DNA of 64,000 nucleotides from Luteimonas sp. FCS-9 (GTDB lineage: Bacteria; Pseudomonadota; Gammaproteobacteria; Xanthomonadales; Xanthomonadaceae): positions 1 through 64,000 of the forward strand of contig NZ_LASZ01000007.1 of NCBI RefSeq assembly GCF_001014645.1, read 5' to 3'. The translations under genes and the position numbers were made by a program. Below, piece by piece: positions 1 to 64,000 of the stretch (within the stretch, counting starts at the first letter, position 1; every line of letters begins with the position of its first letter). A model generated the notes under the pieces. It was not told the DNA's origin, ran no database searches, and saw only the letters and a program-made list of their open reading frames with translations.

Positions 1-356
1 AGCCACGGCAGCGCCAGCGTGCGGGCGTAGAACAGCGCGCCGAAGAACGCGCCGAAGAACATGATCTCCGAGAAGATGAACCACACCATCCCCATACGGA
101 ACGACACGTCGACCTGCTTGTTGTAGTAGCCCGAGACCGACTCGAGCACGACGTCGGCGAACCACTTGAACAGGATCAGCGCCAGGCCCGCGATGCCGAC
201 GAAGAACGTCGTACGCCCCCAGCTCGCGTCGTTGAACCAGCTGGCCAGGCCCAGCATCGTCACGAACAGCGCGACCGAGGCGAACAGCGGCCACTTGCTG
301 TCGTGCGGCACGAAGTAGACGTTGGGATCCTGGTGTTCGGTCTTCACGTGGGCCAT
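1..356 (-). CDS. coxC: cytochrome c oxidase subunit III, 3' part missing
   Basis: Membrane subunit III of the aa3-type cytochrome c oxidase, which stabilises the catalytic core. The visible 118 residues begin MAHVKTEHQDPNVYFVPHDS, followed by two hydrophobic helices (around residues 25-50 and 80-110) with the GMVWFIFSEIMFF segment typical of the family. The ATG is the first in-frame start and lies 47 bases after ctaG. It is the last visible gene of the leftward coxB-ctaD-ctaG operon. The C-terminal half lies beyond base 1, so completeness cannot be judged. Confidence 0.93.
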   Translation of the reverse strand, partial: MAHVKTEHQDPNVYFVPHDSKWPLFASVALFVTMLGLASWFNDASWGRTTFFVGIAGLALILFKWFADVVLESVSGYYNKQVDVSFRMGMVWFIFSEIMFFGAFFGALFYARTLALPW

Positions 357-403
357 GGCGGTATCCGGGTGGCGGCGCGGTGTCGGGGGCGGAACGGGGA
401 ACG

Positions 404-988
404 CTAGGGCGCGGCGGCCAGGCGCGCGTCGCGCACCGGGGCGACGCCGGCGACCAGCCGCGAGGTCAGTACATCGTTCTTGAAGAAGGTATACGACAGC
501 GTGACCGTGTTGACGTCGCGCGGCAGCGACGGGTCGATGATGAAGCGCACCGGCATGTCGCGGGTCTCGCCGGCCTGCAGCGTCTGCGCGGTGAAGCAGA
601 AGCACTCGGTCTTCTGGAAGAAGCCCGAGGCCCGCGCCGGCGCCACCGACGGCGTCGCGCTGCCGACGACCGGCCGCGCGCTGTCGTTGTGCGCGTAGTA
701 CGTGGTCTCGTACTGCTCGCCCACGCGCACGCGCATGCGGGTCTGGTTGGGACGGAACGACCAGGGCAGGTGCGAGTTGACGCTGGCGTCGAACTCCACC
801 GTCACCCAGCGTTCCTCCCCACCCCCGGCCGCCTGCACCGGCGCCGCCGCGGCGCTGTTCTCCAGCCGGATGCCGAAGACCTTCTCGCAGGCGATGCGGT
901 AGAGCGGCACCAGCGAGAACGTGAACGCGAACGCGGCGACCGAAACCGCCACCAGCTTGCCGATGCCCAGCGGACGCCGCGCGCTCAT
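404..988 (-). CDS. ctaG: cytochrome c oxidase assembly protein CtaG/Cox11
   Basis: Copper chaperone that delivers copper to the CuB centre of CtaD. The 194-residue product has one N-terminal membrane anchor (about residues 10-30) and a periplasmic immunoglobulin-like domain carrying the copper-binding ECFCF pair (Cys129 and Cys131). Length matches bacterial Cox11. I chose the ATG at 988 rather than the upstream in-frame start because it overlaps the preceding small gene by an ATGA junction, and translation from it begins directly before the membrane anchor. It sits between ctaD and coxC as in other proteobacterial oxidase operons. Confidence 0.93.
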   Translation of the reverse strand: MSARRPLGIGKLVAVSVAAFAFTFSLVPLYRIACEKVFGIRLENSAAAAPVQAAGGGEERWVTVEFDASVNSHLPWSFRPNQTRMRVRVGEQYETTYYAHNDSARPVVGSATPSVAPARASGFFQKTECFCFTAQTLQAGETRDMPVRFIIDPSLPRDVNTVTLSYTFFKNDVLTSRLVAGVAPVRDARLAAAP

Positions 989-1116
989 GCCAGCAGCACC
1001 CCGCGCAGGATGAAGCCGGCATAGATGCACAGCGCCACCACCGCGATCGTCAGCGCCGTGCGCCGCGCGCGGCGGCGGCGGGCGGTCAGGTCGTCGTTGG
1101 CGTCGGGGATCGGCAT
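985..1116 (-). CDS. small single-helix cytochrome oxidase assembly protein
   Basis: A 43-residue reading frame fills the gap between ctaD and ctaG and overlaps the ctaG start by four bases (ATGA). The product has a charged N-terminus with an arginine-rich stretch (TARRRRARR) and a single hydrophobic helix near residues 21-42. Small proteins with this layout occupy the same slot in many beta- and gammaproteobacterial oxidase operons and are annotated as cytochrome oxidase small assembly protein. The role is taken from position and topology; the sequence has no catalytic motif. Confidence 0.75.
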   Translation of the reverse strand: MPIPDANDDLTARRRRARRTALTIAVVALCIYAGFILRGVLLA

Positions 1117-1139
1117 CGCGGGCTGCGGCTCCGTCGGCG

Positions 1140-2762
1140 TCAGTGGCTGATGTCGTCGTGCGCGAGGTCGCCGGGCTTGAGCACCGGCGGCTTGGCGAAC
1201 GTGTGGTGCGGCGCCGGCGAGGGCACGGTCCACTCCAGGCCCTTGGCGCCTTCCCACGAACGCGCGGCCGCGGGCGCGCCGCGCAGCTTGGAATGCAGCA
1301 GGATCGCGAACATCAGGAACGGCGTGGCGAACATGCCGAACGCGCCGATCGAGCTGATCAGGTTCCAGTCGGCGAACACCACGTTGTAGTCGGGGATGCG
1401 GCGCGGCATGCCGGCCAGGCCGAGGAAGTGCTGCGGGAAGAACAGCAGGTTGACGAACACGATCGTCCACCAGAAGTGCACCTTCGCCCAGAACTCGCTG
1501 TACATCCGGCCCGTCCACTTCGGCCACCAGTAGTAGGTGGCCGCAATGATCGAGAACAGCGCGCCGGTCACCAGCACGTAGTGGAAGTGCGCGACCACGA
1601 AGTAGGTGTCGTGGTACTGGAAGTCGGCCGGCACGATCGCCAGCATCAGGCCCGAGAAACCGCCGATCGTGAACAGCACGACGAACGCGACCGCCCACAG
1701 CATCGGCGCCTCGAACGTCAGCGAGCCGCGCCACATCGTCGAGACCCAGTTGAACACCTTCACGCCGGTCGGGATCGAGATCAGCATCGTCGCGAACATG
1801 AAGTAGATCTCGCCGCCCAGCGGCATGCCCACGGTGAACATGTGGTGGGCCCAGACGATGAAGCTCAGGAACGCGATCGCCGCCGTGGCGTAGACCATCG
1901 CCTGGTAGCCGAACAGCGGCTTGCGGCTGAAGGTCGGGATGATCTCGCTGACGATGCCGAACGCCGGCAGGATCATGATGTAGACCTCGGGATGCCCGAA
2001 GAACCAGAAGATGTGCTGGTACATCACCGGGTCGCCGCCGCCGGCGGCGTTGAAGAACGAGGTCATGAAGAACTTGTCGGTCAGCAGCATCGTGACCGCA
2101 CCGGCGAGCACCGGCATCACCGCGATCAGCAGGAACGCGGTGATCAGCCAGGCCCAGCAGAAGATCGGCATCTTCAGCAGGTCCACGCCCGGCGCACGCA
2201 TGTTGAGGATCGTGGCGATCACGTTGATCGCGCCCATGATCGAGCTGATGCCCATCATGTGGATCGCGAAGATCGTCAGCGACACGTTGTTGCCGCCCTG
2301 CAGCGACAGCGGCGGGTAGAGCGTCCAGCCGCCGGCCGGACCGCCGCCGGGCAGGAACAGCGTCATCAGCAGCAGCGTGAACGCGAACGGCAGGATCCAG
2401 AACGACCAGTTGTTCATGCGCGGCAGCGCCATGTCCGGCGCGCCGATCTGCAGCGGGATCATCCAGTTCGCCAGGCCCACGAACGCGGGCATGACGCCGC
2501 CGAAGATCATCACCAGCGCATGCATGGTGGTCATCTGGTTGAAGAACATCGGGCTGACGTGCTGCAGGCCCGGCGAAGCGAGCTCGGTGCGGATGATCAC
2601 GCTCATGCCCGCGCCGATGATGAACATCACGAAGGAGAACAGCAGGTACAGCGTGCCGATGTCCTTGTGGTTGGTGGAGAAGAACCAGCGCTGGACGAAG
2701 CCCTGACGGTGGGCGTGATCGTCGTGGTGCGCGTCGGCAGTGGCGGTGTGCGTCGTCGACAT
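1140..2762 (-). CDS. ctaD: cytochrome c oxidase subunit I
   Basis: Catalytic subunit of the aa3-type heme-copper oxidase, which reduces oxygen and pumps protons. The 540-residue product has about twelve membrane helices and the diagnostic motifs: WFFGHPEVYIMILPAFG (CuB histidine and cross-linked tyrosine), the HH pair in FIVWAHHMFTVG, and heme ligands in HDTYFVVAHFHYVL. The start at 2762 (MSTTHTATADAH) was preferred over an arginine/proline-rich upstream extension because GAGGT lies eight bases before it, just after the coxB stop. It is co-transcribed with coxB, 19 bases away. Confidence 0.97.
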   Translation of the reverse strand: MSTTHTATADAHHDDHAHRQGFVQRWFFSTNHKDIGTLYLLFSFVMFIIGAGMSVIIRTELASPGLQHVSPMFFNQMTTMHALVMIFGGVMPAFVGLANWMIPLQIGAPDMALPRMNNWSFWILPFAFTLLLMTLFLPGGGPAGGWTLYPPLSLQGGNNVSLTIFAIHMMGISSIMGAINVIATILNMRAPGVDLLKMPIFCWAWLITAFLLIAVMPVLAGAVTMLLTDKFFMTSFFNAAGGGDPVMYQHIFWFFGHPEVYIMILPAFGIVSEIIPTFSRKPLFGYQAMVYATAAIAFLSFIVWAHHMFTVGMPLGGEIYFMFATMLISIPTGVKVFNWVSTMWRGSLTFEAPMLWAVAFVVLFTIGGFSGLMLAIVPADFQYHDTYFVVAHFHYVLVTGALFSIIAATYYWWPKWTGRMYSEFWAKVHFWWTIVFVNLLFFPQHFLGLAGMPRRIPDYNVVFADWNLISSIGAFGMFATPFLMFAILLHSKLRGAPAAARSWEGAKGLEWTVPSPAPHHTFAKPPVLKPGDLAHDDISH

Positions 2763-2781
2763 GGCGTTCAACCTCGGGCGA

Positions 2782-3726
2782 TCAGCCGGCCGCGGGCGCG
2801 GCGGGGGCGGAAGGGGTCTGCGCGGCGGCCGCATCGACGGCCTCCGCATCGGCCTCGGCCGGCGCCGCCTCGGGCGCAGGCGCGGCCTCGGGGGCCGGCG
2901 GCGCGTTGCGCGCCTTCTCGGCGGCCAGCCAGCTGTCGAACTCGGCGCGCGGCACCGCGCGCACGACGATCGGCATGAAGCCGTGGTCCTTGCCGCACAG
3001 CTCCGCGCATTGGCCGCGGTAGAGGCCGGGCTCGAGGATCTCGGTCCAGGCCTCGTTGACGATGCCCGGGATCGCGTCCTGCTTCCAGCCCAGCGCCGGC
3101 ACCCACCAGGAGTGGATCACGTCGTCGGCGGTGACCACGAAGCGGATCTTGGTGTCGGTCGGCAGCACGAGCGGGTTGTCGACGTCGAGCAGGTAGTGGC
3201 CGTGGGCGTCGAGCTCGGCGCGCGTGGTGCCGCGGTTCTGCCGCAGCCGGTCGCTGTCGCGGTCCAGGCGGCTGGTCAGGGCCACGTCCTCGCCCATGTA
3301 CTCGTACTTCCACATCCACTGGATGCCGGTGACCTTGACGGTCATCTCGGCGTCGCGGGTGTCGTACATGGCGATGAGCTTGCGCGTGGCCGGCACCGCC
3401 ATGATCACCAGCAGCACGATCGGCACGACCGTCCAGATGATCTCGGCGGTGGTGTTGTGGGTGAACTGCGCGGCGACCGCGCCGCGCGACTTGCGGAAGC
3501 GGAACATCGCCACGGCCATCGCGCCGAACACCAGCACGCCGATGCCCACGCAGATCCACAGCGCGAGCATATGGGCGTCGTAGGCGTGCTGGGACGAGGC
3601 GGTGACGCCGCGGCCCATGTTCAGCTGCCACGGCTTGGGATCGGCGGACTGCGCCCACGCACCCGCGGACAGCGCCGTCGCGGCGATCCCGCACATCCAC
3701 TGCTTGAAACGACCGGCTTGCTTCAC
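2782..3726 (-). CDS. coxB: cytochrome c oxidase subunit II
   Basis: Carries the CuA centre that accepts electrons from cytochrome c. It has a signal peptide ending near AGAWAQ, two membrane helices and a periplasmic cupredoxin domain with the CuA motif CAELCGKDH (Cys240, Cys244, His248, counted from the GTG) plus HSWWVPALGWKQ. The C-terminal 35 residues are an Ala/Glu/Pro linker, common in this family. A GTG at 3726 gives the start MKQAGRFKQW; the ATG at 3696 is a possible alternative. First gene of the leftward oxidase operon. The frame stays open far upstream, but that part is not coding. Confidence 0.94.
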   Translation of the reverse strand: MKQAGRFKQWMCGIAATALSAGAWAQSADPKPWQLNMGRGVTASSQHAYDAHMLALWICVGIGVLVFGAMAVAMFRFRKSRGAVAAQFTHNTTAEIIWTVVPIVLLVIMAVPATRKLIAMYDTRDAEMTVKVTGIQWMWKYEYMGEDVALTSRLDRDSDRLRQNRGTTRAELDAHGHYLLDVDNPLVLPTDTKIRFVVTADDVIHSWWVPALGWKQDAIPGIVNEAWTEILEPGLYRGQCAELCGKDHGFMPIVVRAVPRAEFDSWLAAEKARNAPPAPEAAPAPEAAPAEADAEAVDAAAAQTPSAPAAPAAG

Positions 3727-4215
3727 ATCGAACCCCAATGCCTGAGCTGGCGTTGTCTGGCGGGAACGCGTCCGTCCTCGCCCGGCCTGGGGACCGGAGC
3801 GCATGCGCAGGAGCGGCGGCGTACTGCGGATAACCAATGAATGGTAGCTGTCCGCAATCTGCGGGGGCAACCCGCGGTTTTCCGCGACGCGACGCGGTTT
3901 GCGTTCCTGCGTGCCCGCGACCGGACCATGCGGCATTGCAGCATCGGCCGGCCATGACGCCTTGTGACGCAGCCGGAGCGCCCGGTCGGCATCTCCAGCC
4001 GCGCCTGGACCGGCGGATCCGAGCCCGCCGACCGGCATGATGAATGGGCGATCCGACATCGCACCGGCAGCGGATGATCCGGGGACGCCCGAGCATGGGC
4101 GGCACGGCCGCGCCCGGCCTCCGCGCCCGCGAGCCCGGCGCCGGACGCGTGTGCCGGACCCCGAGCTATCCGCCGGACGACGGCGCGCCCTAGAATTCCG
4201 CTTTCGTCCCTGCCG
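3727..4215. other. intergenic region between divergent coxB and putA
   Basis: This 489-base gap separates the leftward oxidase operon from putA, so it should hold both promoters. A TAGAAT hexamer at 4191-4196 could be the putA -10 box, but no convincing -35 box is at the right distance. A short GC hairpin lies around 3868-3886. Open frames here are GC-driven and lack protein-like composition; I see no gene. Confidence 0.5.
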
Positions 4216-7200
4216 GTGCGCCTCTTGAACGCCAGTCCGTCCCCCGCCGTCGCGGCGGCTTCCCTTCCGTCGCTGCGCGCGGCGATCACCGACGCCTGGA
4301 CGCGCGACGAAACGCTGCACGTGCGCGAACTGCTCGCGCAGGCCCGCCAGCCCGACGCCGACCGGGCCGCGATCCAGGCCACCGCCGCCGACCTGGTGCG
4401 CCGGGTGCGCCTGCGCGCCCAGGACCGCGGCGCGATCGAGGCCTTCATGCAGCAGTACGACCTGGGCAGCGAGGAAGGCGTGCTGCTGATGTGCGTGGCC
4501 GAGGCCCTGCTGCGCATCCCCGACCAGGACACCGCGGACAAGCTGATCCGCGACAAGCTCGGCGAGGCGGACTGGCGCAAGCACATGGGCCAGTCGGACT
4601 CGGTGCTGGTCAACGCCTCGACCTGGGGCCTGATGCTGACCGGCCAGCTGGTCGACCTGGCCGACGAGACCAAGCGCAACGTCCACGGCGCGTTCAAGCG
4701 GCTGGTCGGGCGCGTCGGCGAGCCGGTGATCCGGCTTGCGGTGCGCCAGGCGATGCGGATCATGGGCCACCAGTTCGTGATGGGCCGCACGATCGGCGAG
4801 GCGCTGGCACGCTCGCGCAAGGGCGCCAACGCCGCCTACCGCTACTCGTTCGACATGCTCGGCGAGGCCGCGCTGACCCAGCGCGACGCCGACCGCTACC
4901 TCAAGGCCTACCAGGACGCGATCGACGCGATCGGCACCTCGGGCCGGTTCGACGACGAGATCGCCGCCCCGTCGATCTCGGTCAAGCTCTCGGCGCTGCA
5001 CCCGCGCTACGAGCACGCCAAGCACGAGCGCGTGCTCGCCGAACTGGCGCCGCGGCTGCGCGAGCTGGCCCAGCGCGCGAAGGGCCACCGCATCGGCCTG
5101 ACCGTCGACGCCGAGGAGAGCGACCGCCTGGAGCTGTCGCTCGACGTGATCGAGGTCGCGCTGCGCGACGCCTCGCTCGCCGGCTGGGAAGGCTTCGGCA
5201 TCGTCGTGCAGGCCTACCAGAAGCGCGCGCCGTTCGTCATCGACTGGATCGCCGCGCTCGCCCGCGAGCTGGGTCGACGCATCCCGGTGCGCCTGGTCAA
5301 GGGCGCGTACTGGGACAGCGAGGTCAAGCGCGCGCAGGTCGAGGGCCACCCGGGCTACCCGGTGTTCACGCGCAAGCCCAACACCGACGTCAGCTACCAG
5401 GCCAACGCGCGTCGGCTGCTGTCGGCGACCGATGCGATCTACCCGATGTTCGCCACCCACAACGCGCAGACGATCGCCGCCGTGCACCGCCTGGCGGGCA
5501 CGCTGCTGGGACCGCACACCGCGGGCACGCCGCACCGCTTCGAATTCCAGAAGCTGCACGGCATGGGCGACGACCTCTACGCCGAGGTGATCCCGGCCGA
5601 CCGCCTCGACGTGCCGTGCCGGGTCTACGCGCCGGTCGGCTCGCACGAGGACCTGCTGCCGTACCTGGTGCGCCGCCTGCTCGAGAACGGCGCCAATTCC
5701 AGCTTCGTGAACCGGATCAGCGACGAGGACGTCGCGATTGACGATCTGATCCGCGATCCGGTCGAGGTCGTCGCCGGCTTCGAATCCATCCCCCATCCCC
5801 GCATTCCGCTGCCGGTCGACCTCTACCGCAGCCAGTCCTACGACAGGAGCAACTCCATGGGCGTCAACCTCGCCAACGACGCGCAGCTCGCCACGCTCGC
5901 CGAGCAGATCCGCAGCGCGCCGACGACGTGGACGGCGACGCCGCTCGTGCCGGGCGCCACCCCGTCGGGCGCCAGGACCGAGGTCACCAACCCCGCCGAC
6001 CGCCGCGTGCACGTGGGCGAGTGGACCGCGGCCGACACCGCCACCGTCGAGCGCGCGCTCGCCAACGCGGTCGCCGCCCAGCCGGGCTGGGACGCCACGC
6101 CGGTCGCCTCGCGCGCGGCGATCCTCGAACACGCCGCCGACCTGCTCGAGCAGCGCATGCCGCAGTTCGTCGCGCTGTGCACGCGCGAGGCCGGCAAGAC
6201 GATCCCCGACGGCGTCGCCGAGGTCCGCGAGGCCGTCGACTTCCTGCGCTACTACGCCGGCCAGGCACGCGCGGCGTTCGTGCCCGAGGCGCTGCCCGGC
6301 CCGACCGGCGAGTCGAACGCGCTGCAACTCTCCGGCCGCGGCGTGTTCGTGTGCATCAGCCCGTGGAACTTCCCGCTGGCGATCTTCGCCGGCCAGATCG
6401 CCGCCGCGCTGGCGGCCGGCAACAGCGTGATCGCCAAGCCCGCCGAGCAGACCGCGCTGGTCGGCTTCGAGGCGGTGAAGCTGCTGCACGAGGCCGGCAT
6501 CCCGCAGGACGTGCTGCAGTACCTGCCCGGCGACGGCGCGACCGTCGGCGCGGCGCTGACGTCGGACCCGCGCGTGGCCGGCGTCGCCTTCACCGGCTCG
6601 ACCGACACTGCGCGCGCGATCAACCGCGCGCTGGCCGCGCGCGATGCCGCGATCGGCGTGCTGATCGCCGAGACCGGCGGCCAGAACGCGCTGATCGCCG
6701 ATTCCTCGGCGCTGCCCGAGCAGCTGGTCAAGGACGCGCTGGCCTCGGCGTTCACCTCGGCCGGCCAGCGCTGCTCGGCCGCGCGCGTGCTGTACGTGCA
6801 GGACGACATCGCCGACAAGGTGATCGGCATGATCGCCGGCGCGATGAAGGAGCTGACCGTCGGCGACCCGGCGCTGCTGTCGACCGACGTCGGCCCGGTC
6901 ATCGATCCCGACGCGAAAAGCCTGCTCGACGAGCATGCCGCGCGGATGCAGGGCGCGGCCAAGCCGATCGCCGAGGCCCGGCTGGGGCCGGACACCGAGC
7001 ACGGCACGTTCTTCGCGCCGCGGGCGTGGGAACTGCAGTCGCTGTCCCAGCTCACACGCGAGAACTTCGGTCCGGCGCTGCACGTGATCCGCTGGAAGGG
7101 CGACCAGCTCGACGCGGTCGTCGACGCGATCAACGCGACCGGCTTCGGCCTGACGCTGGGCATCCACTCGCGCATCGACGAGACCGTCGAGCGCATCGTC

Positions 7201-7410
7201 CAGCGCGCGAAGGTCGGCAATCTCTACGTCAACCGCAACCAGATCGGCGCGGTCGTCGGCGTGCAGCCGTTCGGCGGCCAGGGCCAGTCGGGCACCGGCC
7301 CCAAGGCCGGCGGCCCGCACTACCTGCCGCGCTTCGCGACCGAGAAGACCATCACCATCAACACCACCGCCGCCGGCGGCAACGCCTCCCTGCTGACGTT
7401 GGGTGAGTGA
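4216..7410 (+). CDS. putA: bifunctional proline dehydrogenase / L-glutamate-gamma-semialdehyde dehydrogenase
   Basis: Oxidises proline to glutamate in two steps. The 1064 residues contain a FAD-dependent proline dehydrogenase barrel (about 130-500; RLVKGAYWDSEVKRAQ, FATHNAQT) and an NAD-dependent aldehyde dehydrogenase (about 560-1040; SPWNFPLAIF, ETGGQNA with Glu819, GQRCSAARV with catalytic Cys853, PFGGQGQSGTGPKAGG). It lacks the N-terminal ribbon-helix-helix domain of the trifunctional E. coli PutA (about 1320 residues), so it should not repress its own gene. The GTG at 4216 is the first start; a TTG three codons later is also possible. It stands alone, followed by a hairpin array. Confidence 0.96.
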   Translation: MRLLNASPSPAVAAASLPSLRAAITDAWTRDETLHVRELLAQARQPDADRAAIQATAADLVRRVRLRAQDRGAIEAFMQQYDLGSEEGVLLMCVAEALLRIPDQDTADKLIRDKLGEADWRKHMGQSDSVLVNASTWGLMLTGQLVDLADETKRNVHGAFKRLVGRVGEPVIRLAVRQAMRIMGHQFVMGRTIGEALARSRKGANAAYRYSFDMLGEAALTQRDADRYLKAYQDAIDAIGTSGRFDDEIAAPSISVKLSALHPRYEHAKHERVLAELAPRLRELAQRAKGHRIGLTVDAEESDRLELSLDVIEVALRDASLAGWEGFGIVVQAYQKRAPFVIDWIAALARELGRRIPVRLVKGAYWDSEVKRAQVEGHPGYPVFTRKPNTDVSYQANARRLLSATDAIYPMFATHNAQTIAAVHRLAGTLLGPHTAGTPHRFEFQKLHGMGDDLYAEVIPADRLDVPCRVYAPVGSHEDLLPYLVRRLLENGANSSFVNRISDEDVAIDDLIRDPVEVVAGFESIPHPRIPLPVDLYRSQSYDRSNSMGVNLANDAQLATLAEQIRSAPTTWTATPLVPGATPSGARTEVTNPADRRVHVGEWTAADTATVERALANAVAAQPGWDATPVASRAAILEHAADLLEQRMPQFVALCTREAGKTIPDGVAEVREAVDFLRYYAGQARAAFVPEALPGPTGESNALQLSGRGVFVCISPWNFPLAIFAGQIAAALAAGNSVIAKPAEQTALVGFEAVKLLHEAGIPQDVLQYLPGDGATVGAALTSDPRVAGVAFTGSTDTARAINRALAARDAAIGVLIAETGGQNALIADSSALPEQLVKDALASAFTSAGQRCSAARVLYVQDDIADKVIGMIAGAMKELTVGDPALLSTDVGPVIDPDAKSLLDEHAARMQGAAKPIAEARLGPDTEHGTFFAPRAWELQSLSQLTRENFGPALHVIRWKGDQLDAVVDAINATGFGLTLGIHSRIDETVERIVQRAKVGNLYVNRNQIGAVVGVQPFGGQGQSGTGPKAGGPHYLPRFATEKTITINTTAAGGNASLLTLGE

Positions 7411-7755
7411 GCGCGTTGACGAAGCATCGCTTCGTGCGCGAACGAACGCCCGCCATGCTTTGGCGGGCCGGAACGAGTAGCCGCGGCTTGCGCGGCATGC
7501 CGCGCGCGGCTGCGAACGCCCGCTGTGCTTCAGCGGGCCGGAACGAGTGAGCGCGTTGACGAAGCATCGCTTCGTGCGCGAAACGAACGCCCGCCATGCT
7601 TTGGCGGGCCGGAACGAGTAGCCGCGGCTTGCGCGGCATGCCGCGCGCGGCTGCGAACGCCCGCTGTGCTTCAGCGGGCCGGAACGAGTGAGCGCGTTGA
7701 CGAAGCATCGCTTCGTGCGCGAACGAACGCCCGCCATGCTTTGGCGGGCCGGATG
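7402..7755. repeat. tandem array of about 140-bp hairpin-rich units
   Basis: About two and a half nearly identical units (period 140, then 141 bases) begin at the putA stop. Each unit alternates hairpins: GAAGC-ATC-GCTTC, GCCCGCC-ATGCTTT-GGCGGGC, a perfect 16-base palindrome GCGCGGCATGCCGCGC inside a larger GC stem, and GCCCGCTG-TGCTT-CAGCGGGC. The two GCCCGC stems share flanks (CGAAC before, CGGAACGAGT after) and differ by paired changes. The array may end putA transcription or stabilise the mRNA; that role is inferred. Confidence 0.85.
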
Positions 7756-7810
7756 AGTCGCCACCGCTTGCCGCTGTCCGGCCCGGCCTGACCACCCCCG
7801 CGCGGACCGC

Positions 7811-7990
7811 CTCAGCGCGCTGGGTGGGGCACGGGCCGTACGCAAAGCACCCCCATCCCAACCTTCCACCCGTAAAGGGCGCAATGCCCCGTAAACGGGG
7901 GAAGGAGCGAAGCAGCACAGCGTGCACGTCACCTCCCCCGCCCGCGGGGGAGGTCGGCGCGCCCAGCGCGCCGGGTGGGGGCACGGGCTT
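7811..7990. repeat. dispersed hairpin repeat, copy 1
   Basis: One of six occurrences in the window of a repeat made of two modules. Module alpha (about 7848-7908) contains CCCCCATCCCAACCTTCC and GGGGGAAGGAGC. Module beta (7931-7987) contains the perfect stem CCTCCCCCGC-CC-GCGGGGGAGG, then GGCGCGC-CCA-GCGCGCC, then GGTGGGGGCACGGG. A degenerate beta tail lies at 7811-7835. It sits in the gap between convergent putA and the deacetylase gene. Confidence 0.85.
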
Positions 7991-8008
7991 GCTACGGATT
8001 CCCGCACA

Positions 8009-8803
8009 TCACCCCGGCAGCACCGTCTCCAGCCCCCGGGCCCGCAGCCGGTCGAGCACGCCGGCCACCATCGCCACGCTGCGCCCGTGGCGGGCGCCCT
8101 CGTGCAGCAGCACGATCGCGCCGGGCGCGAGATCCGCATCGATGCGCGCGACGACCTTCGCCGTGTCGCTCTCCACCGCATCGAAGCCACGCGCGCTCCA
8201 GGCCACGCGCGCCAGCCCGGCGTCGCGCAGCGGGGCATGCACGAACGGATTGGTGTGCCCGACCACGGAGCGGAACCACACCGGTGCGCGCCCGGCGATC
8301 GCGGTCAACGTGCGCTGGCAGTCGGCGATCTCGCGGCGCATCCGCGCCGGCCCCAGTGCCCAGAACCGCGCCTGCGGGTGGCCCTGGGTGTGGTTGCCGA
8401 TCCCGTGGCCGCGGGCCAGGATCTCGCGCACCAGGTCGGGCCGGGCGGCCGCGCGCTCGCCCACCAGAAAGAACGTCGCCTTCGCCGCGTGCGCGTCGAG
8501 CAGGTCGAGCAGCGGCCGGGTGTCGTCGGAGGGGCCGTCGTCGATCGTCAGCCAGACCCCCGCCTCCCCCGGCAGCCGCACGAGCACCGGCCCGTACAGC
8601 CGCGAGCCGGGCGCCAGCACGCCCCATAGGCACAGCCCGTGGCTGGCGAGCAGCAGCGGCAGCCCGGCCTGCCAGCCCAGCCGCCACCACGCCCACGCGA
8701 CCAGCGCCTGCGAGACCAGCAGCAGCGGCAGCCACAGGTGCGGGCGACGGGGCGGACGGTGCGGCGGCATGGCGCGCATCATGCCATCGCGCCCGCCGCG
8801 CAT
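8009..8803 (-). CDS. membrane-anchored polysaccharide deacetylase (NodB family)
   Basis: Predicted to remove acetyl groups from a cell-surface glycan. The 264-residue product has a hydrophobic N-terminal segment (about residues 20-60) followed by a carbohydrate esterase 4 domain: TIDDGPSDD supplies the metal and base aspartates, HTQGHP the two metal histidines, and LLHEG the C-terminal histidine. The usual arginine motif appears as WFRSVVG rather than FRPP. The ATG at 8803 is preceded by AGGA at good spacing; ATGs at 8782 and 8770 are alternatives. It is divergent from grxD. Link to the nearby polysaccharide loci is possible but not shown. Confidence 0.85.
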   Translation of the reverse strand: MRGGRDGMMRAMPPHRPPRRPHLWLPLLLVSQALVAWAWWRLGWQAGLPLLLASHGLCLWGVLAPGSRLYGPVLVRLPGEAGVWLTIDDGPSDDTRPLLDLLDAHAAKATFFLVGERAAARPDLVREILARGHGIGNHTQGHPQARFWALGPARMRREIADCQRTLTAIAGRAPVWFRSVVGHTNPFVHAPLRDAGLARVAWSARGFDAVESDTAKVVARIDADLAPGAIVLLHEGARHGRSVAMVAGVLDRLRARGLETVLPG

Positions 8804-8900
8804 CGCAGCATCCTGCCCACGCGACCACCGGTCGCGGGCTTGCCTTCGCAGCCCCGCGCTACCATGTCGGTCTTCCCCGCCTGCTTCAGGATGTTCCGCC

Positions 8901-9830
8901 ATGTCCCTCGATCCCGCCCTCCGCACCCGCATCGAGACCCTGCTGCAGGGCAATCGGGCCGTGCTGTTCATGAAGGGCTCGCCGATGGCGCCGCAGTGCG
9001 GCTTCTCGGCCAAGGCCGTGTCCGCGCTCGACGCGGTCGGCGTCGACTACGCCCACGTCAACGTGCTCGAGGACGGCGAGATCCGCGAGGGCATCAAGGC
9101 CTACGGCGAATGGCCGACGATCCCCCAGCTCTACGTCGACGGCGAACTGGTCGGCGGCAGCGACATCATCGAGCAGATGGCCGGCAGCGGCGAACTGCAC
9201 GGGCTGTTCGGCGTCGAGGCGCCCGATCGCACCCCGCCGACGATCGCGATCACGCTGGCCGCGCGCGAGATGATCGCCAAGGCGCTGGCCGATGCCGGCG
9301 GCGACTACGCGCTGCAGATCGACATCGACCGCAACTTCCGCGCCCGCCTGCAGCTGGCGCCGCGCAACCCGTCGGCGATCGTCAGCGACGTGGCGGGCCT
9401 GCTGGTGCAGTTCGACCTGGCCAGCGCGCGCCGCGCCGAGGGTCTGACGATCGATTTCGCCGACGACATCCGCGGCCGCGGCCTGGTCATCGACAACCCG
9501 AACGCGCCCAGGACGGTCCAGGAGATCGGCCCGGCCGAGGCCGACGACCGGATCGCCGCCGGCAAGCTCACGCTGGTCGACGTGCGGCCGCCCGAGGAGC
9601 GCGCCACCGCCTCGGTGTCGCGCCCGTTCGAGGTCCTCGACGGCGAGGGCATCCAGCGCCTGCAGGCGCTGCCCAAGGACACCCCGCTGGCATTCCTGTG
9701 CCACCGCGGCGGCCGCAGCCTGCAGGCCGCCGAGCACTTCCGCAACCAGGGCTTCACCCACGTCTACAACGTCACCGGCGGCATCGACGCCTGGAGCGAC
9801 AGCGTCGACGGCGGCGTGCCGAAGTACTGA
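8901..9830 (+). CDS. monothiol glutaredoxin fused to A-type-like and rhodanese domains
   Basis: A 309-residue, three-domain protein. Residues 1-105 are a Grx4-type monothiol glutaredoxin with KGSPMAPQCGFS (Cys33) and WPTIPQLYVDGE, a family that carries Fe-S clusters. Residues about 112-205 resemble the HesB/IscA fold (ends GRGLVIDNPNAP) but lack all the cluster-binding cysteines. Residues about 210-309 are a rhodanese with active loop CHRGGRS (Cys267). This suggests a role joining sulfur transfer with Fe-S carriage in the cytoplasm. The ATG at 8901 matches the family N-terminus; the long open frame upstream is not coding. Confidence 0.93.
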   Translation: MSLDPALRTRIETLLQGNRAVLFMKGSPMAPQCGFSAKAVSALDAVGVDYAHVNVLEDGEIREGIKAYGEWPTIPQLYVDGELVGGSDIIEQMAGSGELHGLFGVEAPDRTPPTIAITLAAREMIAKALADAGGDYALQIDIDRNFRARLQLAPRNPSAIVSDVAGLLVQFDLASARRAEGLTIDFADDIRGRGLVIDNPNAPRTVQEIGPAEADDRIAAGKLTLVDVRPPEERATASVSRPFEVLDGEGIQRLQALPKDTPLAFLCHRGGRSLQAAEHFRNQGFTHVYNVTGGIDAWSDSVDGGVPKY

Positions 9831-9858
9831 GTGCCCTGCTGCGCCTGCGCGCGCGATT

Positions 9859-10080
9859 CACCTCCCCCGCCTGCGGGGGAGGTCGGCGCGCACAGCGCGC
9901 CGGGCGGGGGCACGGGCCCTTGGCGGAAAAGCGCCCCCATCCCAACCTTCCACCCGTGAAGGGCGCAATGCCCCGCCATGCGGGGGAAGGAGCCAAGCGC
10001 AGCCCCCTGCGACTCACCTCCCCCGCCATGCGGGGACGGCGCCAAGCGCAGGACCCCATGCGATTCCTCTCCCCCGCGTG
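9859..10080. repeat. dispersed hairpin repeat, copy 2
   Basis: Beta module (9859-9915) with stem CCTCCCCCGC-CT-GCGGGGGAGG and second stem GGCGCGC-ACA-GCGCGCC, then an alpha module (about 9932-9993), then a decayed beta fragment with CTCCCCCGCCATGCGGGGA. It fills most of the 388-base gap between grxD and the diguanylate cyclase gene; nothing else is recognised in that gap. Confidence 0.85.
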
Positions 10081-10218
10081 AGCACTCCACGCGGCACGTC
10101 CCCACCCGCGCGGCCCTCAAGTCCGCCGCCGGAAGGCCGATAACGATCGCGATCAGTCGCAGTCCGCCACGGCCCCGGCACGTGACGAGGTCGACTGTCC
10201 TTCGACGACGTGGCCTCC

Positions 10219-11724
10219 ATGCGGAAACCGTCCAATCCGTCCGATCCTCCCGTACGCCCGAAGGTGGCGCGCGGGCGCGAGGGCGCGATCGGGTCCGAGG
10301 CGCTGGTCGCGCTGTTCGCGCAGGCCCACGAGCCGCAGGCGCTGCTGGCCGCCTTCGCCGACGGCGTCGCCGGGCTGCACGACGAGCTCGGCGGGCTCGG
10401 CCAGTACCTGCAGTCGGCCTGCGCCAGCGGCGACTGGCCCGCCTACGGCCGCGCGATGCGGCAGCTGATCGACAAGTACGTGCGCTTCGTCGATCTCGAC
10501 GCGCCTGCGCCGGCCGCCGATGATGCCTCGGCCCGCCTGCGCGACCTGCTGCGGCAGACGCTGGGCGTCGCGCTGGCGGCGCTGCTGCGCAATGAGCAGG
10601 CGCTGTCGGACGAGGCGCTCGCGCTGGCCAGGGCGTTCCGCGACCACGCGCCGGGCGATGCGCTCGAGGCGCTGGCGCAGCGGCTGTCCGAGCTGTGCCG
10701 CCGCGTGGGCGTGCATGCCGAGGCGGCCGAGGAGCAGGTCGCGCTGCTGATCGGGCTGTTCGAGCTGCTGCTGCAGAACGTCGGCGAACTGCTCGACGAG
10801 AAGAGCTGGCTGCACGGTCAGATCTCGCAGATCCGCGGCCTGCTCGCCGGCCCGCTCGACCGGCGCTCGATCGAGGAGGCGCGCACCGAGCTGCGCGAGG
10901 TGATCTACCGGCAGGGCGTGCTCAAGCAGGGCATCGACGCGTCCAAGGTCGCGATGAAGTCGATGATGACCACCTTCGTCGAGCGCCTGGACGGCATGGC
11001 GGTGCACACCGGCGAGTACCAGGACCGGCTGGCCGGCCATGCGCAGCGGATCCGCGAGGCGCGCAGCATCGCCGGGCTCAACGGCGTGCTCGACGCGGTG
11101 CTCGACGACACCGGGCGGATCCAGGCCCAGGCGCTGCGCGCGCGCGACGACCTGATTGCCGCGCGGCTGGAGGTCGAGGAGAGCGAGAAGCGGATCCACC
11201 TGCTGGAACAGAAGCTGCGCGACGCCGCCTGGCTGGCGCGCGAGGACGAGCTGACCAGCTGCCTCAACCGGCGCGGCTTCGACGAGGCCTTCGAGCGCGA
11301 GGCCGCGCGCGCGCGCGAGGACCGGCCGCTGTGCATGGCGCTGGTGGACCTCGACGACTTCCGCCGGCTCAACGCCACCCACGGCCACCTCGGCGGCGAC
11401 GCGGCGCTGCGGCACTTCGTCGACGTCGCCCGCCTGACGCTGCGCGAGAGCGACATCGTCGGCCGCTTCGGCGGCGAGGAGTTCGTGATTCTGATGCCGG
11501 CGACGACGCTCGCGCACGCGCTCGCCGCGCTCGCCCGCCTGCGCACCGTGCTCGCGCACCGGCCGGTGCTGCACGACGAGACCCGCATCGTCATCACCTT
11601 CAGCGCCGGCGTCGCGCTGCGACGGCCGCGCGAGACGCTCGAATCGCTGCTCAAGCGCGCCGACCTGGCGATGTACAGCGCCAAGCGCGCGGGCAAGGAC
11701 CGGAGCATGGCCGCGCAGGCCTGA
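10219..11724 (+). CDS. diguanylate cyclase (GGDEF), soluble
   Basis: Synthesises the second messenger cyclic di-GMP. The 501-residue product has a long helical N-terminal part (about 1-300, coiled-coil rich, no membrane segment or known sensor) and a C-terminal GGDEF domain (about 335-495). The signature is RFGGEEF (GGEEF at 418-422), and RESD five residues before it forms an intact inhibitory I-site, so product feedback is expected. Start at the ATG at 10219; a GTG three codons upstream is equally open. Cyclic di-GMP commonly controls exopolysaccharide production, so a regulatory link to the following loci is plausible. Confidence 0.93.
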   Translation: MRKPSNPSDPPVRPKVARGREGAIGSEALVALFAQAHEPQALLAAFADGVAGLHDELGGLGQYLQSACASGDWPAYGRAMRQLIDKYVRFVDLDAPAPAADDASARLRDLLRQTLGVALAALLRNEQALSDEALALARAFRDHAPGDALEALAQRLSELCRRVGVHAEAAEEQVALLIGLFELLLQNVGELLDEKSWLHGQISQIRGLLAGPLDRRSIEEARTELREVIYRQGVLKQGIDASKVAMKSMMTTFVERLDGMAVHTGEYQDRLAGHAQRIREARSIAGLNGVLDAVLDDTGRIQAQALRARDDLIAARLEVEESEKRIHLLEQKLRDAAWLAREDELTSCLNRRGFDEAFEREAARAREDRPLCMALVDLDDFRRLNATHGHLGGDAALRHFVDVARLTLRESDIVGRFGGEEFVILMPATTLAHALAALARLRTVLAHRPVLHDETRIVITFSAGVALRRPRETLESLLKRADLAMYSAKRAGKDRSMAAQA

Positions 11725-11785
11725 GCCGCGCCCGCCGCGGCGCGCCGGAACGCTACACTCGCGCGGTCGCGTCGAAGGATGTCGC

Positions 11786-14700
11786 ATGCTTCCGGGCTGG
11801 ATCCTGCTGCTGGTGTCGCTGGGCTACGCCGCGCTGCTGTTCGCGGTGGCGTGGTACGGCGACCGGCGGCCGCTCTACCCGCAGCGGCCCTGGCTGCGGC
11901 CGGTGGTCTACAGCCTGGCGCTGGCGGTGTACTGCTCGTCGTGGACGTTCTACGGCGCGGTCGGCACGGCCGCGCGCCAGGGCATCGGCTACCTGCCGAT
12001 CTACCTCGGCCCGCTGCTCCTGCTGCTGTTCGGCTGGCGCATCCTCGAGCGGCTGGCGCTGATCGCCCAGTCTCAGAACACCGTCTCGATCGCCGACTTC
12101 ATCGCCTCGCGCTACGGCCGCTCGCAGCGGCTGGCGGCGATGGTGGCCGGCATCGCGCTGGTCGCGGCGGTGCCGTACCTGGCGCTTCAGTACAAGGCGG
12201 TGGCGATCAGCCTGGGCGTGCTCGGCGGCCCGGACGATCCGGTCACGCCGTTCGGCGACCCGGCGTTCTACGTCGCGGCGCTGATGGCGCTGTTCGCGAT
12301 CCTGTTCGGCACCCGCAAGGTCGACGCCACCGAGCACCGGCCGGGCCTGATGCTGGCCGTCGCGCTCGAATCGCTGATCAAGCTGCTGGCGCTGGTCGCC
12401 GTGGGCCTGTTCGCGACGCTGTGGCTGGGCGCGCGCGACCTGCACATGGTCGAGGCCACGCGCGCGCTCGTCGACAACACGCCGCCCACCGGCTTCGTCG
12501 CGCAGAGCCTGCTCGCGTTCGCGGCGCTGATCTGCCTGCCGCGGCAGTTCCACGTCGCGGTCGTGGAGTGCGGCGACGTGCGCGACATCCGACGCGCGCG
12601 CTGGCTGTTCGGCGGCTACCTGGCGATCGTCTGCCTGATGGTGCTGCCGATCGCCAGCGCCGGCGTCGCGCTGTTCGGCCGCGACGGCCCGGTCGCGCCC
12701 GACAGCTTCGTGCTGGCGCTGCCGATGGCCGAGAACGCGGACGTGATCGCGCTGTTCGCCTACATCGGCGGGTTCTCGGCCGCGACCGGTATGGTCATCG
12801 TCTCGTCGGTCGCACTGGCGACGATGCTCAGCAACGACCTGGTGATGCCGCTGCTGCTGCGCCGCGGCTACGCCGAGCGCCACGGCGGCAACGTCGGCTC
12901 GACGGTGCTGTGGATCCGCCGGGTGGCGATCGTCGCACTCGCCGCGCTGGCCTACGGCTACTACCGGGTCAGCGGCTCGGACACCACGCTGGCTGCGTTC
13001 GGGCTGATGTCGTTCGCCGCGGTCGCGCAGTTCGCGCCGGCGCTGATCGGCGGGCTGTACTGGCGCGGCGCGAGCCGGCGCGGCGTCGAGGCCGGCCTGC
13101 TGCTGGGCTTCGCGATCTGGAGCTATACGCTCATGCTGCCGGCGCTGACCGAATCGGGCTGGATCGAGCCGCAGTGGCTCGACACCGGCCCGTTCGGCAT
13201 CGCCTGGCTGCAGCCGCGCGCGCTGTTCGGGCTCGCCGGCTGGGACCCGCTGACCCACGGCACGTTCTGGTCGCTGCTGGGCAACGTCGGCGCGCTGCTG
13301 CTGGTGTCGGCGCGCTGGCGGCCCTCGCTCGACGAGCGCCTGCGCGCGGCGCCGTTCCTCGATCCCTACGCCGAACGGCGCGCGCTGGCGTCCGAGGACT
13401 GGAGCGGCAACATCAGCGTCGGCGACCTGCTGACGCTGATCGGTCGCATCGTCGGCGACCACACCGCCCGGCGCGCGTTCGACGAGTACGCCCAGGCCCA
13501 GGCGCGCCCGCTCGTGCTCAATGCTTCGGCCGACCGCACCTGGCTGCAGTTCACCGAGCGTCAGCTCGCCGCCGCGGTTGGCGCCTCGTCGGCGCGCCTG
13601 CTGATGACCAGCGCGCTCAAGGGCTCTGGCATGGAGGTCGACGAGGTCGTCGCGATGCTCGACGAGGCCGGCCAGGAACTGCGCTTCAACCGCGAGGTGC
13701 TGTCCTCGACGCTGGAGAACATCGACCATGGCGTGAGTGTCGTCGACCGCACGATGCGGCTGGTGGCCTGGAACCGCAGCTACCAGCGGCTGTTCGGCTA
13801 CCCCGACAACATGCTCTACGTCGGTCGCCCGGTCGCCGACCTGATCCGCTACAACGCCGAGCGCGGCGAGCTGGGCCCGCGCGACGCGATCGACATCAAG
13901 ACCGAGGTCGACAAGCGCATCGCCTACATGCGCGCCGGCTCGCCGCACGTGTCCGAGCGCGTGCTCGGCAACGGCCAGGTCATCGAGCTGCGCGGCCAGC
14001 CGCTGCCCGGCGGCGGCTACGCGACCAGCTACAGCGACGTCACCGACTACAAGCGCGCCGAGCGCGCGCTGCGCGAGATCAACGAGACGCTCGAGCAGCG
14101 CGTGGCCGAGCGCACCCGCGAGGCCGAGGCCGCGCAGGAATCGCGCTCGCGCTTCCTGACCGCGGTCAGCCACGACGTGCTGCAGCCGCTCAACGCCGCG
14201 CGGCTGTTCACCTCCGCGCTGCGCGAGACGCCCGACCCGGGCGAGCAGCGCCACCTGGCCGAGCGCATCGATACCTCGCTGCGCGCGGCCGAGGAACTGC
14301 TCGACGGCCTGCTCGACGTCTCCCGGCTCGACGCCGGTGCGCTCAAGCCGGAGATCGTCGACTTCGACGTCGCCGAACTGCTGCGCCAGCTCGCCGGCCA
14401 GTACGCGCCGATGGCCAAGGCGCGCGGCCTGGACATCCGCCTGTACGCGCCGCCCACGCCGGTGCGCAGCGACCGCCGCCTGCTGCGCCGCGTGCTGCAG
14501 AACTTCCCCGCGAACGCGCTGCGCTACACCCGCAGCGGACGCATCGTGCTGTCCGCGCGCCGGCGCGGCGACGACGTCGCACTGCAGGTCTGGGACACCG
14601 GGCCGGGCATCCCCGAGCACCACATGAGCCAGATCTACGACGAGTTCCACCGCTACGAGCACACCTTCGACTGGGACGGTCGCGGCCTGGGCCTGGGCCT

Positions 14701-15256
14701 GTCGATCTGCCAGCGCATCTCGCGACTGCTCGGACACACGCTCGACGCGCGCGCGGTGGTCGGCCGCGGCAGCATGTTCTCGATCACCGTGCCGCGCAGC
14801 GCGCCGGCGGCGGTCGTCGCCACGCCGGCGCCCGCGCCGCTGCACGACGAATCGCTGCGCGGCCTGCGCGTGCTGTGCGTGGACAACGACGACGACATCC
14901 TCGCCGGCATGCGCGCGCTGCTGCGACGCTGGGACGCGGTACCGCTGTGCGCCAAGACCATCGACGAGGCCATCGCGGCGATGGACGAACGACCCGACGT
15001 GCTGCTGGTCGACTTCCACCTGCACGACCGCCTCGACGGCCTGGACACCCTGGACGCGCTGCGCGGCATGGCGCCCGAGACGCCCGGCGCGCTGCTGACC
15101 GCCGACGGCAGCGACACGCTCAAGCAGACCGCACGCATCCGCGGCTACCGGGTACTCACCAAGCCGGTCAAGCCGGCCTCGATGCGCGCGTTCCTCGCCG
15201 CCCAGCGCAGCGCGATGACCGCGCGCCGCGCCCGCGCCGAGACGCAGCTCCACTGA
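11786..15256 (+). CDS. hybrid sensor histidine kinase with Na+/solute symporter-type sensor
   Basis: A 1156-residue membrane kinase. Residues 1 to about 500 form a 12-14 helix sodium:solute symporter-like domain (SLC5 type), as in CbrA of Pseudomonas. Then follow a PAS domain (about 640-755), a short coiled coil, HisKA with AVSHDVLQPLN (His796), a HATPase with VWDTGPGIPE and GRGLGLGLSI, and a receiver domain with Asp1076 in LLVDFHL. It probably couples solute availability to phosphorelay. A TACACT hexamer at 11754-11759 could be its -10 box. No partner regulator gene is adjacent. Confidence 0.93.
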   Translation: MLPGWILLLVSLGYAALLFAVAWYGDRRPLYPQRPWLRPVVYSLALAVYCSSWTFYGAVGTAARQGIGYLPIYLGPLLLLLFGWRILERLALIAQSQNTVSIADFIASRYGRSQRLAAMVAGIALVAAVPYLALQYKAVAISLGVLGGPDDPVTPFGDPAFYVAALMALFAILFGTRKVDATEHRPGLMLAVALESLIKLLALVAVGLFATLWLGARDLHMVEATRALVDNTPPTGFVAQSLLAFAALICLPRQFHVAVVECGDVRDIRRARWLFGGYLAIVCLMVLPIASAGVALFGRDGPVAPDSFVLALPMAENADVIALFAYIGGFSAATGMVIVSSVALATMLSNDLVMPLLLRRGYAERHGGNVGSTVLWIRRVAIVALAALAYGYYRVSGSDTTLAAFGLMSFAAVAQFAPALIGGLYWRGASRRGVEAGLLLGFAIWSYTLMLPALTESGWIEPQWLDTGPFGIAWLQPRALFGLAGWDPLTHGTFWSLLGNVGALLLVSARWRPSLDERLRAAPFLDPYAERRALASEDWSGNISVGDLLTLIGRIVGDHTARRAFDEYAQAQARPLVLNASADRTWLQFTERQLAAAVGASSARLLMTSALKGSGMEVDEVVAMLDEAGQELRFNREVLSSTLENIDHGVSVVDRTMRLVAWNRSYQRLFGYPDNMLYVGRPVADLIRYNAERGELGPRDAIDIKTEVDKRIAYMRAGSPHVSERVLGNGQVIELRGQPLPGGGYATSYSDVTDYKRAERALREINETLEQRVAERTREAEAAQESRSRFLTAVSHDVLQPLNAARLFTSALRETPDPGEQRHLAERIDTSLRAAEELLDGLLDVSRLDAGALKPEIVDFDVAELLRQLAGQYAPMAKARGLDIRLYAPPTPVRSDRRLLRRVLQNFPANALRYTRSGRIVLSARRRGDDVALQVWDTGPGIPEHHMSQIYDEFHRYEHTFDWDGRGLGLGLSICQRISRLLGHTLDARAVVGRGSMFSITVPRSAPAAVVATPAPAPLHDESLRGLRVLCVDNDDDILAGMRALLRRWDAVPLCAKTIDEAIAAMDERPDVLLVDFHLHDRLDGLDTLDALRGMAPETPGALLTADGSDTLKQTARIRGYRVLTKPVKPASMRAFLAAQRSAMTARRARAETQLH

Positions 15257-15300
15257 CCTGCGTGCGACGCCCGCCGGCCGCGCGCCCGGTGACGCCGCGG

Positions 15301-15383
15301 CGCGCGCGAGCGCGCTCCTACAGCAGGCGTCCGACGTTTCATGGCGCTTGCGCGAACCACTTGTAGGCGCGCGCTCGCGCGCG
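15301..15383. repeat. GTAG-type REP doublet (REPIN-like inverted pair)
   Basis: Two 22-base arms (15301-15322 and 15362-15383) are reverse complements at 21 of 22 positions, separated by 39 bases. Each arm is itself an imperfect GC palindrome ending in the GTAG tetranucleotide (TGTAGGCGCGCGCTC), the hallmark of REP elements of Xanthomonadaceae and Pseudomonas that are spread by RAYT transposases. No RAYT gene is in the window. The rest of the 415-base gap (15257-15671) holds no supported gene. Confidence 0.75.
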
Positions 15384-15671
15384 AAGCCGCGTTCCGGGCA
15401 GGCGACCGACGTGCCTTGCTGCGACGGCTTCGCCAGGAGCTTCCGGATCGTCCACGGCTGCATTCCCGGCAATTCGCCCTCGTGGCCGGACCACTCGTCC
15501 GCCTGCCGCGCGCAGTCCGTGCTGTGCCTGCCCGCGTCCGCCGCGCTGCTGTCAGCCTGCGCGTCCACCATGCAGCGACCGGCCGGCGCGTCGGTCGGGC
15601 CGCGGTGCATGACGGATCCATAACGCGGCCGGTTGCTAGGCTGCGGCTTTCGCAACGCAGACGGCCGCCGC

Positions 15672-16013
15672 ATGAGCACACGCTACCTGATCCGCATTCC
15701 CGACGCCGACAAGGCCCGCACGTCGGGAGCCTACGCCCTGCGCTCGCAGGGCCCGGAGGGCATCGCCGCCGAACTGCAGGACGCCCTGCGCGGCGACAGC
15801 CTGTTCGCCCGCTGGCGCGCCGACCAGCCCGATCCGGACGACGTCGATCCCGCGCTGGGCATCACCGACCCGGCCGCGCAGGTCGTCGGCCAGCAGCGCG
15901 ACCTGGACATCGACCTGACGGTCGACACCGTGATCTCGAGCACGGTGCTCAAGCATCGCCTGCGCCTGCTCGCCGGCAGCGCCTGGGAACTGCGCGACGT
16001 CCGCGCCGCCTGA
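15672..16013 (+). CDS. conserved hypothetical protein, 113 residues
   Basis: Product begins MSTRYLIRIPDADKARTSG and has no signal peptide, membrane helix or recognisable domain. It is rich in Asp/Ala with a helical middle part and ends in a short beta/alpha segment (LKHRLRLLAGSAWELRDV). The ATG follows a promoter-like TAGGCT at 15637-15642 by 29 bases, and composition is protein-like, unlike the shadows around it. Neighbours are repeats on both sides, so the context says nothing about function. Confidence 0.6.
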   Translation: MSTRYLIRIPDADKARTSGAYALRSQGPEGIAAELQDALRGDSLFARWRADQPDPDDVDPALGITDPAAQVVGQQRDLDIDLTVDTVISSTVLKHRLRLLAGSAWELRDVRAA

Positions 16014-16188
16014 GCGCGGCGACGGCGGCAACCGGTGCGGTCGCCTGCGTCGTCGTCTTCGCATCCGGCGGGTCGCGGTTCCAGCGCATTGCGAAGGCCG
16101 GTGTCTGCGCCCGACCTCGATGGCCGGCGGCGCCTCGCCTGCCTTGCAGCAGGGCCGCGGCGAAGCGCGGTCGACCGGGACGGCCCAT

Positions 16189-16243
16189 GCCCCCACCCGG
16201 CGCGCGACGCGCGCCGACCTCCCCCGCAGCGCGGGGGAGGTGA
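16189..16243. repeat. dispersed hairpin repeat, copy 3 (reverse orientation)
   Basis: A beta module in the opposite orientation to copies 1 and 2: CCCCCACCC, then a GGCGCGC..GCGCGCC stem, then ACCTCCCCCGC-AGC-GCGGGGGAGGT. It lies downstream of the 113-residue gene. Confidence 0.8.
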
Positions 16244-16402
16244 CTTCCCCCTCGCCCCGTTCCTCGACGTCGACCTCACCCGCGCGTCAAACCAATCCCG
16301 CATGCGCCGGGACCATGCTCCGCTGCGTCCGCCCTGGGTGCGCGGCGACACGTCCCTCTCGACCGGCAGCCTTGAACCCACCCGCGCGTCAAGCCGACCC
16401 GC

Positions 16403-16575
16403 ATGCGCCGGGACACCTTCCGCTCCCTTCCCTCATGCGTCAGGACACCTTGCGCTTCCTTCCCGCGCGCGCCAGGACACCTTCCGCCCCCTCCCCGCGT
16501 GCGCCAGGACACCTTCCGCCCCTCCCCGCGTGCGCCGGGACACCTTCCGCTCCCTCCCCCGCGCGCGGGGGAAGG
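16403..16575. repeat. short tandem repeat, five copies of about 32 bp
   Basis: Five copies (starting near 16403, 16435, 16469, 16501 and 16532) share the core GGACACCTTCCGC, followed by a C-rich tail. Spacing is 31-34 bases with no unique spacers, so it is not a CRISPR array. The last copy runs into GCGCGCGGGGGAAGG just before the DUF559 gene end. Confidence 0.75.
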
Positions 16576-16592
16576 TTGGGTGGGGGCCGCGG

Positions 16593-17018
16593 TTAGCGGT
16601 GATCCGTCCGGCTCTGACCCGCCAGCGCATCGGCGCACAGTGCCTGACGGACCCGCAGGCATACACCCTCCGGATTGCCGAGCACGTCGTGGTTCCAGAA
16701 CCGAAGCAGCCGGTAGCCCCGCATTCGCAGGAAGGCGTCGCGCATCGCATCGGACGCCGAGCCTGCGTGTTGCCCGCCGTCGACCTCGATCACCAGCCGG
16801 CGGGCCAGGCAGACGAAATCGACGACGTAAGGGCCGACCGGATGCTGGCGGCGAAAACGTGCGCCCTCCACCTGCCGCATGCGCAGATGGCGCCACAGGG
16901 CACGCTCGGCCCTGGTCATGTCGCGCCGGAGACGACGTGCCGCATCGCGTTTCGCACCTGGCCGCACCGTCGGCTCCGACAAGGACGGGAACACGGAGCC
17001 TGACGGCGGTCGAGACAT
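16593..17018 (-). CDS. DUF559 domain protein (Vsr-like endonuclease fold)
   Basis: The 141-residue product contains the DUF559 core: DMTRAERALWRHLR, then FRRQHPVGPYVVDFVCL and RLVIEVDGGQH, which carry the acidic and charged residues of a PD-(D/E)XK/Vsr-type nuclease fold. Members are small stand-alone proteins of unknown role, often moved between strains. The ATG at 17018 is the likely start, though no clear ribosome site precedes it and the first 30 residues are poorly structured. Flanked by hairpin repeats on both sides. Confidence 0.8.
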   Translation of the reverse strand: MSRPPSGSVFPSLSEPTVRPGAKRDAARRLRRDMTRAERALWRHLRMRQVEGARFRRQHPVGPYVVDFVCLARRLVIEVDGGQHAGSASDAMRDAFLRMRGYRLLRFWNHDVLGNPEGVCLRVRQALCADALAGQSRTDHR

Positions 17019-17067
17019 CGGCACAGCAGGAAACGGCGCGATAGCGCGTCGGTGTATTCCGCGGCGG

Positions 17068-17119
17068 GCCCCCACCCGACGCGCGACGCGCGCCGACCTC
17101 CCCCGCATGCGGGGGAGGT
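17068..17119. repeat. dispersed hairpin repeat, copy 4 (reverse orientation)
   Basis: Beta module in reverse orientation: CCCCCACCCGA, a GCGCGC stem region, then ACCTCCCCCGC-AT-GCGGGGGAGGT. It lies between the DUF559 and ubiA genes, downstream of ubiA. Confidence 0.8.
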
Positions 17120-17190
17120 GCCCGTCACGACCCTCGGACGTCGACATCTCACCAAGCGACCCGCGCAGCGGGCAGGCCGGCAGATCTTCC

Positions 17191-18114
17191 TCAGCCTGCA
17201 AGCCGCGACAGCGGCGGCAGGGCGTAGTGTGCGGCGATGCCGGCGAAGACCGTCATGCCGACCCAGTGGTTGTGCAGGAACGCGCGGAAGCACGGGCCGC
17301 GCTCGCGGCCGCGGGCGATCGCGAACTCCCAGGCGACCAGGCCGATCGCGACGGCCAGCCCCAGCCAGTAGTACGCGCCGAGGCCGGCCTGGCGGCCGGC
17401 GAGCGCGAGGGCGGCGAAGGTCGCGGCGTAAAGCAGGGCCTGCGCCAGCAGGTCGTGGCGGCCGAACAGGATCGCGGTGGACTTGGCGCCGGCCTGGAGA
17501 TCGTCCTCGCGGTCGACCATGGCGTACCAGGTGTCGTACGCGGTCGCCCAGAAGATGTTGGCCACGAACAGCACCCAGCCCACCGGCGGCACCGTGCCCT
17601 GCACGGCCGCGAACGCCATCGGGATCGCCCAGCCGAACGAGATGCCCAAGTACACCTGCGGCAGGTGGGTGTAGCGCTTGAGATACGGATAGCTGGCCGC
17701 GAGCAGCACGCCGACGACGCTCATCAGCACGGTCAGCCGGTTCATCGTCAGCACCAGCGCGAACGCGACCAGCATCAGCCCGGCGAACAGCAGCAGCGCC
17801 TCGCGCCCGCGCACCGCGCCGCTGGCCAGCGGGCGGTCCTTGGTGCGTTCGACATGGGGATCGAGCCAGCGATCGGCATAGTCGTTGATCACGCAGCCGG
17901 CCGAACGGGTCAGCCAGACGCCGGCGCTGAACACCGCCAGCGTCCACCACGGCGGCAGCCCGCCCGCGGCGATCCACAGCGCCCACCAGGTCGGCCACAG
18001 CAGCAGCAGCCAGCCGATCGGGCGGTCGCCGCGGACCAGTTTCCAGTACTGCGCGAGGCGGTCGCGCCAGGGCGCGGCGGGCCGCGGAGAAGAGGGGACG
18101 TCGTGCGGAATCAT
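17191..18114 (-). CDS. ubiA: 4-hydroxybenzoate polyprenyltransferase
   Basis: Integral membrane enzyme that attaches the polyprenyl chain to 4-hydroxybenzoate in ubiquinone biosynthesis. The 307-residue product has eight to nine helices and the two aspartate-rich motifs: [20 protein letters not shown] and [13 protein letters not shown]. The ATG at 18114 (MIPHDVPSS) is the first ATG; a TTG three codons upstream is open as well. It is transcribed away from the polysaccharide locus and is unrelated to it. Confidence 0.95.
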
Positions 18115-18335
18115 GCGGCGCAAAGGTTAACAGGGCCGGCCGCCGATACCGCCGCACTGCAGCAAATCGCGCACACGCCCAGTTCACACCGGCGGCTTCG
18201 CGGCAGGGCTAGACTCTGCTCCCCGCCGCCCGGTTCCGGAGCGCGAAGTGATCGTTGCCTGCATGCCATCGATCCGAAGGCCGCCCGCCCCCGGCGCGCG
18301 CGTCGCGCGTCCGCCGGCCGCGGGATGCCGGCACC

Positions 18336-19151
18336 ATGCCGGCGGGCGGGGCTGACGCGGTGTTCGACCTGCACTGCCACCTGCTGCCCGGCATCGACGA
18401 TGGCGCCGTCGACCTCGACATGGCGCTGGAGATGGCCCGGATGGCGGTGGCCGACGGCATCGAGGTGACCGCCTGCACCCCGCACATCTATCCCGGCCTG
18501 TACGAGAACACCGGGCCGCAGATCCGCGCCGCGATCGCCGCGCTGCAGGCGCAGCTCGACGCGGCGGGCATCGCGCTGCGGCTGGTCGAGGGCGCGGACG
18601 TGCACCTGACGCCGACGCTGGTCGACGGCATCCGCAGCGGGCGCATCCCGACCCTCGCCGGCTCACGCTACCTGCTGTTCGAACCGCCGCACCACGTCGC
18701 GCCGCCGCGGCTGGAGGAGGTGCTGTTCGAACTGATGACCGCCGGCTACGTGCCGGTCATCACCCACCCCGAGCGGCTGAGCTGGGTGGAGCAGCACTAC
18801 GACCTGTTCGTGCGGGTCGCCGGGCGCGGCCCGCTGATCCAGATCACCGCCGGCGCGTTGACCGGCCGCTACGGCCGCCGGGTCAAGTACTGGGCCGACC
18901 GTTTCGTCGGCGAGGGCCACGCGCACGTCATCGCGACCGACGCGCACCACCCGAGGCGACGCCCGCCGCTGCTGGCCGAGGCCCGCGAGGCCGCGGCCGC
19001 CCTGGTCGGCGCGGTCGAGGCCGATCACCTGGTGCGCACGCGGCCACAGGCGATCGTGCGCGGCGACCCGCCGACCGCCCTGCCACCGCTGCCCGCGCCC
19101 GCGCCGCCCAGGCCCGAGGGCTTCTGGCACCGCCTGCTGCGCTCCGCCTGA
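18336..19151 (+). CDS. CpsB/CapC-type tyrosine phosphatase (PHP domain)
   Basis: Manganese-dependent protein tyrosine phosphatase expected to dephosphorylate the GumC-like kinase two genes downstream. The 271-residue PHP domain starts with FDLHCHLLPGIDDG (metal ligands His13, His15 and Asp), and continues with TPHIYPG, ITHPER and ATDAHHP. The C-terminal 30 residues are a Pro/Arg tail. The ATG at 18336 places the PHP motif at residue 11, as usual for the family. First gene of polysaccharide locus A. A TAGACT hexamer at 18210-18215 could be its -10 box. Confidence 0.9.
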   Translation: MPAGGADAVFDLHCHLLPGIDDGAVDLDMALEMARMAVADGIEVTACTPHIYPGLYENTGPQIRAAIAALQAQLDAAGIALRLVEGADVHLTPTLVDGIRSGRIPTLAGSRYLLFEPPHHVAPPRLEEVLFELMTAGYVPVITHPERLSWVEQHYDLFVRVAGRGPLIQITAGALTGRYGRRVKYWADRFVGEGHAHVIATDAHHPRRRPPLLAEAREAAAALVGAVEADHLVRTRPQAIVRGDPPTALPPLPAPAPPRPEGFWHRLLRSA

Positions 19152-19169
19152 CTGCCGAGACGACCTGCC

Positions 19170-19868
19170 ATGACCCAGCCCGTCCGCCTCCTGCTCCTCG
19201 CCCTGCTCGCCTGCCTGCTCGCGGCCTGCGCTTCGGGCGGCAAGCGGGCGCAGCACCTGCCGGCCGACCTGCCGCCGCCCGACACCACGTCGACGTCGGG
19301 CGCCTACGAGGGCGCGTCCGACTACCGGATCGGCGCGCAGGACCTGCTGGAGGTCAGCGTGTTCGGCGTGCAGGAGCTCAACCGCCAGGCGCGGGTCAAC
19401 TCCAACGGCCAGATCACGCTGCCGCTGATCGGCGCGGTGATGGCCGGCGGGCGCACCATTCCGGAGCTGGAGACCGAACTCGCCCAGCGCTATGCCGACG
19501 GCTACCTGCAGAACCCGCAGGTCAGCATCTTCGTCAAGGAATACACCAGCCAGCGCGTCACGCTCGAAGGCGCGGTCAAGAAACCCGGCATCTACCCGCT
19601 GACCGGGCGGACCACGCTGCTGCAGGCGGTCGCGATGGCCGAGGGGCTCGACGAAATGGCCGACCTGCAGGGCGTGGTGCTGTTCCGCCACGTCAACGGC
19701 GAGCGCATGGCCGCCGCGTTCGACATGAGCGCCGTGCGGCGGGGCGAGATGGCCGACCCGCAGATCTACGGCGACGACATCATCGTCGTCGAACGATCGG
19801 GCAGCAAATCGGCGATGCGCGAGTTCCTGCGCACGATCCCGGCCTGGGCGCTGTTCATCGCGCTCTGA
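19170..19868 (+). CDS. outer-membrane polysaccharide export lipoprotein, GumB-like
   Basis: Wza/GumB-family exporter that forms the outer-membrane part of the polysaccharide channel. The 232-residue product has a lipoprotein signal with lipobox LAAC (Cys20), a poly_export domain (YRIGAQDLLEVSVFGV) and one SLBB domain (VTLEGAVKKPGIYPL). It is short like Xanthomonas GumB (about 210-230 residues), lacking the extra C-terminal domains of E. coli Wza. It lies directly between cpsB and the GumC-like gene, the typical exporter/co-polymerase pair. Confidence 0.92.
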   Translation: MTQPVRLLLLALLACLLAACASGGKRAQHLPADLPPPDTTSTSGAYEGASDYRIGAQDLLEVSVFGVQELNRQARVNSNGQITLPLIGAVMAGGRTIPELETELAQRYADGYLQNPQVSIFVKEYTSQRVTLEGAVKKPGIYPLTGRTTLLQAVAMAEGLDEMADLQGVVLFRHVNGERMAAAFDMSAVRRGEMADPQIYGDDIIVVERSGSKSAMREFLRTIPAWALFIAL

Positions 19869-19920
19869 CCCTGCGCTGCGAGACGCCCGCCACGGACTGC
19901 GGCACAAGGAGCCCGCCCGC

Positions 19921-22227
19921 ATGCAAGACGATCACCTGCCCGCCGTGACCGGCGACGATGGACACGGCGAGCGCCGACTGCCGGCGCACGGCAGCGGCCA
20001 GCTGACCCCCGCCGGCGCCCGCGGCCTGAGCGTCGAGCTGCTCGAGGGCAAGCGCGGCACCGGCAACGAGATCGACCTGCTCACCTACTGGCGCATCCTC
20101 GTCAAGCGCCGCTGGCTGGTGCTCGGGGTGCTGGGGGCGGTGGTCGCGGTCACGCTGCTGGCCACGCTGCTGATGCCGCCGGTCTACCGGGCCACCGCGA
20201 CGCTGCAGATCGACCGGGAAACCGTGCAGATCATGCAGGTCGAAGGCATGACCAACGCCGAGGGCACGTCCACACCCGACTTCCTGACAACCCAGTACGA
20301 GCTGTTGCGCAGCCGCGCGCTGGCCGAGCGCGTCGCCGACGAACTGCGGATCGACCGTGCGACCGTCGAACGCCTGCGCGCGACGTCGTGGTGGCAGCGC
20401 GCGAGCGCCGCGCTGCGCCCGTCCGCGGGTAACGACGCGACCGACACCGCCGACGAGAACGTGGCCGATGCCGTCGACGAGGCCGCACAGGACGACGGGC
20501 GCGCCGACCTGGCGCAGGGCACGGCGCTGGTCCGCGACGGGCCCACCATCGAGCCGGTGCGCAACTCGCGGCTGGTGCGGGTGCATTTCGACTCGACGCT
20601 GCCGGGGTTCTCCGCACGCGTGGCCAACGCGATCGCCGACGGCTTCATCGAGTCCGGCGTCGAGCGCAGGTTCGGCGCGTCCTCGCACGCAAGCCGCTAT
20701 CTCGAGGCGCAGCTGGCGCTGGCCAAGGGCCGGCTCGAGGAATCGGAACGCGCCCTGGTGGCGTTCGCCACGCGCGAGAACATCGTCGGCAGCGGCGAGG
20801 GCGGGCTCTCGCTGGAAGGCCAGAACCTGAGCACGCTCAACACCGCGCTCGCCGCCGCCCAGGACCAGCGCATCCAGGCGCAGGCGTTGTGGCAGCAGGT
20901 CGGCGGCGGCGGCTCGCTGCCGGCCGCGGCGGTGGGCGCGTCGATCATCAACACGCTGCAGCAGCAGCGCGCGCAGCTCAATGCGCAGTACCAGCAGCAG
21001 TTGCAGACGTTCAAGTCCGACTACCCGGCGATGCGTGCGCTCAAGGAGCAGATCGACGAGGTCGGGCGCCAGTTGCAGGAGGAGCGCGCGTCGGTGCGGG
21101 CCTCGATCAAGGCCGAGTACGACGCCGCCCGCGCGCGCGAGAACATGCTGCTCTCGCAGCTGGCGCAGCTGCGCACGCAGGCGCTGGACGTCGACAACCG
21201 CTCGATCGACTACAACATCCTGCGCCGCGAGGTCGACACCAACCGCCAGCTCTACGACGGCCTGCTGCAGCGCTACAAGCAGATCGGCGTGGCCGGCGGT
21301 GGCGGCGCCAACAATATCTCCATCGTCGATCGCGCGATCGTGCCCGCCAGCCGCTTCAAGCCCAGCCTGCCGCGTAACCTCGCGCTGGGCCTGGCGATCG
21401 GCCTGGTGCTCGGCGCGCTGCTGGCGTTCCTGCTCGAGTTCCTCGACGACACGCTCAAGAGCCCGGACGATGTCGAGCAGGACCTGCGCCTGGCGGTACT
21501 CGGCGTGATCCCGCGCCTGAAGAAGCAGACCGTCGCCAACGCGCAGGCCGACCCGCGCTCGGCGTTCTCCGAGGCCTACCGCTCGGTGCGCACCGCGCTG
21601 CAGTTCTCCACCGACCGCGGCGTCCCGCGCACGCTGCTGATCACCAGCGCCAGCGCCGCCGAAGGCAAGTCGACCACCGCGCTGACGCTGGCACGCAACT
21701 TCGCGCAGCTCGGCAAGCGCGTCTTGCTGATCGACGCGGACCTGCGCAACCCCTCGCTGCACAAGACGCTCGAGGTGCGCTCGGAGACCGGGCTGTCGAG
21801 CCTGCTGGCCGGCGCGGCGGCGATGGGCAAGGCGGTCGTGGACACCGACGACGAGCGACTGAAGGTGATCCTCGCCGGCCCGCTGCCGCCCAACCCCGCC
21901 GAACTGCTGTCGGGCAACCGGCTGCTGTCGCTGCTCACCGTCGCGGCCGAGCACTACGACCAAGTCATCATCGACGGCCCGCCGGTGCTGGGCATCGCCG
22001 ACGCGCCGCTGCTGTCCAACGTCGTGGGCGGCACGCTGCTGGTGGTGCAGGCCGGCAGCACGCGCAGGAAGACCGCGCAGACCGCGCTCAAGCGGCTGCT
22101 GGTCGCGCGTGCGCGGGTCATCGGCGCGCTGCTCACGCACTACGACGCCAAGGTTGCCGGGCAGGACGACGACTACGCGTCCTACTACGCCTACGGGACG
22201 TCGCCCAGGCTGACCGGCAATCCCTAG
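19921..22227 (+). CDS. chain-length determinant / tyrosine autokinase, GumC-Wzc type
   Basis: Inner-membrane polysaccharide co-polymerase fused to a bacterial tyrosine kinase. In the 768 residues there is an N-terminal Wzz helix (about 62-85), a long periplasmic coiled coil (about 240-460), a second helix (LALGLAIGLVLGALLAFLL, about 485-505), and a C-terminal kinase with Walker A AAEGKSTT (Lys583), Walker A' LLIDADLR and Walker B VIIDGPPVL. The tail has a tyrosine cluster, DDDYASYYAYG, the expected autophosphorylation site. Partner of the CpsB phosphatase and GumB-like exporter in the same operon. Confidence 0.94.
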   Translation: MQDDHLPAVTGDDGHGERRLPAHGSGQLTPAGARGLSVELLEGKRGTGNEIDLLTYWRILVKRRWLVLGVLGAVVAVTLLATLLMPPVYRATATLQIDRETVQIMQVEGMTNAEGTSTPDFLTTQYELLRSRALAERVADELRIDRATVERLRATSWWQRASAALRPSAGNDATDTADENVADAVDEAAQDDGRADLAQGTALVRDGPTIEPVRNSRLVRVHFDSTLPGFSARVANAIADGFIESGVERRFGASSHASRYLEAQLALAKGRLEESERALVAFATRENIVGSGEGGLSLEGQNLSTLNTALAAAQDQRIQAQALWQQVGGGGSLPAAAVGASIINTLQQQRAQLNAQYQQQLQTFKSDYPAMRALKEQIDEVGRQLQEERASVRASIKAEYDAARARENMLLSQLAQLRTQALDVDNRSIDYNILRREVDTNRQLYDGLLQRYKQIGVAGGGGANNISIVDRAIVPASRFKPSLPRNLALGLAIGLVLGALLAFLLEFLDDTLKSPDDVEQDLRLAVLGVIPRLKKQTVANAQADPRSAFSEAYRSVRTALQFSTDRGVPRTLLITSASAAEGKSTTALTLARNFAQLGKRVLLIDADLRNPSLHKTLEVRSETGLSSLLAGAAAMGKAVVDTDDERLKVILAGPLPPNPAELLSGNRLLSLLTVAAEHYDQVIIDGPPVLGIADAPLLSNVVGGTLLVVQAGSTRRKTAQTALKRLLVARARVIGALLTHYDAKVAGQDDDYASYYAYGTSPRLTGNP

Positions 22228-22236
22228 GCCGGTGGC

Positions 22237-23586
22237 ATGACCGCCGGAGAGGAAGCCCTCGACATCGCCTTCGGCCTGCTGCGCGTGCCGGCTCGGCGCG
22301 AGGCGCTGCGCACGCGTCCGCTGCCCGACGGCGTCACCGAGGTCATCGAGATCGCATCCGGCGACGACGACGCGCTGCGGGCCGCGGTCGCGCGGACCGG
22401 CCACGCGCCGGCCGAGCTGCTCGAGGCCACGCGCTTCTACGTCCAGCAGGTGCTGCTGGCCGACGGCGCAGACGCCTACCGCGTGCTCGGCGCGCGGCCG
22501 GGCGCCGAGCACGCGCGGCTGCGCCGGCACCATCGCCTGCTGCTGCGCTGGCTGCACCCCGATCGCGGCCAGGACTGGGGCGACGCGTTCGCCTGGCGCA
22601 TCAACGACGCCTGGCGCGCATTGCGCACGCCCGCTGCACGCGCGCGTTACGAGGCGCAGCGCCCCGCTGCCGCGATGGCGCCCCCTGCGGGCGCCCGCCC
22701 GCCCGCAGCGACGGCGGCCGGTCCGGCGCGGCCCCCGCTGCCGGTGCCCGGGCCGGACCGGCGCAGCGTCGCCGCACCGTGGATCGTCGGCCTGCTCGCG
22801 GCGACCTGCCTGCTGCTCGCCTGGCTTGCGATGCGCGCCGACTGGACGCCGCCACACGAGGACGATCCCGTGGTCGCCGTCCGGCCGCCACGTGCCGCGT
22901 CGCCATCGCCATCGCCTGGGTCCTTGCCGAGGCCGACGTCGGCCCCCCCCGTTCCCGCCTCGTCGCGTCGACCCCCTGCCCCCGACAACGCGTCCTCGCC
23001 GGCCCCCGCGGCGGCGATGCCGGCCGACGCCGCCGACGCATCGCTGGTCGAGGATCCTCCGCCTGCCGCCGTGGCCGACGCCGTCGCGCCCCGCGCGACC
23101 CCCGCCGCGCTTTCGGCACCGGAGGCGCCCCCGCGACGCCCGGCGCCCGTCCCCCCGCCGGCCGCGCCGCCCGTGCCACCGTCCGCGTCCGCCGGGCCGA
23201 TGCCTGCCCCTTCGCCCGGCCTCCAGGCGGAGGCGGAGGAGGATCCGTCGCGCCTGATGCGCGAGGCCGAACGCATGGTGGCGGCCCTGGTCGACCAGCT
23301 CACCGCACGGTCGCCGGCCGCGCCGGTGCCCGAGCCCGTCGCGGACGCCCGGGACGCGCTGCACGCGCGCGTGGCGCCGGCGCTGCGCCGGCGCATGACG
23401 TTGCAGGACGCCGAGTGGACCCTCGGCGCGCGGGCCGCCTCGATGCAGGCGCCCTATCGACTGGGTGGATGGCGCGGAACAGGGGAGACCGGATGGCTGC
23501 GCGTGACGCTGGTGCGGGACCAGGCCCGATGGCGGCTGGACACACTGCGGCTGGAACCGGCGGTGCAGGAGGCGGCCACCCGATGA
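22237..23586 (+). CDS. membrane-anchored J-domain protein of the polysaccharide locus
   Basis: The 449-residue product has an uncharacterised N-terminal part (1-80), then a J domain (about 83-140) with the HPD motif in LRWLHPDRGQD (His107-Asp109) and helix III WRINDAWRALRTPAAR. A single membrane helix follows (about 182-201), then a 150-residue Pro/Ala linker and a small C-terminal domain ending near RWRLDTLRLE. The J domain should face the cytoplasm and the tail the periplasm. J domains recruit Hsp70 (DnaK). It starts ten bases after the GumC-like kinase, so it is probably co-expressed and may act on the export machine; that role is inferred. Confidence 0.78.
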   Translation: MTAGEEALDIAFGLLRVPARREALRTRPLPDGVTEVIEIASGDDDALRAAVARTGHAPAELLEATRFYVQQVLLADGADAYRVLGARPGAEHARLRRHHRLLLRWLHPDRGQDWGDAFAWRINDAWRALRTPAARARYEAQRPAAAMAPPAGARPPAATAAGPARPPLPVPGPDRRSVAAPWIVGLLAATCLLLAWLAMRADWTPPHEDDPVVAVRPPRAASPSPSPGSLPRPTSAPPVPASSRRPPAPDNASSPAPAAAMPADAADASLVEDPPPAAVADAVAPRATPAALSAPEAPPRRPAPVPPPAAPPVPPSASAGPMPAPSPGLQAEAEEDPSRLMREAERMVAALVDQLTARSPAAPVPEPVADARDALHARVAPALRRRMTLQDAEWTLGARAASMQAPYRLGGWRGTGETGWLRVTLVRDQARWRLDTLRLEPAVQEAATR

Positions 23587-24761
23587 GCCCCGCGCGCCGC
23601 TTCGTGTTCGCGGGCGTTCTGGCCCTGCTGGCCTGGGCCGGCTGGCAACTCGTCGCCCATCGCCACGCCGAGCGCGACGCCTCGGCCGCGCTCGCCGAGG
23701 CCAACGCCCGCCTGCGGGCCGGCGATGCCGACGGTGCCGCCCGGATCGCGCGCGGGGCCCTGACCCAGGCGCCGGGCCAGGGGCGCGCGTTCGGCATCCT
23801 CGCGCGCGCGCTCGACGACGAAACCGACGACCCGGCCAGCCGCCAGCGCTACGCCATCGCCGCGCGCCGTGCGCCGCGCGATGCCGGTGTGCGCGTCGCC
23901 CTCGCCGCCGACGCCCTCGAAGGCGGCGACCACGCCGCCGCGCTGGTGCAGCTCGATGCACTGCTGACGATCGCGCCGTCGCGCCGGCAGGACCTGTTCG
24001 GCGCGATCGCGCAGTTGTGCGACGACCCCGACTTCGCCGATGCGCTGGCCGCGCATCTCGCCCACCGCCCGCGCTGGCGCGCCGGCGCGTTGCGCGCCAT
24101 CGCCGACACTGCCCGCCCCGAAGCCAAGGACCGCCTGTACGGCGCGCTGCGGGCCGCCGGCGATCTCGGCCCCGACGAGGCGGCCCGCTGGATCGAGGGC
24201 ATGTTGCGCGAGGGCCGCTGGGGCGATGCCTACGCCCGCTGGTTCGCCGGGATCGATCCGGCGCCGTCCCGGCTCCCGGTGCCGTGGAACGGGGACTTCG
24301 CTGCGCCGATCGGCGGCGCCGGCTTCGACTGGCGGCTGCGGCCCACCGCCGGTGTCGCGACGCAGCGGGTCCGCACGTCGTCCGGTCATGCGCTGCGCCT
24401 GCGCTTCATCGGCCGCCCGGTGGCCCGCACCGGCCTCGAGCAACCGCTGCTGCTGGCGCCGGGGCCGCACGTGCTGCACTGGCGGGCCCGTACCGACGAT
24501 CTGCGCAGCGACCAGGGCCTCGCCTGGGAACTGGCCTGCGCCCGCGGACGTGCGATCGCGCGCGGCGCGGCCGTCCGCCAGGCCGAGGCCTGGACCGAAC
24601 GTGCCCTGGCCTTCGAGGTCCCGGAGCGCGACTGCGACGGCCAGTGGCTGCGGCTGGTCAATCCCGCGCCGCGCGGCGTCGCGCAGATCGTGCGCGGCGA
24701 ACTCCTGGTCTCGGACGTGAGAATCTCGGCGGGCGGCGAACAAAATCCCCATTCACCTTGA
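23583..24761 (+). CDS. TPR-like membrane protein with C-terminal beta-sandwich domain
   Basis: Overlaps the J-domain gene by ATGA, so the two are translationally coupled. The 392-residue product has an N-terminal membrane anchor (about 7-25), helical repeats of TPR character (about 35-235, e.g. ANARLRAGDADGAARIARG) and a C-terminal domain (about 245-390) with alternating beta-strand patterns and paired aromatics resembling carbohydrate-binding jelly rolls (HVLHWRARTDDLRSDQGL, ERDCDGQWLRLV). Proteins of this layout occur near O-antigen ligase-type polymerases. A periplasmic scaffold or glycan-binding role is a guess. Confidence 0.65.
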   Translation: MSPARRFVFAGVLALLAWAGWQLVAHRHAERDASAALAEANARLRAGDADGAARIARGALTQAPGQGRAFGILARALDDETDDPASRQRYAIAARRAPRDAGVRVALAADALEGGDHAAALVQLDALLTIAPSRRQDLFGAIAQLCDDPDFADALAAHLAHRPRWRAGALRAIADTARPEAKDRLYGALRAAGDLGPDEAARWIEGMLREGRWGDAYARWFAGIDPAPSRLPVPWNGDFAAPIGGAGFDWRLRPTAGVATQRVRTSSGHALRLRFIGRPVARTGLEQPLLLAPGPHVLHWRARTDDLRSDQGLAWELACARGRAIARGAAVRQAEAWTERALAFEVPERDCDGQWLRLVNPAPRGVAQIVRGELLVSDVRISAGGEQNPHSP

Positions 24762-25052
24762 GCGCGGCACCTTGGCGCATCGAAACGACTTAATAAGGCC
24801 CTTTCAAAATCAATGACTTGGACGATCGAACGGCTAACACGAGACGCCTTCCGAGCGGCCGCGCATTTTCCAATCGCGCCCGGGGCTTTTTTCTGAATGG
24901 GTTATGGGCGTCAAATCCAGCTGAATGACCGGGAAAAACCTGTCAATACCGCTTGCGGCGCCTCCGCGGCAGGACTAGGCTGCGATCATGCGTCGTCGGG
25001 CGCCCGCCATTCCCGGCACATTCCGGCACACTTTCTGGATGGAAAAACTGCC
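24762..25052. other. intergenic region before the small secreted protein gene
   Basis: A 291-base gap with locally higher AT (TTAATAAGG near 24790, TTTTTTCTG near 24889). It ends the cpsB-gumB-gumC-J-TPR block and holds the likely promoter of the next gene. No gene is seen in it. Confidence 0.5.
24953..24981 (+). promoter_or_regulatory. possible sigma-70 promoter of small secreted protein gene
   Basis: TTGCGG and TAGGCT are separated by 17 bases, 71 bases before the ATG at 25053. The downstream part (CCGCGGCAGGACTAGGCT) matches the sequence before the cpsB-like gene (18198-18215) at 15 of 18 positions. The -10 match is only partial. Confidence 0.4.
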
Positions 25053-25472
25053 ATGAACATTCGCTTCGCGCTGATCGCGGCCCTGGCCATCACCGCCACG
25101 CCCGCCGCATTCGCACAGGATGGAAGTGCCACGCTGCGCGTCGATCGCGGCAGCGCGATGACCAGCACCGGCGGCGAATTCGCCGCGGCGCCGTCCGGCA
25201 GCCAGGTCGGACCCGGCACGCGCGTGATGCTCGCCGAGAACAGCCGCGCGACGCTGGTCTACCCCGATGGCTGCACCCAGCCGCTGAGTGCGGCCGGCGT
25301 CTACAGCGTGCCGGCGACCTGCGTCGCCGCGGCGGGCACCAGTGGCGCTACCGGCACGATGGCGGGCGGCGAGGCCGCCGCGACCGTCGGCATCGTCGCC
25401 GGCACGATGGCGCTGGTCGGCGTCGGCCTGCACAACATGGATGAGGAACCCGCACCGCCGATCAGCCGCTGA
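25053..25472 (+). CDS. small secreted/membrane protein of locus A
   Basis: The 139-residue product has a clear signal peptide (MNIRFALIAALAITATPAAFAQ), a 75-residue periplasmic domain with FecR-like beta pattern and two cysteines (about 74 and 90) that could pair, and a C-terminal hydrophobic glycine-containing helix ATVGIVAGTMALVGVG followed by an acidic tail. The helix closely resembles that of the YjbE-like protein of locus B (TVGIVAGVVAL). It has its own upstream promoter-like sequence and a perfect terminator after it, so it is probably a separate transcript. Function unknown; an accessory role in exopolysaccharide production is inferred. Confidence 0.72.
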   Translation: MNIRFALIAALAITATPAAFAQDGSATLRVDRGSAMTSTGGEFAAAPSGSQVGPGTRVMLAENSRATLVYPDGCTQPLSAAGVYSVPATCVAAAGTSGATGTMAGGEAAATVGIVAGTMALVGVGLHNMDEEPAPPISR

Positions 25473-25495
25473 GTCCGGCCGCCGGCAGGGGATCG

Positions 25496-25529
25496 AACGG
25501 GACGGGAAGGCATTTCCCGTCCCGTTTTT
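25496..25529 (+). terminator. rho-independent terminator
   Basis: A perfect 13-bp stem AACGGGACGGGAA / TTCCCGTCCCGTT with a five-base loop (GGCAT) is followed by a short T run, 24 bases after the small secreted protein gene and 14 bases before the polymerase start. It should end or strongly reduce transcription into the next gene. Confidence 0.92.
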
Positions 25530-25542
25530 CGTGGCGCGACGA

Positions 25543-26946
25543 ATGGGAGACGGCGTGCGCAGGGCATTGGGGGACAAGAGCGAATCGTGGGCCGTGGCCG
25601 CCGCCTCGGCACTGCTGCTGGCGCTGCTGCTGGTCGGCGGCAGCACCCAGGAGGCCACCGGCACCGGCGACCTCGTCGTCCGCCTGCTGTCGCTCCCGAT
25701 ACTCGCGTGGGGCGCCTACCGCCTGTTGCACGCCCCGCTGGGCACGCTGCGCGCCACGTGGCTCGCGTTCGCAGGCACGCTGCTGCTGATTCCGCTGTTG
25801 CAACTCGCCCCGCTCGCCGGAGGCGGCGAAGGCCGCGCCGCACTCGCCGACGATCTCGCACGGTTCGGATTGCCGCCGCCGCGAACCTGGTCGCTGCTGC
25901 CCTCGGCCACGCGCGATGCCGCGTTCTCGCTGTTGCCGCCGCTGGCGGTCTTCGCGCTGGCCTCGACGCTGTCGCACGCGGGCCTTCGCCGGCTCGCAGC
26001 CGCGATCGTCGCGCTCGCGATGGCCAGCCTGTTGCTGGGCATCGCGCAGCTCGGCGCGCCGCAGGAAAGCTTGCTCAATCCCTATCCGCAATGGCGGCCG
26101 GCGCTGGGGGGATTCTTCGCCAACCCGAACCACCAGGCCGCGCTGCTGGTCGTCGCGGCGACGTTCGCCGGCGCCCACCTGGCGGGCCTGGCCGACGCGG
26201 CCGAGGACCGGGTGCGCCCGCAGCGCATGCTGCGCATCCTGGCGGCGGGCACGGCGCTGGCGCTGGCGCTCGTCGCGCTGCCGCTCACCGGCTCGCGCGC
26301 GGGCGTGGTACTCGCGATCGTGGCGGTCCCCGCGGCGGCCCTCGCCCGAAGACCGTCCGCGACCGGGCGCGGACGTGCGGGCCTGGCCGTCGGCCTGGGC
26401 GCCATGGTCTTCGGCGCGCTCGCCGCGCTGCGCTGGATGCGCACCGATGCGGTGGACGACCTGCGCGGTCCGCTGCGCGCGGCGTCGGAGACGATCGCCG
26501 CGCGCTTCGCGCCCACGGGCAGCGGCATCGGCAGCTACGTGCCGGTGTTCGAGCAAGAGGCGCCGCCGCAACTGCTGATGGGCAGCTACGTCAACCATGC
26601 CCACAACGAGTACCTGCAATGGTGGATGGAAGGCGGCGTGCCGGCGCTGCTCGCGATGGCGCTCGGCGCGGTCGTCCTCGACGCCACGCTCGTGCGGCTG
26701 CTGCGCCTGCCCGGGCGCGATCGCGCGCTGGGCCTCGCGGCCTGGATCGCGCTCGCCGCGATGCTCGCGCATTCGCTCGTCGACTACCCGCTGCGCACCC
26801 CCGCGCTGCTTGCGATCGCCGCGGCGTTGGCCGGCATCGCGTGCGCCGAAGCGACCCGCGCGCGCAAGCCCGCCTCCACGCATGTGCGGCATGGCAGCGG
26901 CCGGGTCCCCGGCCGTCACGATTCGACGGCGGCCCCGTCCCGCTGA
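25543..26946 (+). CDS. O-antigen ligase / polymerase (Wzy_C family)
   Basis: Integral membrane protein of 467 residues with about eleven helices and the large periplasmic loop typical of the O-antigen ligase/polymerase superfamily: GFFANPNHQAALLV, LTGSRAG and NHAHNEYLQWWMEGGVPAL. It is expected either to polymerise repeat units or to ligate glycans. The ATG at 25543 lies just beyond the terminator of the preceding gene, so expression may depend on read-through or on a promoter within the terminator region. The C-terminal 40 residues are polar. The locus has a second polymerase candidate at 37621. Confidence 0.88.
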   Translation: MGDGVRRALGDKSESWAVAAASALLLALLLVGGSTQEATGTGDLVVRLLSLPILAWGAYRLLHAPLGTLRATWLAFAGTLLLIPLLQLAPLAGGGEGRAALADDLARFGLPPPRTWSLLPSATRDAAFSLLPPLAVFALASTLSHAGLRRLAAAIVALAMASLLLGIAQLGAPQESLLNPYPQWRPALGGFFANPNHQAALLVVAATFAGAHLAGLADAAEDRVRPQRMLRILAAGTALALALVALPLTGSRAGVVLAIVAVPAAALARRPSATGRGRAGLAVGLGAMVFGALAALRWMRTDAVDDLRGPLRAASETIAARFAPTGSGIGSYVPVFEQEAPPQLLMGSYVNHAHNEYLQWWMEGGVPALLAMALGAVVLDATLVRLLRLPGRDRALGLAAWIALAAMLAHSLVDYPLRTPALLAIAAALAGIACAEATRARKPASTHVRHGSGRVPGRHDSTAAPSR

Positions 26947-26971
26947 CGGGACCCGACAGGAACGGACACGG

Positions 26972-28255
26972 ATGAGCAATGCGGTACAGACGGACGACGT
27001 ACGCATCGCGGTGGTGGGCCTGGGCTACGTCGGGTTGCCGCTCGCAGTGGAATTCGGCAAGCGGTTCGCGACGATGGGGTTCGACATCGACCCGGCGCGC
27101 ATCGCCGAGCTGCGCGCCAGCCGCGACAGCACCCGCGAGGTCGAGGCCGAGCAGCTGATCGAGGCCGACCGCCTGATCTTCACCAGCGACCTGGAAGACA
27201 TCCGCAGCTGCAACGTCTACATCGTCACCGTGCCCACGCCGATCGACGCGGCCCGGCGCCCCGACCTCTCGCCGCTGGAGGGCGCGAGCGCGGCGCTGGG
27301 TGGGGTGCTCGCGCGCGGGGACACGGTGATCTACGAGAGCACCGTCTACCCGGGCTGCACCGAGGAGGTCTGCGTCCCGATCCTCGAACGCGCCTCGGGG
27401 CTGCGGTTCAACGTCGACTTCGCGGTCGGCTACAGCCCCGAACGCATCAACCCCGGCGACAAGGCGCACCGCCTGACCAGCATCCTGAAGATCACCTCGG
27501 GGTCGACGCCGGCGGCCGCCGCGTTCGTCGACGCGCTCTACCGCAGCATCATCCCGGCCGGCACCCACCGCGCGAGCAGCCTCAAGGTCGCCGAGGCGGC
27601 CAAGGTCATCGAGAACACGCAGCGCGACCTCAACATCGCGCTCGTCAACGACCTGTCCATGCTGTTCAACAAGCTCGGCATCGACACGCTCGAGGTGCTG
27701 GAGGCAGCCGGCACGAAGTGGAACTTCCTGCCGTTCCGTCCCGGCCTCGTCGGCGGCCACTGCATCAGCGTCGATCCCTACTACCTGACCCACAAGGCGC
27801 AGGAGGTGGGCCACCATCCCGACGTCATCCTCGCCGGGCGGCGCACCAACGACGGCATGGGCCCCTACATCGCCGGCGAGGTGATCCGGCTGATGGTCCG
27901 CAAGGGCATCAATCCGGTCGGCGCGTGCGTACTGGTGCTGGGACTGGCCTTCAAGGAGAACTGCCCGGACCTGCGCAACACCCGCGTGATCGACATCGTG
28001 CGCGCACTGCAGGCCTACCACGCGCGGGTCGACGTGGCCGATCCCTGGGTCGACGCCGCCAGGGCGCGCCACGAGTACGGCATCGCCATCGTCTCGCCCG
28101 GCCACGACGCCTACGACGCGGTGATCGTCGCGGTCGGCCACGAGGAATTCCGCGCACTCGGCGCCGATGGCGTGCGCGCCTACGGCAAGCAGGCCGCGGT
28201 GGTCTACGACGTGAAGTCGATCCTGCCGCGTGGCGCGGCCGACGGACGGCTCTAG
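26972..28255 (+). CDS. UDP-N-acetyl-D-hexosamine 6-dehydrogenase (TviB/WbpO type)
   Basis: NAD-dependent oxidation of a UDP-N-acetylhexosamine to its uronic acid. The 427 residues show the Rossmann motif [12 protein letters not shown], the hinge motif and [11 protein letters not shown], catalytic Cys264 in [12 protein letters not shown], and the C-terminal UDP-binding domain. The [16 protein letters not shown] signature fits the TviB/WbpO branch (UDP-GlcNAc or UDP-GalNAc) rather than UDP-glucose dehydrogenase. It is two bases from the TviC-like epimerase gene, reproducing the Vi-antigen pair. Confidence 0.9.
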
Positions 28256-28257
28256 CG

Positions 28258-29310
28258 ATGGGCACGCTGCCGGGCACCACGGACGTCCCGCCCGCCTACC
28301 GGCAGTGCCGGGCGGCGCTGCGCGCGCGCCCGCACCGGTGGCTGGTCACCGGCGCGGCCGGCTTCATCGGATCCAATCTGCTCCAGGCCCTGCTCGAGCT
28401 CGACCAGCACGTCGTCGGCCTGGACAACTTCGCCACCGGCTACCGGCACAACCTCGAGGACGTGCGCGCGCATGTCGCGCCCGCCCAGTGGGCGCGCTTC
28501 GCCTTCGTCGAGGCCGACATCCGCGACCCCGACGCCTGCCGCCGCGCCTGCGACGGCATCGACCACGTCCTGCACCAGGCGGCGCTCGGCAGCGTGCCGC
28601 GCAGCATCGCCGACCCCCTCGCCACGAACGCCGCCAACATCACCGGCTTCCTCGACATGCTCGTCGCCGCGCGCGACGCCGGCGTGCGCAGCTTCACGTA
28701 CGCCGCCAGCAGCAGCACTTACGGCGACCACCCGGCGCTGCCGAAGGTGGAGGCCACCATCGGCCGGCCGTTGAGTCCGTACGCGGTGACCAAGTACGTC
28801 AACGAACTCTACGCCGAGGTCTTCGCGCGCACGTACGGCTTCGCCAGCATCGGGCTGCGCTATTTCAACGTCTTCGGCCCGCGCCAGAATCCCAACGGCG
28901 CGTACGCGGCGGTGATCCCCACCTGGGCACGCGCCCTGATCGCCGGGGACGCGGTCCGGATCAACGGCGATGGCGAGAACAGCCGGGACTTCTGCTTCGT
29001 CGCCAACGCGGTCCAGGCCAACCTGCTCGCGGCCACCGCCACCGATGCGTCGGCGCTGAACCAGGTGTACAACGTCGCCGTCGGCGAGCGGACCACGCTC
29101 AACACGCTCTACCGCCTGCTGCGCGAGACCCTCGCCGCCCACGGTGTCGCCGGCGACAGGCCGCCCGAGTACCGCGAGGTCCGCCCCGGCGACGTCCGCC
29201 ACAGCCTCGCCGACATCGGCAAGGCGCAGCGCCTGCTCGGCTACGTGCCCACGCACCGGCTCGCCGACGGCATCGCCGTGGCGGCGCCATGGTATGCGGG
29301 GCTGGCATGA
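28258..29310 (+). CDS. UDP-N-acetylglucosamine/uronic acid 4-epimerase (TviC/WbpP type)
   Basis: Short-chain dehydrogenase family epimerase interconverting gluco and galacto forms of a UDP-HexNAc or its uronate. The 350 residues show [12 protein letters not shown] (NAD site), the catalytic serine in [15 protein letters not shown] (Tyr/Lys), and [16 protein letters not shown]. It starts two bases after the TviB-like gene. With that gene it predicts UDP-GalNAcA (or UDP-GlcNAcA) for locus A. Confidence 0.9.
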
Positions 29311-29367
29311 CATGATCGACAAGACGGTGATACGTCTGATCGCGGTAGTGGAAGCTCAGGAGTTCCG

Positions 29368-30315
29368 ATGAACGCTGCAGACGAATCCTCCTTCATCCAT
29401 CCGCTCGCGGATGTCCAGACATCGGACATCGGCGTCGGCACACGCGTCTGGCAGTTCGTCGTGATGCTGCCTTCCGCCCGGATCGGGGCGAACTGCAACA
29501 TCTGCGCGCATTGCTTCGTCGAGAACGATGTGATCGTCGGTGACCGAGCGACCATCAAGAGTGGCGTGCAGCTGTGGGATGGGCTGCGGATCGGCGACGA
29601 TGTCTTCGTCGGCCCGAACGTCACATTCACCAACGACATGCGGCCTCGGAGTAAACAGCGGCCGGCCGAATACCTGACCACGCAGATCGACGCGGGCGCT
29701 TCGATCGGCGGCGGCGCCACGATTCTCCCGGGGCTGCGGATCGGCCGGGGTGCCATGGTCGGTGCCGGGGCAGTCGTGACCCGATCGGTGCCGCCGAACG
29801 CCATCGTCGTCGGCAATCCCGCAAGGATCATCGGCTACGTGGACGCCAGCGGCGGCGCTCGCGCAAACGCCGCCCCGCCCGCCATCGCACAACCGGTCGA
29901 TTCTGCTTTACAGGGCGCAAGGCTCCACGTGTTGCCCCGCGTCAGCGATATCCGCGGCAGCCTGTCCGTAGGCGAGTTCCAGCGCTCCGTGCCCTTCGAG
30001 GTCAAGCGCTACTTCCTGGTGTTCGACGTCCCGAGCGTCGAGACCAGGGGCGAGCACGCGCACCGGGAGTGCCACCAGTTCCTGGTCTGCGTTCGCGGCA
30101 GCGTGACCGTCGTTGCCGACGACGGTGCCCGACGCACCGAATTCGTGCTCGACCGACCCGAGCACGGGTTGCATCTCGAACCGATGATCTGGGGCATCCA
30201 ATACAAGTATTCGTCCGATGCTGTCCTGCTGGTGTTCGCGTCCCATTATTACGATGCGGCGGACTACATCCGGAACTATGACGAGTTCCTCGCATTGACG
30301 GGCCAGAACGCATGA
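29368..30315 (+). CDS. WxcM-like fusion: sugar N-acetyltransferase and dTDP-4-keto-6-deoxyhexose isomerase
   Basis: Residues 1-165 are a left-handed beta-helix acyltransferase (hexapeptide repeats such as [13 protein letters not shown], ending [14 protein letters not shown]), as in FdtC. Residues about 185-315 are a cupin 3,4-ketoisomerase ([35 protein letters not shown]), as in FdtA/QdtA. The same fusion occurs in WxcM of Xanthomonas. Together with the aminotransferase that overlaps its stop codon (ATGA), it makes dTDP-Fuc3NAc or dTDP-Qui3NAc. The rmlA/rmlB genes needed for the precursor are not in this window. Confidence 0.9.
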
Positions 30316-31406
30316 TCCCGTTTCTCGACCTCCACGCGCCGCACGTCGAGCTTCGCGACGAGATCGACACCGCGATCGCTCGCGTGGTCTCGTCGGGCTG
30401 GTACATCCTCGGCCCGGAGGTCGAGGCGTTCGAAACCGAATACGCGGCCTACTGCGGCACCCCGCATTGCGTCGGTGTCGGCAACGGGCTCGATGCCTTG
30501 CATCTGACGCTTCGCGCCATGGACGTCGGCGTCGGCGACGAAGTCATCGTGCCGTCCAATACCTACATCGCCACCTGGCTGGCCGTCAGCCAGTGCGGTG
30601 CCCTACCGGTGCCGGTGGAACCGGACACGACCACCCACAACATCGATCCGGCACGGATCGAGGCAGCCATCACACCGCGTACCAAGGTGATCCTGCCCGT
30701 GCATCTGTACGGTCATCCGGCCGATCTGGACCCGATCCTCGCGATCGCCCGCCGGCGCGGCCTGCGCGTCCTGGAGGATGGCGCGCAGGCACATGGCGCC
30801 CGCTACCGTGGACAACGCCTCGGCGGCCACGGGGATGCCGTGGCCTGGAGTTTCTATCCCGGCAAGAATCTGGGCGCACTGGGCGACGGTGGAGCGGTCA
30901 CGACCCGGGACGCCACATTGGCCGAGCGGCTCCGCATGCTGCGCAACTATGGGTCTCGGGAGAAGTACGTCAACGAGGTGCAGGGCTACAACAGCCGCCT
31001 CGACCCGATCCAGGCGGCGGTACTCCGGGTCAAGCTGGCGCACCTGGATTCGTGGAACGCCCGGCGCCGCGCCATCGCGGCGCGCTACCTGAGCGACCTG
31101 GCCGACACCCCGCTCATCCTGCCCCAGGTCCCCGACTGGGCCGAGCCGGCCTGGCACCTGTTCGTCGTCCGCCACGCGCGGCGCGACGAACTGCAGCGGG
31201 CACTGACAGTCGCGGGCGTCGGCTCGCTGATCCACTATCCGATTCCTCCTTTCAGACAGGCTGCCTATCGTCAGACCCGGCTGGCCTTCGACGCCTGCCC
31301 GATTGCCGACACGCTGGCCGGCGAGGTCCTCAGCCTGCCGATGGGACCGCACTTGAGTGCGGAGCAGGTGACCCAGGTCGCCGCGACCGTGCGGCAGTTC
31401 GCCTGA
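30312..31406 (+). CDS. dTDP-3-amino-3,6-dideoxyhexose aminotransferase (FdtB/QdtB type)
   Basis: PLP-dependent DegT/DnrJ/EryC1/StrS family enzyme of 364 residues. It converts a 3-keto-6-deoxyhexose to its 3-amino form. Motifs: [24 protein letters not shown], and the PLP lysine in [15 protein letters not shown]; the C-terminal end has YPIPPF. It overlaps the WxcM-like gene by four bases, which supports a coupled isomerase/aminotransferase/acetyltransferase pathway. Fucosamine and quinovosamine versions cannot be told apart by eye. Confidence 0.92.
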
Positions 31407-31413
31407 GCCTGCG

Positions 31414-32925
31414 ATGTCGGACGCCAGCTCCTATCGCCAGATCCTGCGCTCTTCCTCGGTGATCGGAGGCGCCTCGGTCGTCAATATCGGCATCGGCCTG
31501 CTGCGCATGAAGGCCGTCGCATTGCTCTTGGGACCGAGCGGCGTGGGCCTGATCGGCCTGTTCACCAACCTGGTGGCGCTGGTCTCGACCGTGGCCGGGC
31601 TCGGCATCGGCAATGTCGGCACGCGACAGATCGCGGAAGCTGCGGGACGGAGCGACCCCCAGCGCATCGCCACGGCTCGTCGCGCCCTGTTCTGGGGAAC
31701 GCTGATGTTGGCCGGGGGCGGCGCGCTGGTCATCTGGTCGCTGCGGGGCGTGTTCGCGGCGTACGTGCTGAACGACGCTACGCTCGCGCCGCAGATCGGC
31801 TGGCTGTCGCTGGCGGTCGCGCTCACCGTGGCGGCCGCCTCGCAGAATGCGTTGCTCAATGGACTGCGGCGCATTGGCGACATTGCCCGCGTACAGATCG
31901 CCAGCGCGGTTCTGTCGACCGTCCTCGGCCTGCTCGCCCTCTGGTGTTGGGGCGCGCCCGGCATCGTGGCGTTCGTGGTCGCCGCACCCCTGGCCACGTT
32001 CGTTTTGGGCCACGTGTTCGTCGCTCGACTGCCCAAGGTGCAGGCCCCGGCCAGCGACGTGCGCGAGCTATCGAACCAGTGGCGCGTACTGGTCCGACTG
32101 GGCACGGCTTTCATGGTGGCGGGCCTGGCGGCCGTCGCCGCGCAACTGGTGGTCCGCACTCTCGTCCAGCGCGATCTGGGCGCGGACGCCCTCGGCCATT
32201 TCCAGGCCGCCTGGGCCATCTCGATGACCTACATCGGCTTCGTCTTGCGCGCGATGGGGACGGACTTCTACCCGCGATTGACCGCGATCATTCAGGACCG
32301 CGACGCCGTCAACCGCCTGGTCAACCAGCAGACGGAAGTCGCACTCCTGCTCGCGACACCGGTGCTGCTTGCGATGCTGGCGCTGGCGCCCTGGGTCATC
32401 CGCCTGCTCTACACCGCGGAGTTCGCGGAGGCCGCCCTCGTACTGCGCTGGCAGGTGCTGGGCGACTTCCTCAAGATCGCGAGCTGGCCGCTGGGATTCA
32501 TCCTGCTGGCATCGGGGGCCGGGCGCACCTACATGCTGACCGAATGGACAGCCATGGGCGTATTCGTCCTGCTCACCTGGATCGGGCTGCCCCTGCTCGG
32601 ACTGGCAGCGAGCGGCATGGCCTTCGTTGGCCTGTACGTGGTCTACCTTCCGCTCGTGTACTGGCTGGCGGTGCGGCGGACGGCGTTCACCTATTCCCCG
32701 CGCATCGTCAAAGTCATGATCTCCTGCCTGGCTTGCGCAATCGTGTTAATGACCATCTCGACCCATTCCGAAATAGCCACAAGGGTGATAGGTCTGTGCA
32801 TTGCCTCGATATTTGCGGCATTCAACTTTCGACAACTCCTGGCCGTCGTAAGCAACGGATCAGAAGCCGGAAAGTTACGAATTGCGAGGCGCGCGATGGA
32901 TAGACTGCTGACCCGCAAAGAATGA
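31414..32925 (+). CDS. wzx: O-antigen flippase Wzx (MOP superfamily)
   Basis: Transports undecaprenyl-linked repeat units across the inner membrane. The 503 residues form about twelve to fourteen helices with the N-terminal pattern SSVIGGASVVNIGIGLLRMK and the LGPSGVGLIGLFTNL loop common to WzxE-like translocases. Base composition shifts within the last 200 bases: the codons change from GC-ending to mixed at about 32,720, which marks the left edge of the AT-richer segment that follows. Confidence 0.9.
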   Translation: MSDASSYRQILRSSSVIGGASVVNIGIGLLRMKAVALLLGPSGVGLIGLFTNLVALVSTVAGLGIGNVGTRQIAEAAGRSDPQRIATARRALFWGTLMLAGGGALVIWSLRGVFAAYVLNDATLAPQIGWLSLAVALTVAAASQNALLNGLRRIGDIARVQIASAVLSTVLGLLALWCWGAPGIVAFVVAAPLATFVLGHVFVARLPKVQAPASDVRELSNQWRVLVRLGTAFMVAGLAAVAAQLVVRTLVQRDLGADALGHFQAAWAISMTYIGFVLRAMGTDFYPRLTAIIQDRDAVNRLVNQQTEVALLLATPVLLAMLALAPWVIRLLYTAEFAEAALVLRWQVLGDFLKIASWPLGFILLASGAGRTYMLTEWTAMGVFVLLTWIGLPLLGLAASGMAFVGLYVVYLPLVYWLAVRRTAFTYSPRIVKVMISCLACAIVLMTISTHSEIATRVIGLCIASIFAAFNFRQLLAVVSNGSEAGKLRIARRAMDRLLTRKE

Positions 32926-32953
32926 TCTCACCTCGGAAAAATGGAGCCACGGC

Positions 32954-34000
32954 GTGAAAGTGCTACTCCTCCATGAAATGAGCGGAGTCCACACAGAACT
33001 CAAAAAAGGGCTGCTAGACATAGGAATTGAAGCGCGGATTGCAACGCTCGGTGACGGATCGAAACGTTACGACACCGATATTTTTCTTGGGAATCCCGGC
33101 AACGGCATCCCCGCTGCGCTCAGCAGGATGCTGGCCCAGATCAGTGTCGCGAACAAGCTTCGTTCGTTCGACATCATCCAGACCATATCCCCAAATCCCT
33201 TCTTCAAACCACTCAGCAAAGCGCTTGCGAATCACGTATTCAATGATCCGGAAAAGTGCATCTACGTCGCTGCGGGATCTGACGCAATCTATCGCAAGCA
33301 TGTGCGGACGCTCGCGTACCACCCCCCTCACGACTGGCATGAGGATGACCACAAATATAACGGACTGCGCGACCTGATAAGCGAATTCAAGGAAGTCGTC
33401 CCACTTTGCTGGGAGTACAAATACTCGCTCCAGCAAGCAGGGCTTACGCCACCAGAAGTCGTCCCCTTCCCGATTGAGATATCGAGACATCGCGTCCACC
33501 CCATCAAAAAGCGAGGTCGCCTTAAGATCTTCCACCCCCTGAATAGGATCAATCGCACCAACGACTTCAAGGGGACCAGCCTGATCTTGAAGGCATTCGA
33601 TATCCTCAACACAAAATACGGCCGCTACGCCGAATTCATCACCTCAGGCGGAATGAATCATCGCGATTATGACTCCTTTACTAATGGCATGGACATCATT
33701 GTGGACCAAGCCTACAGCTACAGCTATGGCATGAGCGCCGCCTATGCTCTAGCGAAAGGAAAGATCGTCCTGTCCGGAATGGAAAGCGAGGCCAGAGCGA
33801 ATGGCATCTACTGCGACTGCCCGGTGATCAATATCCGACCAAACGTGCAAGACATCGCGGATAAAATCGCCTCCGTAATAGAGTCTAGATCGAAGCTCGG
33901 CATATTGAGTGACGCATCACGTGATTTTGCAGAGCGCTTTCACGACCACAAGGAAGTGGCGAGACAATACGCCGAAATCTATCACCGCCCCAAGCAGTAA
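32954..34000 (+). CDS. glycosyltransferase, GT-B fold (GT4-like)
   Basis: The 348-residue product begins MKVLLLHEMSGVH, typical of the N-terminal Rossmann domain of GT-B enzymes, and has a C-terminal donor-binding region with MDIIVDQAYSYSYGMSAAY and LAKGKIVLSGMESEA. The canonical GT4 E-x7-E motif is weak. GTG start at 32954, with GGAGCC ten bases upstream. Acceptor and donor cannot be named. Part of the AT-richer block. Confidence 0.75.
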   Translation: MKVLLLHEMSGVHTELKKGLLDIGIEARIATLGDGSKRYDTDIFLGNPGNGIPAALSRMLAQISVANKLRSFDIIQTISPNPFFKPLSKALANHVFNDPEKCIYVAAGSDAIYRKHVRTLAYHPPHDWHEDDHKYNGLRDLISEFKEVVPLCWEYKYSLQQAGLTPPEVVPFPIEISRHRVHPIKKRGRLKIFHPLNRINRTNDFKGTSLILKAFDILNTKYGRYAEFITSGGMNHRDYDSFTNGMDIIVDQAYSYSYGMSAAYALAKGKIVLSGMESEARANGIYCDCPVINIRPNVQDIADKIASVIESRSKLGILSDASRDFAERFHDHKEVARQYAEIYHRPKQ

Positions 34001-34024
34001 CTGCATCCATCCTTAGGTATCGTC

Positions 34025-35152
34025 GTGTCCAGAAATCGCCGAGTAATGCACATAATCAGATCGCTGGACTTTGGCGGAGTCGAGTCCCGCATGATCTTGC
34101 TAGCTCAGCATGCGGAAGAATCTGATTTCGAACACACTTTTTGTGCGATCCATTCCGGCGGCGCAGCGTTCGCGAAAATGAAAAACTCCGGAGCGAACGT
34201 GACGGTACTCGGAGAACCCGCCTCCATACCGTCCATTCGCGCCCTGTCCAGCCTGACCCGCCATATTAGAAAATATTCCCCCGACATTGTGCATACGCAT
34301 GGGGCCGAAGCGAACTTCCACGGACTTATAGCATCGAGGTTCGCGAAAGTACCTGTAACCCTCGGAGAGGAAATCGGCATCCCCCGGCATTCCCCCGCCG
34401 CACGCATAGCTTTCAGGATCGTATACGGGACAGCAGATGGGGTAGTCGCGATATCCAACTCTGTCAAGAACGCGATCGTCACCCTCCAGGAGGCAAACCG
34501 CGAAGATATCCACGTGGTGCTCAATCCAGCAAGAATGCTCGATACGGTTACTCGCCGCTCATCCCTGAAAAATGCCAACCAAAGCTTTCGCCTCGGCTTC
34601 GCGGGCCGGCTGGAAGAGGTCAAGAACGCATCTTCTCTGCTCGACGCAATAGCAATTGTCAGAGACTCCGGGGTGCAAGCCACGCTTGACATCGTCGGAA
34701 ACGGCTCACAACGCGCACTGTTGGAGAAACAGGCCCTCGCACTTGGCCTCTCGAAATCTGTAGCATTCCACGGATTCATGGAGGACCCATTTTCCACCCT
34801 CGGATCATGCGACCTGTACATTCAACCGTCTCTCAGCGAGGGCTTTGGCATTGCGCTCGTAGAAGCGATGTCTGCGGGACTTGCCACACTCGCGACCCCT
34901 GTCGGTGGAGCTACTGAAATAATTGAGCATGGGATTAACGGCTTGCTGCTTGAAGATGTTGACGGACAAAGCATCGCCAATGGGGTGATAGCAGCTGCGG
35001 CTCTAGGCAGAGATGAGCTCGCTCGAATAGGCCAAACCGCACGAGCAAGCGTACTCTCAAGGTTTTCGCCGACCAACTATATTCATTCACTTGACCGATT
35101 GTACGACAGCACTCTCACCGAGAGACGCAATCGGACGGGGACAGCCGCATGA
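34025..35152 (+). CDS. glycosyltransferase family 4
   Basis: GT-B enzyme of 375 residues. N-terminal domain starts VMHIIRSLDFGGVESRMI; the C-terminal domain has FAGRLEEVKN, ADVP-like SCDLYIQPSLSEGFGIALVE with the E-x7-E pattern, and GGATEIIEHGINGLLLE. These are classical GT4 donor-site motifs. GTG start at 34025. It overlaps the next gene by four bases. Specificity unknown; one of the enzymes building the locus A repeat unit. Confidence 0.88.
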   Translation: MSRNRRVMHIIRSLDFGGVESRMILLAQHAEESDFEHTFCAIHSGGAAFAKMKNSGANVTVLGEPASIPSIRALSSLTRHIRKYSPDIVHTHGAEANFHGLIASRFAKVPVTLGEEIGIPRHSPAARIAFRIVYGTADGVVAISNSVKNAIVTLQEANREDIHVVLNPARMLDTVTRRSSLKNANQSFRLGFAGRLEEVKNASSLLDAIAIVRDSGVQATLDIVGNGSQRALLEKQALALGLSKSVAFHGFMEDPFSTLGSCDLYIQPSLSEGFGIALVEAMSAGLATLATPVGGATEIIEHGINGLLLEDVDGQSIANGVIAAAALGRDELARIGQTARASVLSRFSPTNYIHSLDRLYDSTLTERRNRTGTAA

Positions 35153-36342
35153 AAGTACTCTTCATAACGTGGGACGGGCCCCAAGTGAATTACCTGGAAG
35201 GGCTATTCCTCCCCATATTCGATGAGCTGTCAAGACTCGGCTTCGAGTTTCACATTCTGCATTTTACATGGGCCAGTGAAACCCATCTATCCAAAGTAAG
35301 AAGGGCTTGCGAGGAATCCGGCGCGTCTTATCAGTCGATACGGGCCTGGAGAACGTCGGCTATGGGATCTTTTCTATCGCTGGCAATCGGTGCGCTCGCC
35401 ATCCGCCGGATCGTCTCGCGCCGATCGATAGACGTGATCATGCCGCGAAGCATCTTCCCAGCGCTTTCGCTTCTCCTTTCGCGCATGCACAAAAGTCACA
35501 GGATAGTATTCGATGCCGACGGGTTTGCTGCGGACGAAAAGGTCGAGTTCGGAAGAATCCAGAGACTCTCGGCATACTACCGCGTGATGCGATACGTCGA
35601 ATTTCGCGCCATCCAGGTATCCAAAGCGGTTCTAGTTCGAACCGAAAAAGCCGCAAACGTTCTGGACGCACGAGGAGGAGCCGGCATCTCTCGAAGCATG
35701 TTTAATGTAGTCAGCAACGGGCGCGATCCATTATTGTTCAGTCCAATGGACCACGAAGCGCGCATGCATATGCGGCGCCGCCTTGGAGTGGATGCGAACT
35801 GCCCCGTGGTTGCCTACGCAGGATCGATGGGCCCCCAATACCTTCCCGAGCGAATAGCTGGGTTCTTCCGCGAAGTCTTGAAACTGAGGCCTGGCGCCAA
35901 GTTGCTTGTGCTCTCCAGCTCACCTGAGCCCGTCCGCATCCACGCCAAGGCTCTCGGGATAGCCGATACATCAATTATCTACGCTTCGTGCGAGCAAGAT
36001 CTTGTCCCTCACTATCTAGCATGCGCCGACCTAGGCTTGGCTTTCCGCGCGACCAGCTGGTCCACACAAGGCATCTCCCCAATAAAGCTGGGAGAGTATC
36101 TTCTCTGTGGATTGCCGGTAATTGCGACGTCGGGCATCGGACGCACAGAAGTGATCGATCGGGACACGGGCCTTCTGGTTGAGGGCGAGATTCCATCCTT
36201 GCAGGAGGCCGCCCAATGGTTTCTCGACGAGGTTCTTCTGGATCGGGATGGATATAGAGCTCGCTGTCGCTCGCTAGGCGTGACGTACTTTTCCATCCGA
36301 TCCTCGGTCAGATCTTATCTGCAGGCGCTGAGAAGCCTATGA
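35149..36342 (+). CDS. glycosyltransferase family 4
   Basis: The 397-residue product starts MKVLFITWDGPQVNYLEGLF, shows GT-B architecture and the donor region VVAYAGSMGPQYLPERIAGF, ending with SPIKLGEYLLCGLPVIATSG and GRTEVIDRDTGLLVE. ATGA overlap with the upstream glycosyltransferase couples their translation. Last gene of the AT-richer block; followed by 110 noncoding bases. Confidence 0.87.
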   Translation: MKVLFITWDGPQVNYLEGLFLPIFDELSRLGFEFHILHFTWASETHLSKVRRACEESGASYQSIRAWRTSAMGSFLSLAIGALAIRRIVSRRSIDVIMPRSIFPALSLLLSRMHKSHRIVFDADGFAADEKVEFGRIQRLSAYYRVMRYVEFRAIQVSKAVLVRTEKAANVLDARGGAGISRSMFNVVSNGRDPLLFSPMDHEARMHMRRRLGVDANCPVVAYAGSMGPQYLPERIAGFFREVLKLRPGAKLLVLSSSPEPVRIHAKALGIADTSIIYASCEQDLVPHYLACADLGLAFRATSWSTQGISPIKLGEYLLCGLPVIATSGIGRTEVIDRDTGLLVEGEIPSLQEAAQWFLDEVLLDRDGYRARCRSLGVTYFSIRSSVRSYLQALRSL

Positions 36343-36452
36343 ATTTACCAATGGCTGATACCAGCATGCGGGGCCCGAATGGTGCTTAGATGCGTCACGG
36401 CCAACTTCATCGGCCATATGCCCTCACGCGGACGCAGTGAAGAAGCACGATC

Positions 36453-37529
36453 ATGCGCATGCTGATGCTGCCCCGCTACGGCCGCCTCGGCGCTAGCAGT
36501 CGCCTGCGCAGCTACCAGTACCTGCCGGCGTTGCGCGCTGCCGGCTTCGAGGTCGACGTCTCGCCGCTGCTGGGCGACGACTACGTCGCCGGGCTCTATG
36601 CCGGTCGCGCGCCGCCGGGTGCCGTGCTGCGCGGATATCGCGATCGCCTGCGTGCGGTGCGCACGCGCGCCCGCTACGACCTGGTCTGGGTCGAGAAAGA
36701 AGCCTGGCCCTGGCTGCCGGACATCGTCGAGCGGACGCTGTCGGACGGCCGGCGCCGACTCGTCGTGGATTTCGACGATGCAGTGTTCCATCGCTACGAC
36801 CGGCATCGCAATCCGCTCGTCCGCGCAGCGCTGGGACACAAGCTCGACCGATTGATGGCACGCGCAGATCTGGTCACCGCCGGCAATGCCTATCTGGCCG
36901 AGCGGGCCCGGGCCGCAGGTAGCCGGCAGGTGGCCTGGCTGCCGACGGTGATCGATCTCGACCGCTACCCGCCACCGGCGCCCAGACGCACGCGCGGCCC
37001 CGTGGTGATCGGCTGGATGGGGTCGCCATCCACCGCCGGCTATCTGCACACGGTGGCGGACGCGTTCTCGCCGCTGCGGGCCGCAGGCCGCATCCGCTGC
37101 GTGGCCGTGGGCGCCCGGCCGGACCAGGTGCAAGGCACGCCATTCGAGGCCGTGCCCTGGAGCGAAGCGAGCGAAGTGGCCGCGCTCCACGGCTTCGACA
37201 TCGGGATCATGCCGCTGGCGCAGACGGCGTGGGAGCTCGGCAAATGCGGCTACAAGCTGATCCAGTACATGGCCTGCGGCCTGCCGGTCGTGGCGTCGCC
37301 AGTCGGCGCGAACGCGCAACTGGTACGCGACGGCGAGAACGGCCTGCTCGCGACGGGCCTCGACGATTGGGCCACCGCGCTACGCACGCTGGTCGATGAC
37401 CCAGCGCTGCGCACGCGCATGGGCGCGAGCGGACGGCGCGACGTGGAAGCGCACTATTGCCTGCAGGTGCGGGCGCCGCGCCTGATCGCGCTGTTGCAGG
37501 CCCTGGTGTCTGGAGCGGACCTCCCATGA
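36453..37529 (+). CDS. glycosyltransferase family 4
   Basis: The 358-residue GT-B protein starts MRMLMLPRYGRLGASSRLR and contains DFDDAVFHRYD, WMGSPSTAGYL and the donor motif ELGKCGYKLIQYMACGLPVVASPVG. This KxxQYMA pattern is typical of GT4 enzymes of capsule loci. Codon use is again strongly GC-biased, so it belongs to the native backbone and marks the right edge of the AT-richer block. Confidence 0.88.
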   Translation: MRMLMLPRYGRLGASSRLRSYQYLPALRAAGFEVDVSPLLGDDYVAGLYAGRAPPGAVLRGYRDRLRAVRTRARYDLVWVEKEAWPWLPDIVERTLSDGRRRLVVDFDDAVFHRYDRHRNPLVRAALGHKLDRLMARADLVTAGNAYLAERARAAGSRQVAWLPTVIDLDRYPPPAPRRTRGPVVIGWMGSPSTAGYLHTVADAFSPLRAAGRIRCVAVGARPDQVQGTPFEAVPWSEASEVAALHGFDIGIMPLAQTAWELGKCGYKLIQYMACGLPVVASPVGANAQLVRDGENGLLATGLDDWATALRTLVDDPALRTRMGASGRRDVEAHYCLQVRAPRLIALLQALVSGADLP

Positions 37530-37620
37530 TCGTGCCGACCGGCCCGGCCAGCACCCCCCGCATGCGCGTGCAGGCAGGAGGGCCGTTCGCCCGGTCGCAA
37601 CGCCCAGGGGCGCTGCTGCC

Positions 37621-38658
37621 ATGACGGGCTTCTGGCTGATGTTCCTGCTGCCGGTCTGGGCGCTGCTGGCGCCGCCGCTTCCCGACGAGGAACGCTGGGT
37701 GCCGTGGGCGGCGATCGGCGTGTTGTTCGCGCTGATGATTGGCCTGCGATACGAGGTCGGCGGCGACTGGGGCTCGTACCTGCAGCATTTCCACATGGCC
37801 GACGCGCTGCCATTCACACAGGCCGTCCGGCTCGGCGATCCCGGACATTTCCTCGTCAACTGGGTGGTCGGGCGCCTGGGCGGCGACATCTACTGGGTCA
37901 ACCTGCTCTACGGCAGCCTGATGATGTGGGGCACGGTGGTGTTCTGCCGACGCCAGCCGTGGCCGTGGCTGGCACTGCTGGTCGCGGTGCCGTACATGCT
38001 GATCGTCGTGGGCATGGGCTACAGCCGGCAGGCGGTGGCGCTGGGCTTCGCGTTGCTGGGGCTGTCGGCGCTCGGCGACCAGCGCGTCCGCACGTTCGTC
38101 GTCTGCATCGCCATGGGCGCGCTGTTCCACAAGTCGGCGGTGCTGCTGCTGCCGGTCGCGGCGCTCGCGGCGAGCCGCAACCGCACATTGACGGTCGGGC
38201 TGGTCGGCCTGACCGGCGCGTTGCTGTATTACCTGCTGCTGGCCGACAGCACCGAGACGCTGTGGGAGAACTACGTCGAGGCGCAATACCACTCCGAGGG
38301 CGGCTTGATCCGCGTGGCGATGAACGTGGTGCCCGCGGTGCTGTTCCTGGTGTTCCGCGACCGCCTCGCCGGCGATGCCGAGCGCCGATTGTGGGTCTGC
38401 ATCTCGCTGTTCGCGATCGCGTGCCTGCCGCTGGTGCCGTTGGCCTCGACCGCGGTCGACCGCGTCGCGCTGTATCTGATCCCGCTGCAGTTGTTCGTGT
38501 TCGCCCGGCTGCCGCTGCTGGCCGGCGGCGACGTGCGCGTGCGCACGCTGCTCGTCGCCGGCACGGTGGCCTACTACGCGGTCGTGCAGTACGTGTGGCT
38601 CCACTTCGCCACGCACGCGGAGTACTGGGTGCCCTATCGCTTCCTGCCGTTCGAATGA
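37621..38658 (+). CDS. EpsG-family polysaccharide polymerase
   Basis: Integral membrane protein of 345 residues with about ten helices. Typical EpsG signatures are ALMIGLRYEVGGDWGSYLQH near the N-terminus, GYSRQAVALGF and FHKSAVLLLPV. EpsG proteins are Wzy-type polymerases. It overlaps the next glycosyltransferase gene by ATGA. Two polymerase-type proteins in locus A (here and at 25543) is unusual; this one is the more likely repeat-unit polymerase, the other may be a ligase. Confidence 0.87.
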   Translation: MTGFWLMFLLPVWALLAPPLPDEERWVPWAAIGVLFALMIGLRYEVGGDWGSYLQHFHMADALPFTQAVRLGDPGHFLVNWVVGRLGGDIYWVNLLYGSLMMWGTVVFCRRQPWPWLALLVAVPYMLIVVGMGYSRQAVALGFALLGLSALGDQRVRTFVVCIAMGALFHKSAVLLLPVAALAASRNRTLTVGLVGLTGALLYYLLLADSTETLWENYVEAQYHSEGGLIRVAMNVVPAVLFLVFRDRLAGDAERRLWVCISLFAIACLPLVPLASTAVDRVALYLIPLQLFVFARLPLLAGGDVRVRTLLVAGTVAYYAVVQYVWLHFATHAEYWVPYRFLPFE

Positions 38659-39812
38659 CCGGGACGCCCGCCCGCACCGGCCGCTCGATCGTGCTGTTCG
38701 CGAACACGGACTGGTACCTCTACAACTTCCGGCGTTCGCTGGCGCTGGCGTTGCTGGAACGCGGCGACGATCCGTTGCTGCTGTCGCCGCCCGGGCCCTA
38801 CGGCGAGCGGCTGCGCGCACTGGGGCTGCGCTGGGAGCCGGTGCCGATGCAACGTCGCAGCCTCGATCCGTTGCGCGAGGCGCGTCTGCTGCTCTGGCTC
38901 GCGCGGCGGCTGCGCCGCGAACGGCCGGCGCTCGTGCACGGTTTCACGATCAAGTGCGCGGTCTACGGCGCGCTGGCCGCGCGCTGGGCAGGCATCCCGG
39001 CGCGGGTCGGCGCCGTGGCGGGCTTGGGCTACGTGTTCACCAGCCGCTCGCCGCGTGCACGCCTTCTCCGTCCGCTGGTACGCGGGCTGATGCGCGCGGC
39101 ACTCGGCGGGCGCGACGCGCGGCTGGTGCTGCAGAACCGCGACGACGTGGCGCTTTTCGCGCGCGCGCGGCTCGTCGACAGCGCGCACGTGCGGCTGATT
39201 CCCGGCTCTGGCGTCGACTGCGCGCGTTTCGATGCACGCCGTCGCGATCGCGCCACGGGACGGCCCCTGCGCGTGCTGCTGGCCACCCGGCTGTTGTGGG
39301 ACAAGGGCCTGGCCGAGTACGTCGCCGCCGCGCGCCGGTTGCGTGGCGAGGGCCGGGACATCGCGTTCCTGCTCGCCGGCGACCCCGACCCGGGCAATCC
39401 GGCGGCCGTGCCCGTCGCGACGGTCGAGGCCTGGGTCGCCGACGGCACGCTGCAGTGGCTGGGCCACGTCGACGACATGGCCGCGCTGCTGGCCGACGTC
39501 GACGTGGCGGTGCTGCCCAGCTATCGCGAGGGCCTGCCCAAGAGCCTGATCGAGGCGGCCGCCTGCGCGCTGCCGCTGGTGACGACCGACGTGCCCGGAT
39601 GCCGCGACGTCGTCGACGATGGCGTCGACGGCCTGCGGGTGCCCGCGCGCGACGCCGCCGCGCTGGCCGGGGCGATCGCGCGCCTGCACGACGACCCGGC
39701 ACTCGCGCATCGGCTGGGCGCTGCGGCCCGCGTCCGTGCGCTCGCTCAGTTCGACGAGCGCATCGTCATCGCCCGCACGCTCGACGTGTACCGGGAATTG
39801 CTGCCGCCATGA
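38655..39812 (+). CDS. glycosyltransferase family 4 (PglA-like)
   Basis: The 385-residue GT-B enzyme has VLFANTDWYLYNFRRSLALA near the start, HGFTIKCAVYGALAARWAGI and AVAGLGYVFTS in the acceptor domain, and LPSYREGLPKSLIEAAACAL with PGCRDVVDDGVDGL in the donor domain. This pattern is shared with PglA-type transferases that act on undecaprenyl-linked acceptors, often the second sugar. ATGA overlaps on both sides tie it to the EpsG-like polymerase and the VanZ-like gene. The open frame extends far upstream but the motif-bearing start is 38655. Confidence 0.87.
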   Translation: MTGTPARTGRSIVLFANTDWYLYNFRRSLALALLERGDDPLLLSPPGPYGERLRALGLRWEPVPMQRRSLDPLREARLLLWLARRLRRERPALVHGFTIKCAVYGALAARWAGIPARVGAVAGLGYVFTSRSPRARLLRPLVRGLMRAALGGRDARLVLQNRDDVALFARARLVDSAHVRLIPGSGVDCARFDARRRDRATGRPLRVLLATRLLWDKGLAEYVAAARRLRGEGRDIAFLLAGDPDPGNPAAVPVATVEAWVADGTLQWLGHVDDMAALLADVDVAVLPSYREGLPKSLIEAAACALPLVTTDVPGCRDVVDDGVDGLRVPARDAAALAGAIARLHDDPALAHRLGAAARVRALAQFDERIVIARTLDVYRELLPP

Positions 39813-40297
39813 CGCCGATCGTGTTCGTCGCGGCCTGTTGCGCGTTGCTGACGCTGGTCCTGCTGCCCACGCGCACGCGACGCCTCGCCGCGACGGTCGC
39901 GCTGATCGTGTCGGCCACCGGCGTCGCGGCGTCGCTGGTGCTGCCGACGCCCCGGCTGGTGGCGCTGGCGGGACGGCCGCACGTGACCACGCTCGAGCAG
40001 CTCGCACGCAGGACGCCCTGGGAACTGCCGACGATCGTGCACTTCGTCGCGTTCGCCTGGCTTGCGTGGCTGCTCGCGGTGTTCTGTGCGCGCTGGCCGC
40101 GCCGGCACGTCGTCGCCGTGCTGGTCGCCATGGCGATCGCCGCCGAACTGCTGCAGGGACTGAGCCCCGGCCGCACCCCGCGGCTCACCGACGTGGGCGT
40201 GAACCTGATGGGCGCGGCAACCGGGTTGTCGATCGCATTGGCTGCGCAATGGGTGCGACGTGCGCTTGGACAGCAAGATGAAGACGTCGCAACGTGA
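39809..40297 (+). CDS. VanZ-like membrane protein
   Basis: The 162-residue product has four helices and the VanZ pattern: IVHFVAFAWLAWLL, AIAAELLQGLSPGRTPRL then DVGVNLMGAATG. VanZ-like proteins are common single genes in exopolysaccharide loci and have no defined reaction. It overlaps the upstream glycosyltransferase by four bases, so it is translated with it. Confidence 0.8.
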   Translation: MTPIVFVAACCALLTLVLLPTRTRRLAATVALIVSATGVAASLVLPTPRLVALAGRPHVTTLEQLARRTPWELPTIVHFVAFAWLAWLLAVFCARWPRRHVVAVLVAMAIAAELLQGLSPGRTPRLTDVGVNLMGAATGLSIALAAQWVRRALGQQDEDVAT

Positions 40298-40358
40298 GGT
40301 GACATAGGGTTGATGCGCCGGACGCACGCGGTGCGTCGGGGGCCAGGGATGCACGGCG

Positions 40359-41492
40359 ATGATCGAGGTGCTGATCCATCTGGATTGGGCGAGCGCAGGA
40401 TTGGCGCTGGTCGTGACGTGGGTCACGTTATGGTGCTGCGCGCCGCTGGCGCGCCGGATGAACCTCGTGGACCACCCGCACGGCCGCAAGGACCACGCAT
40501 CGCCCACGCCGGTCACCGGCGGCATCGCGATGGGACTGGGCGTCATCGTCGCCGGGCTCGTCTTCGTGCCGGAGGTCGGCGACGGCTTCCCGGGATTCCT
40601 CGGTGCAACCGCCATCCTGCTGGCGATCGGCATCCTCGACGACCTCTACGACGTCCGCTGGTACTGGCGGATCCTGGCGCAGACGCTCGCCGCGCTGGTC
40701 ATGATCTACGCGGGCGACGTGCGCGTGGAGCAGCTCGGGCCGGTGATCGGCCTGTCGTCGATGTCGCTGGGCGCGTTGTCGGTGCCGTTCACGGTGTTCG
40801 CCACGCTGGGCCTGATCAACGCGATCAACATGGTCGACGGCGTCGACGGCCTGGCCGGCAGTCTGGTCTGGTGTGCGCTGCTGATGCTCGCCGGCGCCGC
40901 GCTCTATGCCGGCAACGACCTCATCGCCGACCGCATGATGATCCTGATGGGCGCGGTCGCGGCATTCCTGGTGTTCAACCTGCGACTGCCCTGGCGGCAG
41001 CGCGCGTCGCTGTTCATGGGCAACGCCGGCAGCGCGTTCCTCGGCCTGGTGATCGCCTGGTTCTCGTTCCGCCTGACCCAGAACCCCGGGCATCCGGTCA
41101 ACCCGGTGCTCGCATTGTGGCTGGTACCGATCCCGGTGATGGACACGCTGGTGGTGGTGACGCGCCGGCTGCTCGCCCGCCGCTCTCCGTTCCATGCCGA
41201 CCGCAACCACATCCACCACCTGATGCTCGAGGCCGGCTTCGGCCATACGCAGCTCGTCGTGGTGCTGGTGGCGGCGAGCTTGCTGTGCGGCACGGCCGCG
41301 GGCCTGGCGATGCGGGCCGACGTCCCGCACCCGGTGTTGCTGCTCGCGTTCCTGGCAATGTGCCTCGGCTGGTACTGGCTCAGCGCCCGGCGCGAGCGCG
41401 TCCTGCCGCCGCTGCGCCACGTCGCGCGCCTGACGCGGTTCGGCAGACGCCCCCCGCCGACGCCGCGTGCGCCGGAGACGCTGGAGCACTAG
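40359..41492 (+). CDS. undecaprenyl-phosphate N-acetylhexosaminyl-1-phosphate transferase (WecA type)
   Basis: Initiates repeat-unit assembly by transferring a HexNAc-1-phosphate to undecaprenyl phosphate. The 377 residues have about eleven helices with the polyprenyl-phosphate HexNAc transferase motifs: DHPHGRKDHASPTPVTGG, ILDDLYDVRW, NMVDGVDGLAG and the UDP-sugar loop HADRNHIHHLML. Last gene of locus A; its stop is followed directly by hairpin repeats. Its presence beside a GumD-type initiating enzyme (50431) supports two separate polysaccharides. Confidence 0.92.
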   Translation: MIEVLIHLDWASAGLALVVTWVTLWCCAPLARRMNLVDHPHGRKDHASPTPVTGGIAMGLGVIVAGLVFVPEVGDGFPGFLGATAILLAIGILDDLYDVRWYWRILAQTLAALVMIYAGDVRVEQLGPVIGLSSMSLGALSVPFTVFATLGLINAINMVDGVDGLAGSLVWCALLMLAGAALYAGNDLIADRMMILMGAVAAFLVFNLRLPWRQRASLFMGNAGSAFLGLVIAWFSFRLTQNPGHPVNPVLALWLVPIPVMDTLVVVTRRLLARRSPFHADRNHIHHLMLEAGFGHTQLVVVLVAASLLCGTAAGLAMRADVPHPVLLLAFLAMCLGWYWLSARRERVLPPLRHVARLTRFGRRPPPTPRAPETLEH

Positions 41493-41499
41493 CGAAAAG

Positions 41500-41853
41500 C
41501 GGCCCCCATCCCGACCTTCCACCCATGAAGGGCGCAATGCCCCGCGATGCGGGGGAAGGAGCCCAGAAGCGGAGCCGCGCGCGATTTCACCTCCCCCGCC
41601 TGCGGGGGAGGTCGATGCCGCAGGCATCGGGTGGGGGCACGGGCTTGACGCAAGAAAGCACCCCCATCCCAACCTTCCCCCGCATGCGGGGGAAGGAGCC
41701 GAAAAGCAGGACCTCCAGGAGATTCACCTCCCCCGCGTGCGGGGGAGGTCGATGCCGCAGGCATCGGGTGGGGGCACGGACTTGGCCCAGAAAGCACCCC
41801 CATCCCAACCTTCCACCCATGAAGGGCACAATGCCCGCAATGCGGTGGAAGGG
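41500..41853. repeat. dispersed hairpin repeat, copy 5 (alpha-beta-alpha-beta-alpha)
   Basis: Fills the 375-base gap between the convergent WecA-like and Wzc genes. Alpha modules start near 41500, 41659 and 41793; beta modules near 41587 and 41724. Here the second beta stem is CGATGCC-GCA-GGCATCG instead of the GGCGCGC..GCGCGCC form of other copies, while flanks GGGGGAGGT and GGTGGGGGCACGG are unchanged. A role as a two-way terminator fits the position but is inferred. Confidence 0.88.
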
Positions 41854-41867
41854 GCAAAACCCCGCGA

Positions 41868-44108
41868 TCAGGCCTTGTCGGCCTTGTACTCGTAGTAGCC
41901 GTAGCTGTAGTAGCCGGTGGCGCGCTTTTCGACGGCGTTGAAGATCACGCCCTTGACCTGCACGCCGTTCTGCTCGAAGCGCTTCTTCGTCAGCAGAATC
42001 TCCTTGGGCTGGTTCACGCCGAAACGCGTCACCAGCAGGCTCGACCCGGCGTGGCGGGCGATGACCGCCGCGTCGGTGACGGCCAGGATCGGCGGGGTGT
42101 CGACGATCACCAAGTCGTACTGCGCCGACAGCGTCTCCAGCAACTGGCCGAAGCGCGGGTGCATCAGCAATTCCGACGGGTTCGGCGGGATATCGCCACG
42201 CACCATGTAGTGCATGTTCTCCACGCCGTCCGCCGGGCGGATCGCCGCGGCGACGTCGAGCTTGCCGCCGAGCACGTCGGACAGGCCCTGGGCATGCGGA
42301 ACGCCGAGCACCTTGTGCAGCGTGCCCTTGCGCATGTCGGCGTCGATCACCAGCACGCGCTGGCCGGCCTGGGCGATCACCGCGGCCAGGTTCGCCGAGA
42401 CGAAGGTCTTGCCGACCGCCGGACGCGGGCCCGAGATCGCCAGGATGTTGTTCTTGGCCTCGAGCATCGCGAAGTGCAGGCTGGTACGCAGGCTGCGGAT
42501 GGCCTCGATCGCCAGGTCCGCCGGCGCGTTGACCGCGAGCAGGTGCTGGCGCTTGTCGAAGCCCGGGTCGCGGCGCACACGGCCCTTGCGGTTTCGCAGC
42601 CGGTCCATGATCAGCAGGTCGCGCGCCTGGCTCAGCGGGATCGCCGCGTACACCGGCAGGCCCAGCTCCTCGATCTGCGCAGGATCCTCGATGCCAGGAT
42701 TGAGCAGCTTCTGCAGGAACACCAGCGCCACCGACAGGAAGCCGCCGAGCAGCGTGCCGATCAGCACGATCAGCGACTTGCGCGGCTTCACCGGCCGCTG
42801 CGTGTCGACGACGGCCGGATCGACGATGCGCACGTTGCCGACGGTGCCGGCGCGCGCGACGTCGAGCTGCTGCGCCTGGTTGAGCAGGCCGGTGTAGAGC
42901 TCGTTGCTGACCTGCAGGTCGCGCGTCAGCGTCAGCAGTTCCTGCTGCGTGTCGGGCAACTGGCCGACCTGCTTCTGGAAGCCCGCCTTGCGCGCCTCAA
43001 GCTCGCCGATCTGCTTGAGCAGTGCACGGTAGGCGGGATGCTCGCGCGTGAAGCTGCGATCCATCTCGGCCTGCTGCAGGCGCAACTGCTGGATGCTCGT
43101 CTCGACCGCGACTTCCTGCTGCAGCAGCCCTTGCGTCTGCATCGTGATGTCGACCGAGTTCGCCCGGGTCTGGTATTCGTTCATCGCCTTCTGCGCTGCC
43201 TCCACCTGGAGGCGCACGGTCGGCAGCTGCTCGCGGACGAACTCCAACTGCGCACCGGCCTCGGCGGAATTGCGCTCGACGTTCTGGCGCACATACGCGG
43301 CGGCGACCGCCTGGAGGAATGCCTCGGCGAACTGCGGATCGGGATGCTCGAACGCCAACTGCAGGATGCCGGACTCGCGGCCCTGCTCGGACGCATTGAC
43401 GTCCTGCTGGTAGCCCGCGACCACATCGAGCCGCCGCAACTTCGTCACCTCGAAGCGCGTGCCCGGGTTGGCGCGCAGCGCGGCGACCTGCAGCCTGACG
43501 CCGCCGCCCTCGGCGTCCGCGCCGACCGTGCCCTCGACCAGAAGTTCGTCATCCGGCCCGAGCAGGCTGAAACGCGAGGCGTCATCGCCCACGCGCAGCG
43601 TCAGCGGCTGACCCTCCAGTACGGACGGCACCTCGAGACCGACGATCTCGACGTGCTCGCCGCCCCAGCCGTAGCGCGACAGGCCGAACCACGGCGACGC
43701 CACCTGGTCGGGCGTCTCGGGCGAAAAGCGACGCGCCAGGAAGCCGCCAATCAACGGGAAGCGCGCCGGTTCGACGATCACGTCGGCACGCGTGGTGTCG
43801 ACGGCACCGCCGATCACTGTCCGGGACGTGATCAACGCGACCTCGGTCGTGGCCGCCGTCGAGGTGACGCCCCCGCCCAGTGAGGAGAGGTCGGGCAGGC
43901 CGGGAATCGTCGGCGCCTTGGATTCCACCTGCACCATCGAGCGCGCCTGGTAGATCGGCGTCGCCAGCAACGCATAGGCCACGCTGGCCACGAAGAACAC
44001 CGCGGTGATGCCGATGATCCACCACTTGCGATCGATCAGCGTGCCGAGGAGTTCGCGCAGGTCGATCTCGTCCTCGTCCTTGGGGGACGCTCCTGTTTCC
44101 TTGCTCAT
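41868..44108 (-). CDS. wzc: chain-length determinant / tyrosine autokinase Wzc
   Basis: Inner-membrane co-polymerase and tyrosine kinase of locus B. The 746 residues contain a Wzz domain (helices near 30-50 and 440-460, long periplasmic coiled coil), and a C-terminal kinase with Walker A GPRPAVGKTF (Lys567), Walker A' LVIDADMRKGTLHK and Walker B LVIVDTPPIL. The tail GYYSYGYYEYK is a tyrosine cluster for autophosphorylation. It follows wzb on the - strand. It is only distantly like the GumC-type kinase of locus A, so it is not a recent duplicate. Confidence 0.95.
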   Translation of the reverse strand: MSKETGASPKDEDEIDLRELLGTLIDRKWWIIGITAVFFVASVAYALLATPIYQARSMVQVESKAPTIPGLPDLSSLGGGVTSTAATTEVALITSRTVIGGAVDTTRADVIVEPARFPLIGGFLARRFSPETPDQVASPWFGLSRYGWGGEHVEIVGLEVPSVLEGQPLTLRVGDDASRFSLLGPDDELLVEGTVGADAEGGGVRLQVAALRANPGTRFEVTKLRRLDVVAGYQQDVNASEQGRESGILQLAFEHPDPQFAEAFLQAVAAAYVRQNVERNSAEAGAQLEFVREQLPTVRLQVEAAQKAMNEYQTRANSVDITMQTQGLLQQEVAVETSIQQLRLQQAEMDRSFTREHPAYRALLKQIGELEARKAGFQKQVGQLPDTQQELLTLTRDLQVSNELYTGLLNQAQQLDVARAGTVGNVRIVDPAVVDTQRPVKPRKSLIVLIGTLLGGFLSVALVFLQKLLNPGIEDPAQIEELGLPVYAAIPLSQARDLLIMDRLRNRKGRVRRDPGFDKRQHLLAVNAPADLAIEAIRSLRTSLHFAMLEAKNNILAISGPRPAVGKTFVSANLAAVIAQAGQRVLVIDADMRKGTLHKVLGVPHAQGLSDVLGGKLDVAAAIRPADGVENMHYMVRGDIPPNPSELLMHPRFGQLLETLSAQYDLVIVDTPPILAVTDAAVIARHAGSSLLVTRFGVNQPKEILLTKKRFEQNGVQVKGVIFNAVEKRATGYYSYGYYEYKADKA

Positions 44109-44177
44109 GCAGTGGCTCTGGCTTCTGTAATGGGAGGCGCGATGCGCGGAGTATCGGGATATGCGGTCAACGACCGT

Positions 44178-44615
44178 CTAACGGAGGTAGCGTTGCCAGG
44201 CGGCGACCGAGTCGTCGACCAGGCCCAGCACATGCTCGAACGCAGGACGCTGCTGGCGGTACGGATCGGGAATCTCGCGGTCGCCGATCCACTTGCCCAG
44301 CAGCATCACCTTGCCGCTGGCCTGCGGCACCTCGCGGGCGATGCGCGCCTGGTGAGCCCGCTCCATCACCAGCACCAGGTCGGCGTCGGCGAGCAGCGCG
44401 GGCGTCAACTGGCGGGCACGGTGGAGGTCGGTCTCCAGGCCACGCTCGTGCAGCAGGGTCGCGGCGGTCTGGTCGATCGGATGGTCGACCAGCGCCTGCA
44501 GGCCGGCCGACGAGACGGCGATCCCGGACGACCCCAGTGCCGATCTCAGGACGATCTCCGCGGTGGGACTGCGGCAGATGTTGCCGATGCAGACGAACAG
44601 GACCTTCCGAAACAC
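44178..44615 (-). CDS. wzb: low-molecular-weight protein tyrosine phosphatase Wzb
   Basis: Cysteine-based phosphatase expected to dephosphorylate the adjacent Wzc. The 145-residue product starts MFRKVLFVCIGNICRSP with the Cx5R loop (Cys9, Arg15), and has the DPYRQ aspartate near residue 120. I chose the GTG at 44615, with GGAG nine bases upstream and a family-typical length, over the TTG extension to 44657. A TAGACT hexamer at 44664-44669 on the - strand could be its -10 box. It is divergent from the YjbE-like gene. Confidence 0.93.
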   Translation of the reverse strand: MFRKVLFVCIGNICRSPTAEIVLRSALGSSGIAVSSAGLQALVDHPIDQTAATLLHERGLETDLHRARQLTPALLADADLVLVMERAHQARIAREVPQASGKVMLLGKWIGDREIPDPYRQQRPAFEHVLGLVDDSVAAWQRYLR

Positions 44616-44755
44616 CTGGACGCACTCCACTCCCGGACGCCGCCGGGGCGGACACAAGCGCGTAGTCTAGCAAAGCGAAAACCGCGCGCAGGGCCTTCAC
44701 TAGGTTCAGCTTTGTGCAACGTCCCTGACCCGATTGGGCGCGCCACCGGAATTCC

Positions 44756-44784
44756 TTGACAGTAGCCGCGGTCCGCAATAGCCT
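44756..44784 (+). promoter_or_regulatory. probable sigma-70 promoter of YjbE-like gene
   Basis: A consensus -35 box TTGACA (44756-44761) is followed after 17 bases by TAGCCT (44779-44784), 50 bases before the ATG at 44835. The -35 box is perfect, the -10 box partial. Confidence 0.5.
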
Positions 44785-44834
44785 CGCGGTCAGCCTGGAC
44801 GCACCCCGTCCTCCAACAAGCTCGGAGCCCCCTC

Positions 44835-45176
44835 ATGAACAAGACCCTTCGCCTGATCGGCACCATCGCCCTGGCCGGCATGTCCGGCATCGCCTTTGCC
44901 GCACCGCAGGCGCAGGGCTCCAACGACGACGCGGCTGCAGCCCCCGTCGAGAGCGGCATCCCCGGCGGTACCGGCGGTGCGGTCGGCACCGGCCTGACCA
45001 CCGGACAGACCGTCGGCATCGTGGCTGGCGTGGTCGCGCTTGCCGCGGTCGCCATGGACAACAATGGCGACAGCGAAGGCGAGTTCACCGGCGGTGACGG
45101 TGGTGGCGATGGCGGCGGCGGCACCGGCGGTACCGGTGGCACCGGCGGCACGGGCGGCACCGGCACCGGCGGCTGA
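44835..45176 (+). CDS. YjbE-like small secreted protein
   Basis: The 113-residue product has a signal peptide (MNKTLRLIGTIALAGMSGIA), a short polar stretch, one glycine-containing hydrophobic helix (TVGIVAGVVALAAVAM, about 57-74), and a low-complexity Gly/Thr tail of GGT repeats. E. coli YjbE has the same plan (signal, one helix, Gly/Thr-rich tail) and heads the yjbEFGH operon, whose other members follow here. It has a good promoter and a strong terminator of its own. Biochemical role unknown in all members. Confidence 0.75.
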   Translation: MNKTLRLIGTIALAGMSGIAFAAPQAQGSNDDAAAAPVESGIPGGTGGAVGTGLTTGQTVGIVAGVVALAAVAMDNNGDSEGEFTGGDGGGDGGGGTGGTGGTGGTGGTGTGG

Positions 45177-45213
45177 TCGAGCTTCCGCACCTCGCGGTCA
45201 ACCGATAGATCGA

Positions 45214-45243
45214 CCCCGCCGGCTCGCGCCGGCGGGGTTTTTT
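45214..45243 (+). terminator. rho-independent terminator after YjbE-like gene
   Basis: A perfect 10-bp stem CCCCGCCGGC / GCCGGCGGGG with loop TCGC is followed by six T. It lies 37 bases after the YjbE-like stop and 48 bases before the Wza-like start, so the downstream exporter genes should be expressed at a lower level or from a separate promoter. Confidence 0.93.
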
Positions 45244-45291
45244 ATGCACGGCAACCCTTGGCCGCGCATCGAGTCCAGGAGAGTTCCGCCC

Positions 45292-46395
45292 ATGCGCGTA
45301 TCGCTGCGCCCGCTCATCGCCCTCGTCGCCGTTTCCGCCCTGTCGGGCTGCATCTGGAGTCCCGGCCAGCACCTGCGCCCCGGCGGCACCAACGACGAAG
45401 GCATCCGCACGGTCGGCAACGACCAGCTGGACCTGATCCCGATCACGCCGAAGCTGATCGCGATGGAACGGGCCACGCAACAGACGACCGGCGGGCTGCC
45501 GACCGCGCTCGTGGAATACCAGCCGCCCGCCTACACCATCGGCATCGGCGACGTGCTGTACATCACCGTCTGGGACCATCCGGAGCTCACCGTTCCCGCA
45601 GGCGCGCAACAGCAGCTCAATGCGGCCGGCCGTCATGTCCAGACGGATGGCACCCTGTTCTACCCCTATATCGGCAAGGTCCAGGCCGCGGGCCGGACGC
45701 CTGGTGAGTTGCGTGCGGACCTCGCCACCCGGCTTGCGCGCTACATCGAATCGCCGCAGGTCGATGTTTCGGTCATGACATATGCGAGCCAGCGCGCCTG
45801 GGTCACCGGTGCGACCGCCAACTCCACAGCCGTCCCGCTGACGATGGCACCGATGACGCTCAACGACGCGATCAGCCAGGCCGGTATCAACCCGACGGTC
45901 GCCGACCTGTCGGGCGTGCGCCTGACCCGCGACGGCATCAGCTACACCATCGACCTGGATCGCCAGGCGGGTGATGCGATCTACCTCAAGCCCGACGACC
46001 ACCTGTACATCCCGTTCCTCGATGCGAAGGAAGTCTTCGTCGTCGGCGAGGTCACCTCGCCCGGCGCGCAGAGCTTCCGCACCGGCAACATCAGCCTCAG
46101 CCAGGCACTGGGCCGCGCCCGCGGCCTGCTCCAGACCACGTCCAACGGCAACGCGGTCTACGTGATCCGCGGTGCGCGCGGGCTCGAGGTCGATGCCCCG
46201 CCGTCCGTCGTCTATCAGCTTGAGGCCAAGTCCCCGGCGGCGTTCGCGGTGGCCAGCCAGTTCCAGCTCCAGCCCGGCGACGTGGTCTTCGTCGGCGCCG
46301 CCGGCATCACCCGCTGGAACCGCTTCATCGCCCAGCTGATTCCGTTCTCCGGGCTGATCCGCAACGCCGCTGGCACCAGCAACGACCTGGAGTGA
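45292..46395 (+). CDS. wza: polysaccharide export lipoprotein Wza
   Basis: Outer-membrane exporter of locus B. The 367-residue product has a lipoprotein signal with lipobox LSGC (Cys20), a poly_export domain (YTIGIGDVLYITVWDHPEL), two SLBB domains (AWVTGATANS; VFVVGEVTSPGAQSF) and a C-terminal helix region ending FIAQLIPFSGLIRN, as in E. coli Wza. AGGAGAG precedes the ATG. It should pair with the Wzc encoded divergently. It starts the wza-yjbFGH block. Confidence 0.94.
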   Translation: MRVSLRPLIALVAVSALSGCIWSPGQHLRPGGTNDEGIRTVGNDQLDLIPITPKLIAMERATQQTTGGLPTALVEYQPPAYTIGIGDVLYITVWDHPELTVPAGAQQQLNAAGRHVQTDGTLFYPYIGKVQAAGRTPGELRADLATRLARYIESPQVDVSVMTYASQRAWVTGATANSTAVPLTMAPMTLNDAISQAGINPTVADLSGVRLTRDGISYTIDLDRQAGDAIYLKPDDHLYIPFLDAKEVFVVGEVTSPGAQSFRTGNISLSQALGRARGLLQTTSNGNAVYVIRGARGLEVDAPPSVVYQLEAKSPAAFAVASQFQLQPGDVVFVGAAGITRWNRFIAQLIPFSGLIRNAAGTSNDLE

Positions 46396-46405
46396 TTTCG
46401 TCGCG

Positions 46406-47086
46406 ATGATGGCCCGTTCCTACGCCCCGTCCGCCGTGCGGGCGATGGCGACGCTTTGTCTCGCCCTGCTGCTCCCGGTCCTGGCCGGTTGCAGCGGCCT
46501 GAGCCGCGGCAGCCTCGATGCCGCCCGCCTCGCGGTGTTCGGCTCCAAGCTCGACATCACCGCGGAACAGGTGGCCGCCAATCCCTACGCCCAGATGCTG
46601 GTGCAGGGTGACGATTTCGAGGCCCTGATGGTGCTGGGCAACGACGACGCCGGCCGCAGCGCCTGGTACAGCCCCGACCGCCGGATCATCTTCCTGCAGG
46701 GCGGCCTGCTGAGCGGAACCGCCGGCCTGCCCCAGGACGCGAGCGACATCCGCCTGGTCGGCGACAACCCGTTCGCGCGGCTGGCGAGCCTCGAAGGCAC
46801 GGTCGCCACGCTCCGACGCTACGACTGGATGCCCGGCTACCGCCACGGCGCGATGGTGCAAGGCGAACTGCGTCGAACCGGACCAGAGCAGGTGGAGATC
46901 CTCGGCACGACGCATACGCTTGTGCGGTTCGACGAGAGCCTGCGCGGCGCGGGCGTCGAGGCGACCAACACCTACTGGGCGGAGCCGCAGACCGGCTTCA
47001 TCCGCAGGAGCCGGCAACTGGTGGCGCCCGGCCACAGCGTGGACCTCGTGCAGCTCAAGCCGTACCGGCCGGGAGGCGCCCGATGA
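46406..47086 (+). CDS. yjbF: YjbF/GfcB-family lipoprotein
   Basis: The 226-residue product has a lipoprotein signal with lipobox LAGC (Cys29) and the YjbF/GfcB (DUF2886) domain: ALMVLGNDDAGRSAWYSPD, then a beta-rich region ending TNTYWAEPQTGFIRRSRQ. Members belong to group 4 capsule and yjbEFGH operons and act in the periplasm or outer membrane in polysaccharide secretion; the reaction is unknown. It overlaps the next gene by ATGA. Confidence 0.85.
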   Translation: MMARSYAPSAVRAMATLCLALLLPVLAGCSGLSRGSLDAARLAVFGSKLDITAEQVAANPYAQMLVQGDDFEALMVLGNDDAGRSAWYSPDRRIIFLQGGLLSGTAGLPQDASDIRLVGDNPFARLASLEGTVATLRRYDWMPGYRHGAMVQGELRRTGPEQVEILGTTHTLVRFDESLRGAGVEATNTYWAEPQTGFIRRSRQLVAPGHSVDLVQLKPYRPGGAR

Positions 47087-47889
47087 AGCGCATGTCGCTG
47101 CTCCTGGCCCTGCTCGCCGCGACGACCGCCGCGCAGGCGCAGTCCGGGACGCTGCAGGTCCGCGTCGATGGCGCGGTGCAGCGCCCCTCCGTGTTCCAGG
47201 TGCCGACCGGCACCCGGCTGGCCGAGGTCCTGCTGGCGGCAATGCCGACCGAGGCTGCCTATCCGACCGGGGCCGCGCTGCTGCGCCCGTCCGCGCTCGA
47301 GGCGCAGACGCGCCTCAAGGCCGGCGTGCTGCACGACCTGCAAGCCCTGCAGTCGGCTGTCGACGTGCAGCCGGCCACGGCCGCCGCTGCGGCGCGCTTG
47401 GAAGCCGAGCTTGCGGCGATGCCCGTCACCGGCCGCGTCCGCAACGAACTCGCCGCGCGCGTGGTCGAGGTGCGCCCCGAGACCAACCTCGTGCTGCAAC
47501 CCGGGGACCATGTCCTCTATCCGACGCGGCCCACCCAGGTGCGGGTGACCGGCGCGGTCGCTGCGCCCTGCACCTTGCCGCACGCGCCGCTGCGCGATGC
47601 CGTCGAGTACCTGCACGACTGCCCGGCCGCGGCTGCCGACGGCGACCTGCTGTTCGCGGTGCAGCCCGACGGCACGGTCCAGACGCTCGGCATCGCCGCC
47701 TGGAACCGCAGCCCGCACCAGGCGCTCGCCCCGGGGGCGACGCTCTACGTGCCGCTGCCCGAACGCGACCTGCGCCGGGCCGGCACGCCGGACCTCAACC
47801 GCGAACTCGCCGACTTCCTGGCGACCCAGCCGATCGCCCCTCTGCCCGCCCACGCGCCGGACACTTCGAACACGGACCCCGCACCATGA
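47083..47889 (+). CDS. yjbG: YjbG/GfcC-family capsule biosynthesis protein
   Basis: The 268-residue product has a signal peptide (ending AAQAQ), a first beta-grasp domain (VRVDGAVQRPSVFQVPTGTR), a helical hairpin and a second beta-grasp domain (QVRVTGAVAAPCTLPHAPL), the GfcC fold. GfcC-type proteins are periplasmic partners of Wza-type exporters. ATGA overlaps on both sides couple it to yjbF and yjbH. Confidence 0.85.
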   Translation: MKRMSLLLALLAATTAAQAQSGTLQVRVDGAVQRPSVFQVPTGTRLAEVLLAAMPTEAAYPTGAALLRPSALEAQTRLKAGVLHDLQALQSAVDVQPATAAAAARLEAELAAMPVTGRVRNELAARVVEVRPETNLVLQPGDHVLYPTRPTQVRVTGAVAAPCTLPHAPLRDAVEYLHDCPAAAADGDLLFAVQPDGTVQTLGIAAWNRSPHQALAPGATLYVPLPERDLRRAGTPDLNRELADFLATQPIAPLPAHAPDTSNTDPAP

Positions 47890-50072
47890 CCGCCCGCCAT
47901 CGCCGCCGCCCCGTCCACCTGGCGCCGGGGCTGCTGGCCCTGGCGATCGCCGGCAGCCTGCACGCGCAGGAATCGGCGCATGACCTCGTCACCCAGGGCG
48001 ACTGGGGCGGCGCCGGCCTGCTGCAGACCCCGACCGCGCGCATGGAGGCCGAAGGCCAGCTCAGCCTGACCGGTAGTTACACCGCGCCATACGCGCGCTA
48101 CAACCTGTCGATGCAGCCGTTCCCGTGGTTCGAGGGCACGTTCCGCTACATGAACGTCAACAATCGCCGCTATGGGCGTCCCAGCCTGAGCGGCGACCAG
48201 CACTTCAAGGACAAGTCGATCGACATCAAGGTGCGACTCTGGGAAGAGAGTCGCCATTGGCCGGAAATCGCCTTCGGCATGCGCGACGTCGGCGGCACCG
48301 GCCTGTTCTCGAGCGAGTACCTCGTGGCGAACAAGCGGTTCGGCAGTATCGATGCCAGCCTCGGATTCGCGACCGGCTACATCGGCAACCGCGGCGACAT
48401 CGCCAATCCGCTGCGCCTGATCGACGACCGTTTCGAGACGCGGCCGATCCCCGATCCCGACATCACGCGCGCCGGCCAGGCCGGTCGTGACGTGTTCCGT
48501 GGCCCGATCGGCGTATTCGGTGGCATCACCTGGCAGACGCCGCTCGACCAGCTGCTGCTCAAGGTCGAGCTCGACGGCAACGACTACGAGCGCGAGCCCC
48601 AGGGCAACAATCAGCGCCAGGACTCGCCAATCAATGTCGGCTTGGTCTATCGCCCCAGCCCGAACCTGCAGCTGACCGCCGGCCTGGAGCGCGGCAACAC
48701 CGCGGTGATCGGCCTGACGTTGACGACCAATCTCGCAACGGCGCGCAGCAATGCCCCGATCCTGGACCGGCCCGTCGTGCCGCTGCGGCGCCATGCCGAT
48801 CCTGACGCCAGCGTCGGCGCGGCCACCGGGGCGCCGGTTCCGGCGTCGGACGATGGGGCCGGCACAGATCCCGACTGGGCCAGCATCGCCGCCGACCTCG
48901 GCCAGGAAGCAGGCATCCGCGTGTCGCGCATCACGCGCCGCGATCACGAGGTCATCGTCCACGGCAGCCACAACCGCTATTTCTACCCGGCGCAAGGCAT
49001 CGGTCGCGGCGCCCGCGTGCTCGACAACGCGCTGGGCGACGATGTCGCGTGGTTCACGTTCGCGCACGAACGCGCCGGCACGCCGATCGCCGAGACCAGC
49101 GTGGAGCGGCAGGCCTTCGCCGACTACGTGGACAGGCGGATCGACCTGCCCGCGTTCGCGCGCAAGGTGGAGCTGGCGCCTCCGGCGCAGCAACGCCGCG
49201 AAGAGGTCTACGAGGCGCCGTTCCGACGCCTGCGCGGCAGCATCGCACCCGGCTACAAGCAGGTGCTGGGCGGACCCGACGGTTTCATCCTCTACCAGCT
49301 GTCGGCCGACTTCAGCGGTGCCTACTGGTTCGGGCGCAGCACCTGGCTGTCGGGCATGGTCAGCGTCGACATCGCCAACAACTTCGACAAGTTCCGCTAC
49401 GACGCGCCCACGCGGCTGCCGCGCGTGCGCACCTGGCAGCGCCAGTACATGACCACGTCCGACGTGACCGTGCCCAACCTGCAGCTCACGACCGTGCACC
49501 AGCTCGGTCGCGACTGGTATGGCATGGCCTACGCCGGCTACCTGGAGGCGATGTACGGCGGCGTGGGCGGCGAGCTGCTGTACCGGCCGTTCGGCGAGCA
49601 GTGGGCGCTGGGCATGGACGTCAACCAAGTGCGGCAGCGCGACTTCGACCAGCACGCCGGCTTCCGCGACTACGAGATCACGACCGGCCACATCACCGGC
49701 TACTACACCTTCGGCCGCAAGCACCGGCTCCAGGCCAACGTCAGCGTGGGCAAGTACCTGGCCGGCGACATCGGCACCACGGTCAACCTGACCCGCCGGT
49801 TCGACAATGGCGTGACCATGGGCGCCTACGCGACCAAGACCAACATCTCCTCTCGCACGTTCGGCGAGGGCAGCTTCGACAAGGGCATCTATTTCTCGAT
49901 CCCGATGGACTTCCTGCTGCCCCGTCCGAGCCGCGCCCGCGCCGAGATCATGTGGCAACCGCTGTTCCGTGACGGCGGCGCCAAGCTGTTCCGGACCTAT
50001 GGCCTGTACCCGATGACCGGCGAGCGCAGCGGGGACCTGCTGTTGGACAACCTGGAATGGGTGGACCGGTAG
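47886..50072 (+). CDS. yjbH: YjbH/GfcD-family outer-membrane beta-barrel protein
   Basis: The 728-residue product has a signal peptide (ending SLHAQ) and a YjbH domain with many amphipathic strands: GDWGGAGLLQTPTARM, MRDVGGTGLFSSEYLVA and GYYTFGRKHRLQANVSVGKY. The family is predicted to form large or double outer-membrane barrels that help polysaccharide export. It is the last gene of wza-yjbFGH. Internal residues about 300-330 form an Ala/Asp/Pro linker between two barrel halves. Confidence 0.87.
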   Translation: MTARHRRRPVHLAPGLLALAIAGSLHAQESAHDLVTQGDWGGAGLLQTPTARMEAEGQLSLTGSYTAPYARYNLSMQPFPWFEGTFRYMNVNNRRYGRPSLSGDQHFKDKSIDIKVRLWEESRHWPEIAFGMRDVGGTGLFSSEYLVANKRFGSIDASLGFATGYIGNRGDIANPLRLIDDRFETRPIPDPDITRAGQAGRDVFRGPIGVFGGITWQTPLDQLLLKVELDGNDYEREPQGNNQRQDSPINVGLVYRPSPNLQLTAGLERGNTAVIGLTLTTNLATARSNAPILDRPVVPLRRHADPDASVGAATGAPVPASDDGAGTDPDWASIAADLGQEAGIRVSRITRRDHEVIVHGSHNRYFYPAQGIGRGARVLDNALGDDVAWFTFAHERAGTPIAETSVERQAFADYVDRRIDLPAFARKVELAPPAQQRREEVYEAPFRRLRGSIAPGYKQVLGGPDGFILYQLSADFSGAYWFGRSTWLSGMVSVDIANNFDKFRYDAPTRLPRVRTWQRQYMTTSDVTVPNLQLTTVHQLGRDWYGMAYAGYLEAMYGGVGGELLYRPFGEQWALGMDVNQVRQRDFDQHAGFRDYEITTGHITGYYTFGRKHRLQANVSVGKYLAGDIGTTVNLTRRFDNGVTMGAYATKTNISSRTFGEGSFDKGIYFSIPMDFLLPRPSRARAEIMWQPLFRDGGAKLFRTYGLYPMTGERSGDLLLDNLEWVDR

Positions 50073-50430
50073 CCATCGCGCGACATACCCGATGAATGAC
50101 GCATTCAAGAACATGACTTGGCGCGCTGCGCGCACTTCGGCTCGATCTTGTGTGAATGCCGGCGGTCGGCCGTTCATCGAAACAGGCGCCATATGGCAGT
50201 TTCGGTCACTTGTTGACGCACTGCAGCAACTTTTCGTTGCCACCCTGCGCCGCGTGTGAGAAATTTCTCACCATTCGTGAATAGGCGTGAGGTTCGCGAC
50301 AGCGGGCCGAACAGACAAAGCGGCGTCAGACCGCGACCATTGGTTTGTTGAGTACTGGACACAGGGTGAAGTCGGGGGCGTCCCACGGGAGGGGCCCGGG
50401 TCGGCTCTGTGCTCGATGAAGGAGTCGAGC
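50073..50430. other. promoter region before the GumD-like gene
   Basis: A 358-base gap with locally higher AT that should carry the promoter of the second half of locus B. It holds a perfect 16-base palindrome (50256-50271). An in-frame extension of the next gene to 50287 has no ribosome site and poor composition, so it is treated as noncoding leader. Confidence 0.55.
50256..50271. promoter_or_regulatory. perfect 16-bp palindrome, possible operator
   Basis: GTGAGAAATTTCTCAC is an uninterrupted dyad about 160 bases before the GumD-like start. It resembles a dimeric regulator site. It is not a good CRP/Clp box, because the TGTGA and TCAC halves are eight bases apart instead of six. No matching second copy was noticed in the window. 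Confidence 0.5.
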
Positions 50431-51864
50431 ATGTTTTTCGCACCCAGCCGGCCGCAGGCCGAAGGGGACTGGCGCATTGCCAGCAAGTTGACGGCCCTGC
50501 TGTCCTGGGGGCTGCGTGCCCTGGACGTGGTGGTGCTGCTGGTCGCCGGCCTCGTCGCCTACTGGCTGCGCTTCGACACCTTCGCGATGCCGCTCGACTA
50601 CGTGCGCAACCTGGCACGTGTGCTCATCTTTGCGGTCCTGGTGCTCAACGGTTCCACCCTCTATCACAGCTGGCGCGGGAAGGGCCTGGTCCGCGAGGGC
50701 AGCCAGTTGCTGGCGCTGTGGACGCTCGTCTTCGCCGCCAGCATCCTCTACACGGTCGCGTTCAAGCTCAGCGAGGACTTTTCGCGGCTGTGGTGGGCGA
50801 CCTGGTTCGGTCTCACCGTCGCCGGCACCAGCCTCCTGCGCGTCGGCGTGCGCAGCTTGGCCGACCAGCTGCGCGCGCGCGGTGTCGACCGGCGCACCGC
50901 GGTGATCGTCGGCGGTGGCCGCGACGCCAGACGCCTGGCCGAGCAGCTCGTGGCCCAGCCGTGGCTCGGCCTGCAGGTGCGCGGCTGGTTCGCGCCGGCG
51001 ACCTCGCGCCAGCGGCTCGACGGCCTGCCCCTGCTCGGCAGCGTGGACGCGCTGGAGCAGTACGTGCGGCGGCTGCGCATCGACCAGGTGTGGATCGCGC
51101 TGCCGATGAGCGCCGAGGCCGAGATCCAGGACGTGCTGCACCGCCTGCGGCACTCCACCGCCGACATCAAGCTGGTGCCCGACCTGTTCGGCATGCAGAT
51201 GCTGAACCACTCGGTGGAGCAGGTGGCCGGCGTACCGATCATCAACCTGCGCAGCAGCCCGCTGCGTGGGGACGCCTACGTGCTCAAGGCGGTCGAGGAC
51301 CACGTGCTGGCATTCCTGATCCTGCTGCTGATCTCGCCGCTGATGCTGGGCATCGCCCTGGGCGTGAAACTGTCGTCGCCTGGCCCGGTGTTCTTCCGCC
51401 AGCGGCGCCACGGCCTCAACGGCCGCGAGATCAAGGTGCTGAAGTTCCGCAGCATGCGCGTCCACGCGGAGACGGCAGGCAAGGTCACCCAGGCCAGGAA
51501 GGGCGATCCGCGCGTGACCGCGTTCGGCGCCTTCCTGCGCCGTACCAGCCTCGACGAACTGCCGCAGTTCATCAACGTGCTCAAGGGCGACATGTCGATC
51601 GTCGGGCCGCGCCCGCACGCGATCGCCCACAACCACGAGTTCATGGACCAAGTGGACGACTACATGCAGCGCCACCGGGTCAAGCCCGGCATCACCGGCT
51701 GGGCGCAGGTCAACGGCCTGCGCGGCGAGACCGACACGCTTGATAAAATGGCCCGCCGCGTCGAGCACGACCTGTACTACCTGCAGAACTGGTCGCTGGC
51801 CTTCGACCTGCGGATCATCGTCATGACGGTCTTCAAGGGCTTCATCGGCCGCAACGCCTACTGA
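50431..51864 (+). CDS. undecaprenyl-phosphate glucose phosphotransferase (GumD/WcaJ type)
   Basis: Starts the locus B repeat unit by transferring glucose-1-phosphate (by family) to undecaprenyl phosphate. The 477 residues have four to five N-terminal helices, a CoA-binding-like domain ([17 protein letters not shown]) and a C-terminal sugar transferase domain with [29 protein letters not shown] and GPRPHA. Length is close to Xanthomonas GumD (484). The ATG at 50431 was chosen because AAGGAG lies six bases upstream of it. Preceded by a long regulatory gap. Confidence 0.93.
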
Positions 51865-51929
51865 CGGCAACGCGTCCTCGGTCTTCCCATCGCGCCCTTC
51901 CCCGCCCGCCGGAGAAGTCGCCACTCCCC

Positions 51930-51977
51930 CTTCCCCCGCCTGCGGGGGAAGTCGGCCCAAAGGGCCGGATGGGGGCG
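51930..51977. repeat. dispersed hairpin repeat, copy 6
   Basis: A beta module with stem CTTCCCCCGC-CT-GCGGGGGAAG and second stem CGGCCC-AAA-GGGCCG, followed by GATGGGGGC. Relative to copies 1 and 2 both stems carry paired changes that keep base pairing. It lies between the GumD-like and UDP-glucose dehydrogenase genes. Confidence 0.8.
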
Positions 51978-52049
51978 CCTTTTGCTGTTCGCTTCCTTAG
52001 CTCTCCGCTCCACCCTTCCAACCCACATCCCACAACCAGCCCACCGCCC

Positions 52050-53216
52050 ATGAAAATCGCCATCGCCGGCACCGGCTACGTCGGTCTGTCCAACGCCCTC
52101 CTCCTCGCCCAGCACCACACCGTGGTCGCCCTGGACATCGACGCTGCCAAGATCGAGATGCTCAACCGCCGCGAATCGCCGCTGGACGATGCCGAGATCC
52201 GCGAGTACCTCGCCAAGCCGGAGCTGGATTTCACCGCGACGACCGATCCCCTGCAGGCCTACGCGGGTGCAGACTACGTCGTCATCGCGACCCCGACTGA
52301 CTACGACACGACGTCGAACTACTTCAACACCCGTTCGGTCGAAAGCGTCATCGCGCAGGTGCGGGAGATCAACCCCGACGCGGTGATGGTGGTCAAATCC
52401 ACCGTGCCGGTGGGCTTCACCGCCAAGGTCCGAGCACAGTTCGGCACCGACAATGTGCTGTTCTCGCCGGAGTTCCTGCGCGAAGGCCGGGCGCTGTACG
52501 ACAACCTGCATCCCAGCCGGATCATCGTCGGCGAGCGCTCCGAACGCGCCGCCGTCTTCGCGGGCCTGTTGCAGGAAGGTGCGATCAAGCAGGACGTCCC
52601 GGTGCTGTTCACCGATGCGACCGAGGCCGAGGCGATCAAGCTGTTCGCCAACACCTACCTCGCGATGCGGGTGGCGTACTTCAACGAGCTGGACACCTAC
52701 GCCTGCACCCATGGCCTGGATACCCGGCAGATCATCGAAGGCGTGAGCCTCGATCCGCGCATCGGCAGCCACTACAACAATCCTTCGTTCGGCTACGGCG
52801 GCTATTGCCTGCCCAAGGATACCAAGCAGTTGCTCGCCAACTACCGCGATGTCCCGCAGAACATGATCCACGCCATCGTGGAAGCGAATCGGACCCGGAA
52901 GGATTTCATTGCCGAGGACATCCTTCGCCGGAATCCGCGCGTTGTAGGCATGTTCCGACTCGTCATGAAGGCGGGGTCGGATAATTTCCGGGCTTCCGCA
53001 ATACAGGGAGTCATGAAGCGAATCAAGGCCAAGGGTGTCGAGGTGATCGTGTATGAGCCGGCGCTTCAGCAGGATGATTTCTTCGGATCCAGGGTCGTCC
53101 GTGATATCGCCAAGTTCAAGGAGGCGGCAGATCTCATCGTGGCCAATCGGCTGACGGAGCAGTTACGTGACGTCGAAGCCAAGGTTTATAGCCGGGATCT
53201 GTTCGCGGCCGATTGA
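52050..53216 (+). CDS. ugd: UDP-glucose 6-dehydrogenase
   Basis: Makes UDP-glucuronate for an acidic polysaccharide. The 388 residues show [19 protein letters not shown] (NAD site), [20 protein letters not shown], catalytic Cys253 in [15 protein letters not shown], and the C-terminal UDP domain. The short form with LPKDT is of the enterobacterial Ugd/KfiD type. Codon use changes within the gene: the first 830 bases are strongly GC-biased, while from about 52,880 A/T-ending codons become frequent, which suggests a recombination join. Confidence 0.94.
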
Positions 53217-53296
53217 CGCAGTGGAAATGCGAGCCAGTGTTGCCGCCCACCCATTAAGACTCAAAATATCGCGATCGATGTCGTATTCGGTGCTCC

Positions 53297-54754
53297 ATGC
53301 AAGGTAAGGAATTAAAGCGAAAGAGTGTCCGCGGTGGCGTCGTCACAATGGCGGCGCAAGGTGGAAGCATCGCTGTACAGATTGCTTCTACCGTGGTGCT
53401 CTCGCGCCTTCTTCCTGCCGAAGATTTCGGCATTATCGCGATGATCGTCGCGGTCACTGCATTTGCGGGCCTGTTCCGTGACATGGGCTTGTCAACGGCG
53501 TCCATCCAGAAGGTGAATCTCACCTTCGCGCAGACCAATGCGCTGTTCTGGATCAATGTGGCAACCGGCGCATTCCTGACGCTTCTGGTAGCAGCATGTG
53601 CCCCGTTTGTAGCCAAGTTCTACGGGCGCGCTGAACTGCTGCCGGTCACAGTGCTCCTGAGCAGCACCTTCCTGCTTGCCAGTCTCGGCGCCCAGCATGC
53701 TGCTTTAATGCAGCGTGAGCTTCGATTCAAGCCAAAAGCATTCTCCGATATCTCCGGCGCCATCGTTTCGCTGTTCACATCAATTACATTGGCAGCTAAT
53801 GGATATGGCTACTGGTCGCTCGCATGGGGCACAGTCGCGGGCGTATCCACGACGACGCTGCTTTATTTTTCCCTCTCCAGCTTCAGGCCTGGATTGCCCC
53901 GTCGCGCCGAGGGCGTCAAAGAACTCATAGGGTTCGGCGTCAATGTCACAGCGTTTGAATTCGTCAACTATTTCCATCGGAACCTGGATAATGTCCTCAT
54001 CGGACGAGTCTGGGGCGCTGGAGCGCTGGGGTTGTACAGTCGCGCATATCAGTTGATGATGCTCCCGATCATCAGCATCCGCACGCCGATCAATGCCGTC
54101 GCTCTTCCTGTCTTGAGCCGGCTTCAGGCTGAGCCTGATCAGTTCCGTCGATATTACCGACAGATCACGGCAGTGCTCGGGATGCTATCGATCCCGCTGA
54201 TGGCATTCCTCACGGTCAATGCTGAAGGCGTCATTCGCGTGGCGTTGGGCGATGGCTGGTCGGAGATGGTTCCGATCTTCGTGCTCCTGGGTTTGACCGG
54301 ACTTATTCAGCCGGCCGCCAGCCTGCGGGGACTCGTCCTACTTAGTCTGGGAAAAACCAAGCGCTATCTGATATGGGGCGTACTGAACGCCGTTGCGGTG
54401 AGCGTGGGCTTCGCAATCGGTGTTCTTTGGGGAAGCGTTGGGGTTGCGGCTTCTTATGCGATCACTAACTATCTTATTCTCTATCCGTCGCTCATCTTTG
54501 CTTTCAACGAAACACCAGTACGCCCATCGGATTTCTTTGCAGCTTTGATGAGGCCGTCTCTTTCCGCGGCGATTGCTAGCGGTGTCAACATATCTGCTAT
54601 TCCGTTCGTTTCGCCCTTCGGCGACTTTTTCTCGCTTGTTCTCGCATTTCTTGTCTTCTCGCTGGCATTTCTGGTCGTTTTTTGCCTGATTCCTGGCGGC
54701 GTCCGTGAGCTCAAGGCTTATGGGCGCCTCGCGCGGGAAATCAGGAGGAAATAA
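53297..54754 (+). CDS. polysaccharide flippase Wzx/WzxC (MOP superfamily)
   Basis: Translocates lipid-linked repeat units of locus B. The 485 residues form about fourteen helices; SVRGGVVTMAAQGGSIAVQI and VLSRLLPAEDFGIIAMIVAV are typical of the WzxC/GumJ branch. Later comes DNVLIGRVWGAGALGLYSRA. It is the second flippase of the window and is not closely similar to the one at 31414, consistent with separate export routes. Start is the ATG at 53297. Confidence 0.92.
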   Translation: MQGKELKRKSVRGGVVTMAAQGGSIAVQIASTVVLSRLLPAEDFGIIAMIVAVTAFAGLFRDMGLSTASIQKVNLTFAQTNALFWINVATGAFLTLLVAACAPFVAKFYGRAELLPVTVLLSSTFLLASLGAQHAALMQRELRFKPKAFSDISGAIVSLFTSITLAANGYGYWSLAWGTVAGVSTTTLLYFSLSSFRPGLPRRAEGVKELIGFGVNVTAFEFVNYFHRNLDNVLIGRVWGAGALGLYSRAYQLMMLPIISIRTPINAVALPVLSRLQAEPDQFRRYYRQITAVLGMLSIPLMAFLTVNAEGVIRVALGDGWSEMVPIFVLLGLTGLIQPAASLRGLVLLSLGKTKRYLIWGVLNAVAVSVGFAIGVLWGSVGVAASYAITNYLILYPSLIFAFNETPVRPSDFFAALMRPSLSAAIASGVNISAIPFVSPFGDFFSLVLAFLVFSLAFLVVFCLIPGGVRELKAYGRLAREIRRK

Positions 54755-54772
54755 AGAGAATGGAAAATTAAG

Positions 54773-55831
54773 ATGAGTGCTCTTTCTAAGATTAAACGAC
54801 GTTTGAAGTCGTGTCTGTCATTGCTGGATCGATTCCTCTTGCGTATCGCCGCCTCAAGTCGATTTTCCGCGGGACTGTACTATCTCGTCGCAGGATATTT
54901 CGGGCGTGAGCATGTCGCCACGCTTGCCGGAAGAATTGCTTACAACCGTTCCCTGCGTGACCCGCAGGAGAGCTCAGCGTTGTTGCGTCGTAACGTGCAT
55001 CGCCTCGAGAAGGGCTTGCTCATGCGGCCCAGGCGAGTCCCGTTTGCACTCAACTACATCGACGAAACGGTTTCGGCTTACGCGAGGGCTGCCGAAGGAG
55101 GCGTCCAGGGCCGCGAGTTGTGCTGGGCGCGTGACGTCCTCAATGAGTACATGGCGGTGACCCCTGCCCATCCGGCTGTGGATCCGCTCCGTGCCACCGT
55201 GCGTGATGCCGGCGCCAAAGTGGCGTCGGTGGATGCATGTGAGCAGATGATTCCCTATGTGCGCAGGATGGAGGATGCGCCCTCGATCACTTATGAGGAT
55301 CTGCTGGGGCTCGCAAAGTTCCGCCGTTCGGTACGCTGGTTTCTTCCCAAGGCCGTCCCTCGCGAGATGGTGGAGAAAGCGGTGCTCGTTGCTGGCTACT
55401 CGCCGACGGCCTGCAATCGACAGCCATATGAGTTTCGGATCATTGATGACCCGGAGCTTGTGAAAGAAGCGATCAAGCTCCCGATGGGAACAGCCGGATT
55501 CGCGCATCAGGTTCCTGCGCTCGCTATCGTTGTTGGCAAGCAGCGCAATTACTTCAAGGAGCGGGATCGCCATTTGATCTATACGGATGGATCGCTTGCG
55601 ATCATGTCTTTCGTGTACGGGCTCGAAGTACAGGGGCTTGGTTCCTGCTGCATCAACTGGCCGGATATCGAGGATAGAGAGGAGAAGATGGCGAGCTTCC
55701 TGGGTCTCGCGCCAGACGAGCGGCCCATCATGTTGGTCGCATTTGGCTTCCCTGACCCGGAAGGCATGGTGGCATACTCGGGTAAGAAGCCCGTTTCAGT
55801 GATTTGCAAATACAACTTCGAGGCAAAATGA
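54773..55831 (+). CDS. nitroreductase-family protein of the exopolysaccharide locus
   Basis: The 352-residue product has an N-terminal helical region of about 160 residues of unknown fold and a C-terminal flavin nitroreductase domain: FRRSVRWFLPKAVPREM, AGYSPTACNRQPYEF (flavin-binding loop), LEVQGLGSCCINWPD. It overlaps the pyruvyl transferase gene by ATGA, so the two are made together. Related proteins are found near polysaccharide pyruvyl transferases in other loci. The substrate is unknown; a redox modification of a sugar or lipid carrier is speculation. Confidence 0.8.
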   Translation: MSALSKIKRRLKSCLSLLDRFLLRIAASSRFSAGLYYLVAGYFGREHVATLAGRIAYNRSLRDPQESSALLRRNVHRLEKGLLMRPRRVPFALNYIDETVSAYARAAEGGVQGRELCWARDVLNEYMAVTPAHPAVDPLRATVRDAGAKVASVDACEQMIPYVRRMEDAPSITYEDLLGLAKFRRSVRWFLPKAVPREMVEKAVLVAGYSPTACNRQPYEFRIIDDPELVKEAIKLPMGTAGFAHQVPALAIVVGKQRNYFKERDRHLIYTDGSLAIMSFVYGLEVQGLGSCCINWPDIEDREEKMASFLGLAPDERPIMLVAFGFPDPEGMVAYSGKKPVSVICKYNFEAK

Positions 55832-56967
55832 AGCCGCTCACTATCGAGATCAATGGAACCGGAACCCATAACAGGGGAGCCGAGTTGATGGCAATCGCGA
55901 TCGCCGACCGCATGCGGGCGACATTTCCGGGTGTGCGGCTCGTGGTGCCGTCGCAGTACGGCAGCCAAGCCGATCGCAAAAAACATGGATTTCTGACCAC
56001 CTGGGAGTTCATGGGCAGGTTGGGGCCGATCAAGAGCGCCTGGGCAGCGATCGCCTGGCGCGGCCGCCCGGACGTGATCAGCCCCGCCGAGGTCGATATC
56101 GTGCTAGATGCGTCTGGTTTTGCATTCTCGGATCAATGGGGGGCAAGCCGCCCGAGAAAGCTTGTGCGTACGATGGTCAGGCCTTATCGGAGCAGGCAGC
56201 AGCTTGTGCTTTTGCCACAGGCGCTGGGTCCGTTCGAGCAGCCCGACGTTGCAGACTGGAGCAGGAGGATGTTCTCCCGGGCAAGCCTGGTCTGCGCCCG
56301 CGACAGCCAATCGTTTTCATGCGTCAAAGGGCTAGGAGTGAATCGGGCACTGAAGCAGTACCCGGACTTCACGGTCACTGTCTCTCCCCGCCTGCCCGCT
56401 GATGTCGTTCTACCGGAGCGGTTCTGCGCAATCGTTCCGAATATCCGCATGCTGGACAAGACTGGAACGGGCGATGCCTACCTCGCTTTCCTTCGCCACG
56501 CTGTCGATGCGATGCGGAAACAGGGGCTCAACCCGGCCTTCGTGCTCCATGATGCGGAAGAGGACCGTGCCGTGCTTGGGCTGATGGGCCCTAAGTACAC
56601 TGATCTGCCAGTACTCACGCACGCTGACCCGCGCGTGCTCAAGGGCATGCTCGGTAAGGCCGACTTCGTGATTGGGTCCAGGTTCCATGCGCTTGTCAGT
56701 TCCTTGTCGCAAGGCGTCCCCTGTATCGGTGCAGGATGGTCGCACAAGTATCCGGAGCTCTTCCGCGACTTCGCGTGCCCGGACCTTCTGATCCCCGATT
56801 TGTCGAACCTTGATGCACTGGATGGCTTGATTGACAATCTGCAGAACGAAGTTTTTCGCGCCTCCGTTTCCACGGAGATATCCAGTGCCGCGTCCGTTCT
56901 CAAAGCGAAGACGGAGGAGATGTGGCGCGAAGTGGAGGAGAAGGTGAGGTCCGCCGGTCGCCCGTGA
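55828..56967 (+). CDS. polysaccharide pyruvyl transferase
   Basis: Adds a pyruvate ketal from phosphoenolpyruvate to a sugar of the repeat unit. The 379 residues have the family pattern NGTGTHNRGAELMAIAIADR near the start, LLPQALGPF in the middle and GSRFHALVSSLSQGVPCIGA toward the end. I chose the ATG at 55828 (MKPLTIEIN), which overlaps the nitroreductase-like stop, over an upstream in-frame ATG. Pyruvylation would add negative charge, as in xanthan. Confidence 0.9.
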   Translation: MKPLTIEINGTGTHNRGAELMAIAIADRMRATFPGVRLVVPSQYGSQADRKKHGFLTTWEFMGRLGPIKSAWAAIAWRGRPDVISPAEVDIVLDASGFAFSDQWGASRPRKLVRTMVRPYRSRQQLVLLPQALGPFEQPDVADWSRRMFSRASLVCARDSQSFSCVKGLGVNRALKQYPDFTVTVSPRLPADVVLPERFCAIVPNIRMLDKTGTGDAYLAFLRHAVDAMRKQGLNPAFVLHDAEEDRAVLGLMGPKYTDLPVLTHADPRVLKGMLGKADFVIGSRFHALVSSLSQGVPCIGAGWSHKYPELFRDFACPDLLIPDLSNLDALDGLIDNLQNEVFRASVSTEISSAASVLKAKTEEMWREVEEKVRSAGRP

Positions 56968-57017
56968 GCGGTGTTGGCTTTTGATGGTCCAATAAGGGGG
57001 CGAGCGGGGTTATCACC

Positions 57018-57926
57018 ATGTCTGATTCATTTGATGTAAGCGTAATTATTCCGACCTACAATGAGGGCGAGAAAGTCGCGCAGTGCGTCGCTGCATTGCA
57101 GGCGCAGGAGTTCTCCGGCTCGTTCGAAGTGATTGTCGTCGATAATGGGTCGACGAAGAACCTTCCTGAGGTCCCTTCTGGTGACGCACGCTTCAGGATG
57201 ATCCGTGAGCCGACGCCAGGGTCTTATGCCGCGCGCAATTCGGGGCTTCGTATCGCGCGCGGCCAAATCATTGCTTTTACGGATTCGGACTGCCTGCCGG
57301 ACCCGCGGTGGCTTGAGGCCGCGGTCGCCCACCTGAGCCGCGAGGCGGATGCTGCGCTTCTCGCGGGAAGGATCGATGTTTTCTTCGCCGATCCCGAGAG
57401 CCCGACGCCGGTGGAACTTTTTGAACGGCGCTTCGCGTTCAAGCAGAAGGAAAGCGTGCGGCAGGGCTGGGCAGTCACTGCCAACCTGATCGTAAGGCGC
57501 GCAGTTTTCGACGGGGTGGGTGAATTCGATACGCGTACGTTCTCCGGGGGAGACTCGGAGTTCACGAAGCGCGCGGTGGCCGCTGGCTTTGCCCTTCGCT
57601 ACGCGGATGAGGCGATCGTGCGTCATCCCGCGCGTAGCTCTCTGTCAGAGCTCAGCCAGATGCGCCGCCGCCACGTGGGAGGGTTCTACAGGCTGAGCAA
57701 AAGCCAGCCTGAATTCGCCGAGATGTTCTCGATGTCGGGTGTCCTCAAGGACTTCCTGTACCCCGCCAAGGGCGCTGTCCTGCTGGGCGCCGATCTGCTC
57801 CATGGACGGGTCGCGTTTGGCGAGGCCATCAAGGTCATGATGGTGCTGACACATACCCGTGTCTATCGCGGCTGGCTCAAGCTTCTTTACAGGTTCGGCC
57901 TCAAGCGCAGCTACGAGCGGGCATGA
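57018..57926 (+). CDS. glycosyltransferase family 2
   Basis: GT-A fold enzyme of 302 residues with VSVIIPTYNEGEKVAQCV, VIVVDNGSTKNLPEV and DSDCLPDPRW (the DXD metal site), followed by FSGGDSEFTKRAVAAGF. The C-terminal 70 residues hold an amphipathic or hydrophobic segment (AVLLGADLL) that may touch the membrane. Start at the ATG at 57018. Specificity unknown. Confidence 0.9.
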   Translation: MSDSFDVSVIIPTYNEGEKVAQCVAALQAQEFSGSFEVIVVDNGSTKNLPEVPSGDARFRMIREPTPGSYAARNSGLRIARGQIIAFTDSDCLPDPRWLEAAVAHLSREADAALLAGRIDVFFADPESPTPVELFERRFAFKQKESVRQGWAVTANLIVRRAVFDGVGEFDTRTFSGGDSEFTKRAVAAGFALRYADEAIVRHPARSSLSELSQMRRRHVGGFYRLSKSQPEFAEMFSMSGVLKDFLYPAKGAVLLGADLLHGRVAFGEAIKVMMVLTHTRVYRGWLKLLYRFGLKRSYERA

Positions 57927-57936
57927 CGAGCACCAG

Positions 57937-59034
57937 ATGAAAGTTCTTGTCATTTCAAACATGTACCCGAGTGCCGAGCAGCCGGCGTTCGGCATCTTCG
58001 TCGAGCGCATTGCGGAGCAATTGGCCGAGAACGGGGCGTCTGTCGACAGGGTTGTCCGCTTCGATCGCGGGAACAAGGTCATCGGGTACCTTTCGTTCTA
58101 TCTAAAGTCTTTCCTCGCTGTCCTTTTCTCTAGGCATGACCTGGTCTATCTACATTTTCCGAGTCATTCCTATCTTGGCGCAGCGCTGGCCCTGCTTGTC
58201 CGTGATCTACCGCTCGTCACGCATGTCCATGGCGCAGACGTTGCGCCCGACAAGGCGGGTCGCGCGAGAGAGAAGCTGATAAGGTGGGTGACTGGGCACT
58301 GCCTGCGCCGCTCGACGATGGTGATCGCTCCCTCCCGCTATTTTGCTGCGCTGGTGGCTTCGATTTTTCCGGATGTTCGCAAGAAGCTGCAGGTTTCCCC
58401 GTCGGGCGGAGTGGATGTTCGCCGTCTCCGGTACCAGGTGCCCACTACGGGGGCGAAGCTCCGTTTTCTGTTCCTTGGCCGGCTGATAAACGGGAAAGGT
58501 GTGCACTTGATGATCGAGGCGGCCGAGCTGCTTGAGCAAGATGATCCCGGACTGGAGTTCGAACTGGTGTTCGCGGGCGATGGCCCTGAGCGGGGTAATC
58601 TCGAGCGTGGCGCTGGGGGCCTCGCGCAGGCGAGCGCCCAGTTCCTGGGCGGCATTGACCCACATGCCGTCGCCGCGACGATTGCTGCGTGTGACGTGCT
58701 TGTGTTTCCGTCTCATCGAAAAGGCGAGAGCCTGGGCCTCGTGGCGCTTGAGGCGATGTCGTGCGGCCGCCCGGTGATAGCTGCGAGGAATGGCGCGATG
58801 GAAGAGATCATTAACGACCGGGAGCAGGGCTGGCTGTTTGCTGCAGGCGATGCGCAGCAGCTGGCCGCTGCCATGCGGCTTGCATTGCAGGCTGATCAGG
58901 AGCAGATACAGAGGATGTCGTTGGCGGCGCGTGCCCGCGCTGAGCTTTATTCGGGAGATGTCGTGGGGCGCGCCCTCGCGATGCTGTTTCGGAACGTGAT
59001 TGGCGGGAGACGGGCTGATGCTGATGTCGATTGA
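57937..59034 (+). CDS. glycosyltransferase family 4
   Basis: The 365-residue GT-B enzyme starts MKVLVISNMYPSAEQPAFGI, has THVHGADVAPDKAGRAREKL in the acceptor domain and FLGRLINGKGVHLMIEAAEL, FPSHRKGESLGLVALEAMSC and GAMEEIINDREQGWLF in the donor domain with a clear E-x7-E type motif. Its end overlaps the next gene by 17 bases. Start is the ATG at 57937, eleven bases after the GT2 stop. Confidence 0.9.
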   Translation: MKVLVISNMYPSAEQPAFGIFVERIAEQLAENGASVDRVVRFDRGNKVIGYLSFYLKSFLAVLFSRHDLVYLHFPSHSYLGAALALLVRDLPLVTHVHGADVAPDKAGRAREKLIRWVTGHCLRRSTMVIAPSRYFAALVASIFPDVRKKLQVSPSGGVDVRRLRYQVPTTGAKLRFLFLGRLINGKGVHLMIEAAELLEQDDPGLEFELVFAGDGPERGNLERGAGGLAQASAQFLGGIDPHAVAATIAACDVLVFPSHRKGESLGLVALEAMSCGRPVIAARNGAMEEIINDREQGWLFAAGDAQQLAAAMRLALQADQEQIQRMSLAARARAELYSGDVVGRALAMLFRNVIGGRRADADVD

Positions 59035-60376
59035 TCGGGCGGGGACCGGCTCCCGCGACGCGAGGCTACGCCGGCAACAGGGCCAGGGTCTGCTGGCGCT
59101 GTCGGCCGCGCTGCTTTTGCTGATGACACCGCTGTTGATCGTTGTGGACACCTTCAATGGCGCACTGCTGCGCGGGGCAGGCATATCGGGCCTGTCCCAG
59201 GCCGTCAAGATGGCCTATCTGGCGCTGCTGGCATGTTATGCGCTGCACACCCGCTCGGGCGTGCTGGTGCTGTGTGCCTGCATCGTCAGCAATGCGGTGT
59301 TCGTCCTTGTGCATTCCCTTGCAGATGTGAGTGTCGGCTCTGTCATGGACGATGCGCAGTGGTTGCTGCGTTTCAACATCCTGTGGTTGGGATACCACGC
59401 GTTCGCGCGGATGACGCGTGACGGGCTGGTTGATTCCCGCTGGTTGTTCAAGTGCTTCGGCTGGGTTTCTGCCGTGCTTTTCGCGAATCTCCTACTTGGT
59501 ACGTTGGGGTATGGGTATTCGCAGTACGGAAAGAGCAGCGACTCGGAGCAGATCGGCGCGGTCGGCTTCATCTATGCTGGCAACGAAATGTCGTTCATGA
59601 TTCTGCTGTGCCAAGTGATCCTGTGCGGCATGCTTTATCATCAAAAAGGCAGGATGGTTCCGTATCTGGTCGTGTGCGCGCTGTTTCTTTTGGCATCGGT
59701 GCTGAAGGCCACAAAGGTGGCGATCCTGGGGAGTGTGATCGTCGCATTGGCGTTTCCTGCCATCGAGATGTTCCGTGGAGCTCTCAGTTTCAAGATGTCT
59801 TCGATGCGCGGGCCGATCATCGGGTTCGTTGCGATTGTTTTGGTCCTGGCGGCTTCTCCCTTAATCATCCAGCTTGTGGAAAGCACGGGCCTTTTCAGGC
59901 GGATAGAGTATTTTTTCCACGAGTACGGGCTTGCGTTCGTGATCTTCAGCGGCCGCGAGGAATTTACGCGCGAGTTCCTTTCCGGTGTCTGGTCCCAGTA
60001 CTCGGTGGTCGAGTATGTTTTCGGCCCGGGGCGTCACGAGATGCTGCTGCGTCTTGGTCATCCGGTCGAGATTGACGTATTCGATATCGTGGGGTCTTTC
60101 GGTCTTCTCGGCCTCCTCCTCTACTATGGCCCCTTCATCTGGGCTTGGTGCAAGGGTAGCAGGGCCCTGCTCCGCTCCTCGGATGCGCTGACGATTTCTC
60201 TTGTTCTGTCGTCCATTCTTCTGCTTGTCAGCGTCACTGCGGGCCATGTGATCTATAGCGGCCTGGCTGCTCCTTATCTGGCGGCTGCATTCGGATATCT
60301 CTTCAGTACTGCGAGCCCACCTAGCGTGGGACGGTCGGCGCGTAGCGAAAATGGTGGTGCGTCCCATGCAGGTTGA
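59018..60376 (+). CDS. O-antigen polymerase-like membrane protein (Wzy candidate)
   Basis: The 452-residue product has ten to twelve helices with a periplasmic loop region containing SGREEFTREFLSGVW and GPGRHEMLLRLG, then DIVGSFGLLGLLLYYG, a layout seen in Wzy/O-antigen ligase proteins. No other polymerase candidate exists in locus B, so it is the likely repeat-unit polymerase. The ATG at 59018 is preceded by GGGAG at eight bases and overlaps the upstream gene; the ATG at 59024 is an alternative. Confidence 0.8.
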   Translation: MLMSIDRAGTGSRDARLRRQQGQGLLALSAALLLLMTPLLIVVDTFNGALLRGAGISGLSQAVKMAYLALLACYALHTRSGVLVLCACIVSNAVFVLVHSLADVSVGSVMDDAQWLLRFNILWLGYHAFARMTRDGLVDSRWLFKCFGWVSAVLFANLLLGTLGYGYSQYGKSSDSEQIGAVGFIYAGNEMSFMILLCQVILCGMLYHQKGRMVPYLVVCALFLLASVLKATKVAILGSVIVALAFPAIEMFRGALSFKMSSMRGPIIGFVAIVLVLAASPLIIQLVESTGLFRRIEYFFHEYGLAFVIFSGREEFTREFLSGVWSQYSVVEYVFGPGRHEMLLRLGHPVEIDVFDIVGSFGLLGLLLYYGPFIWAWCKGSRALLRSSDALTISLVLSSILLLVSVTAGHVIYSGLAAPYLAAAFGYLFSTASPPSVGRSARSENGGASHAG

Positions 60377-60833
60377 TCGTCGCCGTGCGCCGCGTGTCCT
60401 TGCAGTCGCCTCTGGTGGCGGGCACTGGATTCAGCTACTTCGCCTGCGTCCGGCTCTCCAAGGGGCTTCGGTGCTGTTCCTCACGACCAGGGAGCCAAGT
60501 ACGCGCGAAATGCAGGGAGCGGACTATCACCTCGTTCCCGATGGCAACATGGATAGCAAGGGGGCGTTGATCCTGTCCGCTCTCCATATTGGATACCGGA
60601 TCGTCCGGTTCAGGCCGGATGTGGTCATATCTACGGGTGCAGCTCCCGGCTACATCGCTATCGTTTTCGGGAAGTTGCTGGGAGCCCGTACGATCTGGAT
60701 CGACAGCATCGCAAACTCTGAAGAACTTTCCCTGGCCGGAAGAAAGGCTAGGCGCTGGGCGGATCACTGGTTGACGCAATGGCCAGAGCTTGCCAGGCCG
60801 GAGGGTCCGTTCTACGTAGGGGCAGTGTTGTGA
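60366..60833 (+). CDS. Alg14-like membrane subunit of a split glycosyltransferase
   Basis: The 155-residue product begins PRVLAVASGGGHWIQLLRLR, the Alg14/PssD/EpsF N-terminal pattern, and has VVISTGAAPGYIAIVFGKLL and DSIANSEELSLAG. Alg14-like proteins anchor and supply the acceptor side of a two-chain GT28 enzyme. It overlaps both the polymerase-like gene and the Alg13-like gene (GTGA). In Rhizobium the homologous PssD/PssE pair adds glucuronate, which would fit the ugd gene here. Confidence 0.88.
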   Translation: MQVDRRRAPRVLAVASGGGHWIQLLRLRPALQGASVLFLTTREPSTREMQGADYHLVPDGNMDSKGALILSALHIGYRIVRFRPDVVISTGAAPGYIAIVFGKLLGARTIWIDSIANSEELSLAGRKARRWADHWLTQWPELARPEGPFYVGAVL

Positions 60834-61315
60834 TCTTCGTGACGATAGGGACGCAGCTACCGTTCGACAGGCTAATAGAGGCGGTAGACCAGGCGATAGC
60901 CCGGACCGGCATCTCCGGCTTCGCGCAGATTGGCCCAGGTAGTTATATCCCGTCCAACGTTCGGCATGAGCGTTTTGTTGATGCCGACAGGTTCGAGGAG
61001 TTGGTTTCCCATGCCAGTTGCATCGTGTCCCATGCCGGCATGGGCAGCATAATTTCCGCCATGCGCTATGCCAAGCCAGCGATTCTTATGCCAAGAATGG
61101 CTGCTCTGGGTGAGCACCGTAACGACCACCAGCTTGCGACAGCGCGTCGCTTCCGGGACCACGCGTTGATCAGGATCGCGAATGACGCCGACGAGATCAT
61201 TGCGGCGTATCGTGAGATCCAGGGCATGCGGATTGCTCCTGGTGCCGCTGTTTCCGCAGGTGCCACACCGGAGTTGGTATCGGCTATCCGTTCAATGGTC
61301 TTCGGCGTTGACTGA
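60830..61315 (+). CDS. Alg13-like catalytic subunit of a split glycosyltransferase
   Basis: The 161-residue product (GTG start overlapping the Alg14-like stop) begins MIFVTIGTQLPFDRLIEAVD and has FEELVSHASCIVSHAGMGSI, the nucleotide-sugar binding half of GT28 enzymes, then PAILMPRMAALGEHRNDHQ. Together with the previous gene it forms one enzyme, as in PssD/PssE and Alg14/Alg13. Donor UDP-GlcA is suggested by context only. Confidence 0.9.
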   Translation: MIFVTIGTQLPFDRLIEAVDQAIARTGISGFAQIGPGSYIPSNVRHERFVDADRFEELVSHASCIVSHAGMGSIISAMRYAKPAILMPRMAALGEHRNDHQLATARRFRDHALIRIANDADEIIAAYREIQGMRIAPGAAVSAGATPELVSAIRSMVFGVD

Positions 61316-61324
61316 CTGCTCGCT

Positions 61325-62179
61325 ATGATCGCTTTCAGCGATTTGACATGCGCCAGAGGGCTTGTCGTGAGCATGGTGCTGGCGGCCTCCGTTCTTACGA
61401 TCTCGCATTCCGGCTATGTGTATGCAACTGGGCTCCCGGCAACGGCAGCGTGGTTGAGGGAGGCGCCTTACCCTTATTCGGTGCGGGCTGAGCCGCGAGT
61501 GAGCGGAGAGCATATCCGGCCGGAGAGCGCCGAATATGTTTTCGAATGGCGGCGTGATGGGTGGGATGGGCGCCGTGCGACAAAAGGGGCCGAGATAAAG
61601 ACCCGCCCTATGCCATGGATGACCGAACAATGGCTTAGTTTCGAATTTTTTGCCCCGCGTTCATCATTCGAGGGCGACTCGAAGTTTACGATCATCATGC
61701 AGTACCACAGCGTTCCTGATGTTGATCTTGGTGAGAAGTGGCGTAACCCTGTTTCTAGCTTGGTCGTTAGGAATGGTCTTCTTCAGTACGATTTCCGCTC
61801 CAGCGAGGAGCGGGTGACGCCTGAAGACTCCTCCGGGTTTCTGTATACGAGCAAGGGTACGCTGCGCCTCGGTAGTGTTCGATTCGATAGCTGGAACCGC
61901 GTTGTCATGTACCAGCGTTTCGACCCCCGGGCGGGGAAGATAAGGATCTGGATCAATGGGATTCTGCATGAGCGGGAAAATGCGGGAATCGGCTTCAATG
62001 ATCGGCACGGGCGTTTCCTGAAGTTGGGCCTTTATGTGCCACAGGGTTCTGACTTGGAGCGGAAGGAAATACGGTTTAGAAACGTTCTGATATGCCCCGC
62101 CGCTCGTGGCGATGAGATTGACGCATGCGGGAGATGGTTTCGAGGAGGTCGTGCGCTCCGCCGCCAAGGCTATTCATGA
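61325..62179 (+). CDS. secreted polysaccharide lyase-like protein
   Basis: The 284-residue product has an N-terminal hydrophobic signal (VVSMVLAASVLTISHSGYVY) and a jelly-roll domain (about 50-275) resembling the heparin lyase I/PL20-type fold: SAEYVFEWRRDGWDG, SKFTIIMQYHSVPD, FDSWNRVVMYQRFDPRAGK and IRIWINGILHERENAGIG. Such lyases or binding proteins at the end of export loci trim or release the polymer. Two cysteines lie near the C-terminus. Last gene of locus B. Catalytic activity cannot be confirmed from motifs. Confidence 0.72.
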   Translation: MIAFSDLTCARGLVVSMVLAASVLTISHSGYVYATGLPATAAWLREAPYPYSVRAEPRVSGEHIRPESAEYVFEWRRDGWDGRRATKGAEIKTRPMPWMTEQWLSFEFFAPRSSFEGDSKFTIIMQYHSVPDVDLGEKWRNPVSSLVVRNGLLQYDFRSSEERVTPEDSSGFLYTSKGTLRLGSVRFDSWNRVVMYQRFDPRAGKIRIWINGILHERENAGIGFNDRHGRFLKLGLYVPQGSDLERKEIRFRNVLICPAARGDEIDACGRWFRGGRALRRQGYS

Positions 62180-62498
62180 CTGCCTCCCCGGGTGGGGCCA
62201 CATCAGGTGCCGTGCATGAAGACTCCCGCCGAGGCATACGCTTTAGCCACCTGAATTGTTCAGGAAGTGCTGGGTCGTCACCGCCATTTCAGTCGAGGTT
62301 GCGCCTCGCAGGGCCGGTGATCCGGCGATACTGGTCGGGGCCAGCTATCAGGCACGCACGCAGTTGGGCGGCAGACTTGGTGGGCTGACATGTAGCAGAT
62401 CATCGAGAGCGCCTGCCGCTGGCATCGCAGCCCGGCGTTTTGAGCGGCGGGCCGCCCCCAGCGCTTCAATAGCTCAAACCGCCGACTCAGGCTGGCCG
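62180..62498. other. gene-free boundary of locus B
   Basis: A 319-base stretch with only short broken open frames. Composition is mixed and it has no clear hairpin terminator. It may be a decayed remnant of a mobile gene at the cassette edge, but I cannot assign it to a known family. Confidence 0.4.
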
Positions 62499-63023
62499 TT
62501 AAGGCTTGAAGACGAACGTAGGACGCGCGTGTGCGCGGAGCAGTTCGTAGATCGTGATCGTCTTCACATTGCCAATCTTGAGCGCCGCGTCGGGAATGGG
62601 GACTTCCTTCCGCTTGTCCGGCTGCGACAGCTCTTGCGTCACTACAACATGGCCGTGGGCGCGCGCATAGGCCAACAGGAATGCATCTGCGCGCTTGGCC
62701 TCAGCGAAGCGTGCCAGCGCAGCAGGCTGGTAGTGCTTGTCGGCTGCCGCCCAGCGCATGCAGTGGGCGTACTCATGCATCACGCCCGAATCGCCGACAT
62801 CATCCAGGAAAAACCCGGCCGGCATGTCCTCGGCCCACTTGCGTGCTTCGTCGCCTTTTTTACCGGCAACCAGCTCTGCACGCACCTTACCGATGCTGTA
62901 GATCACGCCTTTATCGAAGCCTTCGTGCACCCAATCCCAGAATCCTTCGCAGAACGCGAAGTGGTAGTGGAAATTCTTCCCCTGTATGAAGACGTTGGAA
63001 TCGATGATGTACTTGTCAGCCAT
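62499..63023 (-). CDS. DUF4411 protein, PIN-like toxin candidate
   Basis: The 174-residue product starts MADKYIIDSNVFIQGKNFHY, where IDSNVFI is the first acidic motif of PIN-domain nucleases; further acidic residues lie in KVRAELVAGKKGDE and KRADAFLLAYARAHGHVVVT. DUF4411 genes are commonly paired with an ImmA/IrrE gene, as here: the start overlaps the partner stop by eight bases (ATGGCTGA). It is a likely toxin nuclease of a toxin-antitoxin module; activity is inferred from the family. Confidence 0.85.
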   Translation of the reverse strand: MADKYIIDSNVFIQGKNFHYHFAFCEGFWDWVHEGFDKGVIYSIGKVRAELVAGKKGDEARKWAEDMPAGFFLDDVGDSGVMHEYAHCMRWAAADKHYQPAALARFAEAKRADAFLLAYARAHGHVVVTQELSQPDKRKEVPIPDAALKIGNVKTITIYELLRAHARPTFVFKP

Positions 63024-64000
63024 TCTCGGCGCGTCCCTTTGCCAGCGTCACCACCGTGTCCGGCTTGACGTTCAATAGACTTGCAGCATCGCGCAGCAGC
63101 GTCTGACCGCTCATTGCACTCGCCACAATCGTTCGCGTGAACTTCTTGCTGTTCCGGATTGGAATCGTCACAAGCGCACTCGGTTTGCCCGTGGATTTGG
63201 CGCGCTGCGTATTGGCGGCGACTTCGTCGTAGAAGGCCTGGTCGACCAGCTTGCTGTCCAGCGCGCGCCGTGCAATGACAAGCTTGCTCACACGGAAGAA
63301 CTTGGCAATCTTGTCCACGTCTTGCGGGCCATTCCATCGCGCCAGGAAAGCATCCATCGGAACGAGCACGTCCGCCGCGATCCGATTGCAGAGGCGCTCG
63401 ACCGGACTTCCGAATTGTCCCGGCGCCACATCGGAAACGCCCGTCACCCCGAGCCAGATGTGGGCCAGCTCGTGCATGAGCGTGAAGACCGCGGCGACTT
63501 CGGCATCGCGACCATTGACGAAAACAAGCGGCACCAGCTTGTGCGCGATCGCAAAGCCACGAAATTCCTTTTCCGACAACGGACGACGCGTGTTGGATTT
63601 GACATAGCCCGTCTTGAACACCAGAACGCCTTTCGCCTCCGCCTTGGCGCTCAAGGCAGAGAAGTAGGAAGACGCGTCAGGACTTTTGCGGCGATCATCG
63701 TCCGTTATGCCAAGTTCGCGACGGATATCCGCCGCAATGTCGTCGGCGTTGCGTCTCTCTGCCGCTGCAAAGCGACCGACGAATGGAACCTCACCTGCAC
63801 CCGCGTCAGACAGGTACTCGGCCAACCAATTCTGCTTCGCCAACACATCCTCAAGCGTCTCGTGAAACGCTTCGCTCAGCGGTTCGGCATCCTGTACTTG
63901 GCGAAGATCGGGAATGCTGGGTCGCGCCACGACAGGCGGCTTCTCGAGGAACAAATAACCAAACGGAATACGCGCCTTCTTCGCAAGCTTCTCGGCCTGC
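63016..64000 (-). CDS. XRE/ImmA-IrrE family metallopeptidase-like antitoxin, 5' part missing
   Basis: At least 327 residues, open beyond base 64000. The visible N-terminal part EKLAKKARIPFGYLFLEKPP is the end of an HTH (XRE) domain typical of this family, then a linker, then an M78 (ImmA/IrrE) domain with zinc motif HELAHIWLG and SPVERLCNRIAADVLVP. The C-terminal 60 residues (FTRTIVASAMSGQTLLRDAA) form another helical region. With the overlapping DUF4411 gene it forms a probable toxin-antitoxin pair, the peptidase-like protein acting as antitoxin/regulator. Confidence 0.87.
   Translation of the reverse strand, partial: QAEKLAKKARIPFGYLFLEKPPVVARPSIPDLRQVQDAEPLSEAFHETLEDVLAKQNWLAEYLSDAGAGEVPFVGRFAAAERRNADDIAADIRRELGITDDDRRKSPDASSYFSALSAKAEAKGVLVFKTGYVKSNTRRPLSEKEFRGFAIAHKLVPLVFVNGRDAEVAAVFTLMHELAHIWLGVTGVSDVAPGQFGSPVERLCNRIAADVLVPMDAFLARWNGPQDVDKIAKFFRVSKLVIARRALDSKLVDQAFYDEVAANTQRAKSTGKPSALVTIPIRNSKKFTRTIVASAMSGQTLLRDAASLLNVKPDTVVTLAKGRAENG

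Follow-up and report, generated by a model that had tools for sequence, protein, structure and literature searches.

Locus architecture

The window analysed here is a 64,000-nucleotide stretch of the Luteimonas sp. FCS-9 genome (contig NZ_LASZ01000007.1, positions 1 to 64,000). It contains a forward-strand set of polysaccharide export genes that includes two genes, at 22237–23586 and 23583–24761, overlapping through an ATGA. The original prediction had placed such a coupled pair downstream of a GumC-like kinase, and both open reading frames are present as described. The relevant features are as follows.

18336..19151, + strand: CpsB/CapC-type PHP tyrosine phosphatase gene, start codon not settled (PF19567, 164 bits)
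19170..19868, + strand: GumB-like outer-membrane polysaccharide export protein (PF02563, 84.5 bits; SLBB)
19921..22227, + strand: GumC-like Wzz and BY-kinase protein with a Tyr-rich tail (PF02706, PF13807, TIGR01007; five Tyr among the final 45 residues)
22237..23586, + strand: J-domain membrane protein, 449 aa, starting 9 bp past the GumC stop
22255..22455, + strand: N-terminal helical domain of the J protein, aa 7–73, the family marker (model; profile search)
22471..22659, + strand: J domain, aa 79–141 (PF00226; fold)
22555..22563, + strand: HPD motif, H107 P108 D109 (sequence)
22777..22839, + strand: single transmembrane (TM) helix of the J protein, aa 181–201 (model)
22849..23241, + strand: Pro/Ala-rich disordered linker of the J protein (pLDDT mostly 44–62)
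23245..23559, + strand: presumed periplasmic NTF2-like domain of the J protein, aa 337–441 (model; fold matches)
23583..24761, + strand: TPR and CBM-like membrane-anchored protein, 392 aa (model; structure matches)
23727..24248, + strand: TPR-like helical solenoid, aa 49–222 (model; profile against PDB TPR proteins)
24270..24746, + strand: CBM4-like beta sandwich, aa 230–388, with C319 and C351 (structure matches; alignment)
25054..25472, + strand: small secreted-looking Cys-pair protein, a possible third partner (profile matches in scan loci)
25486..26946, + strand: Wzy_C-type polymerase/ligase, start not settled (PF04932, 48.6 bits)
26969..28255, + strand: TviB-like UDP-GlcNAc C6 dehydrogenase (NF011729, 605.9 bits; cut-off 592)
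31414..32925, + strand: Wzx-type flippase (PF01943, 65.7 bits)

The gene immediately upstream of the pair encodes a BY-kinase and GumC/Wzc co-polymerase (TIGR01007, 175 bits against 108.05; PF02706, 46.3 bits; PF13807, 49.2 bits). We do not claim a xanthan-type Gum operon, since the locus carries TviB, Wzy_C and Wzx genes. A scan of the locus for promoters and terminators returned zero of each, a result that is uninformative at this GC content.

A membrane-anchored J-domain protein

The J protein is composed of a helical N-domain, a J domain, a TM helix, a Pro/Ala linker and an NTF2-like domain, in that order. The intact HPD, single TM helix and linker anticipated from the sequence are all confirmed, and the NTF2-like domain had been missed. 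PF00226 matches residues 79–139 with 28.0 bits against a curated cut-off of 27.8 (32.5 bits in the genome search), and 66 residues of the AlphaFold2 model superpose on the J domain of 2och with an rmsd of 1.4 and a Z score of 8.1. With PF00226 above its cut-off and the HPD tripeptide lying within a J fold, the product is a class C J-domain protein by sequence, with putative Hsp70 ATPase-stimulating activity. Chance open reading frames or a degenerate J domain are ruled out by the Pfam match, the wide conservation and the predicted J fold. Membership of the DjlA family was rejected: PRK09430 gives 11.9 of 162 bits, and the J domain is N-terminal of the TM helix. A genome search for Hsp70 returned one strong match, the sole Hsp70 of DnaK size found in this genome.

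The N-domain distinguishes the family, as in a phylum sample its profile scores at least 157 bits on full-length members and at most 51 bits on ordinary J domains. No PDB sequence match was found before about residue 70, except for one TPR/J protein; the N-domain alone gave no row in the structure comparison, and neither result is evidence for a new fold. The C-terminal domain (about residues 337–441) resembles many NTF2-like folds (VIA Z 8.0–9.5; best Foldseek E value 4e-3), including the periplasmic domains of TraM and DotI, whose Z scores of 9.5 and 8.0 are tied with those of other NTF2-like folds. It has no Pfam match in the window's protein; the relative at locus L186 passes the SnoaL_2 cut-off (28.2 of 27 bits).

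The TPR/CBM partner

The second gene encodes a protein of 392 residues with one N-terminal TM helix. The earlier description of a single-pass TPR protein with a carbohydrate-binding-like domain holds for the anchor and for that domain, a CBM4-like sandwich; the TPR label is not backed by Pfam TPR models, none of which reaches its cut-off in this protein (TPR_21, 13.2 of 25.5 bits), and rests on the predicted fold and profile matches to PDB TPR proteins. The sandwich is modelled with a pLDDT of 94 and aligns with CBM4 1gui over 137 residues (VIA Z 16.0, rmsd 2.0; Foldseek 2.8e-7), and its two cysteines, C319 and C351, are conserved without exception across 40 aligned relatives. On the strength of the model, the C-terminal module is a CBM4/16/22-type beta sandwich, for which sugar binding is putative. 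Identity with the XrtA-associated TPR protein PrsT (TIGR02917) was rejected at 21.3 of 312.2 bits, even though this is the protein's best NCBIfam match.

Linkage to one clade of GumC-type kinases

Profile searches of 79 loci from gamma- and alphaproteobacteria, collected in a scan, identified GumC in 74, GumB in 71, the TPR protein in 68, CpsB in 59 and Wzy in 50, which makes GumC the most constant neighbour; these profiles were trained on the same 79 loci, and single queries from the window gave 74, 71, 64, 58 and 50, respectively. The J gene begins between −47 and +157 bp from the GumC stop in all 74 GumC loci (median 3), with J and TPR starts chosen by rule, a choice that affects gap lengths. 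The tightest tie of the J gene is to the kinase gene itself. The Cys-pair protein is matched in 53 of the 79 loci and in 38 of the 41 that span at least 18 kb, by a profile trained on those 79 loci and used without a shuffled control. Because the gene pair is conserved across two proteobacterial classes, its arrangement exceeds chance. The proposed co-occurrence of the pair with gumB and gumC is very widespread, and a pair found mostly without polysaccharide genes is clearly not the case. Five scan loci lack GumC: L096 and L136 begin at a contig end, and L079, L097 and L132 are truly without it. In these last three the J–TPR pair has no adjoining GumC, with about 10 kb of upstream sequence present for L079 and L132 and 1.7 kb for L097, which counts against a co-chaperone dedicated to GumC.

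Among 61 genomes of Luteimonas and its order, the J-family and TPR genes occur in the same 11, and these are the genomes with a GumC of at least 52% identity. Within the genus the J gene is an accessory one, present in 7 of 37 Luteimonas-group genomes. Within Luteimonas and its order it accompanies one kind of GumC only, 11 of 35 matches; the family J gene is absent near the 24 other GumC-like matches (E value of 1e-30 or better), of which 20 were judged by scanning the neighbourhood and 4 from the genome search alone. A quick tree of 71 GumC rows, 52 from selected J loci plus 19 non-J rows taken solely from the Luteimonas and order search (L265 was left out as short), places the 52 J-locus GumCs in one supported group that contains 1 non-J row.

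Retention and loss of the HPD motif

All 30 aligned GumC-linked rows have H, P and D, although the underlying scan was biased towards HPD; its figure of 79 of 79 loci shares this bias, as one of the two scan patterns includes the motif. The fairer count comes from profile or protein searches, in which 46 of 51 GumC-linked loci keep HPD. The 5 that lack it count against DnaK being indispensable everywhere. The full table of 72 loci comprises 46 with HPD and GumC, 3 with HPD alone, 5 with GumC alone and 18 with neither, one of which (L232) starts inside the gene, so that GumC is not judgeable there. The two locus collections overlap in part (L198 and L084 lie on contigs of equal length) and their counts are not additive. 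The table looks strong, but the HPD state switches only some two times on the tree, so the table was not used as a statistic; the association of HPD with a neighbouring GumC is not replicated independently (sign test p 1).

Pseudo-J relatives no longer have HPD, often through an H to Q change, and many of them bear a receiver domain or an XrtA-type ATPase. Beside GumC, the HPD-less relatives at L187 and L191 contain a receiver domain and those at L226, L227 and L230 a TIGR03015 ATPase domain; each of these 5 loci also has genes for the TPR/CBM protein and for the small secreted protein. Since HPD is mostly kept yet is lost in the pseudo-J relatives, recruitment of DnaK looks, from the sequences, important yet replaceable. 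The positive DnaK contacts of DnaJ are R22, K26, R27, K48 and K51, according to the available text of PMC8215388. At the R22 site, 22 of 23 gammaproteobacterial HPD rows have R or K and 21 of 26 alphaproteobacterial rows have R. Counting against a co-chaperone role, none of 49 HPD rows has R or K at the R27 site (H in 2), and R or K occupies the K26 site in only 8 of 26 alphaproteobacterial HPD rows. One TM helix is present in most long gammaproteobacterial relatives as well; in the alphaproteobacteria, many of the J proteins are short forms without the C-terminal domain, and by a crude hydropathy rule many have no clear TM helix.

Exosortase (PF09721) was found neither in the window's genome nor in 7 alphaproteobacterial genomes, and 15 of 33 chosen genomes were positive. 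A link of the whole module to exosortase was rejected, as PF09721 is patchy and lies about 60 kb away in G361, where both are on one contig.

A possible co-chaperone of the exporter

The conserved set of kinase gene, J gene and sugar-binding-like partner suggests that the exporter works with the aid of a chaperone. We tentatively favour, at close to an even chance, a reading in which one GumB/GumC (Wza/Wzc-type) exporter clade has, in the J protein, a dedicated class C co-chaperone anchored in the membrane. This reading is drawn from the coupling to GumC, the retention of HPD, the basic residue at the R22 site, the single strong Hsp70 and the DjlA precedents; counted against it is the alternative that the client may be another product of the locus. 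The helical N-domain would bind the kinase/co-polymerase ring from the cytoplasmic side, and the J domain would fire DnaK on GumC, with the flexible Tyr-rich tail of GumC as the probable target, so that GumC subunits might be loosened, re-set or assembled during the ring cycle. The NTF2-like domain and the TPR/CBM partner may form a periplasmic, polymer-facing scaffold or checkpoint, and in the HPD-less pseudo-J relatives the XrtA-type ATPase or receiver domain could provide the energy or the switching step. A fuller version, which we consider unlikely as a whole, is a GumC clade with a built-in Hsp70 step, wherein the J protein would fire DnaK to drive ring assembly and disassembly, the NTF2-like and TPR/CBM domains would report polymer state across the membrane, and the J slot would be modular, being filled elsewhere by a pseudo-J (often H to Q) with an XrtA-type ATPase or receiver.

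It is still under debate how the Wzc/GumC ring disassembles and reassembles with each polymerisation round. If a chaperone does cycle the ring in this GumC clade, the step is testable by one point mutation, H107Q. The family also constitutes a natural experiment, in which one architecture occurs both with and without HPD next to the same kinase clade. Partners and a likely role are now proposed for two genes that one inspected record annotates as 'DnaJ domain-containing protein' (the J gene) and 'hypothetical protein' (the TPR gene).

The J protein could instead be a scaffold or regulator for which DnaK is secondary, with the N-domain, TM helix and NTF2-like domain tying GumC to the TPR/CBM protein and the J domain serving as one exchangeable cytoplasmic module alongside the receiver and XrtA ATPase. 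VirB8-type proteins play such a tying role in type IV secretion. The receiver and ATPase domains of the HPD-less GumC neighbours, the likeness to TraM and DotI and the persistence of the TPR/CBM and small secreted protein genes in all five of these GumC-linked loci are consistent with a scaffold; the invariance and predominant retention of HPD argue otherwise, as do the many alphaproteobacterial members that retain HPD yet lose the C-terminal domain, the reverse of the pattern expected from a pure scaffold, and we regard this alternative as rather unlikely. Nor is it probable that the protein merely provides local quality control, bringing DnaK to new, aggregation-prone GumC, to GumB before its secretion, or to Wzy and Wzx for folding, insertion or secretion without a role in the working cycle. 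The close coupling to GumC would suit that function, and Caulobacter crescentus DjlA interacts with AcrA and augments AcrAB-NodT pump function in a manner that requires HPD (PMC10754441, available text), but the NTF2-like domain, the CBM partner and the confinement of the J gene, among the genomes tested, to one GumC clade would be left unexplained.

The direction of control might also be reversed, such that the J protein keeps DnaK near the BY-kinase for phosphorylation, or DnaK availability under stress gates the kinase. In Bacillus subtilis, the BY-kinase PtkA phosphorylates Y601 of DnaK, and the Y601F form of DnaK binds DnaJ and GrpE less well (PMC4835898); the operon here includes a CpsB-type phosphatase gene. 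The available text of that study mentions no dedicated J protein, and we judge a reversed arrangement improbable. That the J gene is an operon passenger with no part in export would fit its accessory distribution in the genus, and is very improbable given that gene order, coupling and HPD are conserved over two classes.

Comparison with known systems

The original prediction knew of no described system of this kind, which stands in part: no description of a J protein encoded beside a BY-kinase was found in the literature searched, mostly without full texts (PMC10434189 has both annotation phrases once each), but DjlA and DnaK1/DnaJ3 are precedents. The available text of PMC11709261 describes Escherichia coli DjlA as acting on capsule regulation through DnaK: induction of Rcs requires the J domain, DnaK and membrane localisation, H233Q is inactive, and the contact between IgaA and RcsD is loosened by DjlA. 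Like the favoured co-chaperone, DjlA is thus a membrane-anchored class C J protein with a J- and DnaK-dependent action on a capsule-linked membrane complex. It differs in having an N-terminal TM, a TerB-like middle and a C-terminal J domain, whereas here the J domain precedes the TM helix, an NTF2-like domain ends the long gammaproteobacterial proteins and there is coupling to the gene for an exporter kinase. C. crescentus DjlA is likewise a J co-chaperone co-induced with a trans-envelope machine that it aids (PMC10754441, in the portion available); it is without a TM anchor, is coupled by the regulator TipR at a distant promoter, and serves an efflux pump rather than polysaccharide export.

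Several other systems share single elements with this one. In Nostoc punctiforme, the Hsp70 system DnaK1/DnaJ3 is required for normal amounts of secreted hormogonium polysaccharide, but it is tied to type IV pilus motors, and GumC, Wzc and tyrosine are absent from the main text of PMC9239167. E. coli DjlB and DjlC are tail-anchored J proteins with the J domain first and the TM after; they are assigned to the Hsp70 HscC, whereas one Hsp70 of DnaK size was found in the present genome, and the available text mentions no periplasmic domain (PMC8215388). Myxococcus xanthus StkA controls exopolysaccharide, but is an Hsp70 homologue rather than a J protein and sits between type IV pili and the Dif pathway (PMC4319316, available text). 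The XrtA/PEP-CTERM system differs in its exosortase, which has no match in the window's genome, and in the low-scoring PrsT match of the TPR protein; it is nonetheless the source of that best NCBIfam match, and its TIGR03015 ATPase domain is the one fused to HPD-less relatives of the J protein.

A conserved module of J-domain, TPR and GumC genes

In the window, an operon-like row leads from a CpsB/CapC phosphatase through a GumB-like exporter and a GumC-like Wzz and BY-kinase protein to the J and TPR proteins, and continues with a small secreted-looking protein, a Wzy_C protein, a TviB-like dehydrogenase, and then more sugar genes and a Wzx flippase. The central genes are:

19921–22227 (+), GumC-like Wzz and BY-kinase protein (GumC)
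22237–23586 (+), J-domain membrane protein (J protein), 449 residues, HPD at 107–109
23583–24761 (+), TPR-like and CBM4-like protein (TPR protein), 392 residues
25054–25472, small secreted-looking protein with a conserved cysteine pair

The GumC stop and J start are 9 bp apart, and the J and TPR genes overlap at ATGA. The same J locus is present in a congeneric genome (G034). At 32001–36000 and 52001–64000 the GC content drops from ~0.70 to 0.55–0.61, which may fit acquired genes.

Among 61 Luteimonas and order relatives searched, the family J and TPR genes share the same 11 genomes (7/37 within the genus, 4/24 outside), and J stands behind GumC in all 10 further J loci retrieved from these genomes. 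A two-pattern scan of species genomes, with titles including Lysobacterales and Hyphomicrobiales among others, gave 79 loci, in which the neighbours are GumC (74), GumB (71), TPR (68), CpsB (59) and Wzy (50), a positive outcome for the originally proposed check on co-occurrence of the J and TPR genes with GumB/GumC. The J start lies −47 to +157 bp from the GumC stop in 74/74 GumC loci (median 3), and the TPR start is within 150 bp of J in 66 of 68, overlapping it in 35 and by exactly 4 bp in 18. Two of the five loci without GumC (L096, L136) begin at a contig end; GumC is absent from the ~10 kb upstream looked at in L079 and L132 and from 1.7 kb in L097. A TviB-like gene is nearby in L132 and a Wzy gene in L097, and L079 has just the TPR gene. 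In L097 (1–1720), a long frame on the other strand stands upstream of the J-TPR-Wzy row in place of GumC. The J-TPR-GumC set is a real, conserved module, and no published description of it was found in the literature searched.

Export, autokinase, 'DnaJ domain-containing protein' and hypothetical genes follow one another in the same order on a conjugative plasmid of Bradyrhizobium; the gene after them, on the opposite strand, encodes an O-antigen ligase. In four Bradyrhizobium records the plasmid that bears the module is typed as conjugative (L153 is a plasmid of Bradyrhizobium sp. ISRA443).

The linkage involves one kind of GumC. At E 1e-30, the 61 relatives hold 35 GumC-like matches; the J-linked ones are the 11 with at least 52% identity, and the remaining 24 (27–47%) are not J-linked. 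Neighbourhoods of 20 of these 24 gave no match to the J and TPR profiles, and the last four were judged by genome-wide J search alone. A quick tree built from 71 GumCs unites the 52 J-locus rows chosen for it in one supported group (SH-aLRT 99), which also takes in one non-J row, L250. This J-clade GumC, from a fragmented genome (G006), has no family J gene within 14 kb; the gene was possibly lost.

Architecture of the J protein family

In the AlphaFold2 model of the J protein (mean pLDDT 75.7; domains mostly 80–98, linker mostly below 62), an N-domain and the J fold are followed by a TM helix and then by a disordered linker, and an alpha/beta domain forms the C-terminus. The family is distinguished by the helical N-domain of ~70 residues. 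Ordinary J domains can be told apart from it with a profile built on the first 160 columns. When a sample across the phylum was searched, 4/398 genomes gave full-length matches of at least 157 bits, and the remaining matches listed score at most 51 bits, none of them beginning before position 47 and most at ~75. The family was detected in 15/369 genomes of a class sample (separate profile, A2; E 1e-15) and in 24/297 genomes of one alphaproteobacterial order (E 1e-17). Most alphaproteobacterial members measure ~180–275 residues; their tails are basic, and a crude rule assigns a TM helix to only some of them.

The modelled C-terminal domain resembles NTF2-like folds, with a best Foldseek E of 4e-3 (none below 1e-3) and VIA Z up to 9.5 in tied rows that include TraM and DotI of type IV secretion. 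SnoaL_2 matches fall at this domain in relatives, one exceeding the curated cut-off.

Retention and loss of the HPD motif

Among 72 loci from protein or profile searches, 46 have both HPD and GumC, 18 have neither (L232 among these is not judgeable), five have GumC without HPD, and three have HPD without GumC, two at contig ends (L211, L244) and one adjoining CpsB (L218). Gln replaces His in 14 of the 23 HPD-less loci. All 23 fall in one 25-row group of the tree (93/79), with two HPD rows inside; because HPD state changes only about twice, its association with GumC has no independent replication.

Each of the five HPD-less, GumC-linked loci encodes one more cytoplasmic module: two have a receiver domain and three a TIGR03015 XrtA-type ATPase. 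In the GumC-adjacent L187 and L191, the pseudo-J domain is followed by the response-regulator receiver domain and then by the TM helix. TIGR03015 (XrtA/PEP-CTERM-associated ATPase) is fused to HPD-less relatives in L189, L194, L195, L224–L230, L233 and, weakly, L231, exceeding the curated cut-off in all except L231. Three HPD-less loci without GumC (L188, L190, L195) have a GumB-profile match 6–7 kb away. YjbH, SLBB and Wzz genes are present in L188, which by its gene content is a different exporter type with the same J family; the order is pseudo-J, small secreted-looking protein, YjbH, multi-SLBB exporter, and Wzz without a kinase match.

A putative co-chaperone of the BY-kinase exporter

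Linkage, coupling, architecture and HPD retention are established, as is a single DnaK-size Hsp70 in the window's genome (874 bits; two further PF00012 matches score 49 and 40 bits). The J domain and N-domain would be cytoplasmic and the NTF2-like and CBM parts periplasmic, with DnaK as the likely partner of the J protein and GumC as its client. We prefer GumC as client: no other neighbour is as constant, and the J gene begins in close coupling with the GumC stop. Such a mode of working has precedents in DjlA acting on IgaA-RcsD (PMC11709261) and on AcrAB-NodT (PMC10754441), and in DnaK1/DnaJ3 acting on Nostoc polysaccharide (PMC9239167). The kinase might instead act on DnaK, a direction that has precedent in B. 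subtilis (PMC4835898). The originally proposed mechanism, in which the J domain would bring DnaK to the kinase ring and control its assembly cycle while the partner senses polymer, is a plausible hypothesis; since pseudo-J proteins exist, it cannot be universal. We file the J protein as a putative membrane J co-chaperone dedicated to the BY-kinase exporter.

The TPR protein is confidently modelled (pLDDT 94), its C-terminal 160 residues forming a CBM4-like sandwich (Foldseek E 2.8e-7; VIA Z 16.0). Two cysteines are invariant in 40/40 aligned sequences, as would fit a periplasmic disulphide. The small Cys-pair protein, which in the window has no match in Pfam or NCBIfam, has relatives elsewhere (e.g. 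L065:10857–11297), occurs in 53/79 J-TPR loci and in 38/41 of those of at least 18 kb, and is a possible third partner of J and TPR.
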